Part shown: positions 1 through 64,000 of the stretch, one piece after another
Numbering within the stretch: the stretch's first letter is position 1
Layout of the letters: each line of letters opens with the position of its first letter
DNA from: Cryptosporidium bovis
Taxonomy: Eukaryota > Apicomplexa > Conoidasida > Eucoccidiorida > Cryptosporidiidae
DNA length: 64,000 nt
Reading direction: 5' to 3'
Assembly: GCA_009768925.2 (NCBI GenBank)
Contig: VHIT02000049.1
Location: 117,159-181,158, forward strand
Notes under the pieces: generated by a model
Seen by the model: the letters and a program-made list of their open reading frames with translations, nothing else
The model's database searches: none
What the model was told of the DNA's origin: nothing
Translations under genes and position numbers: made by a program

Positions 1-1359
1 AGTTGTTTTTGCAGTAATTTCTTGAATGCATTGGCCGCTCTCAAGATTAAAGCCATGAGGGCACTTAAGTGTGTAAGGTTTACCAGTAGTTGCTGTACAG
101 AGGCCAGTTGGAGGTACTTCACTTCCATCTGGGCAAAATCCAATAAGAGAAGCAGTTTCGAATGAAACACATTTGTGATTTTTGAGAATTCCACTGGGAC
201 AACTTCTTGTTGGAACTTCAGATATAACTTTAACGCACTGATCTCCTTGTCTGGAGAATCCATTTGGACATTCAATAAGTGCAGGCTTCATTTTTTCGGA
301 AATGCACTCTCCATTTCCGCTTTCAATATATCCATGTGGACATTGAATCAATGGTTGTTCAGTAAGAAGGTTGAAACATTTATTGTGATGTCCGTGTGGT
401 GTTGAACCTGGTGGACAGGATATCTCAGGTTCGACATTTGAAATACTTACACATTGATTCGACTCTAATTTGAAACCTTGTGGGCAGTCTTGGATAATGG
501 GCCTTTCTTCCATTCTAATACACCTAGAACCTGTTGCGTCCAGTTCGAATCCTGCTGGGCATGTAGGAACCACAGGAACATTTGTAACAATAATACATTT
601 ATGACCTCTTGGAATTGAACCTACTGGGCATTGAGAAACCGTCTCAACCTGCACAAGTCTATTACAAACTCCATCTTTAAGTTGATACCCTTTCTCGCAT
701 CTCAAATTTGGTCTTGTTATATCAACAACGACACATACATCTCCTCTAAGTTCATATCCATGTTTGCAAGAAAGTAGCACCTCTACACTTTCTGTTCTTG
801 AACATTGAACTATCTTACCATGTCTGTCTATTGGATCGAAACCTGGTGGGCAGCTATCTATTGGTTCTGTCATAATGTCTCTGACACACTCTTGGTGCTT
901 CCTTTGGAATCCTGGAGGGCATCTATAATCTGCAGAAAATTCTTTCATTGATATACACTCTTCTCCTGCCAGTGCAAATCCATGTGGACATGTTCTTTCT
1001 GCTTGAACTGTTTGTCTTGTAATACAACGACCATTTATTAATTCAAAACCTGGATCACATACCAATACTGCAAGAGTATATTCCTTTCTTACGCACTGTC
1101 CCTCTCTAAGCTCATATTTCTTTGGACAGTTAACTGAACTTGGAACAAAAATAGTCCTCGTGCACTGTTTACCACTTATTGAATAACCTTGTGGGCATTC
1201 TATTAATGGTGCAACTACATCGGTATTTGATTCATAATAGTTCACATTTGTCGGGAGTACGTGATGACCATGTCCATGCATATGTTGACCATGTTGTGCC
1301 TTTACATTTGAAATTGTTAGAAATGTACTAAATGATACCAACGCTCCAAATAACTTCAT
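1..1359 (-). CDS. COWP6: COWP-type oocyst wall protein, COWP6-like (partial, C-terminus beyond left edge)
   Basis: The minus-strand frame is open from an ATG at 1359 to position 1, giving 453 codons with no stop, so the gene continues to the left. Residues 1 to about 22 form a signal peptide (MKLFGALVSF, cleavage near KAQ), followed by a histidine-rich stretch (HGQHMHGHGHH). The rest is about 17 units of the form C-P-x-G-F/Y-x(5-9)-C, spaced 25-35 residues apart with few other features. Such regular cysteine-pair repeats are typical of Cryptosporidium oocyst wall proteins, which are secreted and build the disulfide-linked inner oocyst wall. The symbol COWP6 rests on my recollection that COWP6 lies near IscS and the PKS on C. 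parvum chromosome 4; the family is secure, the paralogue number less so. It is likely expressed in macrogametes or forming oocysts. Confidence 0.85.
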   Translation of the reverse strand, partial: MKLFGALVSFSTFLTISNVKAQHGQHMHGHGHHVLPTNVNYYESNTDVVAPLIECPQGYSISGKQCTRTIFVPSSVNCPKKYELREGQCVRKEYTLAVLVCDPGFELINGRCITRQTVQAERTCPHGFALAGEECISMKEFSADYRCPPGFQRKHQECVRDIMTEPIDSCPPGFDPIDRHGKIVQCSRTESVEVLLSCKHGYELRGDVCVVVDITRPNLRCEKGYQLKDGVCNRLVQVETVSQCPVGSIPRGHKCIIVTNVPVVPTCPAGFELDATGSRCIRMEERPIIQDCPQGFKLESNQCVSISNVEPEISCPPGSTPHGHHNKCFNLLTEQPLIQCPHGYIESGNGECISEKMKPALIECPNGFSRQGDQCVKVISEVPTRSCPSGILKNHKCVSFETASLIGFCPDGSEVPPTGLCTATTGKPYTLKCPHGFNLESGQCIQEITAKTT

Positions 1360-1993
1360 TATTATTACTATCTAATATAAATCCTTACCTTTATTTCCTT
1401 TGTATTGAAATATTAATCCTTATTATATGTCACTTATGCACAAACTCTACTAAATAAGCTGTTTTAATATTTAATACAGAATTTTCAGTACTAAAATAAA
1501 ATATAATTTTTTCAATTGTTATATTGTTTTCAAAACGTGGAAAGTAAGCCTATTTTTAACCAAAAATGCTATATCAAACTGAGGACTAATTCTATTTTTT
1601 GTTTTAAAAAGATACAAAATTTCCTCGAATGCGAGTATTTTTTATTCCTTTTTCTAGAATTGACTTTCTCATGCATGTAATTTCATGTCAACTCTAGGCG
1701 CCAAAACCCCACATTTTGAGTACCTTTTGCCTGCATCGACAAAGGGTCCAAACAGGTCATAAGAACGAAATCAAGAAAGAGAGGGATTGAAGGGGAGAGG
1801 ACTGAAGGTAGATGAATATGTAGATTACAGTAGGTTAATAAGAAAACAACAAGAAAAAAATAAGATGAGCACAAAGTATATCAGAAATTAAAAAACAAGC
1901 TACCAATTCTATAATTCAGTAATATTTCATATCCTAACTGATTTTAACATCAGTTAGCACTTCCCAAAGTCGAAATACCACCTATATATTCAC
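1360..1993. other. Intergenic region upstream of the COWP gene
   Basis: No credible ORF. The 63-residue minus-strand frame at 1683-1874 starts at GTG and resembles nothing. The part near the COWP gene is very AT-rich. The stretch about 1665-1870 is visibly less so and holds two regulatory-looking sites, ATGCATG (1671-1677, an AP2-type GCATG core) and GGCGCCAAAA (1697-1706, E2F-like). This is the probable promoter of the COWP gene plus the 3' end of the eS31 gene. Confidence 0.6.
1697..1706 (-). promoter_or_regulatory. E2F-like site upstream of COWP gene
   Basis: GGCGCCAAAA on the plus strand reads TTTTGGCGCC on the minus strand, the classic E2F/DP form, about 340 bp before the COWP start. 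An ATGCATG element lies 20 bp away. Confidence 0.45.
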
Positions 1994-2464
1994 TTACTTT
2001 TTACCTTCTTCGCCTTTAGTTGGAAAGTAAGTCAATCCACAACGACCACAACTTGTTCTATTGAAGTGTTGGGCCATAAAAACTCCTGCTCCACAAGTAT
2101 CTGCTGGGCATTCACGACGTAGTTTGACAACTTTGTCACCATCTACCTTGTAGTATTTAAGAACTGCTAACTTCACCTTCTTCTTTTTGTGTTTGATTTT
2201 CTTTGGTTTTGTGAAGTTTTTCTTCTTCTTTTTAGCACCTCCTAATGTTAACTCTGAGAAATGAATTGTGGAATATTCCATAATACCAGCCTCCTCTAAT
2301 GTTTCAACGCCTTCTAATGAAAGGAAACCATAGTTAACAGACAAAAAATCAGTGGGAATGCAAGAAATCTCGCTAATTTTCAGTTTTAATTCCTCCGAAT
2401 TCATTGTTGGATCTACATCCAGTGCAATAGTCTCACCGAGACCACATCTTAAGAATATCTGCAT
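1994..2464 (-). CDS. RPS27A: Ubiquitin-like / ribosomal protein eS31 (S27a) fusion
   Basis: 156 residues. Residues 1-76 are a ubiquitin-fold domain (starts MQIFLR, ends LGG) fused to the 40S protein eS31: a lysine-rich linker (AKKKKKNF...) then the zinc ribbon with four cysteines in the pattern CPADTC...CGRC near the C-terminus. eS31 sits on the beak of the small ribosomal subunit; the ubiquitin part normally serves as a cleaved chaperone. Here the first 76 residues keep exact ubiquitin length but are strongly diverged: by position, Lys6, 11, 33, 48 and 63 are replaced, Ile44 is Asn, and Arg72 and Arg74 are lost. Lys27 and Lys29 remain. It is therefore unlikely to supply functional ubiquitin, though cleavage after Gly76 remains possible. 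Start at the first ATG; intronless. Confidence 0.96.
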
Positions 2465-2926
2465 CTTCTAGCTTACAGTTAAAGGGAAATTACAAAGTAA
2501 TAACAATTCCGTTGCAACCTGCACCAAAATCTATGAAAAATTACGATTTCTCGTTTTACTTTTTTGAGACATAATTTACAGAAAAAAAAACCCTGGCGCA
2601 TTTAACGAATATAATATCATTTTACTACTAATAATGATATTACCCTATCGGAGCCTAATTACAGTTTAATTTTTAATTTACATAATTCAGAGACGTATTA
2701 ATGTGTCAAAAAAAAAAAAATTGAACTTAATGTAAATCGAGTACCGCTTTGTGGCGGCAAACACCTACCACCAATTAAAGATAATACATTTGGAACTAAA
2801 TCAAAGATCATCTATAAAATAATGTCTGAAAATAATTCAACCATTATTTAATGTGTTTCAAGTACTTCCCAGTTAATAAATAGAATAAACACACATCCAC
2901 TAATGTGATTAATATTTTCCCAATAG
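2465..2926. other. Intergenic region upstream of eS31 gene
   Basis: AT-rich spacer of 462 bp between two minus-strand genes. It contains TGGCGCA (2594-2600) about 130 bp before the eS31 start, a run of 13 A (about 2708-2720), and GTGGCGGCAAAC (2751-2762). No ORF or RNA gene recognised. Confidence 0.5.
2594..2600 (-). promoter_or_regulatory. E2F-like TGGCGC core upstream of eS31 gene
   Basis: TGGCGCA in an AT-rich context, about 130 bp before the ATG at 2464. A second GC-rich element, GTGGCGGCAAAC, lies at 2751-2762. Confidence 0.35.
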
Positions 2927-3355
2927 TTATTTTTTAGTCGATGATCTTGTTATCCTTTTACCTGTTATTGATTTAGGAACTGATTCTGGCTTTTCTTTTG
3001 TTGATTTTGAACTGCTCCTCGTTGTTCTTTTTGTAGCGTTAGTCTTTGCCGTCTCACGTTCCTTACCTTTTGGTTGTCTCGTTGATACTTCCGAAGCTTC
3101 TGTTGTAATCTTCCTCGTTGGTGTTTTAGACTTGGCAGAAGATCTCGTCTTTCTTGTAATTGTTTGATCAGTGTTTGCAACCGATAAGTTTTCTTTACTG
3201 GAGACTACAGACCTCGTTTGCCTTCGAGTACTCTTTTTTTGAGTTTGCTTTTTTGGTTTACCCTTTAGGTTTATTAAAATTATCCATATTCCAAAAAACA
3301 CTGCTATAATTATTCCAATTACATATTTCAACGGTAACTCTTGAATTACCATCAT
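2927..3355 (-). CDS. Small one-pass membrane protein with basic TRSS-repeat tail (unknown function)
   Basis: 142 residues, not recognised. Residues about 11-30 form one strongly hydrophobic segment (YVIGIIIAVFFGIWIILI). The remaining 110 or so residues are polar, rich in Lys, Arg, Ser and Thr, and contain repeated TRS/TRSS blocks (RQTRS, KTRSS, RTTRSS, RITRSS). This suggests a signal-anchor or tail-exposed membrane protein with a disordered basic domain, perhaps phosphorylated or binding nucleic acid or acidic lipid; that is inference. Two ATGs are adjacent at the start. A second frame on the same strand (2965-3180) is a shadow. A TTTTTGCCGCC element (3558-3568) lies about 200 bp upstream, in the spacer shared with the divergent hydrolase gene, which favours a real transcript. 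Confidence 0.55.
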   Translation of the reverse strand: MMVIQELPLKYVIGIIIAVFFGIWIILINLKGKPKKQTQKKSTRRQTRSVVSSKENLSVANTDQTITRKTRSSAKSKTPTRKITTEASEVSTRQPKGKERETAKTNATKRTTRSSSKSTKEKPESVPKSITGKRITRSSTKK

Positions 3356-4044
3356 ATTTTTAATAATAATATATAATTCCTACAGTCCTATATTCTCCTG
3401 GTTTCTCTTGCAGAATGCTCAATCTGCGATATACCAAGTGAGCCTATGACCTTAATTCTTTCATAAACTTTTATTGGAATAATTCACGATCTATTACACT
3501 TTCCACATGCTTTAGAAATTATTATAACATAATATATATGTGGAATACGTATGAACATTTTTGCCGCCTAAATCACTTATTTGAAAATTTTTTAGATAAT
3601 TATTAAAAAACATGTTGTATTTGAAAAATTAACCTACTTTTAATTTTATTGTTGTTGAATCCATTATTTATTCAAAAGTATAAATTTTATTCTTGTTTAT
3701 GATAATCTATTACGTTATTGTTAGCAGTTGTATCTCGGATTTTTCCTATACCTAACCAACTTACTATGTAAATTATCATTTTCTTTACATATTTGTTGTA
3801 TTAATTTTATTTTTAAATAATTGTAGTGTGTTTATATTTAAATTTTTAATGCTTATTAGAGTCTGATCTATAATTATATTTGACCATTTATTTGCAATCG
3901 TTACCACAATATAGGCGCCATATACTTAAATTCTCCCTATTTTCCAAGAGAGGTAACGAATTAGAGCGAAGATTTGTGTTAGAAATAAATTCTCGATACA
4001 GTTCCTTTTTAAGGGATTTTATCTCTTCATTGTTCTATAGGAAG
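3356..4044. other. Divergent intergenic region before the first hydrolase-like gene
   Basis: 689 bp, very AT-rich, shared by the minus-strand membrane protein and the plus-strand hydrolase gene. It holds TTTTTGCCGCC (3558-3568) and GGCGCC (3914-3919). A frame open from 3880 joins the hydrolase but contains no ATG before 4045 (its first codon is TTG), so I treat it as 5' untranslated. Confidence 0.5.
3914..3919 (+). promoter_or_regulatory. E2F-like GGCGCC site upstream of hydrolase-like gene 1
   Basis: Palindromic GGCGCC in an AT-rich spacer, about 126 bp before the chosen ATG (4045). It would fall inside the coding region if the TTG-extended frame from 3880 were used, which supports the later start. 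Confidence 0.4.
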
Positions 4045-5151
4045 ATGAGTATTCTTTCATCTAATAGGTCATTGACCAAGATATATATTTTAGTGTTCAT
4101 TTTAAATATTTGTGGAATTAATTGCTATGGAGATATTAATGCATCTACTTATACCAATATTACACCTGAAGACTATAACTATTTGAACAGAGCAGGAATT
4201 ACAGATGTTAAACCTATAGGAATGTTATCTCACTTTAGTCGTTCTGAAACTCCAAAATATACAATATTTTTATTTAATGTTTTTTCAACAAATAATATTG
4301 TAAAAAACTTGAATAGAAAGATGTATGTCCATCTCGTACGTCACTTGGATCACTATGACCGTGAATTTAGTGAGAGTTTGCAGATTATATCTCCAAATAC
4401 TTATCCAAATATAAGATCTGTTTATTCAATGCTTGGTAGAGATAAACATGATGCATTAAGATCGGGAACCATCCCAAAAGACAGGTATATTTCGACTACT
4501 GTATCTGCTGTTGCCTTTATTAACAATCTAGTTAGAAAGGGAATAGTTCACTCAATTGAAAACTCTGCCATATACGGAAGTTGTGTTGGTGGGATTATAG
4601 GCTCTGCAGCTTCAACTGCAATGAAAACATCATTGGGGGCTGTTGTATTAAATGGGTCCGCAATGTTCATGCCTGATGTTGTGAGAGCAAAGCTTGCAAG
4701 AAAATCAGCATTAGCGAATGTAAAATACCTTATTATACATAGTACATCGGACAAAGTAATCCCATTTGTTCATGCAGAAAACACCCACAATTCATTAGTC
4801 AAATGGGGTGCCACCGTAAACTTCATGAAATATGAAGGAATTAGCCACATACATGCGATGATGAAATATAAATATACGGGATTCAGATACATTGCCTCTG
4901 TTCTAATTAGAAGACCTGAAATATTCAGACCTCAAGATACAGAGGATGCAGAACTTTTAAACAGAACAAAATCAAAGATAGACAAGGATTTAATTGTTCC
5001 AATTGTTCCACCAAGAAATGAGACTGAGGTCTTGGATCTGGAAAAAAGTAAAGCTGAAAGTTTAATTCACTCTCATTCCACTAGTTATGGTGAGAACTTA
5101 TCAGTTTTGGAGAGGGGTAACGTTATTGTGATCACCAGCGACGATATTTAG
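4045..5151 (+). CDS. Secreted alpha/beta-hydrolase-like protein 1 (Cys nucleophile-elbow family)
   Basis: 368 residues from the ATG at 4045; the frame is open back to 3880 but without an earlier ATG. N-terminal signal peptide (MSILSSNRSL then a hydrophobic core ending near GINCYG). It has the same fold signature as two downstream paralogues: HFSR.ETPKYTIFLFNVF (strand), HLVRHLDHYDR, RSGTIPKDRYI, an elbow YGSCVGGIIGS, a likely acid in HSTSDKVIPF and a likely base in ISHIHAMM. G-x-C-x-G-G is the elbow of dienelactone-hydrolase-like enzymes, in which Cys replaces Ser. Probably exported or placed in the secretory pathway; potential N-glycosylation sites (NAS, NIT) lie just after the signal. Substrate unknown. 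The oxyanion region (FNVF here, MHGF in paralogue 2) is altered, so activity is not assured. Confidence 0.75.
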   Translation: MSILSSNRSLTKIYILVFILNICGINCYGDINASTYTNITPEDYNYLNRAGITDVKPIGMLSHFSRSETPKYTIFLFNVFSTNNIVKNLNRKMYVHLVRHLDHYDREFSESLQIISPNTYPNIRSVYSMLGRDKHDALRSGTIPKDRYISTTVSAVAFINNLVRKGIVHSIENSAIYGSCVGGIIGSAASTAMKTSLGAVVLNGSAMFMPDVVRAKLARKSALANVKYLIIHSTSDKVIPFVHAENTHNSLVKWGATVNFMKYEGISHIHAMMKYKYTGFRYIASVLIRRPEIFRPQDTEDAELLNRTKSKIDKDLIVPIVPPRNETEVLDLEKSKAESLIHSHSTSYGENLSVLERGNVIVITSDDI

Positions 5152-5319
5152 TAATCACTTTCTATTGTGTTTTTTTGTTTATTTTGATAGTCTATAGCTT
5201 TTGTTATTCAGAGACAAGGTGTAAATTTATTTTTGTCTTCTGTTAACAATTCTATTTTTTTCTTTCTATTCAGTCTTGAGTTTGCCCTTAAAGATCAGGG
5301 AATTATCCAATTAAACATG

Positions 5320-5331
5320 TTGGGCGGGTTT
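5320..5331 (+). promoter_or_regulatory. E2F-like TTGGGCGGGTTT upstream of cysteine desulfurase
   Basis: GC-rich element 66 bp before the IscS ATG in a 245 bp AT-rich spacer; fits the GGCGGG form. Confidence 0.4.
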
Positions 5332-5396
5332 GATAGTCTTGTGCATTTTAGAAAGAAATAGGTCCAAAGGATTTAAACAAGAACAGGAAAATTAAA

Positions 5397-6716
5397 ATGC
5401 TAGCAAAAAACTTGTATAATTCGGCTTCCCTAAGTGCTTCAATGAAAATTGGAAAGGTGGCATTTATTTCCACCATAGGTTCAAGGTTAATTCACAAACG
5501 ACCAATGTATTTTGATTATCAAGCAACAACTCCACTTGACCCAAGAGTTTTAGACAAGATGATGCCATTTTTCACTGAAAAATTTGGGAACTCCCATTCA
5601 AGAACTCATTCATATGGATGGGAGGCGGAAGATGCAGTTGAATCTGCCAGGAAGAACATAGCAGAACTTATTAAATCCCAACCAAAAGAGATAGTTTTTA
5701 CCTCTGGTGCTACTGAATCAAACAACACAATAATAAGAGGAGTATGTGATATATATGGAGATATTAAAAATAAGAGGAATCATATTATTACCACTCAGAT
5801 TGAACATAAATGCGTATTGTCAACAATGCGTGAGTTAGAGCTTAAAGGATATAGAGTGACGTATTTAAATGTAGACAAAAAAGGCCTTATTTCGCTCGAA
5901 GAGTTGGAGAAGGCAATAATACCTGGGGAAACTATTCTTGTCTCTGTAATGCACGTAAACAATGAAATAGGTGTTGTCCAGCCTATGGCATTAATAGGTG
6001 AACTCTGCAAAAAGTACGGCATTTTATTTCATAGTGACGTAGCACAAGGTTTAGGCAAATTGAACATTGATGTAAATAAGTGGAATTCCGACTTTTTGTC
6101 ACTTTCTGCCCATAAAGTTTACGGTCCGAAAGGAATAGGAGCGTTTTACATTAGAAGTAAACCCAGAAGAAGAATTAAACCACTCATTTTTGGTGGTGGT
6201 CAAGAGCGTGGAATGAGATCCGGTACAATGCCTGTTCCACTTGTTGTAGGATTTGGTGAAGCCTGTAAAATTGCACTTGAAGAAATGAATGCTGATTCAG
6301 TACATACTAAGATGCTTTATGACAAATTATACAAAGGAATTACTTCTAAACTTCCTGATGTAGAACTAAATGGTTGTGGAGTCAATCGTATGTTTGGGAA
6401 TCTAAATTTAAGTTTCAAAGGTGTAGAAGGGGAGTCATTAATGATGAAGTTATACTCTATGGCGCTTTCTTCCGGAAGTGCTTGTACATCTGCGTCACTA
6501 GAACCTTCTTATGTTCTGAGAGCAATTGGTGTGGGTGAGGACGTTGCACATACATCAATCCGTTTTGGAATTGGAAGGTTCACTACTCAAGAAGAAATTG
6601 ATAAAGCAGTCAAAAATGTTGTAGATTCTGTAAATCAACTTAGAGAAATGTCTCCTCTCTGGAACTCTGAAACAAACTCCAGTACCGTAGATGAAGAATC
6701 ACTAAAGTGGACATAA
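5397..6716 (+). CDS. NFS1: Cysteine desulfurase IscS/Nfs1 (mitosomal type)
   Basis: 439 residues. A PLP-dependent class V aminotransferase-fold enzyme that takes sulfur from cysteine for Fe-S cluster assembly, expected in the Cryptosporidium mitosome. Seen directly: [14 protein letters not shown] near residue 40, [13 protein letters not shown], the PLP-binding lysine in [12 protein letters not shown] (Lys240), [12 protein letters not shown], and the persulfide cysteine in [17 protein letters not shown] (Cys363), all intact. Residues 1 to about 35 precede the conserved core, lack acidic residues and contain Lys and Arg, as expected for a mitosomal presequence. It interrupts a tandem set of hydrolase-like paralogues but is unrelated to them. 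Start at the first ATG, 66 bp after an E2F-like site. Confidence 0.97.
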
Positions 6717-6895
6717 CTAAAACATTTCTAAAAAAACTCATTTAGAAATAGAAGAGTAGTGATAAATTGAGCCTTAATTTACAAAATAATTTAGAATTTA
6801 ATCTCAAAATAGGGATATTATTATTTCAATAGAACAATTTATTTTTTCTATTTTTTTCGATATTGCCTATAATCTCATGTCAAACATTGTTGGCA

Positions 6896-6905
6896 TTTGC
6901 CGCCA
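6896..6905 (+). promoter_or_regulatory. E2F-like TTTGCCGCCA upstream of hydrolase-like gene 2
   Basis: GCCGCC element 58 bp before the ATG at 6963, similar in sequence and spacing to the sites before hydrolase-like gene 3 and the coiled-coil gene. Confidence 0.45.
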
Positions 6906-6962
6906 TGTTGTACTAGATACAGTTACCTGAAATCGATTAAATTCAGATGAGCTTTTGCATCC

Positions 6963-7940
6963 ATGGATCCTGTCAGAGTATTATTCTTACTATTTATATT
7001 TTTTTGTTTTGGTATTTTGGCAGAAATTAACCTAAATGAAGAAACTATTGATATAGAACCGTCTGACTACGACTACCTCAGGAATCTTAAGAATAGTGTA
7101 ACTCCAATAAAATTAGGTACATTTGGGCATCTAAGTCGAACGAAAACACCTAAATACACAGTGATTTTCATGCATGGGTTTGTAATGAGGAGTGAAACGT
7201 TTTATCCGCTAACTAACAAGTTTTTCGTGAGATTAGTAAGGCACCTAGACCATTATGACCAATCCTATAGCAATAATGTTCAGTTGATAGCGCCAAACTG
7301 GCATAAGGAATTCATTCCTTATTCGGAACAAGTTCCACAAGAGATGATATCTGCATTCAGATCTGGGAGACCAGATCCTAAGCAATATCTTCTTCAGACA
7401 GTAAGTATAATTGCATTCATAAACAGTCTATTGAGACGTGGAGTAATACATTCTCTCGAGTTTACTGGAATACATGGAAACTGTTTAGGTGGAATTATTG
7501 GAATCGCTGCGTCGCTCGGATTAAGATCCAATTTAGGTGCTGTTGCAATTTGCAGTTCTGCTTTGTTCCACCCAGACTTGATAAGGAGAAAAATTTTAAG
7601 GAGATCCTGCCTGAAAGCATCATTTCTAATTATCCAAGCTGAAGGCGATCAACTTATTTACCCAAAGTTTTCGACTGTAACCGAAGCAGTTTTGAAAGAA
7701 TGGGGTGCTAGAAACGTTATTCTACACAAATCTAAAGGAGCACATTTTCCTGTTATGGCGAAACATCTGTACACTGGATTTAGATTTATTGCTTCTGCAC
7801 TATGTAAAAGGCCTGAAATATTTAGATTGGAGGATTCATATAACAAAAAACTTATTGAAATGACAAAAAGAAGAGTAGAAGACATCACGACAATTGTATC
7901 AATTGTTGAGAACGAAACTAATATGAAGAGCAAACTGTGA
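6963..7940 (+). CDS. Secreted alpha/beta-hydrolase-like protein 2
   Basis: 325 residues; the best-preserved member of the three-gene family. Signal peptide MDPVRVLFLLFIFFCFGILA. Then TPKYTVIFMHGFVMRS (strand 3 and an HG oxyanion motif), HLVRHLDHYDQ-type helix, RSGRPDPKQYLLQTVS, elbow IHGNCLGGIIGIAAS with Cys in the nucleophile position, acid candidate QAEGDQLIYP and base candidate KGAHFPVMAK. The Cys-Asp-His arrangement with G-x-C-x-G-G is that of dienelactone hydrolase relatives. Predicted soluble secreted hydrolase; substrate unknown. It lies 246 bp after the IscS gene on the same strand. The tail after RPEIFRLED is shared with paralogue 1 (RPEIFRPQD), so the two share a recent ancestor. 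Confidence 0.78.
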   Translation: MDPVRVLFLLFIFFCFGILAEINLNEETIDIEPSDYDYLRNLKNSVTPIKLGTFGHLSRTKTPKYTVIFMHGFVMRSETFYPLTNKFFVRLVRHLDHYDQSYSNNVQLIAPNWHKEFIPYSEQVPQEMISAFRSGRPDPKQYLLQTVSIIAFINSLLRRGVIHSLEFTGIHGNCLGGIIGIAASLGLRSNLGAVAICSSALFHPDLIRRKILRRSCLKASFLIIQAEGDQLIYPKFSTVTEAVLKEWGARNVILHKSKGAHFPVMAKHLYTGFRFIASALCKRPEIFRLEDSYNKKLIEMTKRRVEDITTIVSIVENETNMKSKL

Positions 7941-8284
7941 CTATATTTTATTCCAATATAAAAAATTTTTATTTTTACTCGAGACGATTACTTGCATAAA
8001 TTAATTTTGCCTAAAATCTTGTATTTACTGGCGGTACCTGATATTCTACACTGGTATTGTTTGGATAATACTGAAGAGGAGGGATGGGTACTTCTCCAAT
8101 TAGGATGTTTTATATTTAATTTTTTTGTTGTTGGATATAAGTACTCCTTTTATTGCTCTATTAGTTGGATTTTTAAGGTAATTTTTAATTTTTTTTCCTT
8201 TATATTTTAGTTTTCGTGTATATACGTATTTTCCGCCAACGGATGATTTTTTTTTATATCGGGTTACAAATGAGTAGGTAACTG
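7941..8284 (+). other. Spacer between hydrolase-like genes 2 and 3
   Basis: 344 bp. A 72-residue frame at 7992-8210 opens with TTG, is rich in Phe and Ile from T-rich DNA, and I do not accept it as a gene. TTTTCCGCCAAC (8229-8240) lies just before hydrolase-like gene 3. Confidence 0.5.
8229..8240 (+). promoter_or_regulatory. E2F-like TTTTCCGCCAAC upstream of hydrolase-like gene 3
   Basis: CCGCCA core 45 bp before the ATG at 8285. Confidence 0.45.
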
Positions 8285-9433
8285 ATGAAGTCGAATGCTC
8301 TTAACTTATCAATTCTATTTCAATTGTTTCTATGCTTCTTATTTACATGCAAATGTTCTTCAAAGGGTCCAGAAATAAAGAAGCTAAACCCTAATAATAA
8401 TAGAGGAGTTGAAATAATAAAAAACGGGAAAGCGCAGGGAAATAGCCATTACTTCCTACCGAACGAGTCATTTTATTCTTCCGAAAATTATAACCTTAAA
8501 ATCCCAATAAACTTGGTTTATTATGGAGACTATATTGAAGATGATTACAAGTATTTCTCAGATAAATTAAAATACAAACCAAGGACATTGGGTATCTGTG
8601 GTCATTTTGTTCCGAGAAACAAGACTCCCAAATATACGGTCATAGCAACATATGGTGCCCTCGATACATACTCGTGCTCAGAAACAGCAATAAAATTTTT
8701 TAGAAAGTTTATCAACTACACTAACTATATTTTGGGCCCTGAGTTAGCTGAGAATTCACAGATTATTGTTATTGATTGGTTTAGACTAGTTATGACATAT
8801 CAATCAATGAAACCTGGATTTAAGCGCGAAGCAAATTGGGTGAAAATGATAGTTAGGTACTACACAAGCACTCCAAAACACAGAGATGTAATTGTTCCTG
8901 CAATTAGCACTGCTGCATTTATTAACAAGTTGCTTAGGGTAGGAGTTATTCCTTCAATGGCTAACACAGGATTGTACGGATTATGTGTTGGTGGTCTAAA
9001 TGCTGCAATAGCCACTTTATTGATAAATTCTGACTTAAATATAGTTACTATTAACGGCCCTCCACTCTTTATTTCAGATAAACTCGATAAATTACTTAAA
9101 GATAAAGTTAGAAGCGAAATAAAAACGAAGTACTTTGTGATATTTGGAAAAACTGACAGAATTTTCAACTACAGAAGACATGGAAAGAACCTTGTAAAGT
9201 TTATTTCAAAATATGCAAGTAATGTCGACTACTTAAAAGTTAAAGAAGATCATAATGGTGTAACTTCTACTCACGTCTTTACATGTATTGGAGTAATTGC
9301 AACCTCGCTTATAAGGAAAACGTACTCAATAATATTATTCAAAAAGGAAAAATACGTAGAAATACCTAAAAAGTTCTCCAAAAATGATTGGAAGAGATAC
9401 GTTATGTATGATTCACGAGCTAACAAAAAGTGA
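8285..9433 (+). CDS. Secreted alpha/beta-hydrolase-like protein 3 (diverged paralogue)
   Basis: 382 residues. Signal peptide MKSNALNLSI followed by a hydrophobic core ending FTCKCSS; then about 85 residues without counterpart in the paralogues (Asn/Lys-rich). The shared fold follows: LGICGHFVPRNKTPKYTVIATYGA, HRDVIVPAISTAAFINKLLRVGVIPSM, elbow YGLCVGGLNAAIA with Cys, acid candidate FGKTDRIFNY, base candidates in KEDHNGVTSTH. The HG oxyanion pair of paralogue 2 is replaced (YGAL), so this may be a catalytically changed or binding protein. Its 3' end overlaps an ATG frame of the next gene, but that gene probably starts downstream. Same strand and spacing as the other two, which suggests tandem duplication. 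Confidence 0.72.
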   Translation: MKSNALNLSILFQLFLCFLFTCKCSSKGPEIKKLNPNNNRGVEIIKNGKAQGNSHYFLPNESFYSSENYNLKIPINLVYYGDYIEDDYKYFSDKLKYKPRTLGICGHFVPRNKTPKYTVIATYGALDTYSCSETAIKFFRKFINYTNYILGPELAENSQIIVIDWFRLVMTYQSMKPGFKREANWVKMIVRYYTSTPKHRDVIVPAISTAAFINKLLRVGVIPSMANTGLYGLCVGGLNAAIATLLINSDLNIVTINGPPLFISDKLDKLLKDKVRSEIKTKYFVIFGKTDRIFNYRRHGKNLVKFISKYASNVDYLKVKEDHNGVTSTHVFTCIGVIATSLIRKTYSIILFKKEKYVEIPKKFSKNDWKRYVMYDSRANKK

Positions 9434-9466
9434 GCCATTTATGTTTAGGGGTAACAATTGCTTGTA

Positions 9467-9477
9467 TTTTGGCCGCC
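9467..9477 (+). promoter_or_regulatory. E2F-like TTTTGGCCGCC upstream of coiled-coil gene
   Basis: GC-rich element 48 bp before the ATG at 9525. Its position inside the longer 9384 frame argues that the upstream ATG is not the start. Confidence 0.4.
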
Positions 9478-9524
9478 TAACTTGCAGTGGTGTGTTTTCT
9501 TATTTTTTTTATATATGGAAACTA

Positions 9525-10379
9525 ATGCAAGAAATGAATATAAACGATGTTAATACAACAGTGAAAACTGCTTTTTGCAATACCCAGATTGCGGAGGCAT
9601 TTGCTGCGGCGGTGGTTGAATCATCAAAACAGAAGGATTCAACTATAAAAGTTGGGTATGACTCGGAGATTCAAAAACTTACGGATGAATTGCAGTCTGT
9701 GAAAGAAACTTTATCTAAAATTGAGAAACAGTTTTCCAAGATGTTGACAAGGGAGGAGAATGCAAATTCAGAGAATGTTTATAGTGAATGTACAGTTCAG
9801 CAGGTCAAAATGAACAAGGAGGACAATATTCGTTCTATGGAATGGGATGCATTACAAAAGTATATGTATGAACGCCTTAGAGAACAGGCAGGATTAGAAA
9901 CAAGGATAAGTGAATTGGAAGGTTCGGTTATAAGAGAAAAAGAGTCTCTGACCCTAAAAAAGAATGAGCTTTCTATTCTAAGCAGAAACCTGGAAGCGAG
10001 CACCGAGCAAATAACAACATTAGCGCACATAGTAGGTATCCAAAAGGATGAAATATGCAGCGTAAAGAGTAAAATAGAGGAGTTAGAGAATAGAATTGAC
10101 AGCTTGGATGAAAGAATAAATATCAGTTGTAAGATAAGTGAGAACATTGCCAGTCTTCCAAACTCTATTGTGGATGCCCTCAAGACGCAAAAAAAATCAT
10201 GGGACAATTTTTCAAAAGCTCTAAATCAGGTTAACAGAGAAATTGATTTTATCATCGATAAAAATTCTGGGACCTTCGAAGAGAATGGAGGTGTTGATGA
10301 ACTCGCGAGCGTATTAAAGGTTTTAGTTAACGCTATAAAAACCTTAAGACCGGAAGTATCATCCCCAGATATTAATTGA
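9525..10379 (+). CDS. Coiled-coil protein, unknown function
   Basis: 284 residues from the ATG at 9525 (MQEMNINDVNTT); a second Met follows three codons later. The frame is open back to an ATG at 9384, but that would overlap the preceding gene by 50 bp and cover the E2F-like element, so I choose the later start. Long heptad-rich segments (about residues 50-120 and 130-220, for example EIQKLTDELQSVKETLSKIEKQ and RISELEGSVIREKESL) predict a parallel coiled coil. The C-terminus is short and acidic. No enzymatic motif, signal peptide or membrane segment. It could be a cytoskeletal, kinetochore or tethering subunit; I do not recognise the family. Confidence 0.75.
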   Translation: MQEMNINDVNTTVKTAFCNTQIAEAFAAAVVESSKQKDSTIKVGYDSEIQKLTDELQSVKETLSKIEKQFSKMLTREENANSENVYSECTVQQVKMNKEDNIRSMEWDALQKYMYERLREQAGLETRISELEGSVIREKESLTLKKNELSILSRNLEASTEQITTLAHIVGIQKDEICSVKSKIEELENRIDSLDERINISCKISENIASLPNSIVDALKTQKKSWDNFSKALNQVNREIDFIIDKNSGTFEENGGVDELASVLKVLVNAIKTLRPEVSSPDIN

Positions 10380-10383
10380 TAAT

Positions 10384-10641
10384 TCAATTCCTTAAGTAAC
10401 TCTCCTTGTGTCGCTTTTTTGCATTACATCTCTCCTTCAACAATTTTTCTGGAATGCACGTATAGAGAATGTTTGTATATATTTTTCCATCCTTATCTAG
10501 TTTAATTTGATTATCTAGTAGAAGTGCCTCTCTGTTTATTTTTTCCCAATTTACTGGAATCGTGCTGTTCTGTATCGTAGATATTATATCCAATCTTTCG
10601 GGAACTGGCTCTAAATTGTTGTTTTTGTTAATTTGGTTCAT
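10384..10641 (-). CDS. Small hypothetical protein, 85 residues
   Basis: Proper ATG at 10641, ends 4 bp from the stop of the convergent coiled-coil gene. The composition is balanced rather than the Phe/Ile/Lys-rich look of noise in this AT-rich genome, with segments such as IPVNWEKINREALLLDNQIKLDKDGKIYTN and a charged Lys/Arg C-terminus. No domain recognised and no membrane segment. It may be a real small protein whose 5' region shares the long spacer with the helicase gene; moderate to low confidence. Confidence 0.5.
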   Translation of the reverse strand: MNQINKNNNLEPVPERLDIISTIQNSTIPVNWEKINREALLLDNQIKLDKDGKIYTNILYTCIPEKLLKERCNAKKRHKESYLRN

Positions 10642-11316
10642 CGTTCAAGTTTTCCGTTCGAATATTGCAAAACTTTGTATGATAAACTAGTCTTTTCGAA
10701 TTGCAATTACAACCTTAAATAGTACATCTAACCAATTATTTAACCATCAATACTATAACTTAACGAAAGTATCAAAAAATAAGCCTATACTTAAGTATTG
10801 CTTTTAGTTATGCACTTTTTTTTGGAAAAGGCAACGGCGTTTCACTCGTGTATGGAAACAATAACTGACATCAAATATGTATGATACTACAAATAACTAA
10901 TATATTATTTTTTATTTCCTAAAGTGAAAAGAAAAATTTGGAGAATCTGCACCGACCGTTTTCCACAACATTTAATGTGTAATTTAAATATCACTCCCAT
11001 GCGGATTAAGTCTAATTAAAATTTAGGCGGGTTCTATTCAAGAATTGAAGTCCACAAAAAAATGTTAAAGAATTATCACAAAAATGGGAGAAATTAGAGG
11101 TTGATTTTGTACAACTTCCTGTATCACTTAAATCATGTTATATAGTTGAGGCTATTTCAGTAAATTTGCACTTAGTACTAATCTCTAATGCCAAATACGA
11201 ACTTTTCCGTAATTTACTACAAACCAAAGAGACCGCGCCTAAATGTAAATAGTTTCCGCTCGCTCCCTATGGTATCGTCTTTTTTGTTCATAGTAAAAAA
11301 GGAATTGAAGAGAGAA
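10642..11316. other. Intergenic / 5' region before the Ded1-like helicase
   Basis: AT-rich spacer between a minus-strand small gene and the plus-strand helicase. Contains CAACGGCGTTTC (about 10832-10843) and TTTAGGCGGGTT (11022-11033). The last 129 bp (11188-11316) are open in frame with the helicase and may belong to it. Confidence 0.5.
11022..11033 (+). promoter_or_regulatory. E2F-like TTTAGGCGGGTT upstream of DEAD-box helicase
   Basis: GGCGGG element 155 bp before the first in-frame ATG (11188) and 284 bp before the preferred ATG (11317). Confidence 0.35.
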
Positions 11317-13443
11317 ATGGCTGAAAAGGAGATAGCTACTAATGAAAAACAAGGTGCAGACAGTAAGAAGACTGCTGCATACATTCCCCCACATAGGAGG
11401 CAACAGGGAATTAGGGATGATTCGAAATTTGGTTCTTTTAACAACGGAAATGGATCAGTTTCTACCTCTAACAGTAGCCAGAGAAATAACTTTGGTAGAA
11501 ACAATGGAGATGTTAGACGTGGCGATCAAAACGGAAATTTTGGATATGGGAAACAGGGTAGTTCATATGCGAATGAAATGAACCAAATAGTGGATCGTTT
11601 TAGTGCATTGGGAGAAAGAACTTCTTATCCTTCTGGTAATAATAGATACCAATATGGGAACTCCGGTGGAGGGTTGGGAGGTGATAGATTTAGTGGATTT
11701 AATGACAAGTACCAAGACAATAGAGGCTACCCTAGATATAGTGGAAGAAATCGTCAAAGTATATCTGGGACAGGTTGGGATGTCAGAGATGGGAGGTCAT
11801 ACTACCGCGATGATGAGGAGAAAATATTCTCAAAAACCAAGGAACATAGGACAGGTATTAACTTTGATGCATACGATAACATTCCAGTTGAGATGACGGG
11901 GTCTGATACTAACAAGATCAGACCTATGCAAAATTTTATGGAGCTTGATGGAATCCATGAGATCTTGTTGGATAATATTAAACGTGTAAAGTATGAAAGA
12001 CCAACACCTGTACAAAAGTTCTCGATACCTACTATCTTATGTGGAAGAGATTTAATGGCTTGTGCCCAAACAGGGTCCGGTAAAACGGCAGCTTTCCTCT
12101 TTCCAATAGTAATGAGGATGCTACATGATGGCCCACCACCAACTCCACAGCAGTCCTCTCTTAGAATAAGACGCATGGCCTATCCGGTTGCGTTGGTTCT
12201 CTCCCCTACACGTGAACTTGCAATCCAAACATATGAGGAGTCGAGGAAATTTTGCTTTGGTACTGGAATAAGAACTAATGTTTTGTACGGTGGGAGTGAA
12301 GTTAGAAGTCAGATTATGGACTTAGATAGGGGATCTGACATTGTTGTTGCAACTCCTGGAAGACTTCGCGATCTAATAGATAGAGGAAAAGTTAACTTGG
12401 TTTTAATTAAATTTTTGATTCTAGATGAGGCAGATAGAATGCTAGATATGGGATTTGCTCCACAAATTAGAGAAATTGTAGAGGACTATGATATGCCTCA
12501 CAGCCTAGATGGTAGACAAACTGTTATGTTTAGTGCGACATTTCCAAGAGAGATTCAACAACTAGCGAAGGACTTTTTACACAATTACATATTTTTAACA
12601 GTAGGAAGAGTTGGAGCTACTAGTGGTTCTATTGTTCAACGAGTTGTTTATGCGGAAGAAGACCACAAACCGCGTCTGCTAGTGAAACTTTTAATGGAGC
12701 AAGGAGAGGGTTTAACTGTTGTTTTTGTAGAAATGAAGCGCAGAGCAGACCAAATAGAGGACTTTTTAATTGATCAAAACTTTCCTGCTGTCTCTATTCA
12801 TGGTGATAGGTCTCAACAAGAACGTGAACATGCTCTTAGATTATTTAGAGGCGGTCAAAGACCGATTCTTGTTGCAACTGATGTTGCTGCTCGTGGTCTT
12901 GATATTCCAAATATTACCCATGTCATCAACCTTGATATGCCTTGTAATATAGATGACTATGTGCATAGAATTGGGAGGACTGGAAGAGCAGGTAATTCAG
13001 GTTTAGCTACATCCTTTGTAAATGAGAACAACAAACCAATACTTAGAGATTTGTTGGCAGCTCTAGAAGAGAGTGGTCAGGATGTTCCGGAGTGGTTTCA
13101 GGATATGGTAAAGTCATGCACTGCATCCTTTGGTAGATACAGCGGTAAACTTGGGAAGTCCGCACCTGTTCTAGGTACTCAAAAAGTTAACAGAGGTCTT
13201 CACAGCTTTGGAAGCGTAGATATTAGGAGTCCTCAAGGAAACGGTAATTTTGGCAATACTGGCAACTATTGCAGTGGCCAGAGTGCTTCCATACCTGGTT
13301 CTGGACAATATTCTGGGACCGAATCATTAAGAAGTAAAAAAGGATATTCAGGAAATTCATTCAATTCGGGATCCGGAAATGGGAATAATGCTTCTCACAC
13401 TAGAGTCACAAATAGAGACTTTGATCATGATGACGCATGGTAA
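11317..13443 (+). CDS. DED1: DEAD-box RNA helicase, Ded1/DDX3 family
   Basis: 708 residues from the ATG at 11317 (MAEKEIATNE). Upstream in-frame ATGs exist at 11188 and 11269; the extra 43 residues look non-conserved, so I prefer the later start, but 11188 is possible. ATP-dependent RNA helicase acting in translation initiation. Seen: an N-terminal AAYIPPHRR motif like the eIF4E-binding segment of DDX3, a Gly/Asn/Arg/Ser-rich disordered N-terminus, Q motif RPTPVQKFSIP, motif I AQTGSGKT (250-257), PTRELA, GG, TPGR, DEAD (370-373), SAT (406-408), ARGLDIP and HRIGRTGR (550-557). The C-terminus is again a Gly/Ser/Asn-rich tail ending DDAW, a Ded1/DDX3-like ending. All catalytic motifs are intact. 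Confidence 0.95.
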   Translation: MAEKEIATNEKQGADSKKTAAYIPPHRRQQGIRDDSKFGSFNNGNGSVSTSNSSQRNNFGRNNGDVRRGDQNGNFGYGKQGSSYANEMNQIVDRFSALGERTSYPSGNNRYQYGNSGGGLGGDRFSGFNDKYQDNRGYPRYSGRNRQSISGTGWDVRDGRSYYRDDEEKIFSKTKEHRTGINFDAYDNIPVEMTGSDTNKIRPMQNFMELDGIHEILLDNIKRVKYERPTPVQKFSIPTILCGRDLMACAQTGSGKTAAFLFPIVMRMLHDGPPPTPQQSSLRIRRMAYPVALVLSPTRELAIQTYEESRKFCFGTGIRTNVLYGGSEVRSQIMDLDRGSDIVVATPGRLRDLIDRGKVNLVLIKFLILDEADRMLDMGFAPQIREIVEDYDMPHSLDGRQTVMFSATFPREIQQLAKDFLHNYIFLTVGRVGATSGSIVQRVVYAEEDHKPRLLVKLLMEQGEGLTVVFVEMKRRADQIEDFLIDQNFPAVSIHGDRSQQEREHALRLFRGGQRPILVATDVAARGLDIPNITHVINLDMPCNIDDYVHRIGRTGRAGNSGLATSFVNENNKPILRDLLAALEESGQDVPEWFQDMVKSCTASFGRYSGKLGKSAPVLGTQKVNRGLHSFGSVDIRSPQGNGNFGNTGNYCSGQSASIPGSGQYSGTESLRSKKGYSGNSFNSGSGNGNNASHTRVTNRDFDHDDAW

Positions 13444-13580
13444 GATGTGAAGATAAATTTGAGAAAAAGGTCCATTAGGATCGAAAAAGCAGATTAAGTA
13501 ATAAATCAGGAGTCTTACCTTTTTAATTAAAGACTTATAGTTCATACAACTATGAGATATTAGGATACAAAAGCACTCAT

Positions 13581-14957
13581 TTATGTTTGAAGAAAACTAA
13601 TGTCTAGTACCTCCCGACATGTCTTTCCGAAAGACACATAGTCTTGAAATCTGTTCTCTACTGCTTCTTGGGCGTCAATCAGCACTTTTTGGAATGGAGA
13701 GCTTTCGTAATTCACGATCAAATTTAAGAGTATTTCGACGTATTCCTCAAAACTTGATGCTAAAAAACCTATCTGTTTATTGTTGTATGGTTTCAAGATG
13801 TCTGTCTCTGGTCCACCGGATTTGTGAGAAATGGTGAGCAACCCAAAATACAGAAACTCTGCAACACATATTCCAAAATGTTCCTCTTCCATTGTGTGTA
13901 TGGCTATCCTTGATGTACTTAATATTGTGTTCAAGTCATCAATAGTTGAATCTATAACTAACTCAACTCTGTCTTGAAGGCCTCTTCTTTCAATGAGTTC
14001 ATTTAGTGAGTCAATATACTTTAGGTATTCTGGATTTGATTTCTGAGATGTACCACATATTTTTAACTTTAACTTTGTTTGCTTATTTATCAACCTTAAT
14101 TTCTCGTCTTCTTCTGATGCCTCTTCTATTAGTGCACTAATTCTCTTAAGAACTTGGTGGAATATCTTGATTTGTAACATTTGGTTCTTCTCTGGTCTAA
14201 ATTGTGCGAGTGATACCACTGTTTCATCTCTCTTTTGCAGATTCACATCAGACAACTCCTCTTTATTAATTTTGTATTTGAATATTGGAGGATAGCAAAC
14301 TTGAATGTTTAGTTTTTTATCAACAAAGAGCTCCTCAAATCTACATCTCGTCCAATTCGAATTAACCACAACTTTGTGTGCTGATTTGAAACTCAGATAG
14401 TATATTATTGAAAATGATTTTAAGTACAAATATCTGAGATAATTGCCACTTTTTCTAGCTTCATCAATTCTATCTTTCCTTACTTGAGGATAATGAATAT
14501 ATGTAGATACGTGCTTTGTTGTAGGAAGAATTCTCGCTGGAATAAGAGAAAACGAGTACCCTGCAGTTTCCACAAAAAACTTGGGAAATGGCCATCTAAG
14601 AAGTAAAGCTTCTATTGAAGCAATCATTGCACCAAAATTCACGCTCCAAAGCTTGAAAAACGATAGTCTCGTTAAGAATCCAAGTCTTAATTTTACTATT
14701 TCAATTCTATCAACAACTTCTTTTGAATCGAAGCCCATTTTAAAGACGCAATCAACGTCCCTAAGTAGCTTTTCTTTACATATTTCCCTATCTGAATAAA
14801 TCACTACCCTCGCCCTCGGATCGCTCTTCAATGTTTCACTTACAATGCACCATAACACTTTCTCGCCTCCACCAAGATTGCCACATTGCGGGTGAAAAAA
14901 AGCAACCGTGTTATTTCTTTTTTCATTCCAAACAGATAATCTTTTAAAAATGGACAT
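13581..14957 (-). CDS. ALG11: ALG11-type alpha-1,2-mannosyltransferase
   Basis: 458 residues. GDP-mannose-dependent glycosyltransferase (GT4, GT-B fold) that adds the last two alpha-1,2 mannoses to the dolichol-linked N-glycan precursor on the cytosolic face of the ER. Seen: FFHPQCGNLGGGEKVLWC (ALG11 hallmark near residues 20-37), YIHYPQ, VNSNWTR, YPPI, VSLAQFRPEKNQ and the donor-binding E-rich segment EEEHFGICVAEFLYFGL followed by SGGPE. The N-terminal membrane anchor of yeast and animal ALG11 is short or absent; hydrophobic stretches around residues 100-125 may attach it to the membrane. Length is close to the usual 450-550. Convergent with the helicase gene, 137 bp away. Intronless. Confidence 0.93.
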   Translation of the reverse strand: MSIFKRLSVWNEKRNNTVAFFHPQCGNLGGGEKVLWCIVSETLKSDPRARVVIYSDREICKEKLLRDVDCVFKMGFDSKEVVDRIEIVKLRLGFLTRLSFFKLWSVNFGAMIASIEALLLRWPFPKFFVETAGYSFSLIPARILPTTKHVSTYIHYPQVRKDRIDEARKSGNYLRYLYLKSFSIIYYLSFKSAHKVVVNSNWTRCRFEELFVDKKLNIQVCYPPIFKYKINKEELSDVNLQKRDETVVSLAQFRPEKNQMLQIKIFHQVLKRISALIEEASEEDEKLRLINKQTKLKLKICGTSQKSNPEYLKYIDSLNELIERRGLQDRVELVIDSTIDDLNTILSTSRIAIHTMEEEHFGICVAEFLYFGLLTISHKSGGPETDILKPYNNKQIGFLASSFEEYVEILLNLIVNYESSPFQKVLIDAQEAVENRFQDYVSFGKTCREVLDISFLQT

Positions 14958-15392
14958 TTTCTCCCCAAAAGGAACAAAATAATCCGTATCAATAAAAAAA
15001 GCGTGAACTAAACAACTACTTTATTGTATTTATTATAACTTACAACTAAACTCTAAAAAAAACCTGTTTACATTTTAGTAGCAATTGAAAAATATAAAAA
15101 AAAAGTGCATCACACCTGTTTTCAAGTATATACCAAACACCGCCGAATGACCATCATGTTTGTATTTAAAGCTAAAACTTTTTAAATTGAGAGGAGAAGT
15201 CCGAAGCGACAAATTCAAATTTTACATGCAAAAAAGAATATTCTCAAGACATGACGTGAGTGTACATGCTCTTTTATTATTAAATTAATAAAATATTGAG
15301 CAATATTTCGTTTTCTCTTTTTGTTTGTTTATTTGTTATTTTTTTAATCTTGAATATTTTAATAGAGTTTATGTTCCCATTTTCAATAAGCA
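14958..15392. other. Divergent intergenic region, ALG11 / RhoGAP-like gene
   Basis: 435 bp of AT-rich DNA serving both divergent genes. CACCGCCGAA at 15138-15147 is the only GC-rich element, 180 bp from the ALG11 start and about 250 bp from the RhoGAP-like start. No ORF. Confidence 0.5.
15138..15147. promoter_or_regulatory. E2F-like GCCG element in ALG11/RhoGAP-like divergent promoter
   Basis: CACCGCCGAA isolated in AT-rich DNA between two divergent starts. Confidence 0.3.
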
Positions 15393-16845
15393 ATGTTTCA
15401 ACTTAATAATGGCTATTATATGGATTCGGATGCAGAAGTAGATCCTAGTTACTATGAGGCAATAATAGATGCAACCAAGGGAAAAACATTTAATAGGTAA
15501 GTTTTTCTTGGTGAACTCTTAATTCTATTGTTAATTTCAAAATAAATGAATACAAAACCCTACATTTAATTTCGCGTCAATACTCAGTTACGAAGAAACG
15601 AGATTTATTTTTTATCTCGGCGATGACTCTCTTCAGAGACCAGTCTTGGTTTTAGTTTCCTGTTTTCTACCGATTAGCGTAGATGAGCTAGACAAAGCAA
15701 TGCGTTATGCCGTATATTACACACAAGAATATGTCAAAAATGAATTTGTAATTATCCAATGCCTAACTAGAACGAACGTTTTAAATGATGCCAGTGGGAA
15801 TTTCTTGCAAAATTACTATTCCTTACTCCCAGTAAAATACAAAAAAAACTTGAAAAAAGTTGTTATGTTTCATTATGGCGTGAGTAACCGTGCTTTACTT
15901 TCTATTATAAGTTCGTACATGTCACCAAGATTTATGAGAAAACTGGATTATTCAGATTCAATAAAAGAACTTTCACGTTTTGTACCAGATATACCAGAAG
16001 AAGAATTACTCAAAAAAATTCCGTATATTATTAAACACGACGATGCAGAGTTACTGAGTCAAAATTTTCCGAAATTGATACCAATGAGTATAGCAGACAT
16101 GTGTAAATATGACGGATTTTATTTACCCAATTATGGCATTATTCCAGCAATAATTATAGATATAATTCAAAAAATTTCAAAACCAGATATTGTTTCAATT
16201 CCAGGTTTATTTAATTTACAGACAAATGCTAGCAATTTATATTCAATTATTAACGAAATAAATAGTGGTGTACCATTTAGAAGTGGAGATTCTGATCCAG
16301 GAGCACTTGTTTCAGTGTTTAAATTACTTCTTGATTCTACAAATACGCCAATATTTGGTGAGAAACTTTTTTTTGATATTGTGAAGCAGTGTAAAATATC
16401 GGGAACTAATGAATTAACCCATTCTTTCTACATGAATATTTTAAAAGAGGCAATATCAATGTTACCCGATTGTTCAAGATATACAGTAAAATATATTATT
16501 GATTTCTTTGCCTTCGTCTCTTCAAAGTCGAAAACAAATAATATGACCATACAGAAAATCTCTGAAATATTCTCTCCAATATTCTGTAGACCATCTAATA
16601 TTGGAAAAAATATTATGTATGAAGTGATCCCACCCTGTGTTGATTGTATAAACGTATTAATTACGGATAGAAACAACGTTTTCGCTGACTTTCCTCCTAA
16701 ACTAGAGCACAATACTTATCCATTTAAAGCAATAAATAGCATCAGTGTCCTTAGCCAGGAAATTATCAAAAATGAAGATCAAGATAATGATGAAGAGGAG
16801 GAAAACAATTATGATGTAGATCAGGAATTAGCTCCTGATAAATAA
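15393..16845 (+). CDS. Sec14-like plus RhoGAP-like protein (p50RhoGAP-type), two exons
   Basis: Exons 15393-15496 and 15588-16845, joined across a 91-nt GTAAGT...CAG intron; the joined frame gives 453 residues. The long second-exon frame has no ATG near its start, whereas the join reads smoothly (TKGKTFN then SYEETRFIFYLGDD). Residues about 37-170 resemble the Sec14/CRAL-TRIO-like (BCH) domain of ARHGAP1 (VLVSCFLPISVDELDKAMRYAVYY, NYYSLLPVKYKKNLKKVVMFH). Residues about 215-400 resemble RhoGAP (IPGLFNLQ, DPGALVSVFKLLLDS, LFFDIVKQC). The residue where the catalytic Arg finger belongs (GLFR in active RhoGAPs) is Asn244, so GAP activity is unlikely. The C-terminus is acidic. Probably a lipid- or GTPase-binding adaptor. 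Confidence 0.75.
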
Positions 16846-17063
16846 AAGGAAAAAATCAGCTACTATTACATGGCGAATGTCAAGGGAATGCATCATACTA
16901 TGGCCTTCTTCCAAATACGCTGCATGGAAATGGATAGTAAACTGCAGTTAAAAATCCAATTAACAGTCACCTAACAGAGCAAAAGTGAGAGGCAGGAGCA
17001 ACTACCTTTCCAAAGTCACAAATCCAACCTCATACGCCACCCCTCCCCGTAATAACGTAAAAA
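16846..17063. other. Spacer with locally raised GC content before tRNA-Ile
   Basis: About 16880-17050 is clearly less AT-rich than other spacers here and has no ORF. It could be 3' UTR, tRNA flank or an unrecognised non-coding RNA. I found no match to U1-U6, SRP or RNase P motifs. Confidence 0.4.
17059..17063 (-). terminator. Pol III oligo-T terminator of tRNA-Ile
   Basis: Five T on the minus strand immediately after the discriminator base. Confidence 0.7.
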
Positions 17064-17138
17064 TTCTCCCGGCGAGGATCGAACTCGCGACCTTCGGCTC
17101 ATAAGACCGACGCTCTAACCGAGCTGAGCTACAGGAGA
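17064..17138 (-). tRNA. tRNA-Ile (anticodon UAU)
   Basis: 75 nt. The acceptor stem pairs TCTCCTG with CGGGAGA (one G-T), discriminator A. D arm TAGCTCAGCTCGGTTAGAGC (A box), anticodon stem TCGGT/GCCGA with 7-nt loop CTTATGA, T arm GCGAG-TTCGATC-CTCGC (B box). The anticodon at 17101-17103 reads UAU on the minus strand, decoding AUA, a common codon in this AT-rich genome. Position 37 is G, unusual for an anticodon ending in U. A T5 terminator on the minus strand (17059-17063) follows directly. No intron. Confidence 0.92.
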
Positions 17139-17454
17139 CCAACGGCGACCTGGCGTTGTTTTTAAAAGATAATTATATAGTTTAATTTTGGAGAACATTT
17201 AAAGTCTTTGAAATATCAGCTTGAGTACTCTGCCTTATTTTTTTCTGCATGGATAATATCTTCTTGCTAAGACCAACCACCTACACACTTTTTTGTATTT
17301 AATCACAGTGAGTTACTAATTTCATGTTAATTAATCGTTACTTTTACTTTTTAATTAAATTATCGTTCAATTTTTCAATTCTCTCTCAGTAGAGGCTTGC
17401 AGACCAGAAAATTCTCATCCATAAATATAATCTCAAATGGCGTAACAGTTGTTG
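17139..17454. other. Spacer between tRNA-Ile and tRNA-Thr
   Basis: 316 bp between divergent tRNA genes, AT-rich; no ORF, repeat or further RNA gene seen. Confidence 0.5.
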
Positions 17455-17526
17455 GCCTTCGTAGCATAGTGGCAATGCGTTCGCTTCGTAAGCGAAATAT
17501 CCAGGGTTCAATCCCCTGCGTGGGCT
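17455..17526 (+). tRNA. tRNA-Thr (anticodon CGU)
   Basis: 72 nt. Acceptor GCCTTCG/CGTGGGC with one T-T mismatch (pair 5-68) and one T-G pair. D arm GCAT-AGTGGCA-ATGC, anticodon stem TTCGC/GCGAA with loop TTCGTAA (anticodon CGU at 17487-17489, decoding ACG), T arm CAGGG-TTCAATC-CCCTG. Intronless. A run of six T (17528-17533) follows as terminator. Confidence 0.92.
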
Positions 17527-17527
17527 G

Positions 17528-17533
17528 TTTTTT
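17528..17533 (+). terminator. Pol III oligo-T terminator of tRNA-Thr
   Basis: TTTTTT two bases after the tRNA-Thr 3' end. Confidence 0.75.
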
Positions 17534-17688
17534 GTGCTAGCAACCGCAGAAGAGGGGTTTTTCTTTAATTGTTAGTCTACATTTCCCTTTGTTTTAGATG
17601 TTGGTGATATATAGCTTATATTATTTGCTCTTCTCTTTAACAAATGTTGAAAATGTTTAATGAATAGCCTAATATATCAACAATTAAT

Positions 17689-19562
17689 ATGAATGTTTTA
17701 CCTTTCCAAAAATCCATACAGAATGATTTGTCATCTAATAAATCTTGTTTATTAATTTTGAGTAGGGGTCTTGGTGTTTATAATGTAATATACAATTTCC
17801 TGTACAACCTAGACATAAAACTTGGAAAGTGTGTACTTTTACTGAATTTATCTGTACATGAGATTGAAAGTTTTATATTGTTTGTGAAAAACATGGACAA
17901 TGAATTAACCAAAAGTGGAAGCGAAATAGAAAAAAACACCCTCCTTTTAAATAGAATTGGAGTAATAAATTCCGAGACAAACCTTCAAAAAAGAACTTTA
18001 TTGTATAAAAATGGTGGAATATATGTGATAACTTCTAGAATATTGTTGACAGATGCTTTATCTCATAAACTTGAATTATCACTTGTGGATGGAATTATTG
18101 TGGCTAATGCAGAAAGTTTAAATGGAAGAAATTGGAATGATGCATTCATACTTCAACTTTTTAAAAATGAAAATTCAGAAGGATTCATTAAGGGAATTTC
18201 TCAACGTTCTGAATATCTCATACATGGTTACTTTGGACCCGGAATTGCAATGAGGTATCTGGGTACAATGACCATGTGTCTTTATTCAAGACAAAACAAA
18301 CTTGTTGAAGAATCATTGACACAATCTAAAAACATCAAGGTTATTGAAAAGTCAGTAAAAGCAACCGAATATTTCTATTTGATTCAAAAGTGTTTAATCC
18401 TTTTGATCGAAAAAGGTCTAAATGAAATCTTGAAATTAGACCGAACACTAGAAATATCAATGTCAGATTTACTGTATACTTCAACATGCAAATTACAGTC
18501 TAAAATTGAATCTATTACACAAGATCTTTGGACTACTATGACTCAAAAGCATAAACAACTTTTAAAAGATATTCTTATTTTAAGAAATTTACTGGAAATG
18601 CTCTATTTACTTGATTCTTCGATATTCTTCTTGTATTTGGAGCTCATACGTTACTCTAAAATTATCGATACTTCATGGATATTAACTCCAGAGTTCGAAT
18701 CTTTGTTTAAAGCATCTAGATCAAGGGTATTTAAAATAAACAAGTTAGGATCAAAAGAGCTAGGAGTTTCAGAGAGGTTAGAATTTACTTTATCTCTCGA
18801 AGTAAATCCGATATATATACAACTAATGGACTTATTGTTAGAAATGAGTGATGAACTTTCCGAAGGAGAATTGTCAATTTTAAAAGATGGAGTGTCTAGT
18901 GAAGAAAATACTTCACACATCGGAGATTGGAGTCCAGTTATTTTCGATTTAGAAAAGAAATCAGCATATTCTGAAAGCTATAATAATTTGGAATATTCAG
19001 ATGAAGCTGGATTTAATTTAGAAGACTACGATGTAATCGAGGTCTGTGAAACCCATATGAGGATTAAGAATGAGATATTTATTAATAAAAAAATAACAGA
19101 ACTACCAGAATACAGAGTACTTATTGTTTTACCTGATGAATTTTGTTACAACAAAAGTGATTTAGAATACCTTTTATTTAAGGGGCCTCAAAATCTTTCC
19201 ATTATGAAATTCTTGGAATTATCTCAAAACCTCGATCAAGACTCAGTTTTCTTCTTGCTACAAAATATTAATAGGTCAATTCATTTCGGAACCTCATTGA
19301 ATACGATAATTTATAATGAGAAATCAAATTTATTGAACGAATTGAAACTTGCTATTTCTGCTATTTTGAAGCAACGCTCTAGCAAAAGTTATTCATTTAA
19401 ATCAAAAAATGTTGTTTTGGACTCACTCCCAAATTCATTTGATCCAACATCGGGCATTTATACCTTATTTGAAGAAATATGGAAAAAGGAAATTATAAAC
19501 CCTAAAATTATTGTTACAAATCCTAAATTAAATATACAAGGTAAGTTTTGAGCTCCTCTTTC

Positions 19563-19594
<32 letters not shown>

Positions 19595-20760
19595 TCAAAA
19601 AAATATATTCTTGTAGGAAAATTTTGGAATACTCTTCATCATTACTCTCCACATTTAATTATTTTATTGGATCCAGAAGTATCGATTATAAGAGAAATCG
19701 AACTTTATATTGCAATGAAAAAAAAGTGTGATATAACTCTAAAGGTAATAATGATAACAATTCAGGATTCTATTCGTCACGTAAGTTTGAATTGAATATT
19801 AATATGAATGAAACAAATTTATATTGAAAACAGGAGAAGTACATACATACTATTAAAAATGAGGAGAATTCTTGGATTAGCCTTGAGAGACATAAAAGGA
19901 CATTGGTTGTTCCATTAAGTGATTTAACAAATGGGGATGTGTTTGCTAGAATTAGTACAACTATGAACCACCTAAAAAAAGATGATAAAGAGGAGCCAAA
20001 AAAAGTAATAGTCGACTCAAGAGAATTCAGATCCTCACTCCCATACAGATTATTTTGTAAAGGAATACAAATAATACCCCTTACACTTGAAATAGGTGAT
20101 TATGTTATTTCTAGGGATGTCTGTATTGAGAGAAAGTCAATTAAAGACTTGATTGTATCCCTTAATAATGGGAGGTTATACACACAATTGCAATGGTTAA
20201 CAAGGCACTATAAAGTTCCAGTGGTTCTAATAGAACTAGATAACAATAACGAATCTCTAAATGCAAGAGGAAGACAACAAAGCTTCACTCCCCCACAACT
20301 TAATTCTCCAGACACATATAACAAGTTGATCTTATTAATAAGACACTTTCCAATTATCAAATTAATTTGGAGTGAGAATGCATCATTCTCTTCCTCAATA
20401 ATACTACATATAAAAAACAATAGGGAACAGCCTGATGTTACTTCTGCAAGTGAATTAAATACTAACATATTGAATATAGAAAATAATGATGATCCGACCG
20501 ATGAGAATAAAAGTAATGTCAAAGTTCATAAAAAGAGAAAGAAAATGTCCTCTTCAGACTCTACTAAATCATTTTACTATGCAATTACATTCCTTAGGCA
20601 ACTTCCCGGAGTAAATTCGAAGAATATTTCAATATTAACTTCAAACTATAGCTCATTAAGGGAAATTATGAATTCACCAATGGAGGAATTAGTACAGCAC
20701 CTTGGAATTTCAAATGGAACTGTACTTTACAGAGCACTGCATGAGAATTTTTCCCAATAG
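17689..20760 (+). CDS. ERCC4: XPF/ERCC4/Rad1 structure-specific DNA endonuclease, three exons
   Basis: Exons 17689-19540, 19617-19780 and 19834-20760; introns of 76 and 53 nt with GTAAG...AG ends. Both joins keep frame and restore family sequence (exon 2 gives LDPEVSIIREIELYIA); the product is 980 residues. Catalytic subunit of the XPF-ERCC1 nuclease for nucleotide excision and crosslink repair. Residues 1 to about 680 are the helicase-like domain, with LSRGLG where a Walker A would be and TSRILLTDAL, so ATPase-dead as in XPF generally. The nuclease domain carries VDSREFR (Asp733), GDYVISRDVCIERKS (ERK 771-773), giving the active-site D..GDY..ERKxxxD set. The tandem helix-hairpin-helix lies at the C-terminus (LRQLPGVNSKNI...LVQHLGI). 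A TA-repeat occupies intron 1. Confidence 0.95.
19563..19594. repeat. (AT)n microsatellite in XPF intron 1
   Basis: Near-perfect AT dinucleotide repeat of about 32 bp within a 76-nt intron; likely length-polymorphic between isolates. Confidence 0.85.
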
Positions 20761-20847
20761 CTTTTTGTTTATGAATATAATAGACTATTTCATACAAAAT
20801 CACTAACTGCTTTTTATCTCGAAGATTTACCATTAGAAAAAAAACAT

Positions 20848-21843
20848 TTAATCCGTGAAAGTACGTTTAATTCTCGAATTTATTTTTTTCTTGATTTGTG
20901 ATCTTTCTGCACGTTTTTGTTCTAGAAATTCAATTGCCGATTTCAAAGCTGCTGCAACTGTTCCATGTTCTTTTGGATTAAAAGATCTAGTTGCTCTTGT
21001 TCCATTTGAAGTTACAAACCAAACACGCCAAGTTTTTCTTCTAACGCACCAAGAGATACCAGTATACCCTGTAACCTTCCATGATTTCCTTTCAGGATGC
21101 CATTCAATTCCAGGTATCCCTTCTATCTTTCCCAAAGGCGCTCCACCAGACGCAGCTAACATGGAAAATTCGCCATCATATTTATACCTACGACTTGTGT
21201 TCACTGCAAGCTTTTCTTCTGTTCTTAATCTTGCTCTATCAATTATATTTGATTGCCTTTGTTCGGAAAATATATTTTTTATGTACCCTCTCTCGGATCT
21301 TCTATCAACTTTCGATGAACATTTTTTTGAGCACGCTTCTATTCCAATCCTTTCATTCCTTATGTTATTCACAGAATTGTCATTTGGAACCAGCAATATA
21401 CCATTTAATAAAGATGAATGTGAAGCTGTTGAACTACTTGAAAACGACTCAAAATCAATTAAATTTATATTCGGAACTGAATCGTCACTAACTAATGAGT
21501 ATTGATTTTTTGTAGGAATACACTTAGTTTGACGCTCAAAATTTATGTGAATGTAATCTTTGCTTTTATTTAAATTGAAACTATTTGATATTACTGAATA
21601 TTCATGGCGATTATCTTCTTGCGAAGCTGAACCCTCTAACAAACGTGAGGAATTCGTTAAGCCTTCATTCAAATTTACCCCAACCCATATATCATCCTCC
21701 ACCCCACCCACTACCATTCTCAAATCATTATGGTGGTTTACTCCATATACAGAGTTGACACTAAAATCGTGTAATTCGTCATAATAACTTAAACTAGAGC
21801 TTGAAAGTTCCGGACTACCCCATTCTAAATAAGATTTGTACAT
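20848..21843 (-). CDS. ApiAP2 family transcription factor
   Basis: 331 residues. Apart from the C-terminus it is low-complexity (Ser, Asn, Asp-rich) as in most ApiAP2 proteins. One AP2 DNA-binding domain lies at residues about 242-312: GISWCVRRKTWRVWFV (beta strands 1-2), RATRSFNPKEHG (strand 3) and TVAAALKSAIEFLEQKR (helix), followed by a basic tail (KKKINSRIKR) that may act as a nuclear localisation signal. Just before it, GIPGIEWHPERKSWKV duplicates the first hairpin with the shared pattern G-x-x-G-I-x-W-x-x-x-R-K-x-W-x-V. ApiAP2 proteins are the main sequence-specific regulators of apicomplexans. Convergent with XPF (87 bp apart), divergent from the TPR gene. From memory this corresponds to the ApiAP2 gene near the PKS on C. 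parvum chromosome 4. Confidence 0.88.
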   Translation of the reverse strand: MYKSYLEWGSPELSSSSLSYYDELHDFSVNSVYGVNHHNDLRMVVGGVEDDIWVGVNLNEGLTNSSRLLEGSASQEDNRHEYSVISNSFNLNKSKDYIHINFERQTKCIPTKNQYSLVSDDSVPNINLIDFESFSSSSTASHSSLLNGILLVPNDNSVNNIRNERIGIEACSKKCSSKVDRRSERGYIKNIFSEQRQSNIIDRARLRTEEKLAVNTSRRYKYDGEFSMLAASGGAPLGKIEGIPGIEWHPERKSWKVTGYTGISWCVRRKTWRVWFVTSNGTRATRSFNPKEHGTVAAALKSAIEFLEQKRAERSQIKKKINSRIKRTFTD

Positions 21844-22475
21844 AGATGATATTATTTAATTATATTCGCCATCCAGACTGTAAGTTGTTTTTCTGAAATT
21901 CTCCTTTCAAAAGAATAAATAAATATACACTTACATGTATATTTACTTATCTACCCAAAACTTAAATTTAAATATTAAACCCTTTGCACACGCAAATTCA
22001 CTCTTATAGGCCAATATTTATACTTATATTATATGCTAAATATGATATATAAATCGTATTAATATTCAGAAGCGCTATAACAACAATTATTATTACTACC
22101 AAAAATTAGGATCTTTTTTGGACTACATGTATGCACAGATATCTCATTGGTTACCTGCACTATGAGGCAAAACGACAAAACGTCATTAGACTATACTGCA
22201 AAATTAAATTCACATTATTTACGACTTTTTTTCTTGACTATATTTCGTATAAAAAAATACATCTGAGTAATCTTAAATTGTAGGCTTTAAAACTCATATA
22301 CTTATATAATGTCTTCCACACATATTATTGAAATGTTTTTTATTAAAATTATATCTTACTCGTAACTTAGCGGCGTCTTGTGAATTTTCGCGGATTTGAC
22401 CTTCAAAGCATGTTCTGTTAACTATTAAACCTGTTTTAGCCTGTTAAGGATTAAAAAGAAGTAAAAGTGCTTCAA
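21844..22475. other. Divergent intergenic region, ApiAP2 / TPR gene
   Basis: 632 bp, strongly AT-rich over its first 500 bp. Two GC-rich elements lie close to the TPR gene: AGCGGCGTC (22369-22377) and TTTTCGCGGA (22385-22394), 82-107 bp before its ATG. ATGTATGCACA (about 22127-22137) is a weak AP2-like match. No ORF. Confidence 0.5.
22369..22394 (+). promoter_or_regulatory. E2F-like tandem elements upstream of TPR gene
   Basis: AGCGGCGTC and TTTTCGCGGA within 26 bp, the second matching the TTTCGCG E2F form; about 80-105 bp before the ATG at 22476. Confidence 0.45.
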
Positions 22476-23319
22476 ATGGAGGAACCTCAAATTAGTGAAT
22501 CGTTTGATAGTGAATCCTCCGGCATTTTCTCCAAAAAAATACCTGAGGAATCCTTTCCGTCTGCAAAGGAAAAGGGGAATGAGGTAGGTTTAAGAAAAAA
22601 ACAAAAAATGTAAAACTAATGACTTTGATTTACTTTAATCTAAAAGGCATATTATAATAAAGAATTTGAGAAAGCAATTGAGCATTGGCTTAGAGCGTAT
22701 AGATCCTGTAAATATATTCTTTCAAAAAAAGTATACGACGAAGCTCCAGAGAAGGAAAACGAGATTAGAACTCTCAAGATGCAACTTGACACTAACATAT
22801 CAATGGCATATTTAAAACTTGGAGATTACACTAACTCTATTTACTATTCGGATCAAGCTCTTGGGTACAGCCCTAAAAATATCAAAGCACTACATCACAA
22901 ATCAGAGGCATTATTTGAGATGTGCGAGTATAAGGCATGTATTGATTGTGTGAATCTGGCCCTGGAAATAGAACCCAATAACTCTGTATTTAAAAAAATC
23001 AAGTACAATGCTTTGCTTAAACAAAGGAGATATATTAATAAAACAAAAAAAATGGTTAGTTTATTCTACATGTTTTACAATTTAATTAATATTTTCAATA
23101 TTATATAAATATCGCCTAAACATGATAATTTAGGGTGAATTACTATTCAATAATAAACGGGAAGAAAATATTGAAAATAAAAAACAAAATTTAATTGTCT
23201 GTTTTCTATTAAATTCTATTGTGAAACTTAGAAGAGTAATTACGAAATATAAATTCAGAGAGAAAATTTCAAGAATTGCATCAATTATTTGTCCTACTAG
23301 AATTATAAATAGATTTTAG
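22476..23319 (+). CDS. TPR protein resembling the TPR half of FKBP-type immunophilins/AIP, three exons
   Basis: Exons 22476-22583, 22647-23054 and 23134-23319, with introns of 63 and 79 nt (GTAGGT...AAAG and GTTAGT...TTTAG). The joined frame gives 233 residues. Exon 1 begins with an acidic Ser-rich lead (MEEPQISESF) and ends AKEKGNE, which joins exactly to AYYNKEFEKAIEHW, the canonical first TPR helix of FKBP/AIP proteins. The later repeats are TNISMAYLKLGDYTNSIYYSDQAL and IKALHHKSEALFEMCEYKACIDCVNLALEIEPNN. No FKBP domain precedes the TPRs. The C-terminal 60 residues are basic with a weakly hydrophobic end. It probably binds the Hsp90 or Hsp70 C-terminus; the clamp residues were not checked. 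Exon 3 is less certain than exons 1-2. Confidence 0.78.
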
Positions 23320-23545
23320 AACAAAATAAGAGTAAATTCTAATTTGCTATAAGACCATACCTAGTTTAATGTTATGTGAAAAACAGACTCGCCCGCTTAT
23401 CTAAATTCTCCAACCTCAGAAAATGTATATCAACCTACTTCTGAATGCCATCACTCTAACTTTTTTTTTCCTAGGAAACAGACGAGGTCCGAAACTCGAA
23501 ATTAGAAAGCAGCCGATCCATTTCCCATGAGGAAAAAGCGCGGTA
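23320..23545. other. Spacer 3' of TPR gene to tRNA-Val
   Basis: 226 bp; AT-rich at first, less so near the tRNA. The 62-residue minus-strand frame over this area runs through the tRNA gene and is not a protein gene. Confidence 0.5.
23533..23537 (-). terminator. Pol III oligo-T terminator of tRNA-Val
   Basis: Five T on the minus strand eight bases after the tRNA-Val 3' end. Confidence 0.6.
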
Positions 23546-23619
23546 TACGGGCTACGAGACTCGAACTCGTGATCTCTTGCGTGTAAGGCAAGCGTCATAA
23601 CCACCTAGACCAAGCCCGC
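23546..23619 (-). tRNA. tRNA-Val (anticodon UAC)
   Basis: 74 nt. Acceptor GCGGGCT/AGCCCGT (first pair G-U), discriminator A. Anticodon stem CTTGC/GCAAG with loop CTTACAC; anticodon UAC at 23583-23585. T arm ACGAG-TTCGAGT-CTCGT. T5 on the minus strand at 23533-23537 serves as terminator. Intronless. Confidence 0.94.
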
Positions 23620-23680
23620 TAACTACCAGTAAGTCGCAGAAGGAATGAAATATTTTGAAAATTCTAAAAGGCGGTAGAGA

Positions 23681-25693
23681 TTAGTGATGCAGTGGGTACA
23701 GACACTTCTGAATGTATCCCAGTATTTCGTCCGTATTCACTATTTTTTCTTTTACGTACTCTTTATATTCGTTATTCTTTGTAATAATGTCTATAAACTG
23801 TGAGTACTTTATTGCTATAGTCGTACCTAACAATCTCAGTATTTCTTCACTGGTATCAAAACTTGAGAATGATGTTAGGGTTTGTTGCAATTCCATATCA
23901 ATATTTTTCTTCCAATTATTGTGAAAATTATTTGCTATTTCCTCAATTTCTTGAATTATAAAATCATCGACTAATGGCTTGTGCTCAAGAAATTCGTGAA
24001 TATCAATATACGTATTTCTAAATCTATATTCAATATATTTCTGAGTATATTCATTAAGCATGTGCCCAAAAATATCCGTAAAATCGTCATCTTGAAATGT
24101 TGAAATAATTACATCAACATTATTAATCATATATACACAACTCATTTCAAACTCATTAGTCTCTGATTGTAAGTAATTGCTATTTTTCTTTAGCCATTTA
24201 GCCAATGATTGTTGAATTTTTGAAATTAATTTCCTTACTTGCTTGTTTTTGCCATCCTCTATTTCTACTAATATTCTTATTATTACAAAGAAAAACTCTG
24301 ATAAACTGCGAGTTGTCGAATAAAAATGAGATAATCTGTTTATTTTTTGAGATTTATTGAATTCTCGACTAGATATCAAGGGTAGCAAATTTAAATGGTT
24401 CAATATCGAATTTTCAAGTAAGTAGTATATCATATTAATTTGTTTAGTGTAATATATATATATAACTTCACAATCATTAACACCTGAGTCAAATACTGAA
24501 ATTTTCGCCTCCAAAAGAGTTTTATATTTAAAAAAGATACAAAAAATAATCGACAATCCCATCGAGTCATTACTGTTAGATATTACCCCATGAAAAAGAT
24601 CTACTATTTTATCCAAATAATCGGAAAATATATGATCCATTATTTCCTTGTTATTTGACATAAATAACTGTCTTGAAAATTCATAAATCTCCATAAATGC
24701 TTTGTAAATTATCCTTTGAGAAAAAAAATATATTTCTTCAATATGATAATTCTCCCTTGGTAAAAAACATATTGCCTTCTCTAAATTTTCCTCTGTATCC
24801 AAATATATCTTGTTTATTATTAGTTGTCTTTCTTGAAATAACGAATAATGTTTATCATATTCCCTTGAATTAATTGTCAGTTGGATATCTTTCTCTCTTT
24901 TACTACAAAGCTCCTCGAATATTCCCATTGTATATCTAAATAAATCTGATTTAACCATATCACAAAAAACATTCCTTAACTTTGTATATTCTGTTCCAAA
25001 TTCATCCAATTGCCCTAATAATTCACTCTTTGCCACCAACCTTGAATGTAATTCTGAATTATATAAAAACATATTAACACTATCATTTTCAAGTAACAAG
25101 ATAAATTCATCATAAATTCTTTTATCAGCAATTGATTTAAGTGAATAATATACAGAGGAAATTTCCTTTCCTAGTTTGGCCTTCCCAAAACCATCTTTAT
25201 TGATAATCGAAAGCTTTCCTTTCAACTTTACTAATAAATCGATGTAATTAGAGTCTAATTGCCCAACAATGACATTATTTATTTGATCAGGGCTTATTAT
25301 CAATTCTTTTAAAAATATATAAACCTTTCTCTCAAGAACTTTCAGATTATTTATTCTCGTTTGTAATCTTCTGAATCTCTCATTTACTTCGTCCATCTTA
25401 AATGAAAGGTTTGAAATTTTTTCATTCAACACTGAAAAAGATTCATATGAGTAACACAACCACTTCCTAAGTTGACTACAGATACAATTCAAATTTACAA
25501 TATCATCTTTGTAATTTATCATTGATTTCCTTATACACTCAATTTGCGTCTTCTCAAAATCTGAAACATTAATTGAACCCTCTTCATAACTATTAATAAT
25601 TTTACTAATTATTCCATCATCTTTTAAGTTACGATAATAATCTATAAACCATGAACTACCCAATTCAAATAAAATATCCAACTCAGAACTCAT
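23681..25693 (-). CDS. VPS52: VPS52-like subunit of the GARP/EARP tethering complex
   Basis: 670 residues. VPS52 is a core subunit of GARP, which tethers endosome-derived vesicles at the trans-Golgi. Seen: an N-terminal coiled-coil region (residues about 60-125), then the signature-like LKELIISPDQINNVIVGQLDSNYIDLLVKLKGKL (residues about 128-160), SLKSIADKRIYDEFILLLEN, YNSELHSRLVAKSELLGQLDEFGTEYTKLRNVF and YTMGIFEELCSKR. These match the order in Vps52 (TISPDLI.., KIREFLLQKI, LLKY..L..FL..., YxxTMxK). The second half is all-helical and poorly conserved. No membrane segment. The call rests on motif order from memory; exocyst or COG subunits are the alternatives. ATG at 25693, with a GCGCCA element 45 bp upstream. 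Confidence 0.72.
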   Translation of the reverse strand: MSSELDILFELGSSWFIDYYRNLKDDGIISKIINSYEEGSINVSDFEKTQIECIRKSMINYKDDIVNLNCICSQLRKWLCYSYESFSVLNEKISNLSFKMDEVNERFRRLQTRINNLKVLERKVYIFLKELIISPDQINNVIVGQLDSNYIDLLVKLKGKLSIINKDGFGKAKLGKEISSVYYSLKSIADKRIYDEFILLLENDSVNMFLYNSELHSRLVAKSELLGQLDEFGTEYTKLRNVFCDMVKSDLFRYTMGIFEELCSKREKDIQLTINSREYDKHYSLFQERQLIINKIYLDTEENLEKAICFLPRENYHIEEIYFFSQRIIYKAFMEIYEFSRQLFMSNNKEIMDHIFSDYLDKIVDLFHGVISNSNDSMGLSIIFCIFFKYKTLLEAKISVFDSGVNDCEVIYIYYTKQINMIYYLLENSILNHLNLLPLISSREFNKSQKINRLSHFYSTTRSLSEFFFVIIRILVEIEDGKNKQVRKLISKIQQSLAKWLKKNSNYLQSETNEFEMSCVYMINNVDVIISTFQDDDFTDIFGHMLNEYTQKYIEYRFRNTYIDIHEFLEHKPLVDDFIIQEIEEIANNFHNNWKKNIDMELQQTLTSFSSFDTSEEILRLLGTTIAIKYSQFIDIITKNNEYKEYVKEKIVNTDEILGYIQKCLYPLHH

Positions 25694-26183
25694 TTTGTTA
25701 TTCTTACTTTTTTACTTGGTTTTAGCTCACAAAGCGCCACACAAAAACACTACTTAACGAATTAAGCATAACTATTACAAAATATACTTAAAAACAACTG
25801 TAAGATTACTATTTATAAGGCACACATGTACCTTCAATATATAAAATCATCTTTATCCCATAAAATTAACCCTGAATAAAAAGATTGATTTTTTTTATTC
25901 ATTGTTTCACCATTTATTTAACAAAACAAAGACCCATTACAAACTACAATAAGACAAATCTATCAGATAGTAGTGAAACCATGCACTATAGAAAAAATCA
26001 TTTAAATAAATCAAAACTCACATATTTACCTAAAAATATAAATTATATTAATAACCTTTTTACTTTTTTTTAGATCAATAAATATTAAATGTCGCGTCTA
26101 TCAAAGAGGTCAATGAGGACTCGGAAAAAAATGTCGCATGTATTTTGGAATTCTCAAAAAATATTTAAAAAAATAAAGATATA
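25694..26183. other. Divergent intergenic region, VPS52-like / acidic coiled-coil gene
   Basis: 490 bp, very AT-rich. GCGCCACACAAAA (25734-25746) lies by the VPS52-like start and GTCGCGTC (about 26091-26098) lies 85 bp before the coiled-coil gene. A 62-residue plus-strand frame (25885-26073) is Asn/Lys/Thr-rich noise without context. Confidence 0.5.
25734..25746 (-). promoter_or_regulatory. E2F-like GGCGC element upstream of VPS52-like gene
   Basis: Reads TTTTGTGTGGCGC on the minus strand, 41-53 bp before the ATG. Confidence 0.4.
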
Positions 26184-28040
26184 ATGGATGAATCAAAAGA
26201 TTATATGGATGGGTGTGGAAATTATGTTGATAATATTCTCTGGAGTAGTTCTGATGAAGACCAGGAATCAAGAAGTGAAATAGATGAATACCACTCCCCA
26301 AGATTTGGGGAACCAGATGATTGTGAAGAAAATATAGGCGACCATGAAGAGTTGAATTTCACACTAAGCAATGATGAAAATATAGACTTTGAAAATAATA
26401 TAGCATCAAGTGTCGATGAATATAACTATTTAGAAATTGACCAAAATACATTGGAAAATAAACAACCTTCAGATTGGAATGCATTTGGAGAAAACAGTTC
26501 CAACAGAGAAAATCCTACGGAAGAAAATATAGATGAGAATTCTGATAAAAAGTACGCAAATGTGGTTGAGTTAGAGAAAAATGAAAATAATTCGTATAAT
26601 GTAACCACAAACGATCTAAACTCCAGAGAAAGTGAAGCAAAGGAAAATATGTTTAATAGTAATATAAGTGGAGATGATACAATGTTTGAACTTTATGTGG
26701 GTGAAACAAATGACAAAATATCTTACTCTGAATTACAATCACAAGTCAAATCTCTATTGGAAATTTCAAACAAACACCAGGAGGAAGTACATGCTGAATT
26801 AGACAGTTTAATTTCTGAAAACGAAACGTTGAGAAATGAAATTGAATTACTAAACGCTAAACTAAAAGAGAGTGATTTAAATACTTCAAAATTTAAGCTT
26901 GATTCTATTGCACTTTCTGCCCAACTTCCTTTTCTAAAAAGTATAACTATGTTGGATGACGACAAAGAAGAGTTAAATTCACTTAGAGATAAGGTCAAAA
27001 TACTTGAAACAAAGTTAAATGAAGCAGAAAATGAAATAGAAAATTACAAAGCTTCAAAAGAAAAGGTTTCTGACCTTGAAAATGAATTGAAAAGAGTAAC
27101 TAATGAATTTTCAGAATTAGAAAAATTTCAAACTGAACAACTAAGAGTGGCAGACAATGAAATTATAGCTTTGACTGAAGCCAAGAATAAAATATTTAGG
27201 GATTTGCATAAAGTTATTAGAGAAAATGAATCTCTAAAATTAACGAAGACTGTTATAAAGAGAATTGAATCATATTATAAAAATGAAAATGAATTGGTCT
27301 TACCAAATATAGAAAATGAATTGAACGAATCAATTTCTGAGTTTAAAGAGAATAGTGATGTTTCTGACCCCAATATTATCAAGTCTGCGTTTGACATTTG
27401 TCAGTCTATTATTCCCAGGCTTGCTTTTGATATTGCAGAAGAAATTGTAATTTCACATAATGATTCAAATGAGGCTAATTTCAAAAATAAAAAAAGAACA
27501 CCACTCGGAAAAAAAAATATATCGATTCAAGTAGGTTTCCCACTTGTAAGCAATGGAGCATTTGGGACTACGGAGATCGACTCAATATCGTTAAGAAGTG
27601 AATTGTTAACATTGAGAGGTGAAAATAGCAAACTGAAGAAAGAAAATCAAAAGTTGAAGCAAGACATATTCTTAATTAAAAGAGTTAGGAAGACAAAAGG
27701 AGTTAATGGTGGTCTTCAAACAGGAATTGTCAATCAAACAGTTGATAGTTTTGATAGCAAGCAAAAAGAAGAATATATGTTAAATGGGATTAAATGGTTG
27801 ACGTCAGTTGTTAATGAAATTGATGAACTTGAGCAAAGATGTAATAAGATAAAAGGAGTTAATAACCAATCTAGCGACAACAAAAATTCTACAGGCTATA
27901 ATTCAACAGTAGCATCATTTGAGGAAATTGAAAATATCAAATCAAATGATACTTCCTTGAAAACAGAGAATACATTGAATAAGGAATTGAATATGTTAAG
28001 GGAAAAGTTAGTTAGCGAAGGTTTACTTGAAAAGGACTAA
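26184..28040 (+). CDS. Acidic coiled-coil protein, unknown function
   Basis: 618 residues, not recognised. Residues 1 to about 185 are strongly acidic and disordered (Asp, Glu, Asn-rich; WSSSDEDQESRSE). Residues about 185-390 form a long coiled coil (ELQSQVKSLLEISNKHQEE through EIENYKASKEKVSDLENELKR). A short conserved-looking basic patch, KKRTPLGKKNISIQVGFPLV, lies near residue 435; a second coiled coil follows (LRSELLTLRGENSKLKKENQKLKQD), then KWLTSVVNEIDELEQRCNKI and a helical end. No signal peptide or membrane segment. The layout suggests a structural or tethering protein. Convergent with the aminopeptidase gene, 38 bp apart. Confidence 0.8.
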   Translation: MDESKDYMDGCGNYVDNILWSSSDEDQESRSEIDEYHSPRFGEPDDCEENIGDHEELNFTLSNDENIDFENNIASSVDEYNYLEIDQNTLENKQPSDWNAFGENSSNRENPTEENIDENSDKKYANVVELEKNENNSYNVTTNDLNSRESEAKENMFNSNISGDDTMFELYVGETNDKISYSELQSQVKSLLEISNKHQEEVHAELDSLISENETLRNEIELLNAKLKESDLNTSKFKLDSIALSAQLPFLKSITMLDDDKEELNSLRDKVKILETKLNEAENEIENYKASKEKVSDLENELKRVTNEFSELEKFQTEQLRVADNEIIALTEAKNKIFRDLHKVIRENESLKLTKTVIKRIESYYKNENELVLPNIENELNESISEFKENSDVSDPNIIKSAFDICQSIIPRLAFDIAEEIVISHNDSNEANFKNKKRTPLGKKNISIQVGFPLVSNGAFGTTEIDSISLRSELLTLRGENSKLKKENQKLKQDIFLIKRVRKTKGVNGGLQTGIVNQTVDSFDSKQKEEYMLNGIKWLTSVVNEIDELEQRCNKIKGVNNQSSDNKNSTGYNSTVASFEEIENIKSNDTSLKTENTLNKELNMLREKLVSEGLLEKD

Positions 28041-28078
28041 AAGAAAATTACATACCTTTTTCATTTTGATAGAATTAA

Positions 28079-30127
28079 TTATTGGTAAAGCGTCTTGGGT
28101 ATAGGAGATGAAATGTCCCGTTTTATAGGGCTACAGGCATCTACAAGCCAGGATAGAAATTCATTATCATTGCATGCAACCTGCTCCAATTTTTCAAGAG
28201 TCTGTTCATGATACCAATTTAACCAATCTAATTCTTCATTAGAAAGTAGTTTTATGTCGATCAAATTTTTTTGAATAGGAACAAATGTTAGGGGGCTGAA
28301 TGCCAGATAATTACCAAGTTTTTTGTACTCATTACCAATTTTTGCCTCCACTATTTCTACTAAATTTTCTATTCTTATTCCAAATTCGCCTTCTTCATAA
28401 TACCCAGGTTCAATGGAGACCACTGCCCCTTTTTCTAATTTAGGAATTTCCTTAAATGATCCACTTCTATATGAAATTGACCAAGGTCCTTCATGAACAG
28501 ATAAAAAAGAACCGACTCCATGTCCAGTTCCATGTAAGTAATCTAATCCAGCCTCCCAAAGACTGCTTCTAGCAAGAACATCAATTGCCATCCCGGTTGT
28601 CCCTTCTGGAAAAACAGTCTTATGTAGTCTAATAAAACCTATCAATACGCGTGTGTAACTCTCTATATGTTTATAAGAAGGTTTCTCCCCATTCTTACTA
28701 AATAAAAATAGGCTTCTTGTTACATCAGTTGTTCCGGTGTTGTATTGGCCACCAGAATCACACAAATACATTCCAGGCTCAATCTTCGAAGATTTAAATT
28801 CATCAGGACGATAATGTATGATTGCACCGTTTTCACCCATTGAAGAAATTGTTGAAAAACTGGGATACACAAAACTGTTTTGTTGTTTTCTAAATTCCAG
28901 CAGCTTCTGGGCTAGATCCCATTCAGTTAATCCACTATTAAATAGTGATCCATCTTTAGACGACTTATCCAAATAGTGTAAGAATTTGCTAAGTGCTAAT
29001 CCGTCTAGAATATGACACTCCCTCATTCCACTTAACTCAACCTCATTTTTGACTCCACGTAATAAAACTACTGGGGATTCAGACTTGATTAGAATATTGG
29101 CTTCGTCAATAAATTTAATTAACTCCTTGAAACCTCCAAATAAACACCATTTTTCTTTATTATTAAAACACTTAAACAATGTAATCATTGTTTCAATATT
29201 GCTGGATTCTTGAGGGAGCCAAATTTTGTCCGTGACTTGTTCATTATCTAAACAAATTTTTTTTATCGAGTGCTCCAACTCTTGATATATACAATCAATT
29301 GGAAATATTGTTATTCTGTCCGGAAATTCCTCTAATAATTTTCCCTTGCAGTCATTTATCTTTTCCGTGTTTACAAACAATTTAATTCCAAAATCGATAT
29401 CACAATCCTCGGAAGATTCAAAATCACCGATAATTTCGATGAGTAAAAAAGAGAGAAATACAGGTGTGAAATCAATATCAGAACCTCTTAAATTAAGTAT
29501 CCAAGAAATTTCTGTTAAGTCGCTAATATACAACAACCTTGCACCTTTGCTCTTCATTGAAGACAGCAACTTCGCAATCTTAGATTTAGATGTTTCACCA
29601 GTATATTTAATATCGTGAACGTAAATATTATTGCTATTATCGAACTTAATGTCGTTAATTGGACGTATTTTGTCAACGATATTTGTATTTAATAATTTTA
29701 TTTTAAAGTTATTTCTTTTATCGAGACCAAATTTTTCAATGTAGTTACTTAGTGCTACAAATGCAAACCAGGAAATTACGTCAGTATCAACTCCTAAAAC
29801 TCCATTAAAATTACACACATCCAATATTTCAATAATATCGTAAAAAAATCCTTTTTTTATTAGTCGTACCTCATATTCTGGACTTGCTGCTTTTTTAGCC
29901 TCAACAATATATCTACCATCAACGATCAGATATGCATCAGTTTTTGTTATTAGGCAAGTTCCTTGTGAACCATAAAATTCAGTCATGAACTCACGACGCA
30001 TATACTTCGAAGGCACGTATTCTGACATATGTGGGTCACTAGTATGAATTATATAGGCATCTAAGCCATATTCTTCCATAACGCAACGAATTTTTTCCAA
30101 CTTTTCTTCCTTATTCAATCCTGTCAT
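28079..30127 (-). CDS. APP: Xaa-Pro aminopeptidase (aminopeptidase P, M24B)
   Basis: 682 residues, the usual length for the three-domain cytosolic form. It removes the N-terminal residue from peptides with proline second, using two Mn ions. Creatinase-like N-terminal domains are seen (AYIIHTSDPHMSEY, LIVDGRYIVEA), then the pita-bread catalytic domain with all five metal ligands: Asp457 (LCDSGGQY), Asp468 (TTDVTRS), His536 (HGTGHGVGSFLSVHEGP), Glu573 (IEPGYYEE) and Glu587 (RIENLV). The C-terminal extension PLTFVPIQKNLID...LDWLNWYHEQ is typical of eukaryotic APP1. No signal peptide, so cytosolic; probably releases amino acids from peptides, useful in an auxotrophic parasite. GTGGCGGGAA lies 107 bp upstream. 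Confidence 0.96.
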   Translation of the reverse strand: MTGLNKEEKLEKIRCVMEEYGLDAYIIHTSDPHMSEYVPSKYMRREFMTEFYGSQGTCLITKTDAYLIVDGRYIVEAKKAASPEYEVRLIKKGFFYDIIEILDVCNFNGVLGVDTDVISWFAFVALSNYIEKFGLDKRNNFKIKLLNTNIVDKIRPINDIKFDNSNNIYVHDIKYTGETSKSKIAKLLSSMKSKGARLLYISDLTEISWILNLRGSDIDFTPVFLSFLLIEIIGDFESSEDCDIDFGIKLFVNTEKINDCKGKLLEEFPDRITIFPIDCIYQELEHSIKKICLDNEQVTDKIWLPQESSNIETMITLFKCFNNKEKWCLFGGFKELIKFIDEANILIKSESPVVLLRGVKNEVELSGMRECHILDGLALSKFLHYLDKSSKDGSLFNSGLTEWDLAQKLLEFRKQQNSFVYPSFSTISSMGENGAIIHYRPDEFKSSKIEPGMYLCDSGGQYNTGTTDVTRSLFLFSKNGEKPSYKHIESYTRVLIGFIRLHKTVFPEGTTGMAIDVLARSSLWEAGLDYLHGTGHGVGSFLSVHEGPWSISYRSGSFKEIPKLEKGAVVSIEPGYYEEGEFGIRIENLVEIVEAKIGNEYKKLGNYLAFSPLTFVPIQKNLIDIKLLSNEELDWLNWYHEQTLEKLEQVACNDNEFLSWLVDACSPIKRDISSPIPKTLYQ

Positions 30128-30233
30128 TTTTTAAAAACAAAAACCCAAAAAAAAGTAAAATACAAAAAATCAAATTTTTCTTCAATTAAATGCAAGAAAT
30201 GATAGAGAAACTACATTTACTAGTTTTTTTTTT

Positions 30234-30243
30234 GTGGCGGGAA
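30234..30243 (-). promoter_or_regulatory. E2F-like GTGGCGGGAA upstream of aminopeptidase P
   Basis: Closest match in the window to the E2F consensus TTTSGCGGGAA, 107 bp before the ATG at 30127 in a 209 bp spacer after the PKS stop. Confidence 0.45.
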
Positions 30244-30336
30244 CAACACGAAATTTTGTTAAAATAATAAATTATGTGCACTACTACCTATCGCGGAAAA
30301 ACAACTTAGCACATTATTTTTAGTTGTTTTTATATT

Positions 30337-31200
30337 TTATTCGAATACCTCCGAACATTCTTCAATTAACTTGGCTAAGTAAGGTTCTTTCAATATTGTG
30401 AAATGATTTCCTTCTGATAAATGAATTAGACAAATATTTTTCATTTTGCATATATTTTGCATATTCACTACTGCAAAAGTTCCGTTGCTTTTGAATGAAT
30501 CACCAAAAACTGATGATTTAGAAAGTACTAAAAACACTTTGTCAGCTATTTCTGAACTAGATACTGATAGGTCAATACACGCTCTGAAAATAGCGTCCAA
30601 TCTCTTGAAAGTATTATTTAATTCCACTAGTTCCTCAGATGAAACTTGATCGGAGCCATTATTTAACAGATTGTAAAATTTTACCATGGAGTTAGGTTCT
30701 TTAATCAGTGACAGGATATAACTTGGAAGGGAATTTTTGAGTATATTAGACTCACTAATCATTTCCTTGATTGTGGTAAATAAAATCTCGTTGATTTTGT
30801 TACCCTTATCTTCGGATATCTTTACTGGTATTAGTGGATCAATTAGCAATATCCTTAAACCTTCAATATCTACACTCTTCATTAGTCCATAATATACTTG
30901 AACGGCGATACTGCTGAATAATGACCAACTTCCAATAATAATTTTACTTTTTTTGGAGTCTTGTAAACCATCCAAATGTTCCTTCACCACAAAGGATGTG
31001 ACGTATGTTAGAGAACTGATAACATTCTCAGTTTTTGAATCAGGAATTGAAACAACTACACATCTATATTTGTATTTTTCTTGTATACCAATGCAAATCT
31101 CTTGTAAGTCAAAAATGAGTAATTTATCACAAATAAATACCAATAAATCTGTCGAATTATTGTGGTTTTTACTGTTACATTGCATCCCTGAAAACTCAAA
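30337..31200 (-). other. PKS C-terminal thioesterase/alpha-beta-hydrolase-like segment
   Basis: About 290 residues after the reductase. Seen: SKIIIGSWSLFSSIAVQVYYGL, a strand-elbow-helix with Ser11005 (30922-30924) in the place of the GWSLGG serine of type I thioesterases; LRILLIDPLIP just after it (compare LxLLDPxxP); helical lid-like residues; KVFLVLSKS; and a C-terminal LSEGNHFTILKEPYLAKLIEE that matches the thioesterase ending GDHFTML with His11178 (30403-30405). The Gly residues after the serine are replaced (LFS), so activity is uncertain. Confidence 0.65.
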
Positions 31201-34200
31201 ATAATGATCTTTTATTGAATTTCCGATTTCTATATCTTTGAAATTTACCATTTCCAATGTTTTGCTCCAATCATTTACTAAAAAGAAGTTGAAACACGTT
31301 TTGAGGTAGTTTATATTACATGGAATGTGTTTAATATCATTAGATTTATTCATCAACTTATTTGTATTGCTCATGTCAAAATATGGCATTATTGAATCTG
31401 CTGGTTTTTCTCTAACAAACATGTGTTGAAGTGGTCCAAGAGGGTGATCTTTATTTAAAGAGGTCTCTTGAATTAGTTTCTCAACCCACTGGTCAAATGG
31501 AATAAGTTTTATGTCTATCCCAACTAATTCTAATGCTTTTTTTATATCGTACATTGAGGCCCACTCTTTTGAGTCAAGATTAAAGTCATTGTTTATCGAT
31601 AAAATTGGATTTGATGCTCCTAAACAACAAATTTGACTACAAAAATCAACAGGGACCAGGTGTATTGCCATCTCTGTGATTGGTAAGCTTCCCATTAAAA
31701 TGCAACCTTTAATAAATGCATTTGGGAGATCCGATATATTTGAAGCTCCCGTCATGCTATTTCCTCCTATTCTTCCAGGTCTATATATTGCTATTGGAAA
31801 TCCTTGTATTCTTGCATCTTTAATAAGCCTCTCAGCCGCCCACTTTGATTGTGAATATCCCAACATCAGTGTCTTGTGATGATTTCCTTCAAAATCATTA
31901 TATATTACAGGATCATCTTCATAGAAAATTCTCCTTCCATCTTCCAAAAAGTATTTTCTTTCAATGAATTCTGTGTTTTCCAGGCCATTTAGGTAGGGCT
32001 CAACTGGGGGTTTTTCAATGTGATCATAAAATACACCTAATGTTGAAATATGATGTATCGGAATTAAACAAGAGTTGCACTTCCCCTTTTCAGTACAACA
32101 ACTATTACAAACATTAGGTGCGGATGATAGTTTCAATATTTCCAAAATACTCAATACATTCACTTTCTTTATATGGGAGTATGTTGATGTAAAGTTAACT
32201 ATTGCACCAACATTAATAATACAATCAATCAAAGACGCAATATCATTGTATTTTGATTCATCTATTCCCATCATTGGTAATGAGCTATCTCCCTCAATTA
32301 TCACAACATTATTCTCAATTATTGATTCAATGTTATTAATCATATACTTTTTCATACAATCACTTAATCTTTCTTTTCCAGCTGATTCACTTTGGCATCT
32401 TACCAAACACCAAATTTTTATCTCTTTATTCAATTTAACAAGATTTTCAATTACACAAGTTCCCATAAAACCAGTACCACCTGTTAAAAATACATTTTTT
32501 AAGGAGCCGTTATTTCCAGAAGGTAACCTAATTCCATGTACAAGAGACTTGTCATTAGAATCTTTTATTGATATTTCTTTGCCAAGTAAAATGTCATCTC
32601 TTATTTCGTTCCACCTTCTTTCTTTTGAGGATGAAACCTCCTTTATCGTTTCCCCAAATAATTCTTTTTTTACTATTCCCTCGATATAATCAATCACTTC
32701 ATCTACAGTTGGGTTGTCTAACATCAGCATTGTTGGTAACTTTACTCCCAAATATTTATATATTAAGTTCCTGAACTCTATTGCCATTAGCGAATCTATT
32801 TCAAATAAATCTTGTTTTTCTAATATTCCAAAAACTTCATAGCCTATTTGTTGTAATATTTCTTCTATGTGTTTTCTTACATCAGAAATACCTTCGAACT
32901 TCTCTCTAATTAAATCCACTTCGTCTCTATCAGTTTCATTTCTAATATTTTCATTAAATAATTCACAGAATAAGTAAGGAACTCTGTCTTCGAAATTTAT
33001 AATGAATTCCTTCCAATTCATTTTGGAAATTGCAATTTCGGAAGGTATATTATTGCAAACATCTTTTTCCACCAGATCGAAAATGAATGAAAGAAACCTC
33101 AAGCACTCATTATTTAATAAAGGCTCAATTCCTACTATGGAATGATGCTGAACCAGCTCTTTTGCCATACCTTGTTCAGCCCAAGGACCCCACTGAATAC
33201 TCAAATCTAAATGTGTAGAAAAATTATTATCTTTTCTAAATTTAATTATACTATCCAAACATGAATTTGCCGATGAATAATTGTATTGTCCAAAACTCCC
33301 AAATAGCGATGAAATTGAAGAAAAACCTATATAGAATACTAATTTATACGGGAGTAATTTTTCTATTGCCAAGTGTAAATTGATAGCACCATAAACCTTT
33401 GGTTTGAAAACTTTTTCTAATATATCAATGGTATGATTTTTAATTAGTGTATCATTTATTATCCCTGCCGCATGTATTACACCAATTATCTTTTTGTTAT
33501 TATTTGAACTATCTGTAATAATATTCGTTATTGTTTCCTCAACAGATGCTAAATTAGAAATGTCGCATTTAATAACATTAACATTTGCTCTAAGTTCATT
33601 AATTTCATTCCAAGTCTCCTCTAGTGAATTTGAAAACCTTCCGGAACGTGAAAGTAAAATTATATCTTTTATTCCTCTTGATTTTAAAAGCCATTTTGTA
33701 ATAAGTAGCCCAAGTGCACCAGTACCACCGCTAATAATTACTATCCCACTCAAGTTTTTATTTTTAATTGTAGAATTGTCATCATCAAAAGCTTTGTCAA
33801 TTAAATATGGTTCGATCACTGGAGTAAATAACTTCATTTTGCCTTCGTTGGTATCAATAACAATATCCTGTAATACCAAGCTTTTTTTGTCATTTAATAA
33901 ATTAGGCACAATTCTGAATATCATTTCACTATATTTTAGTTTATCCAAGTTATTTATTTGTATGTAATAAATATTCTTTCTCAATTCAATTCTTGCAGTT
34001 TTACATAACCCAAGAATTCCTCCTCCAATAATACCTCTCTCAATGCCATATGATAGATAATTTGTTGTTTTAATAACCCAAATATCTTGATCCTTTGTTG
34101 AGTTTATAATTAATATAGTAATGTAATGAATTAGCTCCACTTCATCTCCACAAAAATCATCGATCACAAGTATTAATTCTTTATAACTGTTTTTAAGTAT

Positions 34201-37200
34201 TTTAAGTAATTCAGTGACACCAGTTACCAACAAAAATTTCGAGTAAAATTTCGTGTCAACATTAAATTCATTAAAACCCAACAATATTCTTTTATCTGCA
34301 CCAGGAATTTCGTCAACATCAAATCCAGAATCTATCTTTATTTCAGATACTTCGCGAAGTGTATTTTTCCATATCATTTTTTCAATTGCCTTCAAGCTTA
34401 ACTTTTCGCCGAATAAATCATTCATCTTGTCATTCTTCAACTCATTTATTGTATGTACTGAATATTCTGTTGAAAAAATCCTTCTACCCAACATATCTTG
34501 AACATTTATTGAATCTGATTCTATATTTACCAACAAATATTCTTGGTATATTGAAGAATCAATTATTTCTCCGAGGACCAAATTTTCAAACGATAACTCG
34601 AAATCATCATGTTTAGTTTCAATAATACTTTTTATTCTCAACAACTCTAAAATTAGTTGAATCAACACTGGATGAATGTAAAACCCTGAAAAAGATCTTG
34701 ATAGAGATTTTAGGTTGTCCTTAGAAAAGAACAAATAACTCAAATAATCGTTTTTTTCAGATACTAAAATATTTATACCAAATTTAGAAGAAATTGTATT
34801 AATTGTGTTTAAATGTTTTTCAATTGCAAAGCTTTCAAAATTTGTTGAAAAGAAATAACTTTCTATTTTCTTATAATTTGTTGTTTCTATTATTGTATTC
34901 CCTTTCGAAAATGAATCTTCATTATAATTCAGGGTTGCATTATATCGACGTTTGTCAGTAGAATTTAACTCAAACTCTGTTACAATTTTCCTATCATTTT
35001 TAGATTTCAGTTTAAGATTTACACTTTGCATATTTTTTAGTTCGGATAATTTAATATTTTCAACGATTATCTCACAGTCGGTATACTTTCCATATCTTAG
35101 TGAGTTAAATAAGTCACGATTAATTATTAATCTAATCCCGGCATTTATAAATTCCAAAATAAAGCCTTCCCTGTATATCCCTATCATTTCTCTTCCAAAA
35201 CTATTTAAGTGTGCAATTTCATCACTTAGATCTACAAAAGGATGAAATAAGATATTGTTCCATGGATAACGCCTCATTTTCTGGAATTTAAATGCTTTAT
35301 TGTATATATTTGACTCATTTTGAGTTTTAAAATGTTCATTATTAACTGTTCTAACTAAATTATTAATATTATCTACTTCTGATTCGATTTTAGAAGATGT
35401 CAAAGTATTCAGACACTTGACATTTTCACGACTTTCTCTAGGAATACATTGTACGCAAAGTTTTGTAAGAGTAGGCTGAGGTCCAACTTCAATTAACGTT
35501 TTATTATCATTTTGTTTCAATAAAGAAGTAATTGCATCATAAAATAGTACTGGTTGAACTATATGTTCAGACCAATATTTTGAATTTCTTAAATCAGATA
35601 TTTCTATCTTACAACCTCTTAAGGTAGAGAAAAATTCAATATTAGTTTCCTTTTCAGAAAAAACGATCTCTTCTTGTATAAATAAATCAACTTTTTCCGA
35701 AACATCCACCATTAACTTTGAATGAAATGCATTTTCTACATTAAGGAATTTGCCATTACCATTGAAATTTTCCAAAATTAAATTTAGATTTTGCTTTTCT
35801 CCGGAAACAACAATGCTTTTTGGGCCGTTAATTGCTGCTATTGATACTGAATCCTCATAATTTTTCAGAATTTTCTTGATTTCTGAGGGCGAAATTCTCA
35901 ATGCTAGCATCCCAGCTTCTCTTACTTCTGAATTTAACATATACCTCGCTCTCACATTGATCAATTTCAAAGCCTGATCTAAATCAAGAACACCAACAAC
36001 AACAGCTGCACAATATTCCCCTAAGGAGTGACCAATTACAATATCAGGGACGATCCCCCTACTTTCTAATAGTTTTGTTAGAGAGTATTCCAATGAAAAT
36101 ATTGCGATTTGTGAATATTGTATATCATTTATTCCATAAAACCCTGTTTCAGTTGAGCCTGCTCTTGTATTTGGTGTAGTAACATCCGGATACAAAACAC
36201 TAATTAATGGTTCAGGTAAGCATTCATCTATACATTTAGCGCACTCTAAAATTGAGTTTCTGAAAACAACTTCGCTTTCAAAAAGTTCCCTTCCCATATT
36301 TTCAAATTGACTGCCTTGACCAGTATACATAAAAACCAGTTTATTATTTGACTGACTTTCGAGTTTTTCAGGTAAATATTTCCCGATAATTACATGAGCA
36401 TTTGTTCCACCGAAACCAAATGAAGAAACTCCTCCATAATTATATGATCTGATGTAATTCTTATTTGGAAGTACGAAATTAAAGTCTGAGGTATCAATTA
36501 GTGGATTTAAGGTTTTAAAGTTTATATTTCTTGGTATGAGTGATTTATTAAGCATTAGTATCATTTTCATTACCCCTGCAATTCCGGAAGCACCTTCAAG
36601 ATGCCCAATATTCGTTTTTACTGCAGTGATAAATAATTGGCCTCTCTTTTTTTGACCAAATACATTTTTTATTGCACCAAATTCAATGGGATCACCTAAA
36701 GCAGTTCCTGTTCCATGAGTTTCAATAATTGAAATATCTTCAAAGTTTAATGAAGAATCAATTATTGCCGATAATATTACCTTTTCTTGAGCAGGTCCGT
36801 TTGGTGCAGTTAATGACGCACTCCTTCCATCTTGATTGACAGAAGAACCTTTTATTACAGAATAAATATTTTGTTTACTTTTAATATTAAATATTTCTTC
36901 ATTCAAATCTCTATTTCCTTTATTATCTATTCTGCAAAGAACCATTGAACAACAACCCTCTCCTCTAACGTATCCATCCGCATCTTTATCAAATGTTTTA
37001 CATCTTCCTGTAATAGAAAGCATCTTCGATTTAGAAAAGGCTATATATGCTTGCTGAGATAATAATAAATTAACACCTATCACTAGTGCAATGTCACATC
37101 TTTTTCCCCTCAAATTTTGAATTGCTAAATCCATAGCTACCAATGATGAGGAACAGGCAGTGTCGATTGTCATTGAGGGGCCATTTAATCCAAGATTGTA

Positions 37201-40200
37201 AGAAATTCTATTTGAAATGATCGATAATGCAACGCTTGTCCCTGTAAGCGGTGAAACCAAATCTGATTCTACTATATTACTTCCCTGTATCAATGCCCAA
37301 TCAGTATTTCCGCAACCAACGAAAACTCCCGTTAATGTCCCTTTCAAATTTGACATTTTAATTTGTGCATTTTCTATTGATTCAGTTGCAAGCATCAATG
37401 ACATCCTTTGTTGTGGGTCTATTATTGAAGCCTCTAAAGGTGAAATACCAAAGTAATGTGAGTCGAAAAGTTCAATATTATCGACAAAACATCCGTGATT
37501 TACACAATAAGTTGGACCCAAGTCGTCTGGATTTTCGTTATAATACCTTTTATGATCCCATCTATTTACCGGAATACTCGAAACACAGTCTGATCCAGAA
37601 ACTAACATTTTCCAGAACAAATCAGGATCCTCACTTGAGCCTGGAAGTTTACAGGAGATACCAATAACTGCAATTTCAAAATTATTTGAGGTTTTATTCC
37701 TATAAAAAGTATTTTCTGACACTTGTTCGTTAGAAAATCCGTCAACTTGAGAAATAATGAAATTTTTTACGCCGGAAATTGTTGGATAATCAAACATTAA
37801 GGTTGTAGGTAATAATATTCCCGTAGTTTTAGATAAAATATTTCTAAATTCAATCGCAGATAAAGAATCAATTCCAAGTTCAAATAAAGGCTTTTCCAAA
37901 ATATTTTCTTCCTTAATGTCTATTTCCAACTCTGTCATAATATTGCTTATTATGTCTTTAATTAAGTTTAAAACGTATTCATCCCTTTCTTTGTCATTCA
38001 ATCCTCTCATAATTTGACTAAAAGCGGACTTATTATCATTTTTATCAATAACTTTTTTATCAACATTTACTAAAATTTTTGAGACCGATTTAGGTAAATT
38101 TTCTGACAATTTAAACCAATCTACGTCATTAATACAAATTACAGGATATTTGGAACGGTTATTAGAATTAAAAACGTAATTAATGGTTTGTATTGCAGTA
38201 AGTTTATCTACACCCTTAATTCCAACGGACTCAAACTTCGAAATTAAATTGTTTTTTGCCATTCCTTGTCCAAACCACGGTCCCCACTGCAAACTGATTC
38301 CAGATAAACCTAAACTTAATCTATGCCCCATAAAAGAATCCATGAAAGAATTAGCTGCACTATAATTTGTTTGACCGACATTACCAATTAATCCTGAAAC
38401 AGATGAAAACGCAACAAATAATTCCAAATTTATTCCCAATAATTGAGTGATATAATGTATATTTAAAATTCCATTAACTTTTGGTTTATATACTGAATCA
38501 AAAGATTCCTTTGTTTGTTCAAATACTTTTTTATCATCTAGCAAACCAGCAGCGTGTATTACACCAATTATTGGACTTTCACCCAAATTACTTTGAATTA
38601 TTAACTTTATTGCATTAAAAACTGAATTCAAATTAGATACATCACAATCAATAAATCTAACGTTTGGAAATACACACATACTGTCTTTATTTGAACTCCT
38701 TGAAAGTATAACTATATTCTTAAATCCATTCGATAATAACCATGTAACTGTAAACCTACCCAAATCACCATTTCCGCCTGTTACAATTATGGTACCGTCT
38801 TTATAACTTAAATTTCTACTTAGAATTGGATTTTTTATGATAACTTTTCCTATATGATTTGCTTTTTGCATATATCTAAATCCTGATGTACATTCAAACT
38901 TAGCAAAGTTGTCATCATTTTCATTAGTCATTGAAAATTCATTTAATGGTATTACTGACTCCTGACAATTTTCTATTCTAGTTTTTATTTCATCTAGTAC
39001 AATTCCAAACCATTTTGGGTCATTTAATATCATGTCATCAAGTGCTAGAGTTTCATAGTTGACTTTTGGATTGATTTTCAAGGCATCTTCTTTTGATAAA
39101 ATATTTATCTTTCCAAGTTCAATAAAGTATCCATTTTCAGATAATAATTCAAGGCTATAATTAATATAATTTCCGGATAGGCAATTAATTACAACATTTA
39201 ATTTTTCATTTTTTAAAATTGTACTCATTTTTTCTTTAAATATCTCTGGGTTTCTACTTGTCGTTATGAATCTGACACCCAAATGTCTCAAATATTCCTC
39301 TTTTCTCTTGTTACCGACAGTTACATATACAATAGCCCCAATACTAAGACAATAATTAACAGCAACTATACCAACTCCACCTGATGCAGCATGAATTAGC
39401 ACTTTATCACCTGATTTTATATTAGCTATTTTTCTCAAAGCAATATCTACAGTTGAAAAAATGGTTGGGATCGAAGAAGAAATTGAAAAATCACAGTTTT
39501 TAGGGATTGTTCTACATGTATCTCCAATGGTGACTATAAATGTATTTAAACAACCGGGAACCATTGCATAAACTTCGTCACCTACTTTCAAGTGTTTGAT
39601 TCCTTTTCCAACGCCGAGAATAATACCTGAGCAATCTGAACAAGGTGGTCCTGGGTCTCCTGGATACAAATCTAAAACATTTAGTACGTCTCTAAAATTT
39701 AATCCTACAGCACAAACTCTTAATAATATTTCATTTTCTCCAAGAACACCCTCTCCAATTAAATTATCATCAGAGAAGTAATTAAATTTGTCCAAACAAT
39801 CTATTACTTTGAATTTTTTATCTGAATTAACATATATCAATTCTTCTTGAATTCCTAAAGTTAAATTTGAAATCGTACCTCTTTCTGAAAGAATAACTTT
39901 ATAAGGACCATTCAAACCAATATCTAAACCATAAATTCTCGGAACAAATAACTTATTGTTCCTTACAACAAATTCTGAGTCATCTGAATTTGAAACTGAT
40001 GCCAAAATATTGGATAAGTAACTTCCACTCATTTCAGAAATTGAAGTTTCTAAATCAAGTAAACAAAGATTAATTCCAAATAATTCATGCCTAGCTGAAC
40101 GGATAAGTCCCCAAATATCTGACCCCATAAATCTAGTATTATTTGTATTAAATGAAATAGTATTTTCTGTAATAAATAATACTTTTCTACTCGGAGTTAT

Positions 40201-43200
40201 GTTTAAGTCTGTATCAACCAAACATCTGAGTAACTCCACTATTTCAAATCCAATAAAATGTGAATTTTTTATATTTATCATTTTATCAACAACAAATGCT
40301 ATATTAAGGTCATCTTTTTTTGAGGAATTTAGAACACCAAAAAGTTCATCCTTATCCTCAAATAATAAAAAGTCCTCAACTAGCATTTCTTTGTTAAGAC
40401 TTAACTTATTCGAATTAATTAACCAAGAATTTTTTGTTTTATTTGCACCTTCATCTATATGTCGAACCCAATTTAATGACCAATACTTCTCTATTTTGTC
40501 ATGCAAAAACTGTGACTCACCAGATTTTATGCTAGTTGAAATGTTTTTTACACCTCTGTATCTAATTCCCTTAAATTCAACTAACAAGCTATTGTTTTTT
40601 TCAGAATATATTTTAATATCTGCAAGAACCTCATTATTTTTCACAGATAAAACTTTACAGTGGACCCATGCATCAAAAATAACATTCCATGGAATATTAT
40701 TGGTGATTTCTGAAATTGAGAACGGAACCCAAATGAGGTTGTTTTCTTCATTCTTTATATTATTTATACAAATAAAGCATGAGTGTAAAGCACCGTCCAT
40801 TAATGTTGGATGTAAGATAAAGTTGTGATCAATTAACTTCAAAGACAGAACTGAATCACTTGAATCATTTACACGAATATTTTTACTTGGACTAATTCTA
40901 ATCTTTGTTACACATTCTGTTTCTGATTTCAATTTCCATGCTTTTCGAATTGTCTTAAATTTGTCTCCATAAGAAATTCCCATTTCATTTAACTTTCTAT
41001 AAATAATAGAAACATCTATTTCCTCTTTAACATTCTCCTTAATTTTACCAATCATTGAATTACTTTCTAGATAATCTTTTTCTACTATTTCAACAATTTT
41101 TCCGGTTACATGAGTATATTTGCTTGTTTTTTTCACTTCAGAAAAAACTTTAAATTCATTTGTTTTTGTATCTATATGAGAAATCAATTTGATTTTATCA
41201 TTTTTGTTTATTATCAGTGGTTGCTCAAATACAATATTACTTAAAATGATTCTCAATCTTCTTTTCGAAAAAGATATCTGATTATTATTGCAAACAAATA
41301 TGTGCCTGACTGCTGCAAAAATACTGTCTATATATGCAGCTGCTGGCCAAATGATTTTTTTATCAATGATATGATCAGCAAACAAATCATTCACTTCATC
41401 ATCAAATTTAAGAACAAACTGAACTGAGTTAGATGTTTTTTCATTTATTCTCCTAAATAATAATTTCTCTTTTTCATCATTAACTTTTTGATTTCCATCA
41501 ATAAATATTTTTTCTGATATTAAAGGATGTTTTGTATCAGTCCAACAGAAATTTTCGTGTCTCGAATAAGTTCTTTTTTTATTAAATAATTCAATATTTC
41601 TTTTTGATTCTTCTAAATTACACTCAATAATCACATGAGTATTTGTTCCACCGAAACCAAAAGAAGAAACGCCACCGAAAATGGAGTTAGAATCTTCATT
41701 AGAAATTATAGTTTCATTTTTATTTGGGAATACCACATTAAAATCTTTTGTTTCAATAAGTGGATTAAGGTTTGATAAATTTGGTATTGGTACTGCAATT
41801 CCATAATTCATTACAAGTAATAGTTTTAAGAGGCCTGCTAAGCCTGCAGCACCTTCTAGATGACCGATATTTGCTTTTATTGCTCCAATAAAAAGTGGGT
41901 GATATCTATTTGAAAAAATGGACGGAGCTGAATCGCCATATTCTCCATTAAAAACATATTTAAGTGCATTGAATTCAATAGGATCACCTAACTTCGTTCC
42001 AGTTCCGTGAGCTTCAACGTATTTAACTTGGGATGGATGAATATTTGCTTTTGTAATTGCTTGTTTTATAACACTTTGCTGAGAAGGTCCATTTGGGGCC
42101 GTTATTATCGCACTTCTCCCATCTTGATTTACGGATGTAGATTTCACAATACCGATAATGTTATTTTTATTTTTTCTTGCGTTCGGTAGACCTGTTAAAA
42201 GTAATGATATAGACCCTTCACCTCTTCCATATCCATTTGCTTCACTATCAAAAGTCCTACATATTCCGTCTTTAGAAAGCATATTTGCTCCACAGCATGC
42301 CATAAATGATTGAGGAGCAAGAAGAAGATTAACTCCACCTACAATTGCATATTCAATACCACAGTTATTCAACTTCACAACTGCAGAATCAAGTGCAACC
42401 AATGAAGATGAACAGGCGGAATCAATTGTAAATGAAGGACCTTGGAACCCAAAAATATATGATACTCTATTTGAAATAATTGAGGGTGAAATTCCCGTTC
42501 CTGTGAACGGTCCTGGTAGAATTGAAGCCATGTTTGTTATTATAGACCAGTCATTCGAAGAACATCCTATATACACTCCAGTAATTGATTTAGAAAGGGT
42601 ATCTATCTCTAGACCAGAATTTTGTATTGCTAGAAAACTAGTTTCTAATATTAAACGTTGTTGAGGATCAATGTAATTTAATTCACTCGGTGATATTTTA
42701 ACATTTTCAACATCGAATAATTCGACACCCTCGATAAAATTACCCATATTTGTATATATTCCTGAGGACTCACCGTTGGAATAGTATAAATCATTTTCCC
42801 ATCTGTTATATGGTATTTCACCCACACTATTCTCGGAGTTATAAAGTAAATCCCATAGTTCGCTTATTTCAGAAATCCTCTTTGGTAAACGACATGCCAT
42901 TCCAATTACAGCGATACCTAATTTTGTACTATCAATTTCAAACACAATTTCTGAAACTTTGTTGGAATCCAAAGATTTGAATGACTTTTCATTTATATAA
43001 TTTGCAAGGCCTCTAACTGTTGGATAGTCAAATAAAACTGTATTTGGTAGAGTGACTTCAAATTTACTACATATTGAATTTCTGAATTCAATGGCAGATA
43101 AAGAATCTGCTCCAATATTGTGCAATGAATCATCTATCTCAGGGTTTTCTAACAAATTGAAAATTTCACAACATATCTCATTAATTGTATCAATGATAAA

Positions 43201-46200
43201 TTCCATTCTTTTTTCTTCAGGTATTGTAAACAAAACAGAGTTTTTACTTATTTCAACTTGTTCTTTTAAGTTCGTAACCTCTTTAAGCAATGTATACCTT
43301 ACGGGAGTATTTTTAGTGAAGCTGTTCCAATTTGCTGGCTGAATTGAAATTATTGGGGGTATATCCAAATTCTGATCAAAAATTATAGATTTCAAAATAC
43401 TTAACCCAAAGTTGTTATTTATTAATGATAAGCCTATCTTATTTAGATGATTTATTAATTTATTATTTAGGAGTGCCATCCCTTGTTCTCCCCATGGTCC
43501 CCATTGTAAGCTTATACCAGAATATCCAATACTTCTTCTATATTCAATGATTGCATCTAATGTTGAATTAGCTCCAGAGTAAATTGTTTGACCAATATTC
43601 CCTGTAAGTGAACTAATTGAGGAAAATCCAATGAAATAGACACAATTTTTGTTTATCAATGAATTGTGTAGGTTAACTAGTCCACTTATTTTTCCTGAGT
43701 TTACTTTTTTTATTGAATCCTCAGTGTTATTTTGAATATTTGAATCAATAAGTACCCCTGCCATATGTATTATTCCAATACTTGAGTATTTCTCAGACAA
43801 CTTATTTATTGTATTTCTAACTTGAGCTTCTATTGAAACATCACATTTTTCAACGTATATTTTTACTTTGGTGTCTTCACTTAGTTCCATCCATTTTCTT
43901 GAATTCATTATTGATTTCTCTGGGTCTCTACTAATTAAAAACACGTTTTCAGCTTTCATTTCTTCAATCAACCATTGTGTGACAACTAACCCCAGTCCAC
44001 CTAAACCACCTGTTATAATATGGCATGTTTTCAAATTCTCTTTATTTATTACTTCGTTTCTTTTTATTTCATAATACGATAACCTTGGGGTGTATATATT
44101 ATTTCCACGTAGCACGAATTCAAATTCTCCGGAATTTTTTATTATTTCTTTATTAGAAATTATTTTCAGAATAATTTCTGATTGTTTCGTCGCAAGAAAT
44201 TCATTACTATCTTTTTTTTTGCAAAATAACGAATAATCGACGTCAATCGAGTAAATGTTTGCTTTGGAAACTAACTCTATCCTCGCAGACCTTGTAAAAC
44301 CCCATACCCAAGAAGTATATGGTTGAATGTTAGGATATTCGCTAATAAATATTGAATTACTCAATAAAAAGTAAATATCAAGGACTTTGTCATTTCTTCT
44401 CTTCTCTAATAAATCTTTTATTATTTTGTTACATAGAATTTCTATTTTCTCAGATAAGTCAAATATTGTATTGTCCAACATTTCATTTGAATTACAAAGA
44501 TTGTCAATACATATATTTAATACAATTCCTTCAATTTCAGAATTTAAATATATTTCAGTATCATTACTATATTTAACTACATCAAATATACCTTCATTAT
44601 TTAGCATTTCTAAAATGTAATTGTCATCTGTGATATTGAAGTCAACGTATAATAATTTATTCTTCTCCGGTTTCTCATCCAATAATATCAAATCATTCTT
44701 TTTCCATATAGTTTTCCATGTTTTACCTACTGAAATGGTATTATCCTTTATAATTTCACTTGCAGAAATTGAAACTACAAATTGTAATATTGGCTCACTC
44801 TTCTCAATTCCAAAATCGTCGATCAACCACATTTTTACGCTAATCTCGTTTTCAGATTCAAGCCTACATTCTAGCTCAATAGAATATCTAGAGTTACAGT
44901 TTAATTTTTCAAGATTGAATGACTCTGAAAATGATATTTTGCTCATTTTTTTAATTTTCAGATCTTTTGAGCCAATTCTTTCTTCTATTAATTTTGTTGA
45001 AGAATGTATCACCAAAATAAAAATACATGGATGAATTGACAGGCCAGACTCAAATCCAAATTCGTACTTCGGAACCTTAAACCTTATCCTATAGCAATAG
45101 TCATCATTCTTAACTGAATATATCAACTTATTTATTTTTTCTGGAATATTTGTATTTGTAAAAACGTCATTATTTTGAGAAAAGCTGGACCCATAAATGT
45201 AATTATCTTGTAATCTTCCTTTTTCCGAGTTATCGACAAGTAGTGAAGCAATTTTAAGTCCATTAGATGAACTAATTGAATGATAGTTATCTTTGGAACT
45301 CAGTTTTAAGTTGTATTTTTTTTCGCTATTAATGAGTAAATTTGTCAATTCAATAATACCTTCTTCCGACTCTATTATAAATTCAGTTATGTATTCATGT
45401 TTTTTTGTTACCACACTCATCAATGACTCCAGAATAAGAGAAATAACTATTAGCGAGCAATTGTTGAATTGAGTTTTACCATTGTTTTCTTCAGAGTATC
45501 TACTAAATAATGTTTTTGCAACATCAATATTGTATTCAGACGTCCCATTTTCCAATTTCAAGGGATGTTCGAAAGTTCTAAGTGGATATTTCTCACAAAC
45601 TGAAAAATTATCAGCCTTCTTAGAAATTTCAATGATCTCTTTAATAAAATCTAAGAAAGATTCTTTATTTTTAATGACCATTAATGTTTTATCCTCTAAT
45701 TTTTCTAGATATTTTTTATTTATATTTAATGGATTCAATATTATTGCTCTAGAATAGTTTATATTAATATCATCAATATTTGCAATAGAGTTAATCATTT
45801 CAGGTTCGCTATATATTCTAATACTTTCAAAGTTTTCACTAGTGACTTTATCTGGTTCAAGTTCATAAATTCTCAGTACAGCACTTTCTATCGTTTCCTT
45901 TCCAACAATTAAGTCTATAATCACCGAACCTATTCCTTTTGCAATAATTCCATCGGGATAAACATTTTCTGTAATCAATAAATAGTATAATGAGTAATAA
46001 AATGAAAATAGTGTTAAATTTATTTCACGAATATCAACAGAACTATGACTATTATTTATCACAAAGTTGTTCTCATTGATGTGTGAGATGCAAATTCCTG
46101 TCAATTCATTTATCAGATTTACGCAATATTCATAATAGAACTTAAATATTGGTTTGTTTGTGAGCAGACTCAAAATTTCTGTTGCTAGTAGTTTAATTTT

Positions 46201-49200
46201 ACTTATATTGAAATTGCAATACTCCTCAGAATAAATAACAAATAAGGTCCCAGAAATTACTAATGGCACTTTTTTGCTTACCTCTATTATTGCGTGTGAA
46301 TTAGTCCCACCAAAACCAAAAGATGAAACCCCACCGATATAAGATTGGCCCAAAGAAGTTGAAAGTGGAGTCTCGCTCTTTGGAAATACAATGTTTGTGT
46401 CACATACATCAATATGCTTATTTAATTCATTAAAATGAAGATTTGATGGTGAAACTCCATTCCTAAGTGATAGTAATAATTTTATTAATCCGGCAATTCC
46501 TGCCGTCGCTTCTAAGTGACCAATATTTGTTTTAAGTGCACCAATAACCACTTTATTTTGTGAGTATTTATAAATTGCTCTAATTGATTCAAATTCTATT
46601 GGGTCACCAAGCTGTGTTCCGGTTCCGTGTGACTCAATCATTGAAATATCTTCAATTTTAACTCTTGACTTCTCTAGTGCACTTTTTATAACTGAAATTT
46701 GTGACAAACTACTTGGAGAGGTGAGAGAAGCTGTTTTACCATCTTGATTTACTGCTGTTCCTTTTATTATCCCAAGTACTTTCTTATTATTAGGGTCAAG
46801 TTTATTCAACCTCCTTATAATTATGGTTGCAATTCCTTCTCCTCTACCAAATCCATTGGCAGATTTGTCAAAACTTTTGCATATTCCATCTGGACTTAAC
46901 ATGTTCGCCTTACTAAATACAAAAAATAAATTATGAGTTGTAATCAGTTGAGTTCCAGAAACAATGCCCATATCACACATTCCCATTGAAATGTAATTAC
47001 ATGCCGAATCTAATGCAACTAAAGATGATGAACATGCGGTATCAATTGTTATTGATGGTCCTTTAAGACCATAAATAAAGGATAACCTATTTGATGCAAT
47101 TGATCCCGCAGTCCCAGTTCCTAAAAATACTGAATTACCTTTCTTATTATTAAGCAAATGCAAGGACCAGTCAATATTACAAAACCCAACAAAAACACCG
47201 GTGTTTGTGTTTTTTATTGATTCTGCAGAGTAGCCACTTATTTCTAGTGCATCTGAAACTGATTCTAATAGGTGTCTCTGTTGTGGATCCATTATACGTG
47301 CTTCCGCAACAGAAATTCCGAACTTACTATTATTGAATAATTCCGAACCCAAAACTATTGACATGTTTTTTGTTATGCTTTCTGTCATCTTATCGCTGTC
47401 CCATCTTGAATATGGGATAGTATTAACACCACATCTACCTAAGATTAATGATTTCCATAGAGAAGAAAGCGAATTCACTCCATTTGGTAGTTTACAGCTT
47501 GCCCCAACTATTGCGTATTCTTCTCTTGGGGCTACATTGAACTTAAAATCATTAACTTGTAAGTTACGAATATCGTGTCCATTTTGAATATTTAACTCAA
47601 TAAAATAATTCGCAAGTTCATTAATTGTCGGGTAATCAAAAAGATTGGAAATCGATATTTCAAATCCTAATTCTTTCGACAAGCTGTTTCTTATTTCTGT
47701 GATTCCAAGTGAAGTAATACCAAGATCTCGAATTGGAGTTTTAAAAAGAATATCATCCGTGATAGAACTTCTAATATCTTCATTAATAAAACCAAAGACA
47801 ATACTTTTTATCTTTCTAGTGAGTTTTTTAAAATGTCCTTCACTCTCGTTTATTTCTCCTTTGAAAAGAATTTGTTCATAAAAATCAAGTTCCCTATTAA
47901 TCGAACATACTGAATAGCTTTCTAAAAACAACAATTCATTAAAATATTTTGTCTTTATTTCAAAGCTTGATACTTGACCATTATGTCTTCTATTTTCAAG
48001 GATACTAATATAGTCACCACAATTTTCATTTGCACTGAAGACAATGACAAAGTTTTTTAGTTGAAGGAATGTGGCAATTTCATGTATTATCCATGCTTCT
48101 TCTGTTGAACAACTATTATTTTCAATAATCACGACATTTAACTTTATTTTTGAAATGTATTCTAATATAAATTTGATCAAGTTTCTTTCAATCATTAAAG
48201 TCCTCTCTCCTCCATTTGTCAGTATTTTCGCTCCATTAACGATGGAAATGATATTATGATCCTCCAATGAGTTTATTGTAAATACAACTTCTCCAAAATG
48301 AATACTATCTTTTAGCGCAAGTAATCTATCCCAGCTAATTTTTTGAATAATAAAAGGAGTAATGTATGTGTGAATTTCACAACTATCATTAGTAATTTCT
48401 AAATATTTTTGTTTGTCAGATAATATATCAATTACGGAAAGTTCATAGTAAATAATGTCCGTTCTCACATTTTTAAACTCGTTTGGATAAATATGTTCGA
48501 TAAATATTAAATTTCCTCCATATTTGAGGCTATTTAATATTGAAGATTCGCCGCTGCCATCACTAATAATTGTTCCAATAACTAAATCATTATTTTTCAA
48601 AAACCTTTCCATTATTTCATTATAGCTCTTTTCATCGTCAATTTTTAAAACATTTTTTACACCAATAGTAAGTAAATACCTTTCAACAGTATCTTCTCTT
48701 GTGAAAACGATCATTCTTGCTTTTATTTCGAGCAAATAATATACTATTCCAAGAAAAAAGCTGTTTAATTTTAGATTGATGATAATATAATCATTAAGTG
48801 GCAATGCAGATAATATATTAAGAATGCTTTTTAAGATGGGTTTGACTATTGTGAGTAAAGATGCCTCTTCGTATGAAATATCAGGAGGCTTATTAGTCAA
48901 TGAACATTTATTGGTCATAATCAAAGCTCTTGATATATTGTTTGATATACCACAAACACTATCACCAGTAGTTAAGTTACTTCTTTCATCTAACACAGTG
49001 ACTACTTTTCCAGAGAAACCAAATAATATCCCATTTTTTGTATTAATTGGGTAGATAGAATGAGGTAAAATTTCTATCTGATTATATTCGACTTTTCCTT
49101 GACTTCCCGAATAATTGAATAATTCTTCAGTAAACGAACAATAATTTCCACACAATAAAGGATATAAAGTGGATAAACGCTCTAAATTAATATTAAAGTA

Positions 49201-52200
49201 GTTGATTGAAATAAATACTTTCCAATTATCTCTTATACCATACAACTTGTCATTACAAAATTCTTGTGAATACTTAAACAGAAATAAGGTTGAATGTTGA
49301 TAATTAATACTGTTCTTATTTAAAAATAAAACAATTTCTATTTTCTTATTATTTAAGAATCTGAAATCATTTATGAAGGATCTTATGTTATTTATTTTAT
49401 ATTTGTAATTATCAACAATTTCATTTGTTTTGTTGAATATCTGTTCTTCAATATTATTTGAAAGATCAACAATAAACTTTTCCATAATTATATTGTTGTC
49501 TTGATATCTAAAATTAATAGTTAAATTATTTATTGTTGAATCAAAATATTTTAATGAGTCACTATTTAATTCATTATTTACTGTGATATATTTAATGGTA
49601 CAATCTGAAATTAGCTTAACACCAGGGACAGAAAACCCAAGGTATATTTCTTTGTTGTTTAGATATTTTGTTTCAACGGACCATACCGACAAATTATATT
49701 TGTTATTAATCTTTTCTGTCTTGGACAAAATCAAGAAATATTTATGTTCTGTTGTTATACCATAATAATTCATTTCTGACATTTCAACTCCAGTTCCAGT
49801 ATTAATTTCAAATTCATTTGCAAATGAAATAAACTTTCTTGAGATATTCTCAGCTGTTGGAACTATTTCCTCAATTATAATCGAATAACTACTCTTTTCA
49901 ATTTTTTCATCCGAAACTTTTACAAATACGTTATCTAATCTGAAATCACTTCTATTAATAATCATATTATTTTTCCAATGGTAAGGCTTTCTCCTAAAAT
50001 TCTTGAATTGATTATCATATATATACTTAAATATATCAAAATTGTTCTTTTCAACACCAATTATTGCATGTGAATTCGTACCTCCAAAACCAAAAGAAGA
50101 GACTCCACCATAAAGAACATCATGATCACAATTTATTTGAACATTTTTTCTTGGGAACTGGATTTCACTTTTTTCATAGTTTATTTCTGGGTTTAGTTTG
50201 TTCAAATTGTTATTACCAATAACCATGGATTTGTGCAAGCTTAATAAAAGTTTAATTAAACCAATAATACCCGAAGCTGCAAATGGGTGTCCGAAACTAG
50301 ACTTTCCACTGCTTACAAACAGGGGATTATTTCGATTAACAGAACAATATGAATCGTATAAAGCAGATGCCTCTATTGAGTCTCCAATCAATGTGCCAGT
50401 ACCGTGTGCTTCAATAATTGAAACTAAAGATGGACAAATATTATCTTGGCTTGACAGTGCATTTATTATACATCTTTCCTGAGAGATTTTGCTTGGTGCT
50501 GTGAGAGATACTGATCTTCCGTCTTGATTTACAGCAGAACCGGAAACATAACCAAGAACCCTTTTATTTTGTTTTAAACATTCACCTTGTGGAAGTATAA
50601 CAATTGCTGCAACACCCTCTCCAATACCAAAACCATCTGCAGATGAATCAAATGACTTACATCTTCCATCCTTTGAAAGCATCATTGACTTTGAAAAAAC
50701 AACGAAAGTCGTTTTATCTAATATGATTTGTGTTCCTCCAATTATTGCGCCTGAGCATTCACCCTTTCTGATGTTCTGTATTGCAATATTTAAAGATACA
50801 AGTGAAGAGGAACATGCAGTATCTATAGTTAAAGATGGACCAGTAAGGCCGAACAAATAAGAAATCCTGTTTGAAATAATTGACGAAGACTGCCCTGTAC
50901 CAGTATATGCATTTATCAAATTTAGATCTGATAGTTTGTATACCCAGTCACTTGAACTACTGCCAATGAAAACGCCTAAATTTAAATTGGTTTGGCAATT
51001 TTTATTTACAAAACCTGCAACATGGAGTGCATTGTAACAAACCTCAATCATTAATCTTTGCTGAGGGTCCATTTGAAAAATCTCGTACTCATTTATTTTA
51101 AATAGTGAACTATCAAACAAATGTATATTTTCTATAAATGCCCCTTTGTTACAATAACTCTTTCCTGGCAAAATCCCATTTTCATCTAATGAATCACCCC
51201 AACTAAATCTATGCCAAGGTGATTCAATAATAAAGTCACTATTCGTCTCAAGAAGATTCCAGAATATTCCAACAGAGTTGTTTGACATTGGAAAATTACC
51301 ACCCAACCCAACTATGCACATTCTTTGTGATTCATTAAATTTAGTAATGTTAGTTATATTATTAAACCCTAAATTTTTGAAATATTTTTCCAACTTAAAT
51401 ATATAACCTTCTTTCTCACTATTTTCTTTATCATAGAATCCAATATCAATATCAGTATTTTCTATCGATGAAAATGTTTCATATAAATAATCTACAATCG
51501 AATTTACCGAACTGTAGTCAAATATCGTTGTTTTGGGTATTTCAACATCCAATTCAAGTGATATTTTATTTACCACTTCAATTCCACTTAAAGAAGTTAT
51601 CCCAATATCAAAAAGAGAATCATTTAGTGAATAATCTACTTTTCTAGGGAGTAATGAATCTATAGAATTAATAACAATTTTTTGAAGCCATTCTCTTCTC
51701 TTATCAGAGTTTATTTCACTTAAAACAGTTCGTTTGTTACTTCTTTTTGCTTTAACTTGAGTTAAGTGGTTTTTTATTTTGCTAATAAAGTTATTAACAG
51801 ATTGATCATTTTCTTTTTCATACTCTGTTTTCAATGTACTTTCGTCAATACACATATTCATCATCGAACCATTCCATTTTCCGTCGACTAAGTCACTAAA
51901 CAATTTGTACGTAGCCAACTTATCCTTTATGTGAGCACTAAAAACGAGACAACCATCTTTTATCCATGGAAAAAAGTTGTCTTCGATGAAGGATAATGTC
52001 AATGATGGTAAGTCCAACATTTCCCTCCTTAATGATATTTTCTCAAATATTATCTTGGAGTAACCATTGTCTTTGTTTTTAATTATACTTACTGAAAATA
52101 AAATTACAATGAAAAATCTTGGGTTAATGCCTAGGTAAGACATTATTTCGTTCATATTCCAAACTAGCTTCTTGGATGAGGTTTTTATTGGTTCATCTAA

Positions 52201-55200
52201 ATGAATATAACCTTCTATTTGCACATTTTTATGCTCAACTAAAATTCTGTCAACACAATTTAGCAGGGATACCTTGTCTTGTGAATAATAATCATATATT
52301 TTAATATTTTTTTCTATTTCAAAAAGTTTCTTCGGAATTTCATGGTCGCCGACATAACGAATTAAAACCAAGTTGCTGAATCCTATTGAAACTAAACAAT
52401 TAATAATAGGAATTATTCTTAAATCAAATTTTCCTGTCAATATTACAATGCTAGATTTATTATAAATCATTTTTCCACTTTCTTTATTGACATTTGGAGT
52501 TATAAATTCAATATTAAGTTCATTATTATGGTTACCTTTAAAATATTGTTCATTTAATATGTTCTTATACTCTTTGTTTTGTTCACAAGAATAAATTTTA
52601 TATCTAGGAATGTTAAATTCTCCACTAATTATTTTACTCTCGCAGTTACCTATTTCAATTATACAGTCAGGAATTAGTGATTCACGGAGTGAAATCTTAC
52701 AACCAAGTGATAAAACCAAATTAGAGACATTCTTTTTAATATTTCCAATAACGAAGATTTCAGTTTGTTTACTCGGTAATTTCATTTTAAAAATATTTGC
52801 TGCCATACTGAAACATAAATTCCCTGCAATATCTTGGTTCTTAACCTGACCTATCTGAATGACTATTTTATTATATATCTTCAACGGAATGTTTTCAATG
52901 GCGTATTGAATTGCTGGTAAATAGATTATATCATTCAAACCCAAATAAAAACTTGTTTTATGAATGTCGATAATGAACAACTTTTCAATTTCTACTATAA
53001 TTACATCTCCAGTAAATAATTTATCACCCTTATTAATATTCAAATTTGGTATAAAAGCATATAAACCTAAAATATCTGATTTTTTATCTGAGTGAATTAT
53101 TTTGCCACAATAAGATGAGTATTGATTAAATATATGTTCAATAACCACACAAACATTATTATTAGTTAAGTTAACACCACTTTCATAATTTCTCAAATCA
53201 AAGACATTGTAATTATCCATTTTATCGATAATTAAATCGCTGTAGTAGAGTTTCCCGTTTCTAAGACAGCACTCGTTATCCTTTTGATTATTTAAAATAA
53301 AGTCAATATGGTTAATATCATCCAAGTCTGTTAGATAAATGTATTTCTCACCTTTTCCTATTAATCCTTTTAAATAATCCCAAATAAAACGAGTTTTTAT
53401 ATTTACGGTTTTATTTTCAAAATTAATTGCGTCGGAAGTAAATATCCACCATGTGATAAAATTAGAATTCTTTGCCTTCATTTCTAAAGAAATAATTTCT
53501 TCGATTAAATTAATCTCGTTTGTTTCTATTTTTTTATCTATATTATTTGCTGGGAAATGATTTATTATTAATATTTTCAAATTAGACAGGCTAAACAAAT
53601 ATTTCTTTAACTCTGATATACCTGATACTAAATAAACCTCTGGATAGATGTTAATTAAAACATTATATACTTCTGGAGCAAAATAGACCAATATTTTGTC
53701 ATATCCATCATTTTTCTCATGATTTACACTAAGCTCCCAACTTTCTCGAAGTATAATATTATTTTCACAAATACTTTGCTGTGATGAAATACTTTCTATA
53801 TCTTTGAATTTACTTAAACACATATTTTTTATCTCAACTACTGAATTCTTTAGGTCATTACAGCTATAAAATAGTACATTCGCGGAAATACAGTCTTTCT
53901 TATTATTGCTTCCAACTACTATATACATTAGTATTTGATCCGTGTAATTAAACTCTGAAATACTAATAGAATCGATTTCAGTTGGTATATACATTGAATC
54001 ATGATCTATAATTTTATTAAAATTCGCTGTTAACACAATTGAATGAATACAAGACTCAATGATTTTTGGATGAATTTTCATATATCTATCAATTGAATAA
54101 AACAGACCCATATTGTTACCTGAGGGTTCAATATCAATGGGAAAAGCTGAAACATTTAAATTTAAAATTGTCAAAGAATTATTTCCGAATAATTTTATTT
54201 TTTTTATTGATTTATAAGAATCATCAAGATTATACTTCCTTAATTTAAGCTTGTCATAAATCTCATTTTCAAGTAAAAAGAAAATATCATCTTCATTTGA
54301 TTCCCAATTTGAAATTATCGGATTAGTATTTTCTGGCTCAATTATTTCATCAAAATTGATATTTGCAGTGATATGAATTTTTTCATTTTTTTTAATCATT
54401 TGCTTACTTTCGCTTTTATATGATGATATTTTAATTCTTTTATGTATATCAATTGTCGTTTTCAACATGTTTCTTTCTACATCAGTGTATCCTGAAAATT
54501 CCCATGGGGAAAATATTTTAATTTCACTCAGATTTAATTTATTATTTTCATATTTAATCGCCTTCTTATCTTTTGAGGTCATTTTTAATTGATATTTTAT
54601 ATCGTTCAATGCAGCAAATATAACCTCAAATAGTGCCATTTCAGGCATAATACTCAAACCGTTTCTTGAATAACCCCCAAAAAAGTTAATTATATTATCT
54701 GTTTGAGGTGTTAAATAGGAAAACTCCTTCTTTTCACTATTAGTTTCCTCTAAGAGTGGTGAAACAACTCTCCTTAGTAAGAATGGATGCATCATTTCAC
54801 TCCATGGGAAATGTAAGTCGCTTTTCAGGAGTTCTAATGAATTTTTTGTCGCAAAAGAATATCTATCGCCAAAAATTTGTCTTTTTAACTTAAAAATAAC
54901 TTCATCAACATTTATTTTTTCATTTTTATCCATTAGATACATGAAATTAGCATTCTTAATGATCGATCTTGAAGATGATTTTACCAATGGTACAAGTAAT
55001 GGAGTTGGCCCAACTTCTATTATACTTGCTATTTTAAAATCATTTTCTATAAGATATTTTTCTAAATTTATGATCATTGGATGAAATTTGACGGTTTTTA
55101 TCAACTGTTCAGACCAATATTCAATATTTGAGAGCTCGTTACTCACTTTTGACCCTAAAATAGATGAAAAAATCACAATATTATCATTTTGTTTATTAAA

Positions 55201-58200
55201 AGGCTTATTCATGAACATTTTTTCTAAGCTTTTACTCGTTTCAAGTAATAATCTTGAATGGAATCCTTGAGATAGGGGAATAACTTTACAATTGTTACTG
55301 GAATCCAATAATTCTAAAATTTTTTCAACCTGAGACTTTTCTCCACTGATTACACAATTTCTCGGTCCGTTTACTAGTCCTATATCTACTTTCAAAACTT
55401 CTTCTTTCGATAGTTTGTGTTCAAATTCAATTATTTTGGAATTAACTTCTTCGTATGTACGTCTCACTGCAACCATTATTCCATTATTTTCTTTCTGTTT
55501 TGATATCAATATTCCCCTATGGTATATTATTTCCAAAGCAGTTTCTATTGACATTATTCCTCCGACAACGGCTACTGAGTACTCACCAAGCGAATGACCA
55601 AATAAAATATTTGGTTCTATTCCTTCACTCCTCAATACCATTGCAATTCCGTATTCAATTGAAACTATTGAAAGTTGTTGATAAATTTCAACGTAGATAT
55701 CTATTTTTTTTGTATTTTGGCTATTAAACATGAAATCCTTTAGTGGAGTTTCAAGATATTTAGTGGTTAAATCTGAGCAGAGATCTATGCATTCCTTGAA
55801 AACTTTATTATTACAATAAAGATCTCTTCCCATATATTCGTATTGAGAGGCTTGTCCAGTGAACATAAAAATTATTTTCTCTCGATTTGTGCACTTCAAT
55901 GGATTTTCCTTCTCAAAACCCCTAGCAATAATATGACAATTCGAACCACCAAATCCAAAGGAGGATACTCCTCCTATTAAATTATTATTGCTTATTTTCC
56001 AAGTTGAATTTTCGGGAAAAACAAAGTTGAAGTCATCTGTCTGTATATGTGGGTTTATCTTTTTAAAATTCATCAAAGAAGGTACTGCACCAAAAGACAG
56101 AATGGTTAACAGTCTAATGAAACCTACAACACCGGCAGCACCTTCCAAATGTCCAATTTGTGGTTTTATTGTACTTAAAATTAGTAAGTCACAATTATTT
56201 CTTGTTTTAAATTCATTTTTATATACTTCCTTAATTGCTGAAAACTCGACTGCATCACCAAGTATTGTACCTGTTCCATGGCATTCAATATATGATGGTT
56301 TTAAAGAATAATTTTTTGTACTATTTCTTGCAGAGTTTAATGAATCAAGAAGAACTTTTTGTTGAGCAACACCATTTGGTGCAGTCAAAGATATTGATTT
56401 TCCGCTATGATTTGTTGAAGAACCTAATATTCTCCCCCAACACCTCCCTTTATTCATGTTTTTCGATGATAAAACCACAGCCCCACAACCTTCACCTCTG
56501 ACAAAACCATCTGCATCTTTATCAAAACTCCTGCAAACTGAGTTATATGAAAGCATTTTAGATTTTGAAAATATTATGAAATTGTTACAATATAGGTTCA
56601 GTTGTACTCCTAATCCAATTGCAATGGTACTTTCACCTATAGATATTGATTTTACTGCCTGATCAATTGCAATTAAAGAAGAGGCACACGCTGCGTCAAT
56701 TGTCACAGAAGGTCCCTTTACTCCCAAAGTAAATGAAATTCGATTTGATATTATTGACTTGGCACTTCCTGTACCAGAAAAAGCATTGAAAAACTCTCTT
56801 TTAGAAGATAAAATTGTCCAATCATCATTACACATACCTACAAATACTCCAACATCTGTATTAATTATATTCTTAGTATCAATTTTTGCATCAGCCAATG
56901 CAGAATAACAAGTCTCAAGAGCTAACCTTTGATTTGGATCCATGTAAGTGGCTTCTTCTCTTGAAATATTATATTTAGAGTAATTAAAAATGTCTGCTAT
57001 AGAAATAAAACCACCTTTCCTTGTATAGTAACTGGGTTCATTATCCTTAGAATTTCCAAACATTTTATCAACGTCCCACCTTTCATAAGGCATTTCACTA
57101 ACACAATCTACCATGCTTACCATATTGCTCCAAAACTTATTAATGGAACTTGCATTTCCTGGGACTCTAATTCCTAATCCAATAACAAATATGCTTTCAT
57201 TATAATTATCAGGTGTAATTCTATCTAAATGTCCTTTTTCCCTATCTATATTTCCGATATTTCCAAGAATTGTTTTTTCAATGAATGAACTTAACTCATT
57301 TATTGTAGGGTAATCTATTATTATTGTTGGTGGGAGATTTATTTCAAATTTTGAAGCTAATACATTCCTTAATTCGACTGCAGTTAATGAATCAACTCCC
57401 ATATCTATCAGTGGGAAGTTAGGATCCATGGAATCCAAATCAATTCCTATTGCCTCAGAAATTGATTTCTTAATATTATCATTGACATAACTGAATATTT
57501 GATCCCTTTCTAGCGATAATATGTCTTCCTTAGTTTCAGCTTTTAAGCTATCGTCGTTAACATCACTAAAAACCTGTGTAAATGGATTATTTTTTACTAG
57601 TGATAATTCAACTGGCTGAACGATAAATGTCGAAATATTACCATTTAAATATTGAGAAATAATTCCACCTATAGAAATCAAACCAAGATCTATTGAAATT
57701 GAATATATACCCATAGATTCTAGTATTTTATTATTAATATTGTTTTTTGCCATTCCTTGATTTTCCCAAGGCCCCCATTGAATTGTAAATGACTTAAGAC
57801 CAATACCAGAACGCAACTCTGAAAGGTAATCAATACTACTGTTTGCAGCAGAGTAATTTGTTTGTTTTATATTTCCTAATAAGGTTGATATTGAAGAAAA
57901 TGAAACAAAAATAGGTATTTGTTTCAGTTTTGAAATTGATATTAGGTGGAGGTTCCATGCACCAATTGCCTTTGGTTTAAAAACACTCATCAATGTTTCC
58001 TCTGTTTGGTTAATTATACTACCATCTGAAAGAATACCTGCGGCATGAATTATCCCAGAAATTTGATGATGATTCAGTTTATCAAACATATTATATACAG
58101 AATTTAAGTTTGAAATATCACATTCAAATATTTCTAAGTTAATTTTCTTCCTTTCATTCATTAATATTAACTTATCTAACATTGAATCACTCTTTCTTGA

Positions 58201-61200
58201 ATCTCTGGTAACTAGAATTATATTTTTTATGCCCTCTTCAACTAACCAATTTGCTATTAACAGTCCAATAGAGCCTAATCCACCAGTTATTATGAATGAA
58301 TCACCGTTTAATGACTTTATTGTACTTGGGTTAGATAAAATAACTTTCCCAATGTGTTTTGCATGTTGTAAATACCTAAATGCATCTACTATTCCGGTTT
58401 CATCTTGAATGCTAAAAGCTTTTGTTGGAATTGGAACTATTTTTCCTTCGAGTATCTCCTTTCTAATTTCTGTAATTATATTTTGGAACCAATTTAAATC
58501 ATTTTTAATCATACTATCAATTCCTATTGGGTAATACCTTATATCATTTCTTATCTCATTAATTTGTTCTTGCGACAATAATTCTCTTTTCCCAAGTTCA
58601 ATAAAAATACCATTTTTTTTCAAGAAATTCATAGAAATTGAAATAAATTTGCCTACCAAACTATTTATGACAACATCTACGCCATCTACCTTAAGTATTT
58701 TTATAAACCTATTCATATCTTTAAAAAATTCATTCGAGTTTCTACTATTTGAAATGTACTTGATTCCCAGTGATCTCAAATAATTTTCTTTTGACTTATT
58801 CCCAACAGTCGCTATAACTTTTGCACCAATTCTTAAACAGTATTGAATTGCTGCTAATCCGACTCCACCAGAACCTGCATGAATTAAGACTATTTCCCCT
58901 TTCCTTAATTTTGAATATTCCTCTAAGGATACTTTAACTGTTGAAAAAATTGTCGGTATAGAAGCAGCTTCTTCGAAGCTAATTGAAGGTGGTTTTTTTG
59001 TGACAAGCAAGGCATTTGTTGTATGGTAACTTTCAATACAACCCTGAGAAATTCCGAAAACATCATCCCCAACCTCCAAATTATTCACATTTGGCCCCAC
59101 TGATACTATTGTTCCAGAAAAATCACTTCCAGGTTTACCAGGGTCCCCTGGATAGAGTCCCATAATATTCAAAACATCTCTGAAGTTTAATCCAACAGAG
59201 CGTACTCTCACTTCAACTTCACCGGTGGATGGGGGATTTCTATATCCTTGCAATTTTCCCGAAATATTTGAAACTGAACCCATTTTAGTTAAACCCAACG
59301 AGAAATAATTATTGAAACTCCTTTCAGCATTTTTTACCTTAATTGTTGTTATTTTATATTTGTTATTATCTTCTAATAATTGAAATTCCTTTTCTAACCA
59401 CTTTTTTTCAGCTACACATTTATATATGTAAAGAATTTCTTTGTAAAAAATATTGTTATTTTTGATTATTGGCCTTAATTTACTGTTAAAATCAATCAAT
59501 ATTAATTGAATATTTCCCAAGTTATAAAATTCGTTCCTTGCTGATTTCAAATATCCAAGAATGGACGAATGGAAATGTGGTGAAAAAGTTGAATTTCCAT
59601 AAGATCTACTGGCTCCAATAGTGATAAATATCAAATACATTTTTACATCCTTTTTATTTACTTTAACTAATTCTTGTAGCAACTTTTGTATTGATAATAG
59701 CTCACGGAACGAGTTGTTTTCATTTATATCAGTAAAGTAAACCGGTATTGTATTTGAATTGAAAATTTCTTTTTTCTCAATCAATTGTGGTAATTCTTCT
59801 GAATTAAAGTATTCAAATGGTTCAAATATCTCCCTTTCACTATTTGATGAAACAAAACATAATTTTAATTCTTTTTCATCAAATATTTCATTATCATCTT
59901 TTATTATTTTATATTCCGGTATCCATGAATAATTTTGATTTATAGGTAATTTCCTTGGTTCAGTGAATCTATTTAATAGTTTTAATCTTAGTTTGTTTAT
60001 TTCCATAATTGTCCTTAATCCTTGTTCAGTCTTCTTATCTTCAATGAAAATTTTTAAATTGGCTGTTAAGTCTTTTGACTCGAGATATACACTTTTTTTA
60101 TCTATAAAAACAAAGAGTTTGTTTATTGAATTGGTAGGACTAAATTCGGCTGCAAAATTATTGTACTGGAATGAAAACTTTTTGTTTGAGTATTCTGGGA
60201 TAAATTTAATATTTTCAATTCCAACTGGCACATATGGCTTGAAAGAACCGAAATCGCAGGGATCTATAAACATTGCGACCAATTGAAAACAGCCATCTAA
60301 AAGTGCAGGATGCAAATGAAAACAACCCCTTAAATTGTCTATTAATTTGATTTCAAGTATCCCATAAACACCCTCGTCACTTAAATGTATTTTACTAATT
60401 GTTCTGTATCCTGTTAAATAATTATATCCTGTTTCATTTAACAAGGAATAAAAACGGTTTACATCATCGTAACTACATTTCTTAAAATTGTCAAGAGTGT
60501 TGTGTTTTTGATCCATATTAAAGTCATTTTCCGTTATTTCGATATTTGATGTCGAATGGGTAATCATTTCACCTGTTCCCTTTTCTAAAAATGAAGATAT
60601 AGTTAAATCAAACATGTTATCTCTTTCAATCGATTTAGAAACATCACAAATAAACAATCCACTATTATCACATTCAAAATTATCTGGAAAAATTAGTGGT
60701 CTAATAAAAGTTAAATTATTTATTTCAATTGTTTTTACTTTAATTCTCTTATGCATAGAATGATTCACTATTCCACCAATCATAGTTTCAATAAAACCAG
60801 AACCTGGGAAAAAAATTCTCCCACAAATTCTGTGATCTGAAATATGTGAGAAAAAGGACTCACCAATTGTTCTGCAATATCTTGTGATATCACTCTTTAA
60901 TTCAACAAAACCTGGACTTTGTTTTGGATCATCAATTATTAATCCAAAGATGGATGGATGAACATTTGAAACAATTCCAGAAACCCTCGGACCAATAAAT
61001 GGATGAGCAGGAGCTATCCAAGGAAAACTTTTCCTATTATAATTCACCTTTTCTAAATTCCAGTTGTCTATTTTTTCACAAGGTTTTAGTACTATATGTG
61101 AATTTGTCCCTCCAAAACCAAAAGATGAAACTCCTGCGATAATGCTTTCATGGGAATCAAATTCAATATTATTTGTAGGTAATTTGATGTTTTCCACTGA

Positions 61201-64000: not shown

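Follow-up and report, generated by a model that had tools for sequence, protein, structure and literature searches.

The 64,000-nucleotide stretch of Cryptosporidium bovis DNA analysed here (the window) carries a large frame of a modular type I polyketide synthase (PKS), and it raises the question of what the residues beyond its terminal thioester reductase (R) are, and whether a thioesterase (TE) takes part in releasing the finished chain. Residues of the PKS are numbered from the first in-frame ATG within the window only.

30337..63936, minus strand: modular type I PKS frame of 11,199 aa, counted from the window's first in-frame ATG

Upstream of this ATG the frame was open as far as 63999, and the edge of the window coincided with the end of contig C6, inside the PKS (window 61000-64000), so that the 5' part of the PKS likely lies elsewhere in the assembly (9.06 Mb, 43 contigs). 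A frame of 2,244 aa running off the end of contig C37 (L007:1-6732) displayed AMP-binding, ACP, KS, DH, and ER matches and is likely the N-terminal part of the PKS, a join deduced from the sizes. Six KS domains were found in the window frame and one on C37, and both frames together amount to about 13.4 thousand residues, in agreement with the 13,411 aa and seven modules given for CpPKS1 in PMC7464705. Thus, with this cross-contig join taken as deduced, the hallmarks of a CpPKS1-type megasynthase were present: an AMP-ligase loading unit, seven KS modules, a terminal R, and one intronless frame.

The main Pfam matches of the last module were KS, AT, KR, ACP, and R, the last two being also obtained with only the last 899 aa. 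In the roughly 560 aa that separate AT from KR (33748-35439, minus strand, residues 9500-10063), neither DH nor ER was matched at E 1e-5, so that the chain arriving at R may bear a beta-hydroxyl. The release end contains the following domains:

32683..32814, minus strand: last acyl carrier protein (ACP), residues 10375-10418, DSL motif with Ser10382 (PF00550, E 9.5e-08)
31240..32496, minus strand: R, residues 10481-10899 (PF07993, 5.2e-56; TIGR01746, 7.3e-63; motifs TGGTGFMG and GYSQSKWAAE)
30340..31155, minus strand: putative TE-derived, alpha/beta-hydrolase-like domain, residues ~10928-11199 (~270), proposed from TE profiles, a block test, and a TE-guided model

The R domain scored 190.1 bits with PF07993 (cut-off 20.1) and 213 bits with TIGR01746, slightly under the cut-off of 213.35, over residues 10481-10866; a profile match and both the GxxGxxG and YxxxK motifs were therefore present. 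The minus-strand frame continued without stops from the ACP through the intact R and for 300 more residues (10900-11199). When R and tail together were compared with plasmid records by tblastn, 92 records responded, every one at less than 60% identity, and among the 30 listed of them the bacterial R matches did not extend beyond query residue 430 (residue 10899). In two bacterial NRPSs ending in R (Nostoc and Paenibacillus), the protein itself finished no more than about 10 residues past the R match. This indicated that residues 10900-11199 are extra. The first-pass annotation had set the beginning of the tail at position 31200 (residue 10913), close to these limits, as the listed R matches end at or before 10899 and the TE-like part starts at ~10928. 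At the start of the tail, the stretch DHYFEFSG (31186-31209, minus strand, residues 10910-10917) resembles the carrier-protein core DxFFxLGG. It lacks the attachment Ser, and similar stretches appeared in 24 of 3000 shuffles; an ACP relict at this place was set aside.

An equivalent stretch has been noticed before. In the account of CpFAS1-R by Zhu et al. (2010), this domain comprises about 780 aa, its C-terminal half is seemingly unique to the R domains of apicomplexan FAS1 and PKS1 and is described without motifs, and its activity is NADPH-dependent on acyl-CoA of C20 and longer (PMC2995488). Guo et al. (2019) assign R, not a type I TE, to both megasynthases and also report a discrete CpTEII (PMC6568194). 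Among the listed papers of the open-licence literature, covered mainly through titles and abstracts, none was found to describe this C-terminal half as TE-like.

Family and homologue searches with the tail were silent. PF00975, the thioesterase family to which the first-pass annotation pointed, failed to detect it, being not reported at E <= 1 on either the 899-aa or the 299-aa C-terminal piece. Throughout the genome this profile responded only to one protein, below its own threshold:

L005:1303-2304: likely CpTEII orthologue, with canonical GHSMGG (PF00975, 21.4 bits vs. cut-off 26.4)

Nothing above noise was obtained for the tail in Pfam or NCBIfam, and among PDB sequences only two weak matches to designed and TPR proteins appeared (E 0.6 and 2.2). 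In the protein database, E <= 10 was reached by none of 237 candidates obtained under whole-protein length limits and by none of 1532 obtained with the tail alone as query; 31 pattern matches in genome_contigs and four in viral_contigs were all left unconfirmed, and tblastn against plasmids gave nothing at E <= 10. For comparison, R itself yielded 13 pattern matches in genome_contigs, none confirmed. As to the fold expected from the first-pass annotation, the unguided structure model was uninformative (pLDDT 33), whereas the guided model adopted an alpha/beta-hydrolase fold but was led by TE sequences and is hence partly circular.

The tail was compared with TEs directly through a series of profiles and block sets, of which the best came last. 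The profile 'te' was built with 24 TEs, mostly of type II, found in 10 plasmid records (25 of 33 places, one near-identical sequence removed), and 't1' with 100 NRPS TEs remaining after redundancy removal from 120 taken among 719 hits. A further 32 TE domains, some also in the 24-TE set, came from longer frames of plasmid records; 30 were non-duplicate, and 18 TEs taken as type I, mostly of modular-PKS look, were chosen from the 32 by eye after the likeness had been seen. Controls consisted of 280 overlapping windows of the proteins encoded in the window, 5000 shuffles, and 382 windows taken in 200 kb of C23 and in the FAS1 fragment. With the 18-TE profile the tail reached 8.4 bits, a value equalled by none of the 280 windows (best 0.8), the 5000 shuffles (best 3.1), or the 382 windows (best 0.2); the discrete TEII orthologue of the same genome obtained 11.1 bits. 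As the 18 had been picked after the likeness was seen, other subsets were also used. The 30 non-duplicate TEs gave 3.3 bits for the tail (0/280, best 2.1; 0/5000, best 0.9; 0/382) and the 23 TEs from frames of at least 2,000 aa gave 3.6 bits (0/280, 0/5000, and 0/382 as high), while removing from the 18 the seven with GNHFT or GDHFT left 13.4 bits, with no control as high. A mixed TE profile was equalled by five of 5000 shuffles and by no window of either set (0/280, 0/382). Of eight TE profiles run against controls, three failed to separate the tail: the 12 TEs not among the 18 (-2.7 bits; 58/280 and 67/382 windows and 367/5000 shuffles as high), 'te' (9/280, 28/5000, and 11/382), and 't1' (162/280, 1976/5000, and 240/382). 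These subsets showed that the choice by eye raised the score but did not create the result, and it leaves our odds unaffected. Chance as the source of the TE likeness was set aside on the grounds of the shuffles and natural windows.

Most of the signal in the 18-TE profile is carried by the His motif, since a mean of 7.3 of the 8.4 bits was left when all but the last 33 residues were shuffled, compared to -2.2 bits when only these 33 were. Comparisons by hhalign, in which the TEII positive control gave no score, placed 'te' on the tail in the correct Ser register (1/120 shuffles and 2/67 PKS windows as high) and 'all' in the His register (8/120 and 10/67), and obtained nothing with 't1' (27/120 shuffles and 36/69 windows as high).

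The landmarks named in the first-pass annotation were all present, IIIGSWSLFSS at residues 10999-11009, LLIDPLIP at 11030-11037, and GNHFTIL at 11176-11182, with Ser at 11005 and His at 11178. Block tests and alignments point to three candidate catalytic residues:

30922..30924, minus strand: Ser11005, putative nucleophile in the beta5-alphaC elbow, which reads SWSLF where GxSxG is usual
30838..30840, minus strand: Asp11033, putative triad acid following beta6 (LLIDPLIP), 28 residues past the Ser
30403..30405, minus strand: His11178, candidate triad histidine (EGNHFTILKEP)

In the final ordered three-block test the best site of each block fell on Ser11005, Asp11033, and His11178, in type I order and with a Ser-Asp spacing of 28, and none of 3000 shuffles scored as high; Ser, Asp after beta6, and His on the C-terminal side thus occupy the order and spacing of a type I TE triad. 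The Ser and Asp blocks alone were weak (54/3000 shuffles and 12/143 windows as high). Earlier sets placed the middle block on Leu11031, not on Asp11033: the first (29, 10, and 18 block sequences) was equalled by 3/400 shuffles, 0/103 PKS windows, and 33/117 NRPS non-TE windows, and the second, expressed as Z, by 0/1500, 0/69 PKS, and 0/94 NRPS windows. Among 21 TEs outside the training set, one scored below the tail in the final test (9.1 vs. 11.1). The TEII orthologue failed it (-1.7), which we take to reflect its type II layout, so that the test would be type I specific. Ser11003 was set aside as nucleophile because Ile stands at its -2 position. The proposal of a TE-like region after R can accordingly be made more precise, Ser and His lying in TE register and the acid being assigned to Asp11033 of LLIDPLIP, while a catalytic role is kept for them as a candidate one.

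These results bear on whether the tail could instead be an unrelated apicomplexan C-terminal domain whose TE-like landmarks coincide. Against descent from a TE is the silence of PF00975 and of the homologue searches, together with the uninformative unguided model, a score concentrated in one short motif, Ser and Asp blocks near chance, and the three failing profiles. However, none of 662 other, partly overlapping, genome windows matched the tail's score with either the 18-TE or the unselected 30-TE profile, and three separate best sites fell on the triad, so we consider an unrelated domain unlikely. That the tail descends from a TE is the better supported step and, judged from its sequence, quite probable; at the level of descent, its mode of action probably is, or formerly was, that of a type I TE, here in the unusual order R then TE.

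The elbow departs from that of the TEs compared. The first-pass annotation had doubted it for lacking the second glycine, a doubt that was justified and understated, as the tail has Ser at -2 and Phe at +2 of Ser11005 and both glycines of GxSxG are gone. Gly at -2 of the nucleophile was found in 100/100 NRPS, 24/24 mostly type II, and 18/18 type I TEs, and Gly at +2 in 100/100, 24/24, and 17/18, respectively, L047 being in two sets and the plasmid TEs having been gathered with PF00975 and so being biased toward canonical elbows. The sole +2 exception in the compared sets was L094 (NZ_CP108277.1, Streptomyces atratus), a type I TE with a Cys nucleophile and Ser at +2, whose elbow GWCGSS is a partial parallel to that of the tail. 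Some lipases have Thr at -2 of the nucleophile, so Ser there would be tolerable, whereas Phe at +2 is unusual. No HPxGG-like oxyanion loop was visible after the first strand of the tail (LLVFICDKLL). The tail was left outside PF00975 because two defining features of that family, a profile match and a GxSxG elbow, are absent.

A working TE in tandem with R, whose triad would act on chains of the last ACP by hydrolysis or cyclisation, as an alternative acid release or as an in-line editor of stalled chains beside TEII, is a real possibility but less likely than not. All the triad residues stand in type I order and spacing despite an overall identity to TEs of only 8-17%, GNHFT is identical in the PKS-type TEs L091, L081, and L099, and hydrolysis would have gone unseen in the published CpFAS1-R assay, since, as described there, NAD(P)H alone was monitored and the chain set free at no point came into view (PMC2995488). 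Nevertheless, both elbow glycines are lost and the oxyanion loop is unrecognisable, and the discrete TEII with its canonical GHSMGG means that editing needs no second enzyme. A related arrangement, a two-headed release unit in which R would be joined by a non-canonical TE with a working glycine-free elbow, so that alcohol or aldehyde, or else acid or lactone, would be released and stalled chains rejected, appears to us rather unlikely. It is very improbable that the tail is a decaying relic, functionless now, of a TE replaced by R as release domain: the loss of the elbow glycines and the blindness of Pfam to the tail would suit it, but the whole tail is stop-free, its His motif is well kept, and a C-terminal half reported as common to apicomplexan FAS1 and PKS1 R domains is hardly expected of a neutral relic (PMC2995488).

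The explanation that we favour is a terminus arranged as ACP, R, and a TE-derived domain. R is intact and release would most likely proceed by NADPH-dependent reduction, its motifs being observed and its activity predicted from them. The last ~270 residues would descend from a type I thioesterase, with Ser11005, Asp11033, and His11178 kept in position, and would act beside R, holding the long acyl chain of the last ACP or gating it. The tail would thus be a partner for ACP docking and chain length and make up, as an integral part, the C-terminal half of the release unit. Efficient hydrolysis is less likely because both elbow glycines are lost, a bulky Phe stands at +2, and the oxyanion loop is unrecognisable. 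That all three triad residues are retained speaks for catalysis and against a non-hydrolytic role; the kept triad, which favours function, and the elbow, which speaks against ordinary hydrolysis, weigh nearly the same, with the elbow slightly heavier. Once descent from a TE is granted, a non-hydrolytic role is thus just on the probable side, and the explanation as a whole, a TE-derived, non-hydrolytic holding or gating domain after R, is offered tentatively, with chances a little under even.

With type I TEs of modular PKS and NRPS (PF00975) the tail shares the Ser-Asp-His order, the Ser-Asp spacing of 28 (27 in the NRPS TE consensus), the Asp after beta6, the GNHFT-type His motif, and the C-terminal position. 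It differs from them in presenting SWSLF and not GxSxG, in having no recognisable glycine-rich oxyanion loop and 145 residues from Asp to His, in following R whereas type I TEs follow ACP, and in lying below Pfam detection. In human FAS, the terminal domain is an ordinary TE. Bacterial NRPSs with a terminal R (Nostoc, Paenibacillus) have a homologous C-terminal R, and the two checked carry no domain after it. CpTEII (PMC6568194) is an alpha/beta-hydrolase thioesterase on a separate protein; its likely orthologue here has GHSMGG and failed the type I block test. At the R terminus of CpPKS1 and CpFAS1, as here, an R with GxxGxxG and GYxxSKWxxE stands at the megasynthase end (PMC2995488). That report, in its account of the domain, gives the C-terminal half no fold or motif, whereas TE ancestry is proposed here for the corresponding CpPKS1-like stretch, which has been left unexplained since 2010. 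A TE-derived domain in the release unit would make it less certain that the megasynthase sets free alcohols or aldehydes only; its product and release route would be more open than assumed.

A frame resembling FAS1, 2,378 aa long (L006:2447-9580), ran off the end of contig C28. A later part of FAS1, either another KS or an R, was looked for in this assembly and not found, PF07993 matching elsewhere in the genome only two epimerase-like proteins (C21 and C23). An assembly gap probably explains why a second R seems to be absent, since the FAS1-like frame leaves contig C28, and with the FAS1 R end not found there was no paralogue tail for comparison. The window also contains three tRNA genes found with Rfam, at 17064-17138 (minus strand), 17455-17526 (plus strand), and 23546-23619 (minus strand).
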